A stretch of 64,000 bases of DNA. It comes from Phorcus lineatus (Eukaryota; Mollusca; Gastropoda; Trochida; Trochidae). The notes beneath the pieces are model-generated. The model saw nothing but the letters and a program-made list of their open reading frames with translations, was not told the origin of the DNA and searched no databases. Both the position numbers and the translations under genes were made by a program. The stretch is taken from positions 24,715,997 through 24,779,996 of the forward strand of contig OV121082.1 of assembly GCA_921293015.1 (NCBI GenBank), in the 5' to 3' direction. Shown one piece after another: positions 1 to 64,000 of this stretch (the stretch's first letter is position 1; the number at the start of each line of letters is the position of its first letter).

Positions 1-393
1 TTCTTTGATTAAAGTTAGTAAAGTTATGTTATGCTGCTATTTGTAAATTTCCAAATCAACCAATTAGTTAAGATGAAGAATGTTTAACCATAACTTTATT
101 CCTTATGATGAAGACGGTTTGTCTTGAATAATACGTTAATCTTCACATCATACACAAATTTAAGATCATACACAGATTAAAATAATGAGGCAAGAGATCC
201 TGAGCTCAAGTACACCACAAGCTATATTCTTAACTCCTTTGAAATATTTATGTATGTATGAATGTATGTTACATATATATTGGTTATGTTTTAGATTTTC
301 TTAAAATGAAAAACAGTAGATGAGTCTAAGTGTGGCCTTCATTTTTACAACATCTGCAGATTGAAAGAGGCTGTTGGTAACAATAAACATTAC

Positions 394-1411
394 CTCTGTG
401 ATAGATGTAGTGTTCAGCCTCACTGGGATCGTGTTTTGAGTACCATAGATGAACTGTCTATTAGCATACACTGTGCCGCTCGGATCGTAGAAAGACACAT
501 AAGATCCATTATATAGCAAGTCAGCATCCAACAGAAGTACCGATATGATTATGCTATCTGTAAAATAGAAAACGAAACTGAATATCAAAACATCTTTGAA
601 ATGAACCATTTTAAAAAAAGTTTTGGTATACCATTAATAGTTGATTGACATAAACACTTTGCACAGATGCCCTTCAATTAAGACATATTCAAACCATTTT
701 CACAAGTAATAAATTTGGTTAACTTTCACTTTTAATTGTGGCAATTGGTTGGAGAATAAAGTTAATTAACTAAAATGATAAAATAATTAGTTCGGCTCCT
801 ACAATTGGTTTAAGATAGATTTTTATATACGTTTGTGTTAAGTTGAACGTGTACTATTTTGGAAATATTCATCCAAAAGAATTGTTATATAGTGATATTA
901 CGTTCGGCAGTTGAGTATTTAGTAATTCTTCATTATCATTTGTATTTTATCTGTACACTGTTCGATTAAAAATACTAAAGGGATCTAATAGAGAGGGGTG
1001 CATATTCTGTGACAACAACATATCATTTGCCCTTTTTTCAGTTCCTCCTTCGTTGTAACTACTACAAAAATGTGATTAATATGTTGAGTAAAAATAATTA
1101 ACAATAATAATATTAGACAAAATATCATAGTAAAAACGTACCCTAAACTTATATGTGAGTTTTAAATGTGAGTTTCACTAGTAATGAAAAAGTTTCAAGA
1201 AAGGTTTCAGTTATTTGGTTTCGAGTACAATTTGAAGAACATTGTTAATTTTGTTCAAGCATTTGTTCATACTTATTACTTCAAACTTAAAATTGGGCGA
1301 GTACATGAATTAAACAAAATTTTATCAACTATAGAAACTAAAGCCAACCTCTAACTAAGGGACTTGCAACCGTTGCTGTATAAATTCTTGGACTGAAAGT
1401 AAGTGCCCTTC
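394..1411 (-). CDS. Cadherin cassette 5, first two exons (continues off the left edge)
   Basis: Exon a is 1,411-1,349 (RALTFSPRIYTATVASPL, donor GTTGGC). Exon b is 557-394 (phase 1-0, donor GTAATG). Exon b ends NTTSITE instead of the LDRE(R/T/V) of its relatives, so a calcium ligand is probably missing. A second possible donor further on (GATGTT|GTAAAA, about 45 bp downstream) would add 15 in-frame residues. I prefer the first because it gives the family length. No convincing 48-bp exon c is seen in positions 1-390, so it should lie outside. Confidence 0.8.
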
Positions 1412-4400
1412 CTATAAAATAAGAAAAATGTTACATTAAACTTACATTTTCAATCATATACAATAATAATGATAATCGATAATAGATAAAATAAATAATA
1501 TTTCAAATATATACTTTTCATTATGATTTGACCTACAAAGGTTAAAGATGAAGATATGATATTCATTTAATGTTCTTTTTTAACTTTATTTGATTTAACT
1601 CATTAGACATCTAAAGCTTATATCATTTACATGGTTTCGGTGATATTTTGTATCGTTTAAATGACAAATAAATATGGCGAGTATTTCATGTCGATTGAAA
1701 TAACTTTATGATGTGAAATTTATGGAGAAAATGCAATGAGTGATAAAAGTTTGAAAACGACCTTAACTCGGTTAATTCTGTATAATTAAACACTCTTCCA
1801 TAAACATAGAAAGGGAAAAGTTCATTTCTACTAATGTCCGGATGGGGAAATTTTGTAAAATTTTGTACATTCTTTAAGGGAAGTACCTGATGTAACATTG
1901 ACTGTGAGCCTCATGACACCAGAACCTCTTGGGGAACCACCATCCTAGAAAATAGAGGATGTGAAGTGTTCATGTAATAATTATTATTTCCGTGGTCATA
2001 AAACCTTACCCATAAAGATCCTTGTTACAGAACCTATGGATGGGCCATATCCAAACATTTCCTATAAATGGACAAAAGTTCTAAAAACAAACTAACACTA
2101 AAATTGAATTGTATTCTATATAAAAATACATCAGGGTTGGAGAAATAACCCATAGGCTTAATAAAATAATATTTGTGTATTCAAAAGGTCTTGAAATTTA
2201 GTGCCCAATTTACAATGAACTGAAATGGTAAAATTTGCCGAGAGATTTAAGAAACGAAACCAATATTTTCGGCCATCTAAGTAATCTGACAATTAGAAGC
2301 AAATAGAATTCCGATCACGTTACATTCACAATTATCAAAAACCAGATTTCATGCCAATAACCTAAACAGCAGTTATATGCCAGAAAGTTTTCCAAATGTC
2401 AATGAAAGACTTTTTTTGTTTACGATAACGAACCATAAGCGCAGAAAACTCTTTATTAGTAGACCTTAGTGAAGTCTAAATGCCGACCTCTTCTGAATGA
2501 ATGTTTGGATTTTTTTGGGATGTGTAGTTTTTGTTTTTGTAAATTTTATCATTCTGAACAAATGTATGTTGTGTTTTACATCTCTTTATAGTATGAGGTA
2601 CGACGATGTACATTTCTCTTGGGGTATTTTCTGCGTAAATAATGATCTCATCTTCTTTGTAGACAAATGAAACATGTATTTACCATTGCCATGATGACAA
2701 CTGTAACTATGTTGACAGTGAGAGAAGCGAGGGACCCATTCACAGTCACATATCCTGTTCTGTTGTTCAAGGCGAAGATATTGACGCCTTGGCTACCGCC
2801 CTGAAAAGAAGAATGTGAAAGTGAATACAAACCGGCGTTTGTAAAATATGACTTTAACAAACAGGATGAAATTGGTTCAAATAAAACTCATTCCCCATTC
2901 ACATTGACATATAGGAATAAGACTGACCTTCGTACATACATGTAGTAAAAGGAAAGCGTATATTTGTCCGAGGGTAAAGCTAAAGGATCAAATTCAACAA
3001 TGACATCAATCTAGAGGTCAACTTTCCCAAGCAAAGCATTACTTGCGCCAGATCGAATCACTAACTAATTCAAGAGTAGTGTCCTATCGGGGTATTTTTG
3101 TGAAAACGTAATTCATTGGGACATTGCTCATACACAAAATTAAGTATAAATTAGTACATGATAATAACTTGTTACTGAGGGTAACATTTCGGTTGATTTA
3201 GATTTTATAACTAAAACAATGATGGCGCACACTCGGTAAAATGTAACAAGAATGAGAAGTAAAGTCATTCATCGGCGCTGTGAGCGTGAAGGGCCTTGCT
3301 ACGGCATAACCTGGCATTTTTGATAAGGTTTATCATGGATCATTTGTAAATGTTCTATCCATAAATAGCGATTAGTTTCATAATGTTTTAAATTAGTAAA
3401 AGTACAGGGGTTATTTCTTATCAAATTTTTAAAGCCTATCAGAGCATTCAACTCGAACTACGAATTTTGGTGCTTATCTTAGACTAAAATAAGCGCGCAA
3501 AGGGGTCTTGGACGAGATTTACCTTGCGTAGGAAGTTGCAGGGATATATAATTTATCGGTTTATGAAAAGATATTCACCTTAATGTTATAATGCATTTGA
3601 TCTTCTGATTATATTATGCTTGTAATGGTCTGAATAATTCCTGTACAGATTACTCTTTGTCATTACTTCAAAGAAAATATCACTTTCTTCACAACAAAAC
3701 AAAGGAACATTTGGTTTACCATTATTTGGTACGTGATTGTTCCATTCTCCCCTGCATCATTGTCGATTGCATTGACTCTGGTCACATTGGTTCCAATTTG
3801 AGCATTCTGAAAGAAAAGATTAATTATCACTTTACAATAAATGGTGTTTGGATAATCATGAGGGTTTTTAAATGAGAAAAGGTATTCAAATATTTGAATG
3901 CGAGTTGCTTAAATCTTGTCATCGTTAAGAAGAAAAAAGACTAGTAGTGTTACTTAATGAAAAGGCATATCATTAACTTTACAAATGTGTTAATTATATG
4001 TGTTTTTGTTTTCATTACAATGTTTATCTTACTGACCAAAATAATCAAATAATAACGAAATATTAAAGAAACACCACGTCATATACAATATACGATTTAA
4101 TACAACACAAAAGGTGTGAATTTTCAAGGAGGTAAAGAAAATATGAGGCTATGAAAGTACATACCTTGCTTATGTGAACTTCAGTTTCTGCAGTTGGGAA
4201 CATTGGCGAGTTGTCGTTCACATCAGTAACGTTCAAGATCAATGTTGTATTAGTCTGAACAGAATTACGTTTACCTTATCAATATAGCATTGTTAACACG
4301 TACTGTTAAATGAATTAATTATAATATATTTACAATCTTATAATTTAATAACGTGTTAATATCGATCAGGAAATCTGCTTGTTGTCAGTGTCAAAATAGC

Positions 4401-7400
4401 CCTAATCTCTCATTGAATGACGTTGTCTAAATGTTCTCCAATGATAAAGCTATGGGTAGAAATGTATGTATCTTTCGGTCGAGAGGGTGAAAAGTGATAT
4501 TGTGTCATTCTTTGACATCTTAAAGGTACTGTAGCACGGCCTTTTTATTTTTTATTCCCCCTAAAGAGATCGTGCTGCCTTTCAGTCACAATCGGCTCAC
4601 CATAAGGAGTCTAATAATGTTTTATATTGATATTTATGTTGTCATTATACATGTAAGCTGACGACAAGAGTTAATATTTTTCACAATAAATAGAAGGTGT
4701 AATGACACGATTGCCAGTGGAAACTGCATTCTGTCTAGATCAACCACTTATTAGTTTGAACTAGTGAGCACATACTATTTATACCAGGTAGATTTTAAAA
4801 TATTAGTAGTACATATATCCTATGACGTCACATTGTCAAACCAAAATATCCCTGCTCAGTATGAACCACATAATAAACAATCAATAAAGCGGGACATAAC
4901 AAGCAAAACTCTGACCATGGCTCAAAATATCCTTGACAATGCGTTTATAACCATTTGGATTAATGGCAGATCCCCATAAATTAAAACTTCCATTACTTAG
5001 ACTAATTGTATTTTTAAATTTCTGTATTCAGTTCAAATGAATAGATTTTGATTTTTACAACTAAGCCTGAAACGTTAAGTCTTAAAGGCAAAATTTGATA
5101 AGATTCGGATGATTAATTTTTCTGAATTGGTTTGAAAATGTCTGACCCTAGAAAATGACATAATATAGAATTTTTTAATATTTATTGAAAATCCACGAAA
5201 TCGCGTATAATTTGGCACTGCATATCTCCTAATGGGATACCCGAATTGTGAAAATTGCAATAGGTCGGACAAAGAATGTCTCCGGGCGGATGGTCTGAAT
5301 ACATGGTTAATATTTATACCCTGTCTATGGTTGTTAAAGTGTGTAATGGAAAATAATTGATCATTTACTACTTATGCAGACGTTAACTTTCAGAATATCT
5401 TACCTGATCAATACCATCATTTGCAATAATAACGACACCAATTCGATCGAGCTGGAAAAAGAAGACGTTGAAAACAGAATATGACTTACAACACTGCTAA
5501 ACTGAAACTGCTAAAACAGTAAATACATTAGGGCCATTATGGCTGTGAAAAATCTTGTCTGTATACCATATTTTCATAAGTCAAATATATGATATTGCTC
5601 AAAGTTTACATTATTTACTTTGCTGGACTGAATATCTACCAAGAAAACTAAGATATGGTATTTGTCATCATGTAAAACATTAAAAGGGAAAGAAATGCAC
5701 ACAGATCAAGCAGATTTTCTAAAACCATACAAAAACATCGTGCAAAGAGTACCATACCGTTTCCCTGTCAAGTTCCTTTGCTAGGCGGACGAGCACCAAA
5801 GCCTGATTGTCGTTAGTGGACACACCAGCCTCTACAATTCCAGATTCATTGAAGGTAACCGAAACTGTTCGTCCGGAAAATATAGGACCCACGGACAGCT
5901 CAAGTAGAGGCATTCCTAGGAGAGGGATGGAAGAATAAGGTGTTTATTACACTCTGTTGAATATTGAAATGTTATTTATTGAGTAAGCAAAGGGACTTTT
6001 GTGTATTCGAAATGTCTTTGTGCAAATTCGTTTAACATTTGCAGATGATCGAGAAACAGCAATGTTAAATGATGCATTTCCGAACACTCATTCGGTGATT
6101 ATTTTATTGGTTGTTGAAAACTAAGATTCAATGACGAAGTATGACGTTTCTGTTACTATAGTGTTAATTTGATCTAAAAAGGAATTTCAAAAGTCATAAA
6201 CATTACTTTGGAAAAAAAAATATAGTTTAAACTTACCTCTTACAGTGTTCTCACGGACATCTAAAACGGTTGTTTGTGAAGCAAATTTTAGACGACCGTT
6301 TCCTATGAAAAAATGCAATATTTTATTATCATGTCAACATGAATGTACAATGTAGTCTTATAGAAAAGTTTTACACTTCTTACTCAATTACTCTTGAAAC
6401 CAATTAATCCAATTGTTAACTAACCTAGAGGAGACAATGAATGAAAATTTACACTAAAATTTTAATATGCATCTAAAAAGACACACACACTATACGTTGA
6501 AATATTGTATCCCAAAAGCTAAATGAAGATCGTTTCAAACTTCCCGATTTTGGAATTTTTCATCTGTACCAACTTACCTTGTTGAACCCTGACGAACACT
6601 GATGTTGTTTTAGTAAGAGAGGGGTTACCACCATCCTGAAACAAGAGTACAATATTATTCAGTGCTTTACCTCTTAACTGACTTTGCTACAGGCTGGATC
6701 TAAATTATTGATTAAAGGCATATATGATGAAGATAGACCCGCGGGTACTTTCTGAAGATGTTAGATTCGCAGGTTGTGTATTTAGAGGAAGCGCACTGTT
6801 AATGAGCATGAAAACTTTTGTCGAAATTAGTAAATATTCATTTGCTGCATGATCAAAAAGTAATGGTTGATGACATTCGACTTTATACTAAAACGTCTTC
6901 TCATTTGATGATGAGCATAAGAATTATTGATTATTTCTGGCATTAAACGAAAGTATAAAAAAAAGCATGTTACAACTGGAAGGTTACAATCAACCTTAGT
7001 GTCGTTATTGCGAAAACAAAATGGTCACAAATGACAAGTCATTTTTTAACTCCGACAAACCACGACTGTTCATTGACTGTCAAATTTACAAAAATGATGT
7101 TATACCCTTGCAGTAACTCTCATCTGGATCTGCCGACCGACCATTGTGAGCAGTGATGACGTCAGCGTTATTGCACCAGTCCTATTGTTGATAGCAAACC
7201 TGTTTCTTTCAATACTTCCTCCCTATGGATATAGAGGTTTAAGGGTAAACGGCGAGGATACATGTATCAAGCTTTGGTCGAGTTTCTTTATTCCTTCCCT
7301 AACTTTTACAAAACTAAAATGAAAAGTTTTTCAAAATGTCTCTCTATGAATATGATTTTAAGCACAGAAACATTTAACAACTCGAGACTTTCGTTATTGA

Positions 7401-10400
7401 GATGAAGTGATTCAAGTCTTAATAATATGGTATTATCGGTATGTTTGTATGATATAATTAGTTGTATAATTTATCGCATTCACAAATGATATGATAATTT
7501 AACTATACTCCCATACTATTTAAACGAAAATGAATCATATATCATTACATATGTATCAAGATCATCATTCATGTCAAGGTATTGTGTTTTTTGCTTTTGC
7601 TAAATATAAATTAGACCTGGGCGCAATTGCACAAAGCTCCCTAAAGGTACTATAGCTGACCGAAACTCGGTATTATTACCATGGGTCGAGGACAACCTGA
7701 GGACAAGGGAGGCATTGTTAAATCAGGGCCTGTACTTACAGTTATAGAGTATGAGACTGTTCCATTTCTTCCTGCATCCGGGTCTGTTGCATTGACAGTT
7801 GTGACGTATGTTCCTCTCACCAAATCCTGTAACAAAAAACATTTTCAAAGTTGTTATAAGAACTACTCGATCAATAGCAGTATTATGTTACCGCTTATGG
7901 AACAAGAATGTAGATATCGACATGTGCCATGATACATGGGTGCTATAAACTCACTCTGGCTAGGGAAATACACACATTCTCACACTCTTTTAGTGAACGC
8001 AGAATTACATGGACGCTCATATATTATCCTCAAGCCGATACTTACAACACATTAGCGGTACTTACATTATTTAAGACTACGGAATATTGAGTCTTATTGA
8101 AGATAGGTGCGTTGTCGTTGATGTCAGCTATGTGCAAAACAATGGATGTGTTTATCTGAAAAGAAAGTTTTGAGAAAAGTGAAGATGAACATACGCGGAG
8201 GTGAACATACTCCTCACTTACATAACGTATCATCTTTACAGACATTTAGAAGCCTTTATTTAATGATAACTTTTAAAAAATTTAGATATTGTTTCTCATA
8301 ATCTAATGCAATGAACTTACGCTTCTGTTGCCAAGAGAAGCTGTCAGTTGAATGAAGTGAAGACTTTGCTGAAAATGATTGACAATGAATTGCGTTATCA
8401 TTGAAACATAAACTATCATAATAATTCCCACTGCATATGTACATGAAAAAGATACATACAAACAAGTGTTATATTTGCAGCAGTATATTACGTATTCCAC
8501 ATACTTGATAATGAGTCACATCACAATCGTACATCACATAGGAAACACGACATGCAAATGACATATATAACAACATGATTAAACTAAACTCAATTTTAAG
8601 AGGCACAGTCTTCGATTTCATTTAAATGATGTCATTACAGTGGCATTTACTTTGTCTAGGATTGCTGTATATCAGGTAATCCTGAGTTAGAGACTTCAAT
8701 ACCTACACTGCTTTATATAAGGTAATCCTGAGTTAGAGACTTCAATACCTACACTATGAGTAAAGGACCTTCGGCAAATTTCAATACCTAAAATATGAGT
8801 AGAGAACCTTCGACAAGACTTCAATACCTACATTACGAGTAAAGAACCTGCGGCAAGACTTCAAAACCTAAAATATGAGTAGAGAACCTGCATCACTTCA
8901 AAACCTAGAGTATGAGTAAAGAACTCTCTGCAAGACTTCAATACCATAACTATTAGTAGAGAGCCTTCTGCAAGACTTCAGAACCATAACTATTAGTAGA
9001 GAACCTTCTGCAAGACTTCAATACCATAAATATTAATAGCTAACCTTCTGCAAGACTTCAATACCATAACTATTAGTAGAGAACCTTCTGCAAGACTTCA
9101 ATACCATAACTATTAGTAGAGAACCTTCTGCAAGACTTCAGTACCATAAACATTAGTAGAGAACCTTCTGCAAGACTTCAATACCTACCACTTCTCTATC
9201 TGGTATCCTCTGTATACTCATCCTCCAAGAAGCCGTTGCTGATGTGTCAAACCTCTCGAACCTTAGAATGGAGTCATTGCTTCTGATGGAGACCTGGCCA
9301 ACTGACGGTTGAAGGAGGTCATCAACCTGGAGGATTCCGAGGATGGTTCCTGGTTTATAAATAGGAAAGATAATGAATGGATAGAATAGCTGGCGCAGAG
9401 TGGGATGGATAAATGGATTGTTGTGGTTTGATTAGTTATAGGCGGTAGGCTGAAGAAATGATGTTGACTTTGAGTGCGCTATATAGGGAATTTTTGATGG
9501 AAGGATTGGTTGTTTGGGGAATGAATGGGTCGATATATTAGTTGATTATTGGTATGGCATGATATACAAATATTTGGCTTGATTTGAATGTTAAGTAATA
9601 GGTAGATGTATGGCATAATGGGTAGTAGTGGACAAGTTGATGCATTTGGTAGATAAATGGTAGACCATACGGCATGTAAATTTGTGGATTATATTAACAA
9701 CTACATTCTATGAAAATACTTTTGATATTCAGATTTATTTTTTTAAAAAGGGCTACCTCACTAGCTATCTAGATACTAAATTATTCATATTTATTACCCC
9801 ATCTGTTTTCTGGGACGGTGAAGGTCATGTTCCTCTCTCTGAATCTCAGTGATGGTGCTGTAACACAAACAGTGAATATATAAGTATATCCGTAAATATC
9901 CATCACTAAATTCTTTTTTCAGATTCAAAGAAAATACATTGACAGGTATACCATGATCCCACTAAGTTACGGTCAAAATAATCATGTTGGATTCACGTTA
10001 TAGACATATTACTTTTATCATTATATTTGTTATGTTGTTCCACATACAGAGCCTTCGTCGGGAACTTCTAAAATTCTAATATGTACTCTTGGACGTAATG
10101 CCTCTTTTAATGGACATCGAAGTTCAATTAATGCATAAGATATCGTCATACCATTTTGACAGTTATTTCCAGAATACCCAGACGAACAGAGACATTGAGT
10201 GTTTCCTGCTGAATTGATGATGCATGTTGCTCCATTTTCACATGGGTTGAATCGGCACACCATGTTTGCTAAAAAAAGAATATACACATTTGATATCGGT
10301 ACAGCAATAAACACATTTTTTGAAATTAAAATACTACTGAAATAAAGAAATTAGATCAAATTACTGATGGGCACACTGCATCCCTATAACTTGTGGTAAT

Positions 10401-13400
10401 ATTATACATAAATCATGTTCCGGCTCCATCCAGAAACAAAGCAAGTTTAACAAGCGTTTTTACATTTATAACGGCTAAATCAAGACCGTATACTATCTTA
10501 TCAGGAAATAAAATAATTAAGTAAATTAGTTAAGTAAATTATTGAAATAAATAATTATGTAAATGGATCACTGTAACCCGTGTTTAGATTGTCACGTATC
10601 GGCTCTATTAAGAATTAATCAGTAATATTCAAATGCAACATAAAACAATATAATGTTATACTCAATCACTGTATAATGACATTTTAAGATTCCATCAAGG
10701 CGTAAGGGTAACTAACATTTCAGAAATTCAACGGAATCCCTTATTTTCAAAATACTCCCAGGAGAATGCGGTAGTGATGTCTTTGAAAAGACTCCATAAA
10801 GCATGCATTCATTTTGATCAAATGAGTTATTGATACGAAGTCATGTAAATTATGGTGTATATATGTTTATGATCAACGATCGGTCAAGGAAGTAATGATA
10901 CATGAGCTATGGTGTACCATTTCAGCGATCCTTCTTAGCTTTCAGTACTTACTTAATGTAATTGTAAAAGTTTCAACGATCTTTCCATGCTTACAGTAAT
11001 TACTTTAATGTAAGCTTTGATATACAGTATCTACGATCTCTCTAGGCTTACAGTAATTATATGATTTAAACAATGGTAAACAGTAATAACGATCTTTCAA
11101 GGGTATCGATATATGGTGAATTATGGTAAACAGTTTAAATGATCTTCCTTGCTAGGCATAAAGTAAAAATGTAAGGTGAATTATGATAACAGTATCAATG
11201 ATTTTTCTGGGCTTCCAGTAACAATGAAGTGTTAAACACTTACTTTCACAGTTGATCCCTGTAAATTGCTGTTTACAGCGACAAGAGTATCCAGAAGACA
11301 CCACATTACATTCGCCATTATTCCTACATGGATTTGACGAACAGGCATCATCTGTACAACACATAATAGGGTCAAAAAATGACAATAGCAACAATTCTTT
11401 AAAAAGAAAGACATATTTACCATATGAAAATATAACTAGAAGATGTTTATTTCAAATGGAGGGTACGTCTTTCAAATATTAAGATCATCATCTTTAGAAT
11501 TCAACTGAAAAATAATCATATATTGTAACCAGAGCAAAGACATAAGCATGTAAGCACAACATCTTTTCAAATGTATCACTACAGATTAAGATTGCAGCAC
11601 TCTCAGCACGTTGGTGTAGAATAATCACAGATAGGTTTAAGTCATCCTCAAGCAAGTGATTTTATGGCTCACACCTTGACAAGAATACATAGAGGTCAAT
11701 TATGAAAATATCATATCTCTGGTAATGTAAAATATTTTTTTCACATGAGTGGAATGAGAATAATCGTCATTTATGAGCATTAAATCAGTTTTTAGTAGTT
11801 TTAATGGATACGTATATATGATACCTGATAAACTAGAGAGAGCAGCCTGATTCCTGGACATTTAACAATGATTTGATAACTTAGACACTTTTGAAAGAAA
11901 AACAGAATTCGTGTTGTAGTTGGCTTTGTTGGTGGGAAGATAAAATAATGAATATGCACTGTTGTCTTCTTAACCAGAGAGAGAATCTTTGACCCGTCGT
12001 AGGAGCAGATCTTTTCATCATTCAGTGCAACATAACGTGAATTTCTTATTACGATGTCTAAATATACAATTTATTCAAAGAAATTTGAACGCTAATGTCA
12101 ACTTACCCGAATATCTTATCCAGACAGTCACGTTGACGATGCTCTGCCTGTTTTCTCCATCCTGTTAAAAATGACGATAACAATTTTAACATTACAACAT
12201 TATAAGAATGTATATTGTTAAAATTCCTCCTTTTGAGATTGACATGGAGTAAGCTGCGATGCATTTTTTTTTGTAATACAGGAATATCGTTTATTCTTAG
12301 TTAAGTTTAAAATCATCTCACTCAACTATGATATTCATACCTTAGTACCAACAATATGACAATTACGTCTTTGAAGTGATAATCGAATATTTTTGTAAAT
12401 GTATACAGGTCCGGAGCCCGGATCTACATTTATTCTAATTATATGACCTTTGTTTGTCCATATTTGATAAAATTGAGTCACATAAAATATTTCATCTGCG
12501 ACAGCACTTCTTTACCAGCCTGAATTTTGTTGTTACTAGTAATATTTTACGGTTTGCAGTTTGGACTCCAATGAGATGATTGGGTTGTTTTTAAAGAGTT
12601 CGTACAATTAAAAAAAATACTCACAGTTGCTCTGACGACAAATGTAATATTTTCAGGATAGTAAGCGACAAATCCTTTCAAGCCAATAAATCCAGTTCTT
12701 TTTGAGATGTTGAATATATCAGAATACATATCACCAGCCTGCAACAGAAAAACCCCCCAAAAAGGTAAATGTAATGAAGAAGGTTAAAGGAACACAGAGT
12801 AATTGATATTAATTCATCGAAAAGCATTGGTTGTTTCTGAAAATCACAATCTCAGAACGTATCAGTTCAGAATAGAGGCATTAAACAGGCTTAAGTTGTA
12901 ATTTGTGATCAAAAACCGGACAGTGTCGCGCACCAATGACTGAAAGGTAATTTTGGAAACTTTCTACAGCCGTAATAAAGACAAATATTAATTGGTAGTG
13001 TATCTTTTAAGTGATATCCATGTAAATTGGACAAAAAAATAGCTGTTTTGTTCTATCCTTGAAAAAATTAAAATATCCTAATTTTGACAACTTAGAGACA
13101 AAAATGCACGATTAAGGAAGATATTTGAAGTTAATGCAGGGTAGATGGTATTTTGCAATTGGCTCTTATGAAAGCCTCAGAAAAATTCATGCAACATACT
13201 CTGTGTCACTTTAACATATTTTCTTATTGTTATTGTCGAATTGGGCGTACTTTAGGATCCACTATATATCCTGATCATCGACCTATCAATGCTCATACCT
13301 TATTCTATCACAAAAACAAACTGCAATTAAAAATCATAAATACTATTTGTTTTTATATCTGATATGGTATTGCATGTTATCGCCGTTCGTATCAATAGAT

Positions 13401-16400
13401 ATAACCATCAAAATGAAAGTGTTTAGAGACCCTGAATAACTTGACAATAAAAATGAGAATACCATGAAAAGATTTTGGATAAGCTCTGGAGAACCTAACG
13501 TAGTCTAGAGTAACTTAATTCTGTTGAAACTTGCAATAACAAAGCATCAAAAGGCTCCACTTACTTATGAGGAAATTACACATTGAAAATTACCATGAAC
13601 TGTAAGGTATGGTGAACCCTGCTCCAGTGGGGCCCAACTCAACTTTAACTAAAAACTAATCTGTATTTTTTTTTCAAATTCTGTTAATATCACTGTAAGT
13701 GAGTAGAACGCAAGGAATGTTTCAGAAAGCTGGGAGGAACTTTTGAAATATTTATATATCTAAAGGCACAAGTTCAGTAAATGGTTTATGTTTTCAAACT
13801 CAGGGATCCATTTCTCGTTGATGTAAATACACTAATTGTAAAATGACTTCACGGTATTTTGGATTCTAATTGGTTTCTTTGTAAGCTTTTTCTATGTTGA
13901 ATGACATTGGATACCTGCAAATGAGCTAAAGAGAATCACCAGATTGTTACATAATGTTCACTAGATGGGGCCCGACTCAAAATTAGTTCTGATTCATTAA
14001 ACGCCGTCGGTTTTAACGGTTGTTGGATAACAGTGAATCTCGTAATTTTACAAACATAACTATTTATCTTACAAACATTGATACTTATTACCATAGCGAA
14101 TTATGACACACGTGAATTTGTACGGGTGAGACAAGTTTATGACCATGTCTACTTACAATGATTTCATACGTTATCGTTCCATTGCTGCCAGCGTCGGGAT
14201 CGAACGCGCTGACTCTTCCTACCACTGCAGTTGGTCCAGCGAGCTGAATGATAATAATAATAAAAATAATAATAATAAGAAGAAAAATGACGACGACGAT
14301 TGCCTTGACGACGACAATAATAATGATACACTTAATATTGACATAAACATTAATAAGAAAAATGACGATGACGATTGCGTTGACGACGACGATAATAATG
14401 ATACACTAAATATTGGCATTAACATTAATAAGATAATATTGATAACAACAACAACGGCGACCAGGACAATAACATCAACAATAACAACAACAATAATAAT
14501 AATATAAATTGATTTCATTTGAAACATAAAATTTTTAACTGTGATGAAAAAAAATACAAATTGTCTCAAAAAACAACATTATAACGTATACGTACCCTAC
14601 TCAGTCGTAAAATCGGTCGTCTGTCCTCAAAGTTGGGAGAATTGTCGTTGATGTCAAGAACATTTACAACGCCCGTAGCCGTGGCCTGTACCATTTCAAG
14701 ATACATATACATGTGTTCGGAGAAACATTTTTGTAACATGAAATTCATTTGAGGAATGAAATATGCATATGTGCAGCACCCTTGAACATTTACACACGAA
14801 AACGTGCTACATGTGCACATAATTTATCAGGAGAAAATGATTTATGACCTTTCCACAGTTTTATCATTACTTTGGGACTGATTTTCTCAATTACATTCAA
14901 GATGAAATACTTATTTCTTTAGGCTTTTTTCTTTACTCACCGTTGAAATTCCATCGGTGACGTTCATTACAAAGTGATAAGTTGAATTCTGAAAAATCGA
15001 TAAGTTACAAATAATCAATATACATTTTCAAATGTGACTAATATCTTGACGTTGGTTTGTTTAGTTGAATTATCTTTGGTTTATCACGAGTAAATCTCAC
15101 TCACAAGATTTAGAAATATCCTTTCTGAAAATTATTCAATGTTACACAATGCAACCTTCATGGTATAAATGCATGACAAAACAGAGGTAGCACCGTCACA
15201 AATTTCTATACAACCTCTGTCTTAATTCGAAGGTTTCTTGTGCACGAAATGTAGAGCGCTGATTGGATGCAATCAAAGTTAGTTGTGCAATCAGCGCAGC
15301 CGTTTCAAATGTTATCATTCAAATCGCCTAAGTTATTTCCGTAAGCTTCCCACAAGCTAAACTTTATTCTAATATGCACCTTGCACTTTGAGTCGTCTTT
15401 ACAGTATACAAACGCCTCATTTCCCGACTGTTTCATTGCAAAGGCATGTGTGACATCAAATATGTTATTCGTGCATTCGTTGTTTTCATTGGCTGAAATA
15501 TAGCTAGGTAGTTTAAGTTGCAATATTGTCCCGCTAGGGGAGAGTGCCGGAAGACCGAGAAACCTTCGTATTAAGACGGAGGTTGTATAGAAATTTATGA
15601 CGGATCTACCTCTGTTGGGAGAGAATGAAAAATCCTTGAAATGAAAAAACAACAACATTATATTCATTTCAAACAACGTCAAATCAACTTTTCCGCTCCA
15701 CAGGGGTTTTCATAAAATATATACATTTGTACTTGATAAACTTGACACTATAGACAGTTTAAACCCAAGAAATTTCTTTCATAGTCCTCTAAATGCATGA
15801 ATTTTTAACATACAGTTTTACGAACCCTCTCTCTATCTAACGTGGCGTTGACGAACACATTGACAAATGCAATGTTGGTTGTCTGTGTGATGTTGAAGCC
15901 GATGATGCCGTGTGTGTCATTAGCCCTGACCGTCACACGCCGATTGGAATAGACTGGACCTACAGCTAGATATGTGATGGCAGACCCTGGAGGGTAAAAA
16001 TAACATCATAACCTCAAAAACTGTAAATAAGGATTAGTATATATATATATATGTATATATACATGTATATTCTTTAAAAATAACAAACTGAAGATTGGTC
16101 TTCATATAAGTTCATTACCAACCGGTTTCACAACATAGTGATCATCAGGGTAACTTATACATTGTGTTGCTAATGGTATAGCGTTAACAATGGCAAGGGA
16201 CGTAATTCATGGCGTCATATGCATATCACTAAAATATATATAGTAAATAAGACGTCAACATAATTTCATATTAGTTAAAGTTCAATTTAGGGGTATATCC
16301 ATCAATAAAGAATCGTTCTTTTATTTCCCTCAGCTCTTCATTATCTGTGCTCATTTTGTATATAGGACAGATTGTGAACTGGGGTTTGCAATTCCTTGCG

Positions 16401-19400
16401 CATTCATCTATAAATGGTGTTTTAATCTGTTGTTTATGCACTCGGACTCTCGCCCTTAATGTATCCCCCGTTTGACCAATATACTCTTCGCAACAACCAG
16501 CGCATGTTATTACATATATTAGATTTCTGGAGGCGCAAGACATATTTTCCATTATTTTGAATTTTGAATTATTCCTAAAGGTAAATGAATATAACTCCAA
16601 AATGTGTGTCAAATTAAAAAACCCCAAATGCATCAAAAGTTTGCAACATCTAAATATACATCGCTGTCTTGTTGGTGGGATTGAAAATTACACTGTAAAG
16701 ATTTAATTTAATTCATAATAACCTTCTAAAACAAAATGTTATGGATAAGATGGCTTTAGAAGTCTCTTGTTACCAGCTTCAGGTTGTTGAGGATGATAGT
16801 GAACATGTAATTACCGAAATTCATCTCAGTTTTTATTTTGCATTCATCATGATGTACATGTACTTGCCTGGTGGGGAATTTTCCACGACGTTTAGAATTA
16901 AACGTTTGCGATCGAATTTCAGCTTCCCGTCCCCTGTAAAAACGGTAATATCAGACGAAGATTAAGATGGGAATACTTAACTTTGTATCTAAATATATTT
17001 CCTTCTGTATTTGTACGTTCACATTTCATAGTTAAATTAATTTTAGAAACTTAAAATGTTTGAAAGATGTATTTCCTTGTCAATCAAGTATTTAAACAGA
17101 AATAAATAAATATTAATATTCATTCTCATTGATTATAAAATATTTAAAAATGATCAAAAATGTAAAATAGAGAGATGGTTACCTTGTAGGACGTTGATAG
17201 TTACAGATGCAGTAGCTGTCATTGATGGCTGCCCATTATCCTGGTAAAATAATTTCAACAGATACACTTCTTAGTTCTACCGGCCGGGTTAAAAGAACTT
17301 ATCATGGTTAGAATTATCGATGTTTGAAGTTTCATCATAAAGACATACTTTTGTAAACATAATTTACATTTCAACGTCATATATACTTATTCTTACACAT
17401 ACACGAAATGTATATGAAACAGTAAAAGATAGCGAGGTTTGCATGTCATAATATTTATCAAATTATTAATAGAAGTGACGATTCATACTTGTGCAGTAAC
17501 CACCAGGTTGATTTGCTGTCCTCCGAAATTCTCTAAAGAGTCGTTAGTCATTAAAACACCAGTGTCTCTCTCTAGTTTGAATCGTGATTTACCGTTTGAA
17601 CTTTCCTGAAATGAATGAATAATTAATGAATTACAAACGAACAAACACATGGATGAATAAAGATAGATAGCAGAATAAAATTTCTCTAGCCACTGATTTG
17701 TGGCATATAAATTGAAATTAAATTCCCAATTTTATCTGCAGTTGTAAAAATGTAAAAACAGATCAATTTAATCTTAAAAAGGCTTTGGTATTGCAATTTT
17801 ACGTTTTCTATGTAAATTGATAAATCAAAATAAGCCCTTCTCAGCTATAAATCATCAACTAATAAAGGACAAAAACACTACACCCAACGGCAAAAGGAAT
17901 ATCACCAAATAAAATGCAAGAGAGTTTAATCCACCAGCGATGCATACAACTAATATAAACTTTTATTCAGAAGCCAACAATCGTTATTCATGAATTTAAA
18001 ACATTATTTCATCATCTTTCTTTCAAAAACACGCGTTTAGAAAAATGTCGTTTTGAAATCTCCTTAATTAGTCGAGATGGGTAACTGAAATAGAACTGTT
18101 TGTTTTGTTTCAGATGCATGATGCCGCAACAATAAAAGTACAAGAAGGGGCATTATAATGATAACATATTTTATTTACTTACTACTTATACTTTATAAAT
18201 TTTAAAATGTTATTTAGGTTATACATTTGATAGTCAATACCCTGATAATCAAACTTCTTCCTTCCTATTCATAAAGCATAGGCTTATCAATTACATTCAA
18301 AATCAACTTTAACTGACAGATGTATTCTGTTTTTAACTCTAAAACAATTACTTTATGCATGGGCTTCTTTCCCGTTATATACAAATAAAAAACAAATAAT
18401 AGAGAATATCTTACCAGAACTCTGTATGTTATTTCGCTGTTTTTCCCAGCATCAGCATCGGTTGCGTTTAATGTTAGTAATTGCGTGAAAGGGATTGAAT
18501 CCTGGGAATAATGAAATAAAAGATACATAATAAACACATTGTCTCACCTTTTCAAACAATTGGCGACTTCTTAATTATCTTAAAGGTTAACATCTATAAT
18601 TATTATGAGTGTTTCCACAATGAATGGTAATACATTTCGTTTACAAAATTTAACAACACAAATTTTTATAAAGAATCGACCATCCATAAGCGAAAAGTTA
18701 CGGTTGTGTAAAGATAATTAAAAAGAAAAAAACCCACAAAGGCTTTGAAATCTAGATGTATTTGAAATATTATCCAGTGAGTGTTTTTGTGAGTTATATG
18801 TATAAACCGTCACAATCTTGATATACTTAGTCTCTCTATAAAGCGATCGTAACATATTTACAGAAACTTTCCTATCTGCTGTTCAGCTTTATTTTAATGT
18901 GAGTATAACGTCTTGCCGAAGTGCAAACCGGATTCTTGGTGTCCTGGTGAAAAATTCTGAGATGAATGTCTAAAGGCATTCAACCCGTGATATGATATGA
19001 TATGATAGATACCTTTAGTTTAATCCTAGAAATAAAAAAAAAGTGATGATGATTTAGCAATATTGACATTATTCAATTATATCCATCAGTAAGGTGAATC
19101 AAATGGTTTATCGACCTCGGAATAGTTAAAGATCTTTTCTTGGACCATTTTCAGACCATTTTCAGTTAAGTCACGTACGGAACTACTTTTTATGAGTAAT
19201 ATTTTTGGCGAGATTAAAATTCTGACAAAAAATTTCGATGGAAAATACAACATAACACAAATATGAATTTCATTACATGTAAGGAAAGATTTTACGAATT
19301 AGAAAACCTTTCGGGTCATTACGCAATGTAGCATATACACTACACCCTCGTCAAAATTGCTTTCTACATCTTATTCTTTCAAGTTTCCTTGTCCAAATTA

Positions 19401-22400
19401 CTGACGTACGACATATTGTGCATATTGGTGGAAAGCGACCTTACACGAATTTCACGTGCTCGGTTATATTGTTTTGATGTTAATTTCGAGTGCGACACGG
19501 TCTATGAAAAATAGTTTGCAATCAATCCCGTAAAAGTAATGTCAACTTGGTTTTTATAAAAATGTTGATTATTCTAATTTGATTCAGGTGTTATATTTTG
19601 GCCATGGTCTAAGTAAGTTAGACCGCTCGTATAGTTTGTTTAGTCGTTTTAGGTGATGACTAAACCATTCTGCTTCGCGACTAAATAACACACACGGGCG
19701 TTCAAACTATATAATAGCCCATTTAAACATTATTCACCGAGGTCGATTTAGGAGATAAATCCCTTCTGTTTTTTTTTATTTTGGGGTTTTATGTCGTGCA
19801 TTTTTCACCCCTCGCAAGCTCGGTTTGAAATGTTAATTTAGGGGTGAAAAATGCACGACATACAACCCCCAAAAAAACAACAGAAGGGATGTATCTCCAT
19901 TCTAACATGACCAATTAGAAATATAATGAGGAACTAATTTGCCTTGCGCAACAACAATGTGATTGGGTCAAACCAGTACAGACCGGTTCCACTTGCTTTC
20001 GAAACTACGGTACAGTTCATTTTCAAAGAACACGCTTTAATAATCAAAAAAATATCAAAACATAAACCAGCAGGTTTGAAATAAAACCCTTAAGTATCTA
20101 TTTCATAGAGGATAAAATCAACAAAAGACAGATTTTTTTTATCCCGTCAGAGTTACGTTTTTCACGTAAATACATAGGACACCTATCACCCCTACAATAC
20201 CGACAAGGACTGACCAAATCAAGGGACGTTACTCTTAAAGTAGTTGTTTACTGCTAGCGTTAACTTCTCACGCAAGATGTGAACTGATTGAATAAACGAT
20301 CAAGAAAGCTTTATAGTTTGTCATGGTTGAATACACTGTTTGGAAATGTGGTCACGTATGAATGAGAGGGGGGAAAGGGAAGGAAAGTTGAAGAATAACG
20401 TACGTCCCCTCTGGTCACTTGACGAATCGCTATTACCGCGCGTTATATTACGGTAAGAAGCGAGCTCGGTTTGAAATTAAATTTAGTGATGAAAAAAATA
20501 AACTACTTCGACAAAAAATATACCATAGAATGGATTTATCTTTTAAATTTCATAAAAAATACGGTATTCTCAATGTCTGTATAGAATTGATTTAAAATTC
20601 ATTTTGCTAAGGCGATGAAAACAGTAAGTTCAGCGAATGGAGTTTGTAAACGTGCGCGTATGAATGTGAAGCGGTCGTAAATATTTAGAGGTGATTATTA
20701 GCGAAATAATCACTCCAAAATTGATTGTGGCAACCAATCAGAAAGCAGTATTTTCATTCTAGTTTTCGTGTCATGTTAGAATAACCATTTGATTCACCGT
20801 TAATGAATAATAACTGTTTTATTAGATTCATGCAGGTTTCATTTCTCAGCAATTCCTTGTAAACGTTATGTTAACGACAACATTTATTCACTGCCATCAC
20901 TGTAAAGGGAATGAAGTAACTTCACTTCCGAATTGGTGATCTATTTTCGCTTTAGGTCATTTGAATGTTATGTCGACCTCGCGTGACGTTCCCCGAGGTC
21001 AACATATTATTCGATCATTTTTGCTGACAATATGTGTGAGCCAATCAGAAAACAGAACACTCGTCAATCATAGAACATAAAAAACGAATATTACGTGAAT
21101 ATACTTATTATTTACATACAGATAATGAATTTGGCAAGGTCAGATTATAAATATGTTAAAACTCACGCTCTGGACAGCGACCATAAATCTTGAAGTTGGA
21201 AATCTTGGGGGATTGTCATTGACATCGTTCAAATTTAGCACAAGGGTTGCATTTGCCTGAAAATCATTGACAAATCATGGCCAGCGTTTAAGCAAAAGAA
21301 GATATGTGAATAAACAGTTTGTGATTGGAAATTTCATTCAAATTAAATAAATGTAATGGTTTAGATTTAAGTAAAATATATAACATACTTTAATTGTCAA
21401 ATCTTAACACACATAATGATCAAAAGATATATTTGTCCTAGGTGTGATTCAAGTCTCAGTCACAGTTACATGAAGGAAAATACAACTACTTACAACTCTC
21501 TTTCCGTCTGTGACTCTTATTTTGAACAAGTGAGTAGAATTCTGGATATAACGAAAATATATTGTCATATCAGGGTTTCACGACTCATTTGTTTATTGAA
21601 TGATAACTGAATTTCACAAAATTTCAGTAAGATAAATCTTTTAGGTACAACATTTAAAAAAAAATGTATACTTATAAACTTATGCATGTGCTTCGTACAA
21701 GTATTGGAAAAAAATAATAAGAACATTACATCCAGGAACAATTCAAATTATTTTACATCACACGCTCGATAAATGTCTATACTTTTTACAGCAATGTAGA
21801 ACAAATGCTGAGACAAGAAAGCTAAACGAAAGGTGGTATGCTAAAAGATAATTCTGATACTTAGAAATAAGGCTTTTTTCATTGAAGAAATTTTTTTTGG
21901 TAAATAATGCAACGAAATGATTATAACGTAAATGCTACAACCTAAAATGCTTTATTACTTTATTACACATATATCAAAAACCCCGAATACAAAATGTTCC
22001 TTCCAATCAGATAATCTTTTTGTATTGGAACGAAAAAATGCCTAGCCAACGAACCATTGGTTTTCCACTTACCCGTTCCCTGTCCATTGTCCTCTGAAGT
22101 GTAACAAACCACCCTCTGCGTACTGAACGTTTTGTAAAATCTTCAAAGAAAATGCGACCTTGTGTATCGTTTGATGTGATGGTCAGTGGTGCGCTTCCAT
22201 CAAACAAATCATCTACGAAGATTGTACCGACTCTGGTCCCTAAAACACAAATATCAAAATGTTCAAACCTTCCAAGAGGTTGTCATAGTGCCTCCTAATT
22301 CACAGGATCAATTACACTCTCTCTATTTACACTATTTAATAGACAGGTAGTGACGACACTGCAGTGGTTCATTCAGTTTATTTCTCCACAGATCAATATC

Positions 22401-23683
22401 ACTAACAATTAATTTTACTGCTTAAATAATTCAAAAGTGATAAACATTTAAAAATAGTCACAGTCATAAAGGAATACTTCTCAATGTTCATATTGCTGTT
22501 ATTTCTGTTTCTGTTATTTCTGTTACCTCTCATCACAACAACTCATCACGTTTGCTAATACCAAAGCATGTATCTATATATATTAATATGAATAAAAGTG
22601 AATATAAATTGTTCATGCTAACCAGCAGGACTTTGCTCAATAGCCACCAAGAAAATGGTACTCGATTGGAAACTCAAGGAGACATCTGTCAAGGAAAAGG
22701 ATCAATTTATATATCATACGAGCCGTTTACAGATAAAGTAAAGATTAATGGATGATATAAGAACGAATATTGTTATTCACAAGTTTTTAGTGAGTAACGT
22801 TTGCAATCAATTCACTTAGAGTACCGTGTTGAGCCTGAATAGGTTGTAAAAGGGAAATGTAAATATGAGAAAACATCTACATCATTCAAGGAAACCAACT
22901 AAAATTAAACTGCATTTAAGACAATTTACAATTTTACTACGTGTTCCGACTATAACTGTTGTATGTTGTCCAGGTAGTCGTATAGTATGTCATTCGTTGA
23001 CATCTGTTTGTATATATCTTGTGGATATGATTACGATTCTGTAATTCAAACAATACGGATATTATGAACTAATGATGCTTAACAGTCTAGATTTCTATGT
23101 TAATGTCACTGATCATTTTCAAATTGACTCTCTTTAACACTATCGTAGTGAAAAGGATAATAATCAAAATTCCTGTAAATGCAAACCATTTTCGCATTCG
23201 GTTCCATTGTATCCTAAGGGACAAGAACAGACGAATTGTCCAGCTCCTTTTGTGCCACAGGTGCCTCCATTCTGACAGCGAGGAACACTACAAGGGCCCG
23301 TTCCACTTGTATCTGGTCCTAAGAAGAAAATGAGAATTTTTCATCAACTGCTTTTATGTTGGTGAAGTCAGTAACACTTCACAGTCCAAATTATCATCAT
23401 AAATAATGATGTTATAACACAGCATGTTACAAATGAACAGTTTCGTCTTACAATCCAACCTTTGGTCTAATCAACTCATGTATGTCAATGCATTATAGAC
23501 GTTAAAGCAAATATGTAATGTAGCAATGATGTACTATATATCCCTTTCTATTAACAATGATAATGATTTATTAGCAAATCATTGACAAAGCAGAAGAGCA
23601 TTTGTTACTGAACAGAAAACAATAAGAAGTAATAGTTAGAAGGTGTAGGAAGGTGATTGTATCTTTCTGTTATCATCAATGAA

Positions 23684-23744
<61 letters not shown>

Positions 23745-26700
23745 ATTGCATCATTGTTCAAAGTTACTTGTTGCTGGTGTTGCTTGGACTTCAGGTTAAA
23801 TCCGTTTTACACCTTTAATAATTACCCCTAATCTTACTCGTTAAAAATAATAAAAATGATGAGACTTATCTATGTACAAGGACATTGTAAGCATATTCAA
23901 AAAACTCATTGAAAATAACATTAACGAGCAACCTGTACTGAATATTGGTTCATCGATATACATTATCCTTGTTGATTTGTATTTAATATCTTTAAGAATG
24001 TTAATCTTTTATGATTTTCACTCGCATCTCGTTTCCTTTACAATTTTTACCCTTAAGATAAAGTTGTCGAATTATGTAATTTCTATGAAAGAAATTTTGA
24101 AAATTTTTGAGAGACAATATTTTAGTTTAAAACAAATAAAAGCCGTGAAGGGCATGACTTTTATACTACTAGTGACACTTGGTATTATTTTAAATTTAAG
24201 AAGGTATTTCGCTTTTGAGTGTCGATTTTTTATAGCGCATATTTTGTCACTGTCGACATAATTTATTCATATAAAAAGCACAAGCAAACAATGACCCTAA
24301 AGATGTAAACAAACAATTAAAATGTTATTATTCTTATATTTGTACTTACTATATTCACATCGGTCTCCAAAGTGTCCTATACGACATTCACATGACGTGT
24401 TCCCATCGCGATCTGTGATACAGGCTCCACCATTTAAACACGGGGTCAGGGTACAGTTATCGCTTAGTCTTGCTGAAAGATAAAAACAATGAATTAAGAT
24501 TATTGCATCAGCAAAAGTGTACGATAATTTAATTTGGAACCATGACTTTGTTATCGAGTTTTCTTTTTGGAATTACATGTACAGACTCATATTAATGAAT
24601 ATTGAATTTTTGTGCAAACCTGTGAATAGGAAATTTCTAAGTGCCAAGGGTAATTTTTCGCATGATAAAATCTGTGGTAGGATTAACAATTATCATTAAT
24701 GTTATTTTTTTAACAATTTGAACGTTGAAAGGTGCATTGCAAGACATAGCTATCACGTGAACGATAGAGATTTATTTATTTACTATTCGACCAAGTTGTT
24801 CAATAGTTGAACAGAGAAACTAAAAGCGAATTCCTTCTAGAGTTGCACAACCTGTAATGATAACTGTAGGCTACGACTATTTACTACACATTTTATAGTC
24901 GTGTCAAAAGTAAACAAAAACCACCAAACATAATTTTCTGTGTACTTTAAGACACCTATTGATAAACCCCTATTCTCCTACAAAAATAAGTATTGACAGT
25001 GTCTATTGTAACCTATGGTTAATATAAAAACGCATACCGTATTGACAGAAGGATCCGGTGTATGAGTAATTGCACTGACAAGTGTATTCGCCATTCATCA
25101 AAACACAGCGAGCATTGTTCTGGCATGGAGAACTGAGGCAGTTGGTCGTAGTATCTCCTGGTGAGCAAAAATGTCAATTGATAAGCAGTACGCTGCTGTG
25201 CAAAATCAAGAACACTTGGCATAATTTCAAGGAAGGGGTACTTAATTCTACACTTCAGTGTATTGTTACTACTTCATACTGTCAAACCAATATGACGTAC
25301 TTTGAATCAAGGAAAACATATATCAATCAATGTTCAATATATGTAAATGCAGATGAATGTAAGACGAATATATGTGTCAAAGCAGTGCTTGTCAGTGCAT
25401 ATTGTCTTACTGAATTGGCATTTAGACCCGTAGAATCCTTTGTCACAAGAACAGCTTGAGTTGCCATCTCGGCGTTGTATGCAAGTTCCAGCATTTTGAC
25501 AAGGAGAATTGAAACAGGTTTGGAAGGAGTTCCCTGTAAAATAAAATTAAAAGGAATAATATGCTATTTAATAGTCAGAATATTAATGACACACTATAAA
25601 TTTAATCACAAACACAAACCTCATTTCCTATCTTATTTTAACTTGAATTTTGCCATAAGATTACAAACCACTTTGAGAGTATCCAAAACATTTCATGTTG
25701 TTTCGAAATTTCAATCAGATTTCAAGGCCTATGTGTATTTTTTAAGACCGCTCTAAATATGACATTGGTTTAAATCGATTTCGTAAGTCGTTAGTCATTT
25801 AATTTTCTAGTCTAAACTTGCATCAATTAGAGGAATTATGGTTGAATGCATCAGTAAAAACCAATAGAGAATCTTGAATGTTAAGATATAAATTAAAAAG
25901 TATTTGAATGGTACAAACAGACAAACATACCTTCTTGTAGTTGTCATATCGTATTAACTCAAATCATTATCTTAACTAATCCGGAATTAGATATATTTTA
26001 ATCATTAACACAATATATCAAAATTTCTGTTTACTTCCCCAAATGCCTCAATCAATCAATTAATGCTGCTGATATTAGGTATATTTCAAAGCATTTTGAA
26101 TATTTGTCAACCTTCAAAAAGTTATTTTGATATATTCATGTCAAACACAAACGGATATCATCTAAAAATTAGATACATACTGGCTTCACATCGACTTCCA
26201 CCAAAACCATCGAGACAGAGACAGCCAACCGTTCCATATAGTCCCGCTACACATGTTCCTCCATTCATACATGTTATACCGTTGCAAGTTTCGTTTCCTA
26301 AAATTTAAAATTCGAATAAAAATCACTATAATTCTAGTTGTTCATTAAAGATAAGATACTAATATCCTAAGAAGAAATTGAAGATCATTAACATTTATAG
26401 AGACGATCAAATGACCTTTTGTAAAACAATTTCTTTCCAAACTATATTAAACATTAATTTAACATTATTTAAAACTAATCATAGAGATATGATCAAATCC
26501 TAACATGAGCCAAAACATTTGATGAGGATATATTTTAGGTTCTTTGCAAAGACATTAGTAGTTTTATCTTTGTTAACCGTGACAGAAATAAAAAGAAAAC
26601 GAATTTTGCATGAAATAACGACGATTATTATATCTAGATAATAACAATGCTACATTATCGACTAATGCAACTAATATTTGAATCAATTTGATAAATAAAA

Positions 26701-29700
26701 ACTAAGAAAATGATAATAAGGTAAAAAAACATGAAACTTATCACACGATGTTGGGAAGACGACCAAAGTTTCAAATTCATTGAATGATTTAAAAAGACTT
26801 CGTTATATTTAAATTTTTTAAAATTTACTACAATCTATTTTGATTTAAAATAACTATATTAATTCTAACCAAACGTACAAATGTATAAACGTAATTCAAA
26901 CAAGTGTGCGATAATCACTAGATATTCCGTGAATTTTCTTAATATATTCGGTTGAGCATATTTCGGCTTTTTAACTAGACAATTTTCTACAAATTAAACT
27001 TACTGATTTATTTTTTAACAGTAATTCAGGATTTTCTTTTACAAAACTAGCACTGAACATTTTATCAAGGTAATTCTCTTTCTATTTATCTTTCAATCTC
27101 TCAATGAATGAGTTAACATTGCTACATACTGTATTCACAGCGAGCTCCCGAATATCCTGCTCTACACAGACATTGGCTTGTGGCTGCTCTGATACAAGTT
27201 CCCCCGTTATAACACGGAACTGTGTCGCTGCAGCTTCCGGTGAAATTTCCTAAATAAAAATAGACAATTCTTAAGCAGAAAGGACATGACATTGCTTCTT
27301 ATTCAATGTTTTATATTTGTATTAAAAAGTTATTTAAAATTCAAACATATAAGTAGTTTTGAGTGTTAAAAACTAAAGAAAAAGGGCATTATCGATCTAC
27401 CATTCTAACATGTAATAAAATGTGATCAGGGAATGAGAGATATACATTGCAATGTATTTAAGAGAAATGCTGTAAAAGCATATGGTTATAACTGCTGAAC
27501 TGTTTTAAGGATGTTCTCAAATTAGAATTTTCATGCTGAAAGATCACCGTGTCAAGGACAGCAGGAATGATGAATTTGGGTAAAAACGAAACTCGATCGG
27601 ATAATGTTATTCGTACATCGATTCATTATTTCTTAATAAAGCTATTATGTTTCAAAAGGACTGTATAATAACATGTGCTTAATTTTATTGTAAAAACTTA
27701 CATTTTATTATTATCATATGATTTTTTATCATAACCCAAGGAAATCTGTCATATGACTTATACGAAAGAATGTAAACTTTTACATTACCTAAGCGAGAAT
27801 GAGGGTCATACACACATTTGCACGAGTTTCGTAAAAGGAATATGACACACTTCCAAGTGAGGTAATTGTTTTTTACCATTTATGATCCATCTAAAATGCT
27901 TTTAAATGTTCCTCCTAGCGGCCAGTTACAATAACATTACAAGAAATGATTTTATAATGTCACAAACTAAGAAATATTCTAACTAGCGCTCAATTAAGCG
28001 TTACTAGACTAGAGTGTTTGTGCACATGTGATCCTATTGAAAATATGTCAGCAGCTCTAATAAACCTAATTGGTAATGAAATTAATTGTCTCCATTTTCT
28101 GCCAAACGAAATAGCTTCTTTTAGTTTTCAAATGATTTAAGATTGAATTGAAATACATACTATGTTCACAACGACGCCCGTAGTTTTCTGGCTTGCAGAA
28201 ACAGCTGTTGGTTCCGTTGCTCATTTTGAGGCATGTACCACCATTGGCGCAGGGATTTGTGCTGTTGCAGACACCTGTACTGTTTCCTGAAGCGGTAAAA
28301 TATTTAAAGAAACGAAATACACACTCCCTTACAAGGGCATGTTATCAAGTTAACATATAAAATAGCCCATTCACAAGATTTCATAATATCGACATTACAA
28401 TGTATTTAATGATAATGATGATCTGATTCGGCAATAAACGTCTGTAAGAAACGCACTACTCGTTATAAAACATGTATCAAAACCACACATTTTGAGTAGT
28501 GGAAAATTCTCTGCCAACAGAGGTAGCTCCGTCATAAAATCCTATACAACCTCTGTCTAAATACGATGTTTTCTTGGTCTAGAAATGTAGAACGCTGATT
28601 GGATGCAATCAAGAATAGTTGTGCAATCAGCGACGCCGTTTCTAAATTTATCATCTAAATTGCCTAAGTTATTTCCGTAAGCTCTTTGCACTTTTAGTCG
28701 TCTTTGCGGAACCCAACGTCTCATTTTGCGACTGTAACATTGCACAGGCCTGCGTGACAACAAATATGTTATTCGCTCATTCGGTATGTGTCATCAGAAG
28801 GTCCTCCCCAACCCCAATCACCTCTGTACAAGGTACCCATTCTCTGATGGATTAACTGATTTTTTCATTTTGAATTAAAACAAAAAACATGAAAGTCATC
28901 ACAGAAAACTAAGACAACCCACGTTATGTTTTGGGTTGATGGTAATCCTTAGTGGAATTTGCTGTATGTCCAGAGATAAAGATGGAAAGTTATTCTCTGA
29001 ATTCACAGTAGGTTCCGTAGAATTCTTGACTACAGAAACATTGATAATTGCCGGTGCTCGTTCTGAGGCAGGATGCACCGTTCTTGCATGTATTACTTCT
29101 ACAGTCCACTTTCTCTGTAGAAAAGCAACTTATATTTCCAAATGGTGGATAGAATTAAAAAGTTAGGTTGAACATAAACTTGGAGTATAATGGAAGGAGT
29201 TCGTCTCAGGGCGTGATAATGGCACTAACTGATCTTCAACAATAAAAAACGTCCTAGCTAGATATTAATCAATTGATAGGCAAATGTATTTTTTTAAAAG
29301 ACAGATTTTAAGAATGTACTTAAGAAGCTGTATAACCATTTATATATTAATTGCTATACAGTAATTTATTTCACAAATATGCAGTCAAAAGATTCATCAA
29401 CGATATTCAAGCTTTCCATATTCTGTTTGAAGCGTTTGAACACGTTTATTGATTTGAAAACTATTCAAGTAATTCGCATTGATAGCCAGACATACGGTAT
29501 TGACATCGATTGCCATAGGTTGTAGTAGGACAGAGACAAATATTGGTTCCATTTTGAGCAGTGTAACAGCTTCCACCATTCTCACAAGGGGCTGTTCTGT
29601 TGCAGACACCAGTGCTGTTTCCTAGAGAAAACACGGAAAGGAAAAGCTTATTTAATTCGAAACCATTTATTTTCAAATTTGTTTATCAGATGCATTGTTA

Positions 29701-32700
29701 AAAGTTCACAAATGATTTTACTTCCAATATTTTTTCTGTCGAAAATATAATACTCTTGAATATCATGTTCACAACGACGCCAATAGTTTTCTGGCTTGCA
29801 GAAACATCTTTTAGCGGTGTTGCTCATTTTGAGGCTTGAACCACCATTGCAGCAAGGACTGATGCTGTTACAGAGGCTTGTACTATTTCCTGAAGCGGAC
29901 ATTGTTTCGTTAAAGAGACGTATTACACTTATAATGGAAAATCTTTTAACTAAGTTGACCATTGAAAATATTTTTTGTATAGTGACATTGCAATGTAGTT
30001 AATGATATTAGTGATCTGTTTCGGCAATAAACTTTTGTTCATAATACAACATTTATTAAAACGAACTTTTTGTTCAGCGGAACCGGTATATCAATTTTCA
30101 CTAGAGGATGTTCTGCTTCGGGCACTTGCTTTATTTCCTTAATGGTTTAAACCAAGTTATTTATCGATTTATCTGTTCACAGTCATTTTTGACCGAACTG
30201 GTATTTGTTTGCTTTAATGAATGAAACATTTGACATTTACGACCTTTGATGACAGTATATACTATTAAATCATTTTGTCACTAATTAATTGATATACAAC
30301 TTTATGTTGCTAAATGTTATTCTCTCGTTGTAACAATGTCCATACAGTCATTTGATATTTTTCAAATAAACCATCTGTCATATAGATTTGGAATGTTTCA
30401 GTAATCTATATTAGCACCTTTCATTAGTAATAGTTTGGATATTTGGATTTAAAATCTCGGTCTAACCAAAACTAACATATCATTCCCTAATCACTTCTGT
30501 GTAAGGAACCCACACCCTTGCGGATGAACAGATGCGCATTTTGAATTGAAAAAAAAACAAAACATGAAAAGTTATCACAAGACACTTTTAAAACCCACGT
30601 AATTTTGTGGATTGATGGTAATCCTTTTGAAATTTGCTGTATGTCCAGAGATAAGGTTGGAAAGTTACTCACTGAATTCACAGTAGGTTCAGTAGGTTCA
30701 GTAAGTTAGAAAATACAAATTACGAAAAATAATTCAAACCCTGTATTTGAATAATTCTTTTGTAATTCTTTAACACATGTGTTGCCATATAAGGGTTATC
30801 TATACATATTTTGCCTATTATTGATATCATGTGACAATGTGAAATTTGCACTTATAATTGGGAAAAGATACTCGTATTACAATCTTACTGTATTCACAAC
30901 GCCTTCCATAAGTTCCATCTTGACACTGACATAGTTTTGATCCATTTTGAGCAGCATAACACGAACCGCCATTCAAACATGGCATGGTAGCGTTGCAGGA
31001 ATTGTTATCTAGAGACGAAAACGGGATAAAACACACATATACTGGGACCTATAAGTGTTGGATATGTGCTTTTTTTAAAATTGATAAATTATCTTTGTGT
31101 CGATAAATAGAAAGATCCTCGTTTGTAATATTATCTGTGTGTTAATAACTTTGTCGAGTATACATCTACGATGTTTTGGATGAAATGAAAAGAAATGAAA
31201 CATGCTCATATCAGAAAAATAATTATGAATATTGATACTTGAAAAAATCATAAAGAATTGTGTTTTCACACTTAGGTCACATTATTGATGTTATGATACT
31301 CAAAATTTTACAATGTAGTTATACCATTTGGCATGAATTACATGTTTACGTCAAAGTCTTAATTGGGAATTACTTCCCTTGTATATGTGTACATATTGAG
31401 CAGTGTCTTCTTACTTGTTATCTTCATTCTAACACAAAATTGGAGTAATCGATGAAATGGTATACAATGCAATAATTAATTTTGAGGTTTCCATGATTGG
31501 AGTAATCGATGAAATGGTATACAATGCAATAATTAATTTTGAGGTTTCCATGATTGGAGTAATCGATGAAATGGTATACAATGCAATAATTAATTTTGAG
31601 GTTTCCATGATTGGAGTAATCGATGAAATGGTATACAATGCACTAATTAATTTTGAGGTTTCAATGATTGGAGTAATCGATGAAATGGTATACAATGCAC
31701 TAATTAATTTTGAGGTTTCCGTGACATGTTGGGTGATAAGTTATTCAAACGTATACAAATTTACAAACCTGGGTCATCAGGGAATATTGTTGGAGGTAGG
31801 TTCTTGTATACTGAAATAGATAACATATGCCTTTAGATTTTCTAGTGTATGTCGAAAGCTGGCTTTTCAAAATGATAATGCTTGAAAATAAATAAAAAAT
31901 TCTGTGTGATTGATACATGGTGAATAGATAATAACATATTTGTACATATTGCATATCTTTCGTTAAGCAGAAATGTATACAGTTATACATACAGGCATTA
32001 TTAAAGAATATTTTCTTGTTAAACTGTATTTTTAAAATTTATAATTTCTATATAGCCATTTCTTAAAAGGATTATATGTTTCAAATATTTTTGTCGAATG
32101 TCGAATGTCTACCTGTGAAGGTTTATTACCTAAAGTATGATTTCAGAACAATTCTATCATTTCAAGCAAGTTATAGATTATAGGAAATAGCAATACCTAA
32201 CTGCAGATATAAAACAATAATTTTGGTGAGGATTTTGGATCAACTATACGTTTTCTTAAAACACAAACTGCATTAAAATGTTCAAGAATATAGTTATCGA
32301 ATAGGTTAATTTTTAATAATCCTTTTTACCTGTTTCAAAAAGAAGACAGAACAACCGAAATCTAGTCAAGCCTGCTGTTGTGGGGGTTTGCTTTGAATAA
32401 ACCTGGAATTGAAACAAGATTAACATGGAGAGTAAGGAATGTCAAGAAAAGGAAAACGAATCTTACTTATTCACACAATACTTTTTAATCAACAAAAGGA
32501 ATTGATAAAATGTATTGCTCGGATAAATGACAAGCTTTGTATATCTCAAGTGAAATAAATAATCCTGAAAATAATATCTTGAGAAGAAAATATTTAGAAT
32601 TATTTTTAAAATGGAATATCGAAATATCGAATAAATGCAACTTACATCACAAAGAGACTGTGTGAAAAGAGCTAGATTAGAAGCAACTGTCTCCACGTTT

Positions 32701-35700
32701 TGAGGATCTGAAATCAAAATCCGTAATGATAATTGCTCGTAGTGTAAGACCTTTATTTAATAAATAATTAAAAAAATTTTTATTAAAGTTTACGTGCAGC
32801 AAGTGCAAGATAAAGTACAAAGAGTTTAAATGGCACTGAATGATGTAAGTAACTTCGAAACTTTGCCCATGTGATTGAAATGAGAAAATTCATGAGAAAT
32901 GAAGTGATCAGTCTTGGACAGATTAATTTCAAAGGTAGCTTTACATTCTTTTATAACAATGTGTTCACAGGATTTACTAAATTAAATGCAGAATCGGTTA
33001 CATTGCGTCCAAATATTTTGAAAAAATCTAAAAAATCATCTACATTGAAAAATGAATTTTGTGAGATGTTTTCCATTTTAATATTAGTCTGAAAAGACGT
33101 CCGTTCGCCAAGCTTTCCATTTCAATCGCAAATAAGAATCTGTAATAAATCTGAGAAATATTTGACAATAATCATTCCCTTAAACATAAGAACATTAAAA
33201 AGTCAAGTAAGAAGTTTTAATAGCATATTTTATTTGCCTTTCTTAAGATTTTATCGTCTTCACATCCATGTTTTTGTTCCGTCATCAAAATTTCGAAATT
33301 TCAAACATTAATCAATTCAAACTATGATTTATCGTCCTAACTTTGAAATCTGAAAATCATTTGACGTCGAAATAAAACTACACTCCGTTTGGTAAAGAAC
33401 TTTAAAAGTAGTTAAACTGATCAAGCTTATGTAAACTTTATCTTCAAATTATAAAAGTGATAAAAAGGTATGTCAATCAGATTGCCTTGTTCTTACTCGG
33501 AATAAGTCCTGTTGTATTGAGCACTGGCAGGATCAATGACACCGGTTTGGTTATATAGAGTGTTATTATCGCTGTAGTCTGTAAAGAAATAAGAAAGAAC
33601 TTTGTTTTAATGTGCAATTTGGTGGTTTCTAATATTTATCAAATCATTTTCAAGGACAAATGGATTGGGGAAAATACTTATATGTAAACGTAGAACAATG
33701 CATATTATAATGTTTTCTTTTATATTTAGCTGGGAAAAACGCGATATAAGTGTTCTGCTTATATTTATCAATATCATACATTTCTTATAATAAGTATAAT
33801 AAAACAGGACGATGGAAATCCAATTGGAAAATATATAGTTTTTTAATGAATAATGTGTTATTTCTGACAAAATTCGTCAAAATAAGAATTCTTACTGAAT
33901 ATCCATTGGAAGCAGCGACAATGTACAGCTTCTGTGTACTTGGTGCCTGTAAAGTGAAAGCATGTCGAATTTACTTAATTCAATGAGTATGAGTTTATTA
34001 AGTAAAGAGGCCACCGGCCCATTATACATTTCAAAGTACATGTTATACATTGAATAGAGAACAAGTTATATGGATTTACAACTTCTTTATTGCAGGATTG
34101 CGACGTTTCGGTGTAGATACTAACACCGTTATCAAGCAAGTGATATTGGAAAATGGATGTTCTGACTCGTGGACAGGCATGTCAGTGAAATGCTGTTGAA
34201 AATGCCTCGTCCAATCGCTTTGGGTTACAGAGCTTTTGCTTGCGCTTTCACTGTTTTTAAGTGGTGAGTTTATTGTTGTTACTAAGCAAGGCGGTTTCAA
34301 ACATTCTGTTTTCATTGAGAGACTATGTGTGTATTTCTGTTGACATAGTTTCTTGTACGAGTTTTTTGCTTCTATGAAGGCAACGCGATCACAATTACTG
34401 TTAGAAGCATGAAATGCACGCAATTTACGCCTCATTTAATGAAGACAGTGATAGATGGTAAGTTTAAATGCTATTGAAAGGACGGATTTCTGATTATGTT
34501 TATTTTGAAGATAAAAAGGTAACAAAGTTATTGAAATATCATCCACAATAAATTACCGAGAGTATACAATAACATCATAAGATCAAATGGATAATGAAGT
34601 ATGATACTTCTCAATAGAGATATGATAAAATTGTCAATTACAATCTTTTACTGAATATTAAAAGCGGCGCACGGTTTAAAGCTCCATTGTGATTTTTGCA
34701 TTGTTGTAGACAAACTTTGAAAGAAAGGATGAGCAAAGTAAAAATTGAATGTAAATAAATACAAAATGTACCTTTTCAAACAGTAGACTCTTTTTTAGTC
34801 TAACGCTGATCAAAGACTGCGATCCAGTCAGATTTATAAATGACTCGGTTGTAAAATCAGATATGAAGACATCCGGTTCCGGCGTTACATTGGCTATAGT
34901 GAGTTTTGTAATCTCGGTACCTGGAATAAAAAATGAAAGGAAGTTGACATAAAAATTAAAATTTTGTAGAAAGTCATATCTTTTAACAGGTCAAAAAAAT
35001 CTATTCAAAAAAAAAATTATCATACGTCATGGAAAGTTGAGTATATCCTTCAAACGAGAAATGTCACTTTGGAAATTAGAAAGGATTGATCGGTCTAAGA
35101 AATGCCTGCAATGCTTACGCTCATATACATATTAACTAGCTTTTGGGAATAACATATGGATTAGTTGCTTTCATTGCGTTTCCTGAGTGCATTTATTAAA
35201 CACAACATCCCTTGATTGTTGACTTATGCAATAAAGTTTAACAGTTCCATGAGTCCATCTTTCCATACGTTTGTGAGGAAAAAAAACGTTATATAAATAC
35301 ATTATGTACTAAATTAGGAGTCAAAGACGCGGTCTGAACAACGTTTTAAATGAGAGTAAATCTGATTTGTTTCTCCTGTGAATAAAGTCATTATTCTCGT
35401 GGCCATGAAATACATATACATGACAAATCATATAGAAATCTGTACCCTACTTCTCGCCACTCATAGGCTTGTTTTATCATATTTTGAATATACACCATAC
35501 CCTATGAATGTTTTAACGTTTTTTTCTGGAAGATTCTTCAAATGAATGTTTGTGTTTCAAGGCATCACTTCTTCCCTTTCAAATGAAGAATTTCTCACAT
35601 TAAGGAATCCCTGTTATTTTTTTAGAATACAATACATTGTTTACCGCACCTGTTTTCATGTTCATGTAATTAATTTGCACACGGTTAATTATTCTCTTGT

Positions 35701-38700
35701 CTCTTACTGAACTTAATTGAAATAATCTCCCGCGGTTAGTATCGACAAAGGTCAAACAGAGATTCGTGCAGGCTTTACTTGTTTAGTGCAAGCAACGTTT
35801 ACTTAATGTAAATAGAGTTGACTTTCACGTAGCTAGTGTTTTATATTGATGGAAGAACTTTCAACCAGAATTTAGTTTTACAGCTGTTATTTACGTTTAA
35901 AAGCAGGGTTATTAGGCTTTTGTTATTCAATTTCGTCAATATGTTTTCGTACGAGTTGAATGGCTCCTAAACCCCGAATTATTAGACTGGTTTATTTTCA
36001 AAGGAAACTCATATGGTGTTGTGCCATATTATCATAAATTTACAGTAACATATAATTTAATGTTGAAACTGATTTAAATCTTAAAAATATTATATTATTT
36101 CAAAATTTATAGATGTTTAGAATAGAATTGTATAATAAATAGTATGTGTTTAAGCATGTAAGTATTGCTTTTTTTACCTCAAGATGTTTTAGTTCAGAAT
36201 GTTTTTGTGTTTAACACACTGTTAAAAACTTTGCAGTACACTATTTTGTAGATAACAATTGAAAGAAGTCGATTTCATGTGAAGCGTACACTTCCTCGTA
36301 ACGATTTAATCAATTTTGACATTATTTTTATTCTTTCAGCATTCTGTATGAAGTCGTTAATTTCGAAGGATTTCAAAATGTGATTTCTCCTCCATATTCC
36401 ATGAATAAATATTAAATAAAATGGTAGATTAACACAAAGACAAGGTTAAGTGGCAACGTGACATTGTTATCCACAATAAGATTATATGCTCTTATTTTAG
36501 TACACTTCATAACGAGGGAGGGTGTATTTTACAATTGCATTCACAATGTTCAAGTTCACTTTTATATTTTGTTACTCTGTTGTCTTTTATATCTTATACG
36601 TTGTTTTCATTTTTGAAAGATGCTTGCCTTTCATTATCGATCAATTATTTCGTTTGAAGTTGAGGCTGTGGACCCTGATTTTCAGATTGACAGGGTGTTT
36701 TCAAAAATACAAGGCTATTTTTTATAAGTTTGAATAAGCTCTTTATTGATTATGACAAAGAGTCGTAGCATCGTACACGATGCATTCGTAAACAATAACT
36801 TAAACAAAAGATTGTTTGAGTTTCCATGACATACTATTTTACGACATTAGTTACAGATACTGATAATATCAAAGCCGGAACTAGGCATAATATTCAATGA
36901 CATAAAAAGTCACGAGGATCGTAAACATACATTGACAGGCATAACATGTTAATTATCAAGATAGTCGTGAACTTGCTGGAAATGGCCAAAATCTACCTAC
37001 CACCCCTGCACTTTGAAGGGCGACCAGAATTTAGACTGTTATTCGCTGTTAATGTCTACATTAAATCATAAAGAATTGAAAGGCGAATACCGAATGACGA
37101 ACTGCGAAAAGCAAAAAAATCTTTTTCGTCATTCAAATTTGAAAGGCAAAAAAACAATTTGAAAAGTCAAACAGACATTATTTCTATGAACAATCATTGT
37201 TTTACATAAAAGAATATGTGTTTGAAGAATTGCAAGAGTGTCTTTTCAATTTTACACACCTCATATTTTTCCAGAAGAGGTTTTTGTTCTCCCGAGAGAC
37301 CTCTATTGTAGGGGGAAAATTTTCCCACTAAAAGGGACAGCTCCAGGAGCATATCCTCGGACTTTTGTTGAATGAAGATCAGGAATTATGTTTGCAAAAC
37401 ATTGTTTCTGTTTGTCATTTATATCGCATGCAAAAATGAAAGTCGAATGGCAAATTAATTTGCTTTTCGCCATTCAGATATAAGCAAAATATGAAAGACA
37501 AACAGCAAAATAATTTGCTATTCGTCATTCAGATATCATCAAATATGAAAGACGAAAAGCAAAAAAATTTGCTATTCATCATTTGAATGACGAATGACGA
37601 ACAGCGAATAACAGTCTTAATTCTGGTCGCCCTTTGAAGATACGTGATGTTGAATTGTTTATTACTTTGCCTTTAATAATACGGTCAGGTTTGCCGTGTT
37701 AAAATACCACCAAGCATACCTGTATCTTAAGATCATATCAAGGGTGACTTCTAACATGACTACATATGTAGATAAAAGAAAGACCTTACCGACAGCGACT
37801 GTATTCACAACTTGCACTGATTGGTCAGTAGGAGTAATCAGAGGGGTCTGCTGACCTGGAAAAACAAATAAACAAACAAACAATTTTAAACAAAACATAA
37901 GGAGGGATGAATTACGACCTATGACTTAAACTTATGTATATGTATCCAATTAACTAGAAATGTTCATATGTGTATACAACATATTCCATGTTCACCATGC
38001 TCAAGGCTGTAGAGCTTGTAATACAGATTTACCTGGAAGAGTGATTTTCAATAATCGAGTACAAAGCATGCAGTTTTATTTGCATTATTGAAACAATGTT
38101 GGGTTTCTAGGTTGGAGTTCGAATCCACAAATGAACACGTCCAAATAAGGTACACTAATGTTTGGTAACTACAATGTAATAGTGTTAAGCCAAAGACAGC
38201 AAAGGAAACCAATATTTGAAAAGACGTCAAAAACATACAAAATGGTAATGGCATATATAAAAGGTTATCCCGTTTGCTCGTGTATGTCAAAATGTTCATA
38301 GGTTGCCATATTGCCTGAGATTATATAGAAATTGAACGTTTATAAAACCTACGTTAAGCGTAGGCAGTGATACTCAAGATATAATTGATAATAAAATTTC
38401 AAACAATAAACAGTTATGCAATACATACAACCATAAGCAGGAGTGATTATATTTAGTTTCGTATCTAGTTGGATGCAAAATAAGGATCATAGTTTCGTAT
38501 CACTAGTCTTTGTTTGTAACTACAGTTTGTTGGAATTTGTAGCAAACTCCAACACACGCTTGGATCAGTCATTTGGTGATTCAGGCACAGAGTCACGTAG
38601 CGGTAATGAGGGAAACCGTACAGTTTGCACTTCAATTGTTTAAAGAGGAACAGGACAGTATCCATGCACGAGTGCGATGTTGGCTGTAGAGACCGAAAAT

Positions 38701-39392
38701 GTCCTGCCTTCAATGCTTTAAAGGCTACACATGCTTTCAGACATCAATGATATCATGGTGTTATTATATCAAAATGAATTCAATTCTACTTATTTATGGT
38801 AATAATTATTGCTTTTAGCTTAAAAGAGATTTTCCGTTTAAAAATATTATTGTATAATACAAGCTTCTTACTTGGATAGATATATTCCACTATTAACTAT
38901 CTACATTTATTTAAATAATCAAATTAGGGAGTGTTTTGACTTCACCACAGTTTACGTTTTATAGGGTCTTCGTAATGAATCTTTTAAATACAATGAAGGG
39001 AATATTTACAATTTCAATCAGAAGAATGTATGACGCTTTTCATTTAAAGAGAGCACTGTCTTCACTTCTTATTCTTATTATTTGTCTATTGCCATTTCGT
39101 TTACAGTTTCTTTTTTTTCCATAACACTAATGTTGTTATGATAATTAACGAATGTCTGTTTATGGGAGGTAACCGTTTGAATTCAAATAAATAAAGTTTA
39201 TTCACATAAGACATGCTTGAATGTTTAAACTAGCTTCATGAAGCAAGATTGGAATTCCATCGAATGTTCAACAAATATCATTCTTATTTTGCATTGATTA
39301 ATCATTATTTTTATAATCATTATCAATGACGTACCGGACGTGAGGTCAACTAGCAGGAACAACGCTGCCAGGCAGCTGATTCCGAGTCTCAT
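394..39392 (-). CDS. Large cadherin/EGF cell-surface protein, 5' part of gene (48 exons, 3' end outside window)
   Basis: Spliced gene on the minus strand. I traced 48 exons by splice sites, phase and repeat homology; together they give 4,596 bp (1,532 residues) with no frame conflict. The order is signal peptide, a degenerate cadherin-like module, nine EGF domains, two two-repeat cadherin cassettes, two EGF domains, two cassettes, then the first two exons of a fifth cassette. Proteins of this make-up are usually adhesion or recognition proteins with calcium-stiffened extracellular rods. No transmembrane segment or cytoplasmic tail is seen, so the C-terminus must lie beyond the left edge. EGF domains before the first canonical cadherin repeats are unusual for Fat or CELSR proteins, where EGFs follow the cadherins. 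I therefore do not assign it to either and give no symbol. Exon coordinates are in the module entries below. Confidence 0.93.
1887..6302 (-). CDS. Cadherin cassette 4 (7 exons, two cadherin repeats)
   Basis: Exons a 6,302-6,237; b 5,915-5,758; c 5,451-5,404; d 4,254-4,165; e 3,806-3,720; f 2,800-2,684; g 1,944-1,887. Motifs are VLDVRENTV in a, KELDRET ending b, IANDGIDQ in c, TDVNDNSPMF in d, DNDAGENGTITY in e, NNRTGYVTV in f and DGGSP in g. All splice sites are GT-AG and phases match the other cassettes exactly. Lengths are 66, 158, 48, 90, 87, 117 and 58 bp. Confidence 0.9.
6578..9857 (-). CDS. Cadherin cassette 3 (7 exons, two cadherin repeats)
   Basis: Exons a 9,857-9,798; b 9,349-9,189; c 8,368-8,321; d 8,155-8,066; e 7,826-7,740; f 7,222-7,106; g 6,635-6,578. 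Exon a has MTFTVPEN, b ends IPDREV, c is QSLHFIQLTASLGNRS (the DG of other copies lost), d has ADINDNAPIF, e DPDAGRNGTVSY, f NNRTGAITL and g DGGNP. Joining f to g restores the usual VTARDGGNP of cadherin repeats. The donor of exon b (GTAGGT) lies at the edge of a 40-bp minisatellite. Confidence 0.9.
8640..9188. repeat. About 40-bp minisatellite at the 5' splice site of cassette 3 exon b
   Basis: Tandem units of about 40 bp (core AGAGAACCTTCTGCAAGACT) run from about 8,745 to 9,180, the last units nearly identical and the earlier ones more diverged. They are preceded by two copies of a related unit containing GGTAATCCTGAGTTAGAGAC (8,675 and 8,720). The array ends within the intron's first bases, next to the GTAGGT donor. 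Confidence 0.85.
10152..11351 (-). CDS. EGF domains 10 and 11, inserted between cassettes 2 and 3
   Basis: Exons 11,351-11,244 (DDACSSNPCRNNGEC...RCKQQFTGINCE) and 10,268-10,152 (VCRFNPCENGATC...CLCSSGYSGNNCQN), both phase 1-1 with six cysteines. The first has an acidic start (DD before the first Cys), closer to EGF types found next to cadherins and laminin G domains. Their position between two cassettes shows that EGF exons and cassettes interchange freely. Confidence 0.92.
12107..16933 (-). CDS. Cadherin cassette 2 (7 exons, two cadherin repeats)
   Basis: Exons a 16,933-16,868; b 15,986-15,826; c 14,988-14,941; d 14,685-14,596; e 14,243-14,157; f 12,738-12,625; g 12,161-12,107. Key residues are LKFDRKRL and VVENSPP in a, ATLDRER ending b, VTDG in c, DINDNSPNF in d, DPDAGSNGTITY in e, KRTGFIG in f and DGENR in g. 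Exon a uses a GC donor (CAG|GCAAGT), the accepted GC-AG type. Exon b ends at a weak donor, GTTCGT. The intron between a and b carries the Penelope-like fossil, b-c carries the 440-bp inverted-repeat element, and d-e carries a triplet repeat touching the acceptor of e. Confidence 0.9.
14250..14507. repeat. Triplet-repeat tract (AAT/GAC/AAC-rich) abutting a 3' splice site
   Basis: Runs of AAT, GACGAC and ACAACA triplets with two copies of a longer block (AAAAATGACG...GATAATAATGATACACTNAA). It starts 7 bp from the acceptor of exon e of cassette 2, so on the minus strand TTATTATTATT supplies the pyrimidine-rich tract. Long ORFs here on both strands are by-products of the 3-bp period. Confidence 0.85.
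15179..15618. mobile_element. Non-autonomous inverted-repeat DNA transposon (~440 bp)
   Basis: The ends are inverted copies of about 60 bp, starting AACAGAGGTAG and including CTATACAACCTC(T/C)GTCTTAA and CGAAGGTTTCT. Each end also carries a smaller internal palindrome (ACAGAGGT...ACCTCTGT). There is no coding capacity. I could not settle a target duplication. A truncated relative lies at 28,514-28,790. Confidence 0.75.
16070..16640 (-). mobile_element. Penelope-like retroelement fossil: GIY-YIG endonuclease end and 3' UTR
   Basis: The minus strand encodes about 120 residues with SRNLIYVITCAGCCEEYIGQ followed by TGDTLRARVRVHKQQI and, near the end, ELREIKERFFIDGYTPKLN. This is the arrangement of the GIY-YIG endonuclease of Penelope-like elements. 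Downstream on the same strand comes a stretch containing CTGATGATCACTATGTTGTG and AAACCGGTTGGTAATG, of the kind found at the ends of these elements, then an AT microsatellite (16,038-16,070). Only the 3' part is present and no reverse transcriptase is seen, so it is a broken fossil. Confidence 0.75.
17183..22685 (-). CDS. Cadherin cassette 1 (7 exons, two cadherin repeats)
   Basis: Exons a 22,685-22,623; b 22,239-22,073; c 21,541-21,494; d 21,256-21,167; e 18,501-18,415; f 17,605-17,489; g 17,240-17,183. Exons a-c give a degenerate repeat: DVSLSFQSSTIFLVAIEQ, then a strand-rich stretch ending TMDRER (the LDRE position), then VTDGKRV. Exons d-g give a canonical repeat with the calcium motifs DVNDNPP in d and DADAGKN in e, a RDTGVL turn in f and DNGQP in g. 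Exons a and c are too short to be found from ORF length; I located them by splice sites and by alignment with the other cassettes. The intron between d and e (2.7 kb) holds the palindrome nest. Confidence 0.9.
19093..21006. mobile_element. Nest of palindromic, probably non-autonomous DNA elements
   Basis: An outer inverted pair GGTGAATCAAATGGTT lies at 19,093-19,108 and 20,783-20,798. Inside is a strong hairpin (arms 19,751-19,812 and 19,840-19,898, sharing GTCGTGCATTTTTCACCCCT). The motif GCTCGGTTTGAAAT occurs at both 19,817 and 20,464, and a further GTCGACCTCG/CGAGGTCAAC palindrome lies at 20,970-21,006. No coding region and no clear target duplication were found. It fills most of the intron between exons d and e of cassette 1. 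Confidence 0.6.
23187..27249 (-). CDS. EGF domains 4-9 (six exons)
   Basis: One EGF domain per exon, all phase 1-1: 27,249-27,130 (GNFTGSCSDTVPCYNGGTC), 26,297-26,181 (NETCNGITCMNGGTC), 25,533-25,411 (FQTCFNSPCQNAGTC), 25,157-25,038 (NCLSSPCQNNARC), 24,472-24,350 (DNCTLTPCLNGGAC) and 23,318-23,187 (GPCSVPRCQNGGTC). Each has six cysteines ending in the usual CxC...GxxC pattern, and several begin with N-glycosylation sequons. Introns are 0.25-1.1 kb. The last exon ends ECEN at a weaker donor (GTTTGC) and joins exon a of cassette 1. Confidence 0.93.
23688..23742. repeat. AT dinucleotide microsatellite
   Basis: About 27 uninterrupted AT dinucleotides in the intron between EGF domains 8 and 9. 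Confidence 0.95.
28161..31008 (-). CDS. EGF domains 1-3 (three exons), within a duplicated block
   Basis: Exons are 31,008-30,889, 29,621-29,496 and 28,286-28,161, all phase 1-1 and each a full six-cysteine EGF domain. The domains contain PCLNGGSCYAAQNG...CEY, PCENGGSCYTAQNG...CQY and PCANGGTCLKMSNG...CEH. Domains 2 and 3 start with an N-glycosylation sequon (GNST). The pattern is plain EGF, without the leading acidic motif of calcium-binding EGF. Domains 1 and 2 are close relatives, as are domain 3 and a decayed exon at 29.8 kb, because the whole block is a tandem duplication. Two decayed EGF exons and the tail of a third sit between these intact exons and are listed separately. Confidence 0.92.
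28514..28790. mobile_element. Truncated copy of the 15.2-kb inverted-repeat element
   Basis: It matches 15,179-15,490 in the same orientation, from CCAACAGAGGTAGCTCCGTC through GCTGATTGGATGCAATCAA and TTGCCTAAGTTATTTCCGTA to ATATGTTATTCG. It has internal deletions and no right-hand inverted repeat. It interrupts copy 1 of the EGF duplication and is absent from copy 2. Confidence 0.75.
28998..29114 (-). pseudogene. EGF exon with ruined 5' splice site
   Basis: The acceptor at 29,115-29,116 is good, followed by an in-phase 117-bp EGF exon with all six cysteines (DCRSNTCKNGASC...CFCSQEFYGTYCEF). Where the intron should begin with GT, the bases at 28,997-28,996 read GA, and two codons further on there is an in-frame stop (R-E-stop). 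The sister copy near 30,680 keeps the normal GTGAGT at the same spot. If included without a new donor the protein would end here; because the exon is phase 1-1, skipping it is harmless. I take it as a recently dead exon. The alternatives are a truncating isoform with a poly(A) site beyond, or an assembly error. Confidence 0.75.
29766..29889 (-). pseudogene. Decaying EGF exon, duplicate of EGF 3
   Basis: The acceptor and frame are kept, and the sequence parallels EGF domain 3 (SPCCNGGSSLKMSNTAKR...CFCKPENYWRRCEH). One conserved cysteine has become Ser (GGTC to GGSS), an extra Cys precedes the NGG, and the donor has changed from CATA|GTATG to CATGATATT, so no GT remains at the exon end. It belongs to the second copy of the 28.15-31.0 kb duplication and is probably no longer spliced in. 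Confidence 0.7.
30661..30700 (-). pseudogene. Remnant of an EGF exon (last codons and donor only)
   Basis: About 20 bp matching the end of the exon at 28,998 (CTGTGAATTCA followed by GTGAGT) is present with its donor. The rest of the exon is missing and replaced by three short GTAGGTTCA-like repeats. Flanking intron sequence on its low-coordinate side (30,481-30,680) matches 28,780-29,000, so this is the deleted partner of that exon. Confidence 0.65.
31439..31725. repeat. 57-bp tandem repeat, five copies
   Basis: Five almost identical 57-bp units (beginning ATTGGAGTAATCGATGAAAT) lie in the intron before EGF domain 1. The last two share CACTAATTAA where the first three have CAATAATTAA. Because 57 is a multiple of three, both strands stay open, giving spurious 19-residue repeat ORFs. 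Confidence 0.95.
32330..37855 (-). CDS. N-terminal module, exons 2-7: degenerate cadherin cassette plus linker
   Basis: Exons are 37,855-37,790 (phase 1-1), 34,920-34,772 (1-0), 33,946-33,896 (0-0), 33,578-33,497 (0-1), 32,707-32,646 (1-0) and 32,402-32,330 (0-1). The first three match cassette exons a, b and c in length, phase and position: exon 2 has a V-rich strand, exon 3 ends LLFEK where other b exons end LDRER, and exon 4 is APSTQKLYIVAASNGYS. Exon 5 (TTAIITLYITKPVS...) starts like exon d but lacks the DxNDN calcium motif and ends in phase 1. Exons 6 and 7 have a Cys each (SLCD, LFCLLF) and resemble nothing I recognise. The module reads best as an eroded first cadherin unit followed by a stalk. 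The exon calls rest on splice consensus and unbroken phase. Confidence 0.8.
34076..34440 (-). mobile_element. Retroelement scrap: LINE-like linker joined to a Penelope-like 3' end
   Basis: The minus strand reads RRKLRAFHASNSNCDRVAF, then EAKNSYKKLCQQK, and later SVTQSDWTRHFQQHFTD. This resembles the linker between endonuclease and reverse transcriptase in non-LTR retrotransposons. It runs into GATAACGGTGTTAGTATC and ACCGAAACGTCGCAATCCTG, a style of sequence seen at the 3' ends of Penelope-like elements. It is short and broken, and the family assignment is tentative. Confidence 0.5.
34921..37018 (-). other. Long first introns of the gene, left part
   Basis: This is most of the 2.9-kb intron between exons 3 and 2. 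It is AT-rich, and I saw no exon with usable splice sites, no RNA gene and no recognisable repeat. The 1.5-kb intron between exon 2 and the signal-peptide exon (37,856-39,334) also shows nothing I can support. Confidence 0.5.
37019..37631. mobile_element. 613-bp non-autonomous DNA transposon with 8-bp target duplication
   Basis: Terminal inverted repeats of about 33 bp begin GGCGACCAGAATT and include AGACTGTTATTCGCTGTT. They are flanked by perfect 8-bp direct repeats CTTTGAAG (37,011-37,018 and 37,632-37,639). The inside consists of several palindromic copies of a unit with GCAAAAAAATTTGCTATTCG and CATTCAGATAT, with no ORF of note. An 8-bp duplication fits hAT-type or P-type transposition. 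Confidence 0.85.
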
Positions 39393-39403
39393 CCTGGTGC
39401 CAC
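39335..39403 (-). CDS. First coding exon: signal peptide
   Basis: The exon starts after a strong acceptor (a T-run then GCAG, ending at 39,404), so a noncoding exon lies further upstream. The ATG is at 39,392-39,390 and gives MRLGISCLAALFLLVDLTS, a textbook signal peptide with an n-region Arg, a hydrophobic core, and a polar end with small residues. The coding part is 58 bp and ends in phase 1 at a donor reading GTACGT. This fixes the start of the protein and shows it enters the secretory pathway. Confidence 0.9.
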
Positions 39404-40227
39404 CTGCAAAAAAAGAAACTTATATTAGGAATATATAACAAGCAAATGATATATGAATTTAGGATTTCCTTTTACTTTAATTGCCCATTTTTACGTGTAC
39501 TTCTGCCTTAAATAATTTTTTTTTAAATACTCCTTTTGGCACTTTTCACTTTAAAGCAGAGTTTAACCATGGCCTTATTCAAATCATAAGCCCTAATCAT
39601 AGAATTTTCAAATTTGAACAGGTGATCCTCTGTGTAAATATCGGCGACAATAAATAACAGTTATATGTATTGACTATGGTGCCCCCTTTTCAGTTCTTAT
39701 GCGGAGACATATTTATATAAGATGGCCCTTTATGTGATGTACACACTACATCTGGATGAGATGAAATGTTTTCACAGACTACTGACGTGAAAGAAATTTG
39801 TTGATGAAGGACATTAACAATATGTTTCAAGTACACTCTACCTTCAGAGATACATAGTACAGTGTTTATAATGCGGGCATAGTTTTTTCAAATACATTTG
39901 GATTTGTTTAAATAATCATTCCAAACGTTGTCCTTTTATGAGAACAGCAAAAAGAGTTTCCGCCCTAGGCATATAAAAAAACGGATATGTGAGCAAACAT
40001 TTCTTCAGTTTTTAGTTCGTTTCCAAATTTTTTAGTTAGTTAATCAGAAACACCATTTGTAATCTTATCGTGAAACAAACGTTTATTTTGTTAGATGTAA
40101 ACTTCAGACCGATATTGGCAAGACTAAAACTCAAAAACGGCAGTTAATGAAGATGGATTGTAGATTTATCATGCAGAGTACTTAACTTCGACACGTTATT
40201 CAGTTAGGAGGTCATTAAACAACTTAC

Positions 40228-40300
40228 CATGTATAGTCTTGCACATTATCAAGTTAACGTTCAGGCAGTCTGATTACAATCTACCGTGTTCCGAGGAATA
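40228..40300 (-). other. Possible noncoding first exon (5' UTR) with splice donor
   Basis: The signal-peptide exon begins at an acceptor, so an upstream exon is required. The best donor nearby on the minus strand is ACATG|GTAAGT at 40,228/40,227, 825 bp upstream of that acceptor. The upper limit of the exon is a guess. This stretch also resembles the 60/61-bp array unit, so the donor-like site may instead be a diverged satellite copy. Confidence 0.4.
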
Positions 40301-40660
40301 AAAGTTTCAAAATATTAACTCTACCCAGATTCGAACTCTATCTGTCTAGGCTATCCTCTCCACAACGGTCTGACCGCAGTCTACTGTAGCGCACGTTCTT
40401 ACGTAACTTCAGCTAACCAATCACAATACGTGCGGCAAAAGCATTCGGTATCATTAGCTAAGGGCAGGTAACTCCCATTTACCATTCGTAAAACTTGATC
40501 GCCGCTATTCTTATTTCAAACGCGATTATGTGATTGGTTCGCTAATGACTAGGTTTTGTCTGCGCTAAACTGGTGTCAGCACGTGCGAGCAGTGAGGCTG
40601 CCTTCAGACCGTTGTGGAGAGGATAGCCAAGAACACGGTCGGTTTTAATCAGACTGAGGC
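40264..40660. promoter_or_regulatory. Inverted repeat with two CCAAT boxes, possible promoter of the cadherin/EGF gene
   Basis: Inverted arms at 40,348-40,373 and 40,604-40,628 match over 25 bp (core CTATCCTCTCCACAACGGTC). Weaker matches extend out to 40,264-40,291 and 40,631-40,659, interrupted by about 55 bp on the left. The 230-bp centre is richer in G and C than its surroundings and contains facing CCAAT boxes at 40,417-40,421 and 40,533-40,537. It lies about 0.9 kb above the first coding exon. It may be a small inverted-repeat transposon, the promoter, or a promoter formed on such an element. Confidence 0.4.
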
Positions 40661-40879
40661 AGTAAAGATCCCCTTAAGCAGTGTATTCAATTTGGACAAT
40701 TTAAGTAATAATTTTTGTAAGGCATTTTTGATCTCATGCAAAACATTCATAATGAAAACATATAGCAGTGACCACACAGAAAGTGTAGATTTTACAAATT
40801 TGGAAAAATTATACAGTTACTTTAGTGTCAGTGTAGATCTAATACTGCCTAATTTTCGATTTGGACAGCCACATTAGTT

Positions 40880-43100
40880 AATAATTATCGACAGTGTAGA
40901 TCGTACCATGCATATTATTCACTTTGGTCGAATTATGCAGTGCACTGGAGAGGCAATGTAGACCATACCATGTTCATTTGCGACAATTCATTCTGTATTT
41001 TCAAATCAATTTCATCTTACCATGCATAATATTTGACTTGGACACGCTATACAGTTACCGTACGAGCATTTAAACTAAACAGACATCGTAGATCCTACCA
41101 TTCATAGTATTCGACTTGGAAAGGATATGAAGTTGCTAAACAGGCATTGTAGATCCTACCATGATAGTATTCAACATGGAAAGGATATGAAGATGCTAAA
41201 CAGGCATTGTAGATCCTACCATTCATAGTATTCGACATGGAAAGGATATGAAGTTGCTAAACAGGCATTGCATATCCTACCATTCATAGTATTTGACTTG
41301 GAAAGGATATGAAGTTGCTAAACAGGCATTGTAGATCCTACCATTCGTAGAATTCGACTTGGAAAGGATATGAAGATGCTAAACAGGCATTGTAGATCCT
41401 ACCATTCATAGTATTCAACATGGAAAGGATATGAAGATGCTAAACAGGCATTGTAGATCCTACCATGATAGTATTCAACATGGAAAGGATATGAAGATGC
41501 TAAACAGGCATTGTAGATCCTACCATGATAGTATTCAACATGGAAAGGATATGAAGATGCTAAACAGGCATTGTAGATCCTACCATTCATAGTATTCGAC
41601 ATGGAAAGGATATGAAGTTGCTAAACAGGCATTGCATATCCTACCATTCATAGTATTCGACTTGGAAAGGATATGAAGATGCTAAACAGGCATTGTAGAT
41701 CCTACCATTCATAGTATTCGACATGGAAAGGATATGAAGATGCTAAACAGGCATTGTAGATCCTACCATGATAGTATTCGACATGGAAAGGATATGAAGT
41801 TGCTAAACAGGCATTGTAGATCCTACCATGATAGTATTCGACATGGAAAGGATATGAAGTTGCTAAACAGGCATTGTAGGTCCTACCATTCATAGTATTC
41901 GACATGGAAAGGATATGAAGATGCTAAACAGGCATTGTAGATCCTACCATTCATAGTATTCGACATGGAAAGGATATGAAGTTGCTAAACAGGCATTGTA
42001 GATCCTACCATTCATAGTATTCGACATGGAAAGGATATGAAGTTGCTAAACAGGCATTGTAGATCCTACCATTCATAGTATTCGACATGGAAAGGATATG
42101 AAGATGCTAAACAGGCATTGTAGATCCTACCATGATAGTATTCGACATGGAAAGGATATGAAGTTGCTAAACAGGCATCGTAGATCCTACCATTCATAGT
42201 ATTCGACTTGGAAAGGATATGAAGATGCTAAACAGGCATTGTAGATCCTACCATGATATTATTCAACATGGAAAGGATATGAAGATGCTAAACAGGCATT
42301 GTAGATCCTACCATGATAGTATTCAACATGGAAAGGATATGAAGATGCTAAACAGGCATTGTAGATCCTACCATGATAGTATTCGACATGGAAAGGATAT
42401 GAAGTTGCTAAACAGGCATTGTAGATCCTACCATTATAGTATTCGACATGGAAAGGATATGAAGTTGCTAAACAGGCATTGTAGATCCTACCATGATAGT
42501 ATTCGACATGGAAAGGATATGAAGTTGCTAAACAGGCATTGTAGGTCCTACCATTCATAGTATTCGACATGGAAAGGATATGAAGATGCTAAACAGGCAT
42601 TGTAGATCCTACCATTCATAGTATTCGACATGGAAAGGATATGAAGTTGCTAAACAGGCATTGTAGATCCTACCATTCATAGTATTCGACATGGAAAGGA
42701 TATGAAGTTGCTAAACAGGCATTGTAGATCCTACCATTCATAGTATTCGACATGGAAAGGATATGAAGATGCTAAACAGGCATTGTAGATCCTACTATGA
42801 TAGTATTCGACTTGGAAAGGATATGAAGTTGCTAAACAGGCATTGTAGATCCTACCATTCATAGTATTCGACTTGGAAAGGATTTGAAGTTGCTAAACAG
42901 GCATTGCATATCCTACCATGATAGTATTCGCATTTAAAACATTATGAAGTAACACTACAGGCAGTGAACTACATGGTATTTAATTTGAACACATAAAACA
43001 GTAGATCTAACCATAAATAATAATCAATTTGGTCATATATGGATATACGATTACTGTACAGAGTAACACTTGTAGGTAGTATACAATTAGGACAAGTGTA
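40880..43100. repeat. 60/61-bp tandem array, about 30 copies, with diverged fringes
   Basis: The core array (about 41,085-42,935) has units reading GGAAAGGATATGAAGTTGCT AAACAGGCATTG then GATCCTACCA. Two variants occur: 61 bp with CCATTCATAG and 60 bp with CCATGATAG. Blocks of several units are themselves repeated, which suggests unequal exchange. More diverged units occur at 40,880-41,085, 42,935-43,100 and probably 40,140-40,230. ORFs across it on both strands arise from the 60-bp units and are not genes. Confidence 0.9.
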
Positions 43101-45420
43101 CCATGCACTCTGCGGCACGCTTTTTAACCGTTGCTTGACGCTATTTAGCCTATGACTGCTCGTCTAACCGCTAGTCCGGAAAAGACACACAAAGGTGTGA
43201 CAGTGTGTTTATATTGGCGGCAAAGATTTCTTAGTGTTCCTTAGAGGGAAATACCTCGCAATGCTTAAGATACTTGCATTTACACTTCAGTTGCTGAGGA
43301 ATTTTCATGGATCTTCCTTATTAAACGTTACGTTATAAAAGTGTTTTGTTCACTTTTGTAATGAGGGAGACACGATTTGTCAACTTGCATTGGTATGTTG
43401 AAATGTTCAATGTTGAATAACAGCTCTTTCTGTAAGGGATTGCTTCGGGATATCTCAATAGTATTGAATTTTACAGAAGAGTTTCCATTTCATCCCTGGA
43501 TTTGTGAAGTTCCATTTTCATGCCTAGATATCACTTGAATTGTTTCAGTGGCATTCTAGAAGCTGCTAGTATAAGGAAGACAATTATATCCAAATGAGGT
43601 ACTACTTCTTTACTGTCATGAAAATAATGTAAATGAAGAAGTTTTACGTCCATAGAATGTCATTTTTACACCAAATATTACTTGTTTAAACAAGTTTTGA
43701 CATATATCATTCAATACAGTTTGATTATTTTTTTTATTCTCTTCCATATTACAAAACATGGAAAAAGTACAAAAAGTAACCGTTCTTTCAGATATCATAA
43801 GTGCAATCTGCATCCTTTCAAATAAATGACATGGTAGGTACAAGTACAGTGCTTAAGCAAATTCTGTATTTCGCACCACGTTCCTTACTTAGAAAATAGT
43901 ACATGTATGACGTTTAATATCCAAATAAGGTTAATGTTATATTGATCATTGTTTATAATACTAAGCTATAGATAGTCAATTAATAATACTATGATAACAA
44001 ATGTAAGCCTGATGACGTCAGTACTTGCCAATTAAAAATGTCATACAATTCTCGTCTCATTATAGGAATAATAACTATAATAAAGATAATTTTTAGTGTA
44101 ATGATAATTATGATTTTAAAAAAAAGATCAAGTATTATTTGTAAAAATGGGTATCATGTAAAAAACCCCTTAAAATCGACTTCTTATATCATTTTATCAG
44201 AAGTTTTATTATCAATTCTTTTACAATTGTTTTTCTCTTTCCCCAAACAGAAAGTCAAATATGTTCACGTTTCACGTTTTCTGGGATTGTTTATGAACAT
44301 AACCAAAAGAAGTTTAATCCATTTTATAAGAAAACAGTTCAATTTGATATCGTTGAAGTATTTACATTCTATTCACTGATGGATTTTTTATCAGTTTCAT
44401 CTGGAAAAAATTGAAAAAAACCCCCATTAGCATTTGGATCATCGTTGTATAAAAGCTGCCTTGTTGTAGTTAACTTTATTTGTTTTCCATGAGAGAGAAT
44501 TAGAAAGCCTCTTGATCTTATTTATTCTAAGTATAGCTCTATTATAAAGTCATGATTCATTATCTAATAAGGTAATACGAATAAAAAAATTACCTTCTCC
44601 CTGTGTCGATACACAATGTAGCAACATCGCCAAGTAACCCTTTTTCCTGTCGAAATCAAACCCTTCTACTTCACATGCACGATTTGTCGTTACTTACATG
44701 TGTACTAAACAATCTTTCAATTAAAACTATGCAGCATCCTTCAACCTACAATGTATATGTGTAGATGAATATTCTAGAAAACCCCTTTTAGACTATTTCG
44801 CTAAGTTTCATTATTTACGTTTTATATTTGCTAGGTCCTGTTACAATGTCTGAGGTGTGTTAGCCGGACTCTGCCTCTAAACACCTTCGCCTCACACGCT
44901 GATTATACAAAGGTCAGAAGGAACGACTTTATCTGAAATTCTTAAACATCATTTCCCCTAATGAACTTGATAAAACTTCATATTTCTCTGTTTTGTAAAA
45001 CAGAAAATCATTAAAAATAGTTTTTCATAAGGTTAGTGCATACTTTTCAAAACTACGTTCCTACGTCAAATAGGTCGGAATGATTTATTTTTAGAAAATT
45101 GTAAGCTTATAGCTCGAAAGATAACAATGAACGTCAAAAAAAGACATTATATATCAGAAAATATATTTAATAATAAAATACACTTAACTGTCATTACATA
45201 TGCTATATATTCATGACCTAATTTCCCGAAAACATGAATGAAATTGAAACTTGATGAGGCATGTGACATACATGTATATTGCCTCACTCTTTGAATTTCT
45301 TTCGCAATATCATTTTGTTCATGCCCGGGAATTCCACTCAAAAGTAAACAGGATACACTTACTCATATATCACAACATCTTTTTAAAACTTTAGCAAATA
45401 ACAGGTTGCGATATATAAAT

Positions 45421-45424
<4 letters not shown>

Positions 45425-45479
<55 letters not shown>
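45425..45479. repeat. AT dinucleotide microsatellite
   Basis: About 27 uninterrupted AT dinucleotides in intergenic sequence. Confidence 0.95.
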
Positions 45480-45480
<1 letters not shown>

Positions 45481-47115
45481 CAATAACATAGACACGTATG
45501 ACAAGACTTATCATACAATAACCTTTAAACCTGGTATAACACATATTCATATATAATTACCAATAACATGACATGCATATACTTGCACTCAAAATTAGCC
45601 TGTATGAAAGATTCACTTATTTTATATGCTGATCTTACACTACGCCGAGACATAATCTTCAAATTGGTCGGATCAAATACATTTTAAAGGAAGCTACATT
45701 AATGACATAATAATAAAGATAGTTAGCACGGATTTTAATGGAGGCTTACATAATACATTAAATGAATCTAATCTAGAATAAAATATGATAAAAATATAAA
45801 AATAGTATCATGAGCTTTTGATTCAAAGACACGGCACGATTTTCCTTTCAGTCAACGAATACCCCGCATTATTCACAGGAATGCCATTGACGTTCTCCTT
45901 TTTGTCAATCGACGGTACCTCTCAAAAGAACCCGGTAATGCTTCTGCTTGTGAAAATGAATATCAAAAGCATTGTGCTACCCTCGTTGAATATGACGTTC
46001 TAATGTCAGTAAAACAGGACAACTTCTTAACGATATCTTGTGATCTTCAACCCATATGCTTAAAGAATATAAATAAGTATGAGCATTGGTATAGAAGGGC
46101 AAGTAAAAAGAACCTTCAATTTTGGAGTTGATATCATCTTTGTGTCAAAATTGCATCATGACTCAGGAGAAAAATATCTTTACGACTGAGTGAGTGAGTG
46201 AGTGTCATCAAGGCGTGAACTTTGGAATACAGAGGGTTAAGTTCATATCCATTTACGATAAATAGTTAGTGACAATTTCTTTAGACATTCAAGCATGAAA
46301 AGATTACTCATATACACCATAGATAGGGTCAAGTGATTGACAAAGTGTTAATGATTCGATGGAATATTTTTATACTCATGACATACAAATGTAGAACATA
46401 TATGTGCTTATAAAATACATGTATAGTTATGTTACTGTGATCTATATTCGTGATGATATCCATGGAATATAAGCTGAATTACAGTACAATAAGTATTCAG
46501 AAAGCCTTCGATTAGTTAAACGGGGATAGTAGAGATCATGAAGTGCACAATGATAAAACAATCGTCACGTAGCGGGACTAAAGATAGGTTAAAACATGTG
46601 AGATGAAAGTTGAAGATAACGCACCATTTGTAAAAAAGTAAACGTTTATCATATGTAAAATCTACACTTTTGACGTTCATCTTCATCGTCACTGTAATCA
46701 TTCATATATCTGTGGTTTTGTATCTCATCTCCTTATCTCTCATTATTTTACTTCATTCTTTGTATCTCTACATTGTGATTAGCGTTCTGTACTTATAAAT
46801 CTATATGGTAGGTACAAATCTTAACATACTTAAATATTGCTGTTCTAATTCAGCGCTTTATAGTTTACGTCTTGTATATAACCAAGTCTTCTTTGATTCA
46901 GTTTATCCTTGTCCTATTCTCAATCTATCTTCAACTCCAACGACAGTTTCAAACGGGTAAGGTAAAAAAAGCAAATCAATTTGAAATCAACTAGCATATC
47001 GCTACCAAATCTAATGCTAGATAATGAAATGTCTTACTTTTGATATCAGGCTTGACTGAACGCCAGGTGGTAAGGAAACAAGACTAAAGGGTGGAGAGAA
47101 GGTACACCCTTTAAC

Positions 47116-47131
47116 CTGGTCACGTGACCAG
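47116..47131. promoter_or_regulatory. 16-bp perfect palindrome around a CACGTG E-box
   Basis: CTGGTCACGTGACCAG is its own reverse complement and contains GTCACGTGAC, the known binding consensus of USF/TFEB-type bHLH-zip factors. No gene start is visible beside it, so function is only suggested. Confidence 0.4.
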
Positions 47132-49529
47132 CAGGAGGGGCGACGGGTTGAATTCCCTCAACGCTGAATAGAATGAGAGAGTAAATAAACGTGTGGTTAA
47201 GCGACTAGTACTTTAAACATAGAGCTTTTAGTGCGGCGTGTATCGGGTCTCTCAAAGTACGTTGAATGTGAAGAATCATGTCTAAAACCGTAAGGTATAC
47301 TGAATATGAACATACTGTAAATATACTAGTATAGAATATTGGAAGTAAACATATGATGAATACATATTGTATGTGTGTATTATACGTAGAGAAACATTCG
47401 GACAACGGTGTTTTTAAAGATTAAGCTTAGAGTGCACTGGTGTTTTATATTAAATATTAAGTTATGATCAATTGCGGAAGGGAAGGGAAGGGAAACTGGC
47501 TACTCGCTTGCATTGCAGTTCTATGAAATTATTTTTATGTAACTAAAACTAATCTAATATCATGTATATTAGTTAGACGGTTTTTGAAAGTGTGTACAGA
47601 TCTTTAAGATATATTTCATATGATGATATTTCATATTTCTTTATGAAATTGTCCTCCGTAAGTTATACGTTCACGTTGTAGAACACTCTGTTCAAGTTCT
47701 TTATTCACTAAGACCAATCTCAGTGGTACATAGTACGTTCTTATATAATCATTAATACATTTTTACAACGATGATATGGCCACTTATTAATATTTACAAT
47801 CAGCTTTGTGATTAATTACTGCTATAAATACAGGAATAATAGACAAGTTAAATCTGCTCACTGGGTGGAATATTTACAGGATAATACACTGATTGAGTAA
47901 TCGATATTTTGTAATGACTGATAACATATATTTTGACGGGACAATACAATATTTTGTCTTAACTGATTTCTTATTTGTCGGGACTGAACGCTTTCCCCCC
48001 CATACACTAACTATGATACAAACTCAGCGTATTTCAAAACAATAACAACGCGATACGGTGTTCAAAGGATAATCCTTTCGGGGATAAAAGAGATACACAC
48101 TCTTGAAGATGAAACGAAAGGAACCGAAGCCATTCACCATAAACTATTAGTAAATGTATTATTATTCTAACCATACATACACTAATTTTCTTAAATGTTG
48201 TAAATTTAGAAAATGTACCTTTTCTCGTGTCATTTTCCCGAAAACAAAATGGCGGATTGGATGCCGATAGGTCAGTCTCTTTAAGGCAGTTATCTAGTGA
48301 GACAACTCTGCCTTAAAACTTTCCTCTTTTATGTTGTATATATATTTATATATATTTCTGGTGCATGGACTGACACAAACAAAATTAACAATTGTAGATT
48401 TGTTAATGATGATCTGAACAACAATATTTTACCTGCAATTTGTAACAAGTAGGAAATTATGATCAATGTTACCCTGCCTTTCACCTATATCTTCAAACAT
48501 TTTACAAAATGTACAAGAGATGATAAGCTCTTAAGATTTTCAATTCAGGTTTATCTTAACATTGTGTATACTATAAATGAGCTTCTGAAAATGAAATTGA
48601 TAGATAGAGACATATGTACATTTTGTCCATGTTTTTATTTCCTGTGACCTAGTATACATACAAGAACTATTATTAGAAACATTTTTTACATTATAGTAGT
48701 TCTTTCTGGCTTCACACTTCTACTGGGCCGACTCTGACTATATGATGTTGTCAATAATATTATTCTTGCTTGTAAAAGTATTCATAACAGAGATTTAACT
48801 GCATGATGATCTAGAGTCTTGAAAGAAATACAATACATTCTACTTGTTGAAAAGTATCAAGCCAGAAAAAACACAGAATTGTGAGTTTCCAGATTGATTG
48901 TATACTTAAAAAGCATAGGGCCTTCTCTTTCTACTAATGATTGTACTGTTTGCCTTTAACCTGAATTGCCTGAATGCATATTGCTCTCTGTATTTCATGC
49001 TCTATGATGCTACAGAAATTCTACACCCACCTGAAATGAATTGATTTGAAATATAATCAACACTCCATCAAACATTAAAGTCGACCTACTTGTATTGGTA
49101 ACTGTAAACTTCGATTAACAAAAATGCAACTTAAAAGCCAAATAAAATGGCGTAAGTATTTTGATGAAAAAATAACTCATGTTAGAGTGGATCTGTAACT
49201 CAAGGATAAAATTTATATTCTTTTGCTTACAGTTTATAAGGAATTATATTTGTATGTTTCTTTATGTTTATTTCTGACATTTATCTAAAGTTATATTCAT
49301 TTTCATAAAAAACCCATTCATGAGTATCATCTTCTGTCTGAACGGGTGTTCTAATGAGTCTCGTGTCCTTTGCTCTCTTCGTGCTCTTCAGAGTTATGAT
49401 TCACTGACTATCAAATACTTACAATGGCAGTTAAATTAGGCATATAACGGATTTATAAGGCAGTGTGAAGTTGGTTACTTATTCCTTATTCCTTATTCGA
49501 TATTCAAATTTTCCATTTACTTATTCGAA

Positions 49530-51832
49530 AATGTCTTCTGAGGGTACCAAGGAGTGGTTGTACCACCTTGTACCTATACTCAAATGAAAGATAATTCAAT
49601 GACCTATCCAATGAGGTATAATACATTTTAATACATAGAGGCGGTCGTACCGTAAAGTCACGATAAGCGTTACTGTGTCAAAATAATAATAAACAACTTC
49701 TGAGGGTATCAAGGAATGTTTGTACCACCTTGTACCCATACTCAAATGAAAGATAATTTAATTACCTATCAAATGAGGTATGATACGTTATATTACATAG
49801 AGGCGGTCATACCGTAAAGCCACAAAATGCGTTACTATTTACCCAAAATGTTAAACAACAACTTCTGAGAGTATCAAGGAATATTTGTACCACCTTGTAC
49901 CCATACTCAAATGAAAGATAATTTAATGACCTATCCAAGGAGGTATGATACGTTATATTACATAGAGGCGGTCATACCGTAATATCACAATAAGCGTTAC
50001 CATTTACCCAAAATGTTAAACAACAACTTCTCAGAGTATCAAGGAATATTTGTACCACCTTGTACCTATACTCAAATGAAAGATAATTCAATGACCTATC
50101 CAATGAGGTATAATACATTTTAATACATAGAGGCGGTCGTACCGTAAAGTCACGATAAGCGTTACTGTGTCAAAATAATAATAAACAACTTCTGAGGGTA
50201 TCAAGGAATATTTGTACCACCTTGTACCCATACTCAAATGAAAGATAATTTAATTACCTATCAAATGAGGTATAATACGTTATATTACATAGAGGCGGTC
50301 ATACCGTAAAGCCACAAAATGCGTTACCATTTACCCAAAATGTTAAACAACAACTTCTGAGAGTATCAAGGAATATTTGTACCACCTTGTACCCATACTC
50401 AAATGAAAGATAATTTAATGACCTATCCAATGAGGTATGATACGTTATATTACATAGAGGCGGTCATACCGTAATATCACAATAAGCGTTACCATTTACC
50501 AAAAATGTTAAACAACAACTTCTGAGAGTATCAAGGAATATTTGTACCACCTTGTACCTATACTCAAATGAAAGATAATTCAATGACCTATCCAATGAGG
50601 TATAATACATTTTAATACATAGAGGCGGTCGTACCGTAAAGTCACGATAAGCGTTACTGTGTCAAAATAATAATAAACAACTTCTGAGGGTATCAAGGAA
50701 TATTTGTACCACCTTGTACCCATACTCAAATGAAAGATAATTTAATGACCTATCCAATGAGGTATGATACGTTATATTACATAGAGGCGGTCATACCGTA
50801 AAGCCACAAAATGCGTTAATATTTACCCAAAATGTTAAACAACAACTTCTGAGAGTATCAAGGAATATTTGTACCACCTTGTACCCATACTCAAATGAAA
50901 GATAATTTAATGACATATCCAATGAGGTATGATACGTTATATTACATAGAGGCGGTCAGACCGTAATATCACAATAAGCGTTACCATTTACCCAAAATGT
51001 TAAACAACAACTTCTCAGAGTATCAAGGAATATTTGTACCACCTTGTACCTATACTCAAATGAAAGATAATTCAATGACCTATCCAATGAGGTATAATAC
51101 ATTTTAATACATAGAGGCGGTCGTACCGTAAGGTCACGATAAGCGTTACTGTGTCAAAATAATAATAAACAACTTCTGAGGGTATCAAGGAATATTTGTA
51201 CCACCTTGTACCCATACTCAAATGAAAGATAATTTAATGACCTATCCAATGAGGTATGATACGTTATATTACATAGAGGCGGTCATACCGTAAAGCCACA
51301 AAATGCGTTAATATTTACCCAAAATGTTAAACAACAACTTCTGAGAGTATCAAGGAATATTTGTACCACCTTGTACCCATACTCAAATGAAAGATAATTT
51401 AATGACATATCCAATGAGGTATGATACGTTATATTACATAGAGGCGGTCAGACCGTAATATCACAATAAGCGTTACCATTTACCCAAAATGTTAAACAAC
51501 AACTTCTCAGAGTATCAAGGAATATTTGTACCACCTTGTACCTATACTCAAATGAAAGATAATTCAATGACCTATCCAATGAGGTATAATACGTTATATT
51601 ACATAGAGGCGGTCATACCGTAATATCACAATAAGCGTTACCATTTACCCAAAATGTTAAACAACAACTTCTCAGAGTATCAAGGAATATTTGTACCACC
51701 TTGTACCCATACTCAAATGAAAGATAATTCAATGACCTATCCAATGAGGTATAATACGTTATATTACATAGAGGCGGTCATACCGTAATATCACAATAAG
51801 CGTTACCATTTAACCAAAATGTTAAACAACAA
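49530..51832 (+). repeat. Left terminal array: ~164-bp tandem units in trimer order
   Basis: About 14 units, each with TTTGTACCACCTTGTACC, CAAATGAAAGATAATT and TACATAGAGGCGGTC. Three variants recur in order: one ending GTGTCAAAATAATAATAAAC, one with AAAGCCACAAAATGCG, and one with AATATCACAATAAGCG. The higher-order period is therefore about 490 bp. Unit starts lie near 49,530, 49,697, 49,861, 50,026, 50,188 and so on to 51,667. The last two units are both of the third type. Confidence 0.9.
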
Positions 51833-52267
51833 CTTCATGAAGTGACATCACACATCATGTGACACATGATGCTGATGACTGGAAATGTGATGTAGTTATA
51901 AGTAAGTAATATTTGAATTTGTATAGTTGGATTAAAATAAGCATCTTAGTAATATGATCTTATTTAAAGATGATTTACAGAATCTACTTGATATCTATTA
52001 TTCTGGAGAGTTCCGTCATCATGCTAAGTTCTAACAAGTAATTACTTGACATGCTATCTCAATTTGCCAATATCGAGACGTGTGATCCTTTTTGGGTCAT
52101 TGGGGCAGGTTGAGACAGTGATAACGGGGTAGATTGGGACAATTTCCCAATGTGCATTGTTACATTTTGACGGCGTCCCCATGGCCTTATTCTCATGAAT
52201 GTATCTGAATATATGTATATAAAATAATTAAAGTCCAAATCGTAATAAATAATATGATAAACAATAA

Positions 52268-52549
52268 CCAGTAATATCTTCAGGAGTGCATTTCAAGGGT
52301 TTCATGCTAACGGGGGCTCCTGCTGGTTCTAGAGGAACTGCACACACTACTGGATTAATGACCACAAATATTTTCAGTGAGTGAGTTGACCACTTTGTTG
52401 ACCACGGAAAGTGTAGTGTTGATAATAAGGTGCTACTTCTGTTCGACGACAACCAGGAGCCATGTATCCCATTGCAGTCAAAAACTACAGCATCTTGACA
52501 AAATGCGTACAGCCCCTTCATTAAATTCTATAATCAGAGTAAAAATGCT
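52268..52549 (+). pseudogene. pogo/Tigger-type transposase fragment (DDE_1 domain), broken
   Basis: Read on the plus strand, the frame gives VHFKGFMLTGAPAGSRGTAH, then TTGLMTTNIFSE, a stop, VDHFVDHGKCSVDNKVLLLF, DDNQEPCIPLQ, and after a gap YSPFIKFYNQSKNA. This follows the DDE_1 catalytic domain of Tigger/jerky-like transposases (LTGAPPGS...GWM...HF...NKVLLLLDNHESHISI...GPFKTYYNQ). Two stops are present, and about 30 residues around the TFPPHTSHKLQPLD region are deleted. It is a dead scrap inside the foldback element, absent from its relative at 60-64 kb, and not that element's own transposase. Confidence 0.8.
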
Positions 52550-52860
52550 TAGCAATAAGACCATGCAGGGGTCACAATGACAATATTTTATATCACAGAA
52601 TTACCGGGAACATCATATCCCAGGATATTTACGAGTTAGGAAATTTCTTTAAATTTACTACCTACGAGGGCAATCATATGGAAGTTCATATTTTTCAAAC
52701 GATGCCCAAGGGCAACATATCACTTTTTCATTGTGACGTCGCGTCATATACAATGTTTTGACGTCTCAGTTCGCCTATGACATATGCTCGGAGGTCGATT
52801 TTGGTAACTTCCTTTCATTTCGACTTCGGTAATAAACAGAATATCATATTCGTACCGTGG

Positions 52861-52926
52861 CCATGACATACTATGTTAACGACACTAATATTTAGTCATT
52901 CGTGTCGTAAACATAGTATGTCATGG
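52861..52926. repeat. Hairpin with 25-bp arms
   Basis: CCATGACATACTATGTT at 52,861 and its inverse ending at 52,926 pair over 25 bp with one mismatch, around a loop of about 15 bases. It lies within the centre of the foldback element. Confidence 0.85.
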
Positions 52927-53039
52927 ACACTCACATACTATCCTCTATATAATGACATGTACACCGACTTGATCGAAATATGTTCGGTGAAGAGGAACTT
53001 CTTTTGTCACAGATAAACCTGAAACCACTGTAACTTGGA

Positions 53040-53350
53040 CCTCGAAACCATTCTGCCCCACACATGGAAGCACATACCAAAGATGCACACCATGGACTAT
53101 CAGATACAAGCAACAGATATGCACACATGGGTCATCAGAAGCACCCAAGATTCACACATGGGCCACCTGTTATACCAAAGATGCACACATACGACCGCAA
53201 GTAACAATCACCCAATATGAACACATTGAATCATCAAAGCACCAAAGATGGACACATGGGACAACCAAATACAAGCACCCTAGATACACACATGTCACAC
53301 ATGTAACCACAGGTTACAAGCATCTAAGATGCACACATAGGCCACCTGTA
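53040..53350. repeat. Degenerate ~35-40-bp minisatellite (AAGATGCACACATGGG type)
   Basis: About eight imperfect units of the form CCAAGATGCACACATGGG plus a variable CATCAGATACAAGCAC part. A homologous array lies at 61,320-61,635 in the related element, so it belongs to the element family. Confidence 0.8.
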
Positions 53351-56101
53351 ATTTACTATTTAAAAATGGCGCCACGTTTGCCAACATTAATTATTAAAGG
53401 TAGATCCAAATTTTGAATGATCCCACATTTGACTAGGGTACGACAACATTTTCTTTATCCGCGCAACAGAAAAGTGAATTAACGGGTATATATTCTTAAA
53501 TTTGTATTGTAAATTCTTAGAACTTCATGTCTTCTGAACGAGGACATCAACACCAACAAAACGGGTTTGAAACTGTTAACCAAAAAAATTAATGGTTTAG
53601 TGTGATTTTTAATAAATGTTTTGCCAAACACACAATTTTCAGAGAACCTTTACTCCAATTTCTAAAATCTATATTTTCAGTTTAATCTAGATTGACAATC
53701 TAGACCCCATTTCATGCTTAGCTGTTCTGATAATCTATCTTTCTAAAACAATTAAAGTTTCACCAGTAAGACACTATCATATCATCAGTATTAAAGAAGT
53801 ACAAAATATTAAAAACCTCTTGACAAATGAATATTTTCGAACGTTCAATTCCTGTAAGTTTGCAATTCAACAACAGAGAGAAAAAAAGAAAATATTTGAA
53901 GCACATGTCTCTAAGACGCCGCCTATTTTGTCAAAATAATGAGATTGAGTTTTAGAAATATTTTTTTAACTAGATACTGTAGAACAAAAATATCATATTA
54001 CTATTGTGCTGTATCCAGCAGGGAACCTACCTTGAGACTCAGTTGTTTTATCACAAAAACTTGCCAACCTCTTGTTAAGTATGAATGTTAAAGGTTGCCA
54101 ACAATATTACGTTATTGCTCTATAATGATTAACGTATGTTTCTTGCCTTTCTTGTTGAGTGGTAAAGCTAGTATCCTAGGCCATTTAATGGATAATTTCC
54201 TGTTGTTCAAAACAATATTTAACGTAACATGTAAAATTGGTATGAGTTTGGATTTACCACATATGATCATTTCTGTAGGTCTTGCATAATGACCTTGCGC
54301 TTTGACGTCTATCAGATTATTAATGGCATAAATTACTTCATTTTGTTTCATTTACCGTTTCAGTTCACGGTATTGTTTATGGTCTCATCATTTTTACAGG
54401 CACAACAGATAAATATATCACACTCTGCTAGAAATGAACATTCTTCTCTAACATGGCTTTGGTCAATATTGTTATGACTTATGTTCGTAACGTTTTGATA
54501 GTGATTGACTCTATGATTCTCTGTGATTTAAAGTTGCTGATGTATCAATTACCAGACGTTTAATTTGGTACAAAAACTTTTTTTTAATTCGATGACATCA
54601 GATCAATAACAATTTTCTCGTAACTACTGAATTTAGTGTGACATTGTCGACGAAATGAGTTAGTTAGATTTATGAAATTCTGTCAATATTGACCTCAAAG
54701 TTAGATTCTAAAACAATCTCATTAGGTAAAGTTCTACATTCAACATCATAGCTAGCGCTAGTGAAAAGTTTCCAAAACGTTGCTTGTTACATTAATCTTC
54801 AGATGACATTATACATAGTACCGCATATACCACATCATTGATATTTTCATAGAGGTCACTTTTTTTCTTAATTCCACATGCTTCAAGAGAAGTATTTTAA
54901 CTTTCGATCAAGACTGATTTTTCGGTTACTTCTTCAATCTATACATTGCCAACGACTGCACAATCTTGACATTCGATTAACATTAAGGATCTATTTCATA
55001 TTAAAGTTTTTTTTGTCAGGTTGAACAGTGTTTGCAGATATAAGAACCGTAAACATCTTAAGTAATTATATCGATACATTTTATAAACGTAATTCATGTA
55101 AAACATCCAAATTTCATAGTCGAAAAGATTTTGCTGTGACAGCAATATTTGATAAGAAGAGATGGGTGTCAACATTTACTGACAATCGACTCATTACTGA
55201 AAATAAAGAAACATGAAAGAAAGACTTTAGTTAGTGCAACCCCAATGAGCACAAATAGTTACCCGGAAACGTCTCTTTTATTGAACAGGACACTGAGGTT
55301 CCATTTTGTTCTGATAATGCAATTGTCAGAAGAGTTTTGAAATTTGGAAGCACCAAATGTTCTCAGATTGCCTACATTACAAAGACAGAATTAAAGAAGT
55401 GGTTATGTTGCAAAACCTTCTGCCAGGTGTATATGTTGTCGTTGTGAAGGATGTAATCGCTTTGGTTTCCTATTAAGGTCCGTCATCAAAATAAATCGAA
55501 TATATATTGGAGGTCTGTTTCTGACTCATTAAAAACATTGCTCAAAATAATCAACCCTTTTAAATGTCTAGGATCACTTTTGATTGATGAGGTAATCGGA
55601 TAAACACAGGCACATTAACATAAAAATATGATAAGATGTTCCATTCAAAGATTTGGGGAATTTTGAGGCTTCAGAGTTTCGTTTTTTTAATGTTTAGGGT
55701 GACTTCGTCTATGTATTATAACGAGACCAATTTCATTATAAAAACAGTTAAAATATCGCTTGTTTTTTGGTATACTTAGAAGGTGTTATCAGTATTGCTT
55801 GGTTGTCTCTGAAGTTTTTTTTCTGACCACAAGTAACATTATGGTCACATATAAGTTTTGTTTTATTTAACGGGATTACCGCCACAATGTACCATGATAC
55901 AACATACATCTTAGGATAGATAAACGTATTATTTTTTATTTGAGTAAACATCAAGATTTAGAAAAATTCCTTGGCAACCTCAAAAATTGTTGTTCCATTG
56001 TGAAAATAAAAACTTGTACATCCATAAAATATTCTTGTTGTTCCAGATACAACAAAAAGTGATTTTGACTACTACTCTATGCGTTGTAACGTTACACACC
56101 T

Positions 56102-56116
56102 CTTTTTTTCTTTTCT

Positions 56117-56147
<31 letters not shown>

Positions 56148-56159
56148 GGGGCGGGGGGG
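56102..56159. repeat. T-run followed by a 33-bp G-run
   Basis: A T-rich tract (56,102-56,126) is followed by 25 G, one C and seven G. Such a run can form quadruplex DNA and is also prone to sequencing length error. Confidence 0.9.
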
Positions 56160-57062
56160 AAGAGATTAAAATATCTGTATTAACATACCCTTACATGGTG
56201 CTCTGTACCATCTGGTCAAATATAACTATGAACTGATTCATTTGAAATTTTATGGCGTTTAAAGGATGACCGCCTCTATTTGTAGTTATTAATTAAATTG
56301 TAGTAATTAATTGGATATAGATGCATAATCCTTCGAATGAGTACTAATACATCTTTACATTGTGATACAAATGTCTCTTTTCATCTTTAGACTATATTAC
56401 TGCCGACACTGCAGAAAATTTTACTTCCTTTGTTGAGGTCTTTAACCTTTTACGGTATGACTGCTTCAATTGTTTTCTATGTTTATATTTTATTTGAATA
56501 CCCTTACATGGTGGTACTTTTATTGTTTTGTACCCTCACAAGTCGTCATTTCCGTCAAGTTAACTCTAAAGTAAGCCCTGTTCTATGGACTCAAGGGTAT
56601 GGCTGCCTCAATGTATTACATCTGACTTAATAGAAAATTTGAATCTTACAGGTGGATACCGTTATAGGGTACAAATGTACAAAGATTCTTTTGTGAGCAA
56701 GACATTGTTACTTCCGAAAATTCAGAAAAAAACATAGTACTGTTTACTATTATTATATACAAGTAAAAATACAATAACTGAGCAAAAAAGGAATAGGTTA
56801 TAAATTTATCTCTGAGTCGAGAATACTTACACTGTGGTTCAAATACACCTTGGTACCTAAGAAGTAGTCCAGAAACGTTCTGTGAGATGAGTAATGAAGT
56901 TGCCATCCATAACATTGTCGTGTAGTAATACACCCACTTCTTAATGCATTTGAAGAATTTCCGCTTGGGTACTGATTCACGGTTTAACATTTTGAGTACA
57001 CAGTAACGATTTTTGTTCTCTGACGTTAAGTATGTCTCTATATATTAAAACTTATTATTCCT

Positions 57063-58450
57063 CATTTTATAGGTTATTGAATTATCTTTCATTTGAGTAT
57101 GGGTACAAGGTGGTACAAATATTCCTTGTTACTCTCAGAAGTTGTTGTTTAACATTTTGGGTAAATGGTAACGCTTATTGTGATATTACGGTATGACCGC
57201 CTCTATGTAATATAACGTATCATACCTCCTTGGATAGGTCATTAAATTATCTTTCATTTGAGTATGGGTACAAGGTGGTACAAATATTCCTTGATACTCT
57301 CAGAAGTTGTTGTCTAACATTTTGGGTAAATAGTAACGCATTTTGTGGCTTTACGGTACGACCGCCTCTATGTATTAAAATGTATTATACCTCATTGGAT
57401 AGGTCATTGAATTATCTTTCATTTGAGTATAGGTACAAGGTGGTACAAATATTCCTTGATACTCTGAGAAGTTGTTGTTTAACATTTTGGGTAAATGGTA
57501 ACGCTTATTGTGATATTACGGTATGACCGCCTCTATGTAATATAACGTATCATACCTCCTTGGATAGGTCATTAAATTATCTTTCATTTGAGTATGGGTA
57601 CAAGGTGGTACAAATATTCCTTGATACTCTCAGAAGTTGTTGTCTAACATTTTGGGTAAATAGTAACGCATTTTGTGGCTTTACGGTACGACCGCCTCTA
57701 TGTATTAAAATGTATTATACCTCATTGGATAGGTCATTGAATTATCTTTCATTTGAGTATAGGTACAAGGTGGTACAAATATTCCTTGATACTCTGAGAA
57801 GTTGTTGTTTAACATTTTGGGTAAATAGTAACGCTTATTGTGATATTACGGTATGACCGCCTCTATGTAATATAACGTATTATACCTCATTGGATAGGTC
57901 ATTAAATTATCTTTCATTTGAGTATAGGTACAAGGTGGTACAAATATTCCTTGATACTCTGAGAAGTTGTTGTTTAACATTTTGGGTAAATGGTAACGCT
58001 TATTGTGATATTACGGTATGACCGCCTCTATGTAATATAACGTATCATACCTCCTTGGATAGGTCATTAAATTATCTTTCATTTGAGTATGGGTACAAGG
58101 TGGTACAAATATTCCTTGATACTCTGAGAAGTTGTTGTATAACATTTTGGGTAAATAGTAACGCATTTTGTGGCTTTACGGTATGACCGCCTCTATGTAA
58201 TATAACGTATCATACCTCATTTGATAGGTAATTAAATTATCTTTCATTTGAGTATGGGTACAAGGTGGTACAAACATTTCTTGATATCCTCAGAAGTTGT
58301 TTATTATTATTTTGACACAGTAACGCTTATCGTGACTTTACGGTACGACCGCCTCTATGTATTAAAATGTATTATACCTCATTGGATAGGTCATTGAATT
58401 ATCTTTCATTTGAGTATAGGTACAAGGTGGTACAACCACTCCTTGGTACC
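57063..58450 (-). repeat. Right terminal array: same ~164-bp units, inverted
   Basis: Eight full units and one partial unit in reverse orientation, of the same variants as on the left. Toward the interior (about 55,850-57,060) badly diverged units can still be recognised by phrases such as GACCGCCTCTAT and CTTTCATTTGAGTA, so the array is oldest toward the middle of the element. Confidence 0.9.
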
Positions 58451-58543
58451 CTCAGAAGACATTTTCGAATAAGTAAGTGGAAAATTTGAATATCGAATAA
58501 GGAATAAGGAATAAGTAACCAACTTCACACTGCCGATTTATAA

Positions 58544-60093
58544 ATATTGCGAAATAATCGTGCCAGGCGTATTTGAACAAGAGGAATGGATATAAAGGAT
58601 TTCATTCAATATTTTTTTAAAAGTTTGCGGAATTTGAAATGAGCATAAGATTGGATTCGTCATTCTGAGCTTATGTCATTTTGGAACGCATTTAGAACGA
58701 ATAGAACACTGCAAGTGTAAATCTACAATTGCACAATCTCTTATTTAACGTGGGAAAATTTAAGTACATTGGGTTTTTTTAATTTAAAAATGTTGGCCTT
58801 TGACATCAAAATATTGTCTTGGTATACCGGCATGCTTGTATCAATCTCATTGAATCTGATCGCTACCAGCATTTTCTGATCTGCATACTGCTCAAGTAGG
58901 ATATGTCAGGTGACCTTTGTACTCTATCAAATCAGAGAAGAGGGTAGAAAGCCATCGGCACGATTTTATATTTAAGATTGGCTTTTATCGCTTGAATTAA
59001 TGGAAGGCATTACACATGTATACTCATATCCAAAACAAGTGATAGGTTCGCACTGGTTTGAAAGGGATTGCGTGTCTATAAATTTACGGCATTGTAGGGT
59101 ATATATTGACCATAATTCAAAACCCTACGGTCTGCCTCGGGCAAGACATAATGAATGCATTTTCCATTTTAATTATGAATTTTATCAAATTCAGGTGTTC
59201 TATATTGTTATTTTTCGTAATTCAAAGTTTTGCAACAAAACCAGTTTTAAAATGCAAGACATGAAATCGGAAAAAATTAACTTATTAAGAACTTTTACTT
59301 TTACCAAATTTTTTGATAAAAATTATTTCCACTCTAGTGCTTATAATTACGGGAAGCGACAACTATTTTGCATCTGTGACTGTTTCTATAATAAAAGTTC
59401 AAATTGATACAATATCATCGTAGGCATTTTTCATTAGAAGATTCAATATAATTTTTTGATCGATGTCATAATTAGTTGAAAAATTCACAATGCATTAGAT
59501 GCCAATCTGAATTGTGTGGCTGTCGTTTTGTGTCTGAAATATGATATATGTAAGATAAAAATGAAACGTACACAAATCCACATATGTAACTTAACATTGC
59601 TCATCACTCATTCAGCAACCTAATCGTAATTCGCAGAATCAAGAAAACCCAATTTTACACGTATCTATTTTCAAAGGATAAATTAGATGCGTGTTTTGAA
59701 CATTTAGCAGTTAAATCATGCCGTTCAATATTGACTCTGCGTGTGAATTCAATACAGAACAAATACATACTGATGTCAACACAACTAGCTAAGTAAATGT
59801 TATAGTTGAATAAAGGGCGTGTTCATTTTTTTTGTTAAAAAGTTGAATAAGCGTGATTTATACAAACAACAGCTTAAGCAGTTGACGACGTGTTGTTGAG
59901 AGTAAAATAGTTAAATTGGTAACAATTGCAATTTATATCCATAAATAAAAAACTAGATTATCGATTCTTAAATCTTCATAGTTCACTTTATTGAACTTTA
60001 TTTTAATTTGTTCAATACCCCTGCGGTTGTTTTTACTGTCTCTCTGTCATATGAATAAAAAAAATTGAGAAGTCAGGGATCATGCATCAAGCT
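58544..60093. other. Spacer between the two foldback elements
   Basis: About 1.5 kb of AT-rich single-copy-looking sequence. The plus-strand 135-codon ORF at 59,000-59,407 has no domain or composition that I recognise as protein-coding. Confidence 0.5.
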
Positions 60094-61319
60094 GGCAGTG
60101 TGAAGTTGGTTACTTATTCCTTATTCCTTATTCGATATTCAACTTTTTCATTTACACAGTCTTCCGAGGGTACCAAGGAAAGTTTGTACCACCTTGTATC
60201 TATACTCAAAGGAAAGACAATTCAATTATCTATCCAATAAAATATACCACGTTTTAATACAAAGAGGCATTTGTACCGTAAAGTCACAATAAGCGTTACT
60301 GTGTACAAATGATGATAAACGACTTCTAAGAATATCATGGAATATCTGTACCACCTTGTACCTATATACTCAAATGAAAGATAATTTTATTACCTATCCA
60401 ATGAGGTATAATACGTTTTAATACATAGAGGCGGTCGTACCGCAATATCACAAAAAGCGTTACTATGTACCAATTTATTTTAGTTGTGTTATTCTTGTTC
60501 AAATACAAACTCCTTGGAGTATCAAGAAATACATGTACCACCTTGTACTTATACTGAAATGAAAGATGATTTAATTACGTATCCAATCAGGTATAATACG
60601 TTATAATACATAGAGGCGGTCGTACCGTGATATCACAAAAAGCGTAACTATGTACCAACTATTTTAGTTGTATTATTCTTGTTCGAACACAACATTTTTA
60701 GAGTACCAAGGAATATTTGTACCACCTTGTATCAAACTCAAGTGAAAGATGCTTTTGTTACCTATCTAATGAGGTATACTACGTTATAATACATAGAGGC
60801 AGTCGTACCGTAAAGTAACAATAAGCGTTGCTATTTACCAAAAATGATAAACAACAACTATTAAAGTACCAAGGAATATTTGTACCACCTTGTGCTTATA
60901 CTCAAATGAAAGATAATTTAATTACCTATCTAATGAGATATGATATGTTATGATACATAGAGGCGGTCGTAAAGTCACAATAAACGTTACTATTTACTCA
61001 AAAATGACAAACAACAACTTCTATGTCTAGATATATTGATATAATATAGTATATAATAATATTTGAATTTCTGTTGTTGGATTAAAATTTTAGCATTTTA
61101 ATGCTATGATCTTATGTAAAGATCATATACAGAACCTAGTTGATACCTATTTTTCTGTAGAGTTCCCTCATCATGCTAAGTTTTAACAAGTAATTACTTG
61201 ACATGCCAATATCGAGACATGTGATCCTGTTATGGGTCATCAGGAAAGGGTGAGACAGTGATAACGGGGTTGATTGGGACAGTTTCCCAATGGGCACATT
61301 GCATTTTGACAGCGTCTCA

Positions 61320-61635
61320 GTGCAACCAAGGTGCTCACATAGGCAAGGCCAAAGATGCACAAATAGGACCACTAGTTACATACACCCAATATGAATACAT
61401 TAAAACATCAAAGCACACAACATGGACACATGGGACAACCAAATACAAGCACCCAAGATACACACATGTCACCATCAGAAGCACCCAAGAAGCACACATA
61501 GCACCACAAGTGACAAGCATCTAAGATGCACACATGGGCCACATGTAGCAACCCGAAGCGCCCAAGATGTACACATAGGACATCCAGTTACCAGCACCCA
61601 ATAAGCACACATCGGACCATCAAAAGCACCCAACA
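61320..61635. repeat. Degenerate ~35-40-bp minisatellite, second copy
   Basis: Units of CCAAGATGCACACATAGG(AC/C) type, aligned in order with the array at 53,040-53,350. ORFs on both strands here are by-products. Confidence 0.8.
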
Positions 61636-62224
61636 ATGATAACAAATTTGCCTGGTACTTCATCAGTCGTTATTCCACTGTTTATGTCACTGTGATGATA
61701 TTTATCGGAAGTCATGTATCTTTAAACATTATCCAAAACGTTGCTTGTTAGATTAATCTGCAGATGACATTATACATACTACCGCATGTACCACATCATT
61801 GATATTTTCATAAACGTCACTTTTTGGTCTTAATTCCATATGATTCAAGATAAGTATTTTAACTTTCGACAAAGACCTGTTTTTCTGTAACTTCTTTAAT
61901 CGAACGACTGCAAAGTGTCAATGTGTCAATGTGTACATCTTGTCTGTAAGGATTAGGCGATGTACACAATGTTAGGATGATGGGTAGAGGGTCGGATTAA
62001 CAAACACGTTCTACAATGACGAACATTTGAGCAAAGGCAATATTCTGGCATACCGGCGTCATTGGGAGACAAACAAGTCAAAACATCCCAGTAACAGATC
62101 TACTTCGTCCATTCATCATATCAATATAGATCAATCGGATTTCGTCTATACGAATTGATGATATTGTCAACACATGTTCAAAGCGCTTCCTACATCATTA
62201 CCCCGAGGGAAGTGTACTTTAAAA

Positions 62225-62446
62225 GCAGCTACTTAGCGCTAAGCACGACCGTATAGGTCCGTACATCCCTCTTTTCAGGTACCCATTTTAACGGCTGGGT
62301 GGACTGAGTGCAATGTGGATGAAGAGCCCTGCCTACGGACACAACACAGTTTTGGACACAGTCACAACTTGTTGGTGTATCCAATGTGATTCGAATCCGA
62401 GTCGTCGGCGTGAGAGGCCAGCACGCTAACCACTCCACGATGTCAC
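62225..62446 (-). mobile_element. tRNA-derived SINE
   Basis: The minus strand begins GTGACATCGTGGAGTGGTTA, then an A-box-like TAGCGTGCTGG (62,418-62,428) and a B-box-like GGATTCGAATC (62,388-62,398), about 30 bp apart as in tRNA genes. The body contains CAGTCCACCCAGCCG and AAAATGGGTACCTG, typical of invertebrate tRNA-SINEs. The corresponding place in the first element (about 55,260) has no such insert, so it arrived after the two elements split. The 3' limit is approximate. Confidence 0.75.
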
Positions 62447-64000
62447 CGGGAAACGTCTCCTTTACTGAACAGGACGCTGAGGTTCTATTTTGTTCTGATA
62501 ATGCAATTGTCAGAAGAGTTTTGAAATTTAGAAGCCCCTTAGGTTCTCAGATTGCTTATATTGCAAAGACAGAATTAAATGTTGATGTTGCAGGACCTTC
62601 TTCCAGGTTTATATGTTCGTTGAATGATGAAATCGTTTTGGTTTCCTGTCTTTACATCATAGTCCGTCATCAACATAAATCGAATACATATTGAGGGTCT
62701 ATTTCTGATTCTTTAAAAATATTCCTCAAAATAGTCAATCCTTTAAAAGGTCTAGAATCACTCTTGATTGATGAGTTAATCGGATAAATATAGGTCCATT
62801 AAAATAAAAATATGATAAGATGTTCCATTCAAAGATTTGGGGAATTTTGAGGCTACATAGTTTCGTTTTCTTAATGTTGGGGGATGACTTCTTCTATGTA
62901 TTAAAACGAGACCAATATCATTATAAAGGCAGTTACACTATCGATTGTTATGGTATACTTTGAAGGTGTTATCAATATTGTTTGGTTGCCTCTGGTTGTT
63001 ATCTTAACCCAACAAACATTATGGTGACATATAAATTTTGTTTTATTTTACGGAATTACCGCCTCAGTGTAACATGATAAAACATTTATATTCGGATAGA
63101 CAAACGTAGTGTTTTTCATTTGAGTTAACATCAAGATTGTTGAAAAAGTCCTTGGTAACCTCAAAAATTGGTGTTCCAATTGTGAAAATAAAGAAACTGT
63201 ACATCCATAAAATATTCTTGTAGTTCCAGTTGGCGTATACAGCATAACCGCTTCTATTTGTAATTACGTTACATAATCAAATTGATATAGAATCAAATTA
63301 TCTTTCAAATGAGTACCAATAAATTCTTACATTGCAGTACAAATGTTACTTTTGCTCTTCAGACAATATTACTGCCGACAAAATTTTACTTTCTTTGTGT
63401 AGGTCTTTAACCTTAAACTGTATGACTGCTTCTATTGTTTTCTATGTTTATCTTTTATTCGAGTACAGTAAGCCCTGTTCTATGGACTTAACGGTACGAC
63501 CGCCTCTATGTATTATAACGTATTATACCACACCGGATAGGTAATAAAATTATCTTTCATTTATTTATAGGTACAAGGTGGTACATGTGTTTCTTGATAC
63601 TCCAAGGAGTTGGTATTCGAACAAGAATAACACAACAAAATAAGTTGGTACATAGTTACGCTTTTTGTGATATCACGGTACGACCGCCTCTATGTATATT
63701 ATAACGTATTATACATCATTGGATAGGTTATAAAATTATCTTTCATTTGAGTATAAGTACAAGGTGGTACAAATATTCCTTGATACTCTAAGAAGTTGTT
63801 GTTTATCATTTTTGGTAGATAGTAACGCTTATTGTGAATTTACGGTAAAACCGCCTTTATCTATTATAACGTATTATACCTCATTGGATAGGTAATGAAA
63901 TTATCTTTCATTTGAGTATAAGTACACGGTGGTACAGATATTCCATGATATTCATTTGTACACAGTAACGCTTATTGTGACTTTACGGTACAAACACCTC

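Follow-up and report, generated by a model that had tools for sequence, protein, structure and literature searches.

The main finding of this analysis is a 9,076-bp element at positions 49459-58534 of the Phorcus lineatus contig OV121082.1 window (the whole 64-kb stretch of DNA that was analyzed), lying between exact 9-bp duplications. In all probability it is a foldback transposon of class II (cut-and-paste) that is non-autonomous and depends on a transposase of the Mutator type for its movement. The target-site duplication GATTTATAA was found at 49450-49458 on the left and at 58535-58543 on the right (both forward strand), and the two were an exact match; the probability that two random 9-mers from the window are equal is ∼3e-5. 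The left outer terminal domain (49459-49534, forward strand) started with GGCAGTGTGAAGTTGGTTAC and contained a repeated TTATTCC-like 7-mer, and the right outer terminal domain (58459-58534, reverse strand) was its inverse. Over the first 57 bp of each element end the terminal inverted repeat was perfect. A search of the whole window for the 20-bp end motif, in which up to 3 mismatches were permitted, returned three sites that were all exact (49459 forward, 58515 reverse and 60094 forward), while 100 shuffles used as the control gave 0 occurrences. Further inward, Tandem Repeats Finder (TRF) detected arrays of 162/165-bp units at 49535-51836 and, inverted, at 57036-58458. This copy of the element thus had long inverted termini of tandem repeats and a target-site duplication directly at its ends, and its arms paired at 94% identity in an alignment of 1,564 columns, a handful of them inside the duplications. 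The first-pass annotation had described an inserted unit with exact ends and satellite-built termini, and the GATTTATAA borders, the 57-bp inverted repeat and the inverted TRF arrays agree with both descriptions. It had also stated that one unit moved as a whole; the inserted unit with exact ends stands, but its arrays may have been altered later, and the unit that moved need not have had the present 9-kb form.

The family had another, diverged copy on the forward strand from 60094 to 64000, where it was cut by the end of the window, so that its right end lies outside and the target duplication could be verified for the first copy only. Its left array occupied 60161-61022, its interior extended from 61023 to about 63484, and its right array started at about 63485 with at least three units in view. 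Alignments between the two copies began exactly at the same terminal G, and the first 49 bp of the left end were identical in both. An identical run of this length is unlikely at the overall divergence of the two copies, but it is only suggestive of end conservation, because one interior block also contained an identical run of 51 bp. The similarity ended at the element border: the 60-bp flanks were unrelated, with 23% ungapped identity compared to ∼28% expected from the base composition. One further copy with the same end at an unrelated flank, seen at its left end, was thus found within the 64-kb window, which supports a mobile family. The check named in the first-pass annotation, whether ends coincide with insertion borders, came out in its favor for one end.

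The left array (49535-51836, forward strand) comprised 14 units of 162/165 bp and the right array (57036-58458, reverse strand) nine, although the exact unit counts were possibly influenced by the assembly. In the left array, the unit types A, B and C occurred in the order ABC four times, followed by an A/C hybrid and a partial last unit, D, and this array is therefore a higher-order repeat of four copies of a 492-bp three-unit block. Read from the end inward, the right array consisted of A, B, C, an A/C-like hybrid, an A/B hybrid, C, a second A/B hybrid, C and a decayed unit, F. Compared between the two arms, the A, B and C units nearest the ends were 99-100% identical, and copies of A, B and C within the left arm were 97-100% alike. 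Both A/B hybrid units of the right arm showed nine A-type sites followed by 15 B-type sites, and the left A/C hybrid showed four A-type followed by 16 C-type sites. The right A/C-like unit had one out-of-order site on either side of the switch. Unit similarity at the right array continued inward to 56982, and scattered, decayed remnants of the 165-bp unit were present on the reverse strand at 55903-56894, with an identity of 57-77% and, in a single piece of 22 bp, 86%. The first-pass annotation had mentioned neither the second copy nor the higher-order organization of the repeats nor the hybrid units.

Judged from the unit order, the array pattern is consistent with unequal exchange acting separately in each arm. 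Such exchange between units would remodel each arm on its own, giving the higher-order repeat of three units (492 bp) in the left arm and the A/C-like and A/B hybrids in the right. The likeness of the outer units in the two arms may come from a recent common origin or from inter-arm exchange; in the right arm, units at the inner edge would decay. The element may in this way record, within one unit, how satellite-length units become higher-order repeats and hybrids by unequal exchange. Tentatively, and with considerable doubt, the two arms could be regarded as a natural paired experiment in satellite evolution, in which one ancestral A, B, C set, fixed in inverted orientation at the two ends of a mobile unit, gave rise to a regular three-unit higher-order repeat in one arm and to a series of A/C and A/B recombinants in its counterpart, and in which units at the right inner edge decayed.

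Between the arrays, the interior (51837-56981, forward strand) had no recognizable coding capacity. Five main blocks, together covering only 1,654 of its 5,145 bp, were common to both copies at 77-89% blastn identity, and a short minisatellite-like stretch at 53077-53350 (forward strand) was also found in the second copy, at 61349-61633. Six-frame Pfam scans of both interiors, the second as far as it lies in the window, returned no family at the cut-off. Transposase domains (MULE-type DDE or DDE_Tnp_IS1595) were detected neither in the two interiors in view nor among the 88 window ORFs of at least 72 aa, in line with the first-pass statement that the element has no transposase. In the longest common interior block (789 bp), the 100 substitutions were distributed over the three phases as 36/30/34, and a coding signal is therefore absent from it. 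A possible transposase remnant in the common interior (ORF 62323-62691 compared to the start of the block at 55258) showed word likeness in one frame, but was rejected as there was no phase excess and no Pfam match for the ORF. All Pfam matches of the interiors that fell short of the curated cut-offs (best E = 0.011, from the ORF at 53691-53936, and then E = 0.021) concerned unrelated families. At 29651-29998, a weak match to Transposase_21 was likewise discarded (E = 0.068; 12.8 bits against a cut-off of 28.6).

Because no transposase was found, the superfamily assignment draws on the duplication length and the layout. A transposase made elsewhere in the genome would bind the outer ends, excise the unit and then insert it with a 9-bp stagger; its most likely source would be of the Mutator type (Foldback, Phantom or Rehavkus group). 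Mutator (MULE) target duplications are described as 8-11 bp (PMC6446971), a range that includes the 9 bp observed, and a duplication of 9 bp together with long, repetitive termini is presented as typical of Mutator/foldback elements (PMC3169594, PMC6446971, PMC4079207). The main rival, that a Merlin (IS1016-like) transposase moves the same non-autonomous foldback element, appears unlikely. The element ends start with GG (GGCAGTG...) next to the 9-bp duplication, and Merlin elements are characterized by a conserved terminal 5'-GG-3', 8- or 9-bp duplications and, in some families, internal tandem repeats (PMC8101967). However, the Merlin inverted repeats given in that account measure 24-462 bp, compared to arms of ∼1.5-2.4 kb here, and most foldback elements are described as members of the Mutator superfamily (PMC4079207). 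We consider it just as unlikely that another superfamily, either P/Galileo-like or one not considered, moves the element and that its foldback arms are convergent. P-type duplications are usually 7-8 bp long, against the exact 9 bp here. Such convergence does have a precedent in Galileo, a member of the P superfamily that evolved foldback-like long termini, with ∼210-bp tandem repeats in its F group whose number is unequal between the arms and changes independently in each (PMC3573991).

Two further explanations concern the arrays themselves. Arrays of high identity are easily collapsed or wrongly joined, and a misassembled satellite locus might mimic an element with inverted arms; this is extremely improbable, as misassembly would not be expected to give 57-bp inverted ends, an exact duplication and a diverged second copy of the same layout. 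A pre-existing free satellite, captured by or invading the transposon ends, would account for the ∼165-bp unit and the higher-order structure, both of which resemble ordinary satellite DNA, but such an origin, in place of repeats that began inside the element, seems improbable. The arrays of the two copies were placed alike, and on the left their inner boundary fell at the same point of the unit, despite interiors that differed by 11-23%; the arrays must therefore be at least as old as the split of the copies. In addition, blastn detected no satellite units outside the two elements in the 64-kb window, and the earlier suggestion that the element can seed or spread a satellite family is not supported here. 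The source genome would allow a test of whether free satellites derive from transposon ends or the reverse. If it has free 492-bp arrays, a higher-order satellite organization would have been born in a transposon end and exported by the transposon.

Returning to the probable foldback transposon, the element is a convincing further case of a kind already known, the foldback element with ends of satellite-length units, and does not stand for a new one. Foldback (FB/NOF) of Drosophila melanogaster shares the long inverted tandem-repeat arms and the 9-bp duplications, but has short repeat units and, in some copies, a NOF coding segment. Helentrons belong to the rolling-circle elements and are not known to have inverted termini or to duplicate their target, whereas long terminal inverted repeats and a duplication, neither of them known from Helitrons or Helentrons, were both found here. 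The satellite-like repeats borne by Helentrons of bivalves are comparable in that the units are carried by a non-autonomous mobile element (PMC12628747; also PMC10294476), but the arrays described are in the central region and not at both ends (PMC12628747). The first-pass annotation did not recognize the family, and indeed the family itself had no match in the literature searched, yet there is a close published precedent for its layout in Tetris of Drosophila virilis and D. americana (PMC4079207). As described there, Tetris is a non-autonomous foldback element in which an outer flanking domain is followed by ∼220-bp tandem units in long inverted termini, with a variable non-coding middle, 8-10-bp duplications and no transposase found; its authors suggested Mutator and proposed unequal exchange for the unit number. 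The likeness, one of layout, covers the non-autonomous state, the outer domain and tandem units of the inverted termini, and the non-coding middle. The differences are the unit length (∼220 bp in Tetris compared to 162/165 bp), the unit number (14 and nine here, whereas the left arm of the described Tetris copy has three or four), the free satellite arrays shown for Tetris (PMC4079207) as opposed to units only within the two elements of the window, and the presence here of a 492-bp higher-order repeat in one arm and of hybrid units in its counterpart; "higher-order" as a term is absent from the main text of the Tetris paper (PMC4079207). The Tm1 Mutator/Foldback elements of Meloidogyne, for which 9 bp is reported as the commonest duplication length, share composite inverted termini, a tandem-repeat number that is unequal between the ends and members without coding capacity, but according to that report their unit is ∼14 bp instead of 165 bp, they include transposase-bearing members resembling Phantom, and they carry asymmetric 7-bp end motifs that are absent here (PMC3169594). 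Galileo differs in its superfamily and in its known coding copies (PMC3573991, PMC3688188), and two or three repeats are described for it (PMC3573991). The present element adds an animal family to the foldback elements with ends of satellite-length units.

Sequence collections and the literature were also searched for the end and unit motifs. In viral_contigs, the leading 16 bp of the end motif had four matches. One contig (L003) was an exact match to the leading 20 bp of the element, and its best alignment to the window was 42 bp at 83% (E = 1.4e-5, for a contig chosen by that motif); it was taken as a chance match because the match lay inside a 393-aa ORF on a contig rich in long ORFs and without an array. 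In the other three, only the searched 16 bases agreed at the end. The unit motif had no match in viral_contigs, and its sole match in genome_contigs (L005) was bacterial, with 60% G+C and 22 bases in common with the window, where by our own estimate ∼1 chance match is expected. In the literature, ggcagtgtgaag was found only in two papers, both on unrelated subjects as judged by their titles. Conservation within the units was analyzed with an anchor that captured 16 of the 23 first-copy units, and with five usable second-copy units of at least eight in view. Clustering of the conserved unit sites, with the anchor columns left out, was not significant (P = 0.13, 10,000 permutations); earlier values of P = 0.002 and 0.005 were anchor-biased and were dropped. 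Galileo repeats are described as holding further transposase-binding sites (PMC3573991, PMC3688188), and the conserved unit boxes of the present element could possibly be repeated transposase-binding sites of the same type. One of them, the TGTACCACCTTGTAC box, had only two mismatches over five second-copy units chosen by another anchor.

The first-pass annotation had described a complete foldback transposon at this place, and its coordinates and description proved right, since the exact flanking duplication, the inverted ends, the inverted arrays and the alignment of the arms were all confirmed. As delimited by its ends and flanking duplications, the element occupies positions 49459-58534 (9,076 bp), and the 9-bp sequence GATTTATAA is present at both sides of it; a random pair of 9-mers from the window agrees with a probability of ∼3e-5. 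The first 57 bp at the two ends form a perfect inverted repeat, and the outermost 665 bp of the two arms differ by 9 mismatches without gaps. The arms were aligned by blastn as inverted copies with 94% identity over 1,564 columns. Inside a short outer domain each arm carries an array of 162/165-bp units, which TRF placed at 49535-51836 on the left and, inverted, at 57036-58458 on the right. Cutting the arrays at a shared box gave 14 units for the left arm and 9 for the right. The interior between the arms also contains a 33-base run with G at nearly every base (56127-56159).

A second, diverged copy starts at 60094 on the + strand, with a left array reaching to 61022, an interior and a right array cut by the window end (blastn). 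A search of the window for the outermost 20 bp of the element, tolerating up to 3 mismatches, returned three sites, each an exact match (both ends of the first copy and 60094, + strand), and no match was found in 100 shuffles. The similarity between the copies starts exactly at the terminal base and their 60-bp outside flanks are unrelated (23% ungapped identity), and thus the same border occurs in two places. A common left border at two places is what a mobile family would predict; the right end of the second copy and its duplication lie beyond the window. The first 49 bp are identical between the copies, which is at most suggestive of constraint, because one shared interior block also holds an identical run of 51 bp. 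The main interior blocks have the same order and orientation in both copies (77-89% blastn identity), and these five blocks together account for 1,654 bases of the first copy's 5,145-bp interior, the rest being mostly unaligned. One segment of the second copy, 62320-62442, did not align to the first copy and ends where the shared block at 62442 begins. Judged by eye, its - strand resembles a short interspersed element of tRNA origin; neither ARAGORN nor Rfam returned a match anywhere in the window.

The organization of the arrays was analyzed with an identity matrix of 28 units, consisting of the 23 first-copy units and 5 units of the second copy, the box used for selection having missed the others there. 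The left array consists of three unit types in the order A B C repeated four times, after which come a single A/C-like unit and a final, incomplete one. Copies of the same type within this array are 99-100% (A), 97-100% (B) and 98-100% (C) identical, the types diverge from each other by 5-14%, and TRF also reported a 492-bp period with 97% matches. From the end inward, the right array reads A, B, C, A/C-like, A/B-like, C, the same A/B-like unit, C and a decayed unit, and its outermost A, B and C units are 99%, 99% and 100% identical to those of the left arm. At the sites that distinguish A from B, both A/B-like units show 9 A-type positions followed by 15 B-type positions. At the sites that distinguish A from C, the left A/C-like unit has 4 A-type and then 16 C-type positions, and its right counterpart switches likewise, apart from one deviating site to either side of the switch. 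Such switches are the expected trace of out-of-register exchange between units. Inward of the right array, weaker unit pieces extend to ∼55903 with 57-77% identity (86% for one 22-bp piece), and comparable remnants occur in the second copy. The sequence adjoining the left array on its inner side (51837-52600) yielded none. Unit similarity is therefore highest toward the ends, and decay is strongest at the inner edge of the right arm.

When both interiors were translated in six frames with X for stop codons, no Pfam family reached its curated cut-off (best E = 0.021), in line with the earlier statement that the element has no transposase. A transposase match was likewise absent (E 0.01) among 88 ORFs of at least 72 aa in the window, a length that bounds which exons outside the elements were covered; this set excludes ORFs contained entirely in the arrays at 41075-42930, 49535-51836 and 57036-58458. 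Of the interior blocks common to both copies, the longest (55258-56046 versus 62442-63229) contains 100 substitutions, divided 36/30/34 over the three phases, and therefore nothing in it looks like a decayed common gene. At E 0.01 the ORFs matched EGF (5 members), hEGF (3), cadherin (1), GIY-YIG (1) and, doubtfully, T2SSM_b (1). The EGF-like and cadherin matches, tallied over the 88 ORFs as a set, point to exons of a cell-surface gene of animal type and to an animal host. The GIY-YIG domain (16274-16687, - strand) scored 24.6 bits (cut-off 22.6) and is perhaps the end of a Penelope-like retroelement.

The data thus show an insertion bordered by a 9-bp duplication, with satellite arms in inverted orientation and a related copy that shares its left end, and we are highly confident that the element is a non-autonomous foldback element. 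A transposase encoded elsewhere would recognize its ends and cut and paste the unit. Our best guess for this enzyme, by analogy, is the Mutator type, because MULEs are described with 8-11-bp duplications and unusually long termini (PMC6446971), the nematode foldback family Tm1 combines 9-bp duplications with a Phantom-like Mutator transposase (PMC3169594), and Tetris was assigned to Mutator on like grounds (PMC4079207). Merlin elements are reported to begin with GG and to make 8- or 9-bp duplications (PMC8101967), and movement by a Merlin transposase instead is a less likely alternative. The combined reading, a non-autonomous foldback element moved by a Mutator-type transposase, seems to us probable.

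Unequal exchange, acting separately on each arm, would alter arm length and unit arrangement, and Galileo is described as varying its repeat number independently in each arm (PMC3573991). That the outer units are so alike could mean either that one arm arose recently from the other or that the arms have exchanged sequence. Because the arrays could have been remodelled after insertion, the form that moved need not be exactly the present one. Galileo repeats are also reported to carry repeated transposase-binding sites (PMC3688188); comparable sites in the units received no significant support when the anchor sequence used to pick units was left out (P = 0.13).

Tetris is described as a foldback element with ∼220-bp satellite units within inverted termini and 8-10-bp duplications, which gave rise to satellite arrays (PMC4079207). 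The Phorcus element is a further, new example of this kind, and compared with that description it adds larger arrays, a 492-bp higher-order repeat and hybrid units. In the open-licence literature, represented mostly by titles and the beginnings of abstracts, no report of such higher-order or hybrid structure in a transposon end was found. Within the 64-kb window, every unit that blastn detected belongs to one of the two elements, and the seeding of a free satellite, as put forward in the first-pass annotation, would be a hypothetical role.

Other repeats were present in the window. TRF reported an array of ∼30.6 copies of a 61-bp unit at 41075-42930 (95% matches), also with a 364-bp, six-unit period, and ∼11 copies of a 40-bp unit at 8737-9185 (83% matches). 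A dispersed pair outside both elements (15180-15479 and 28516-28783) had 75% identity by blastn. Five copies of a 57-bp unit lie at 31439-31724 (TRF, 98% matches); the unit length is a multiple of 3, and one reading frame stays open through the repeat (ORF 31433-31816).
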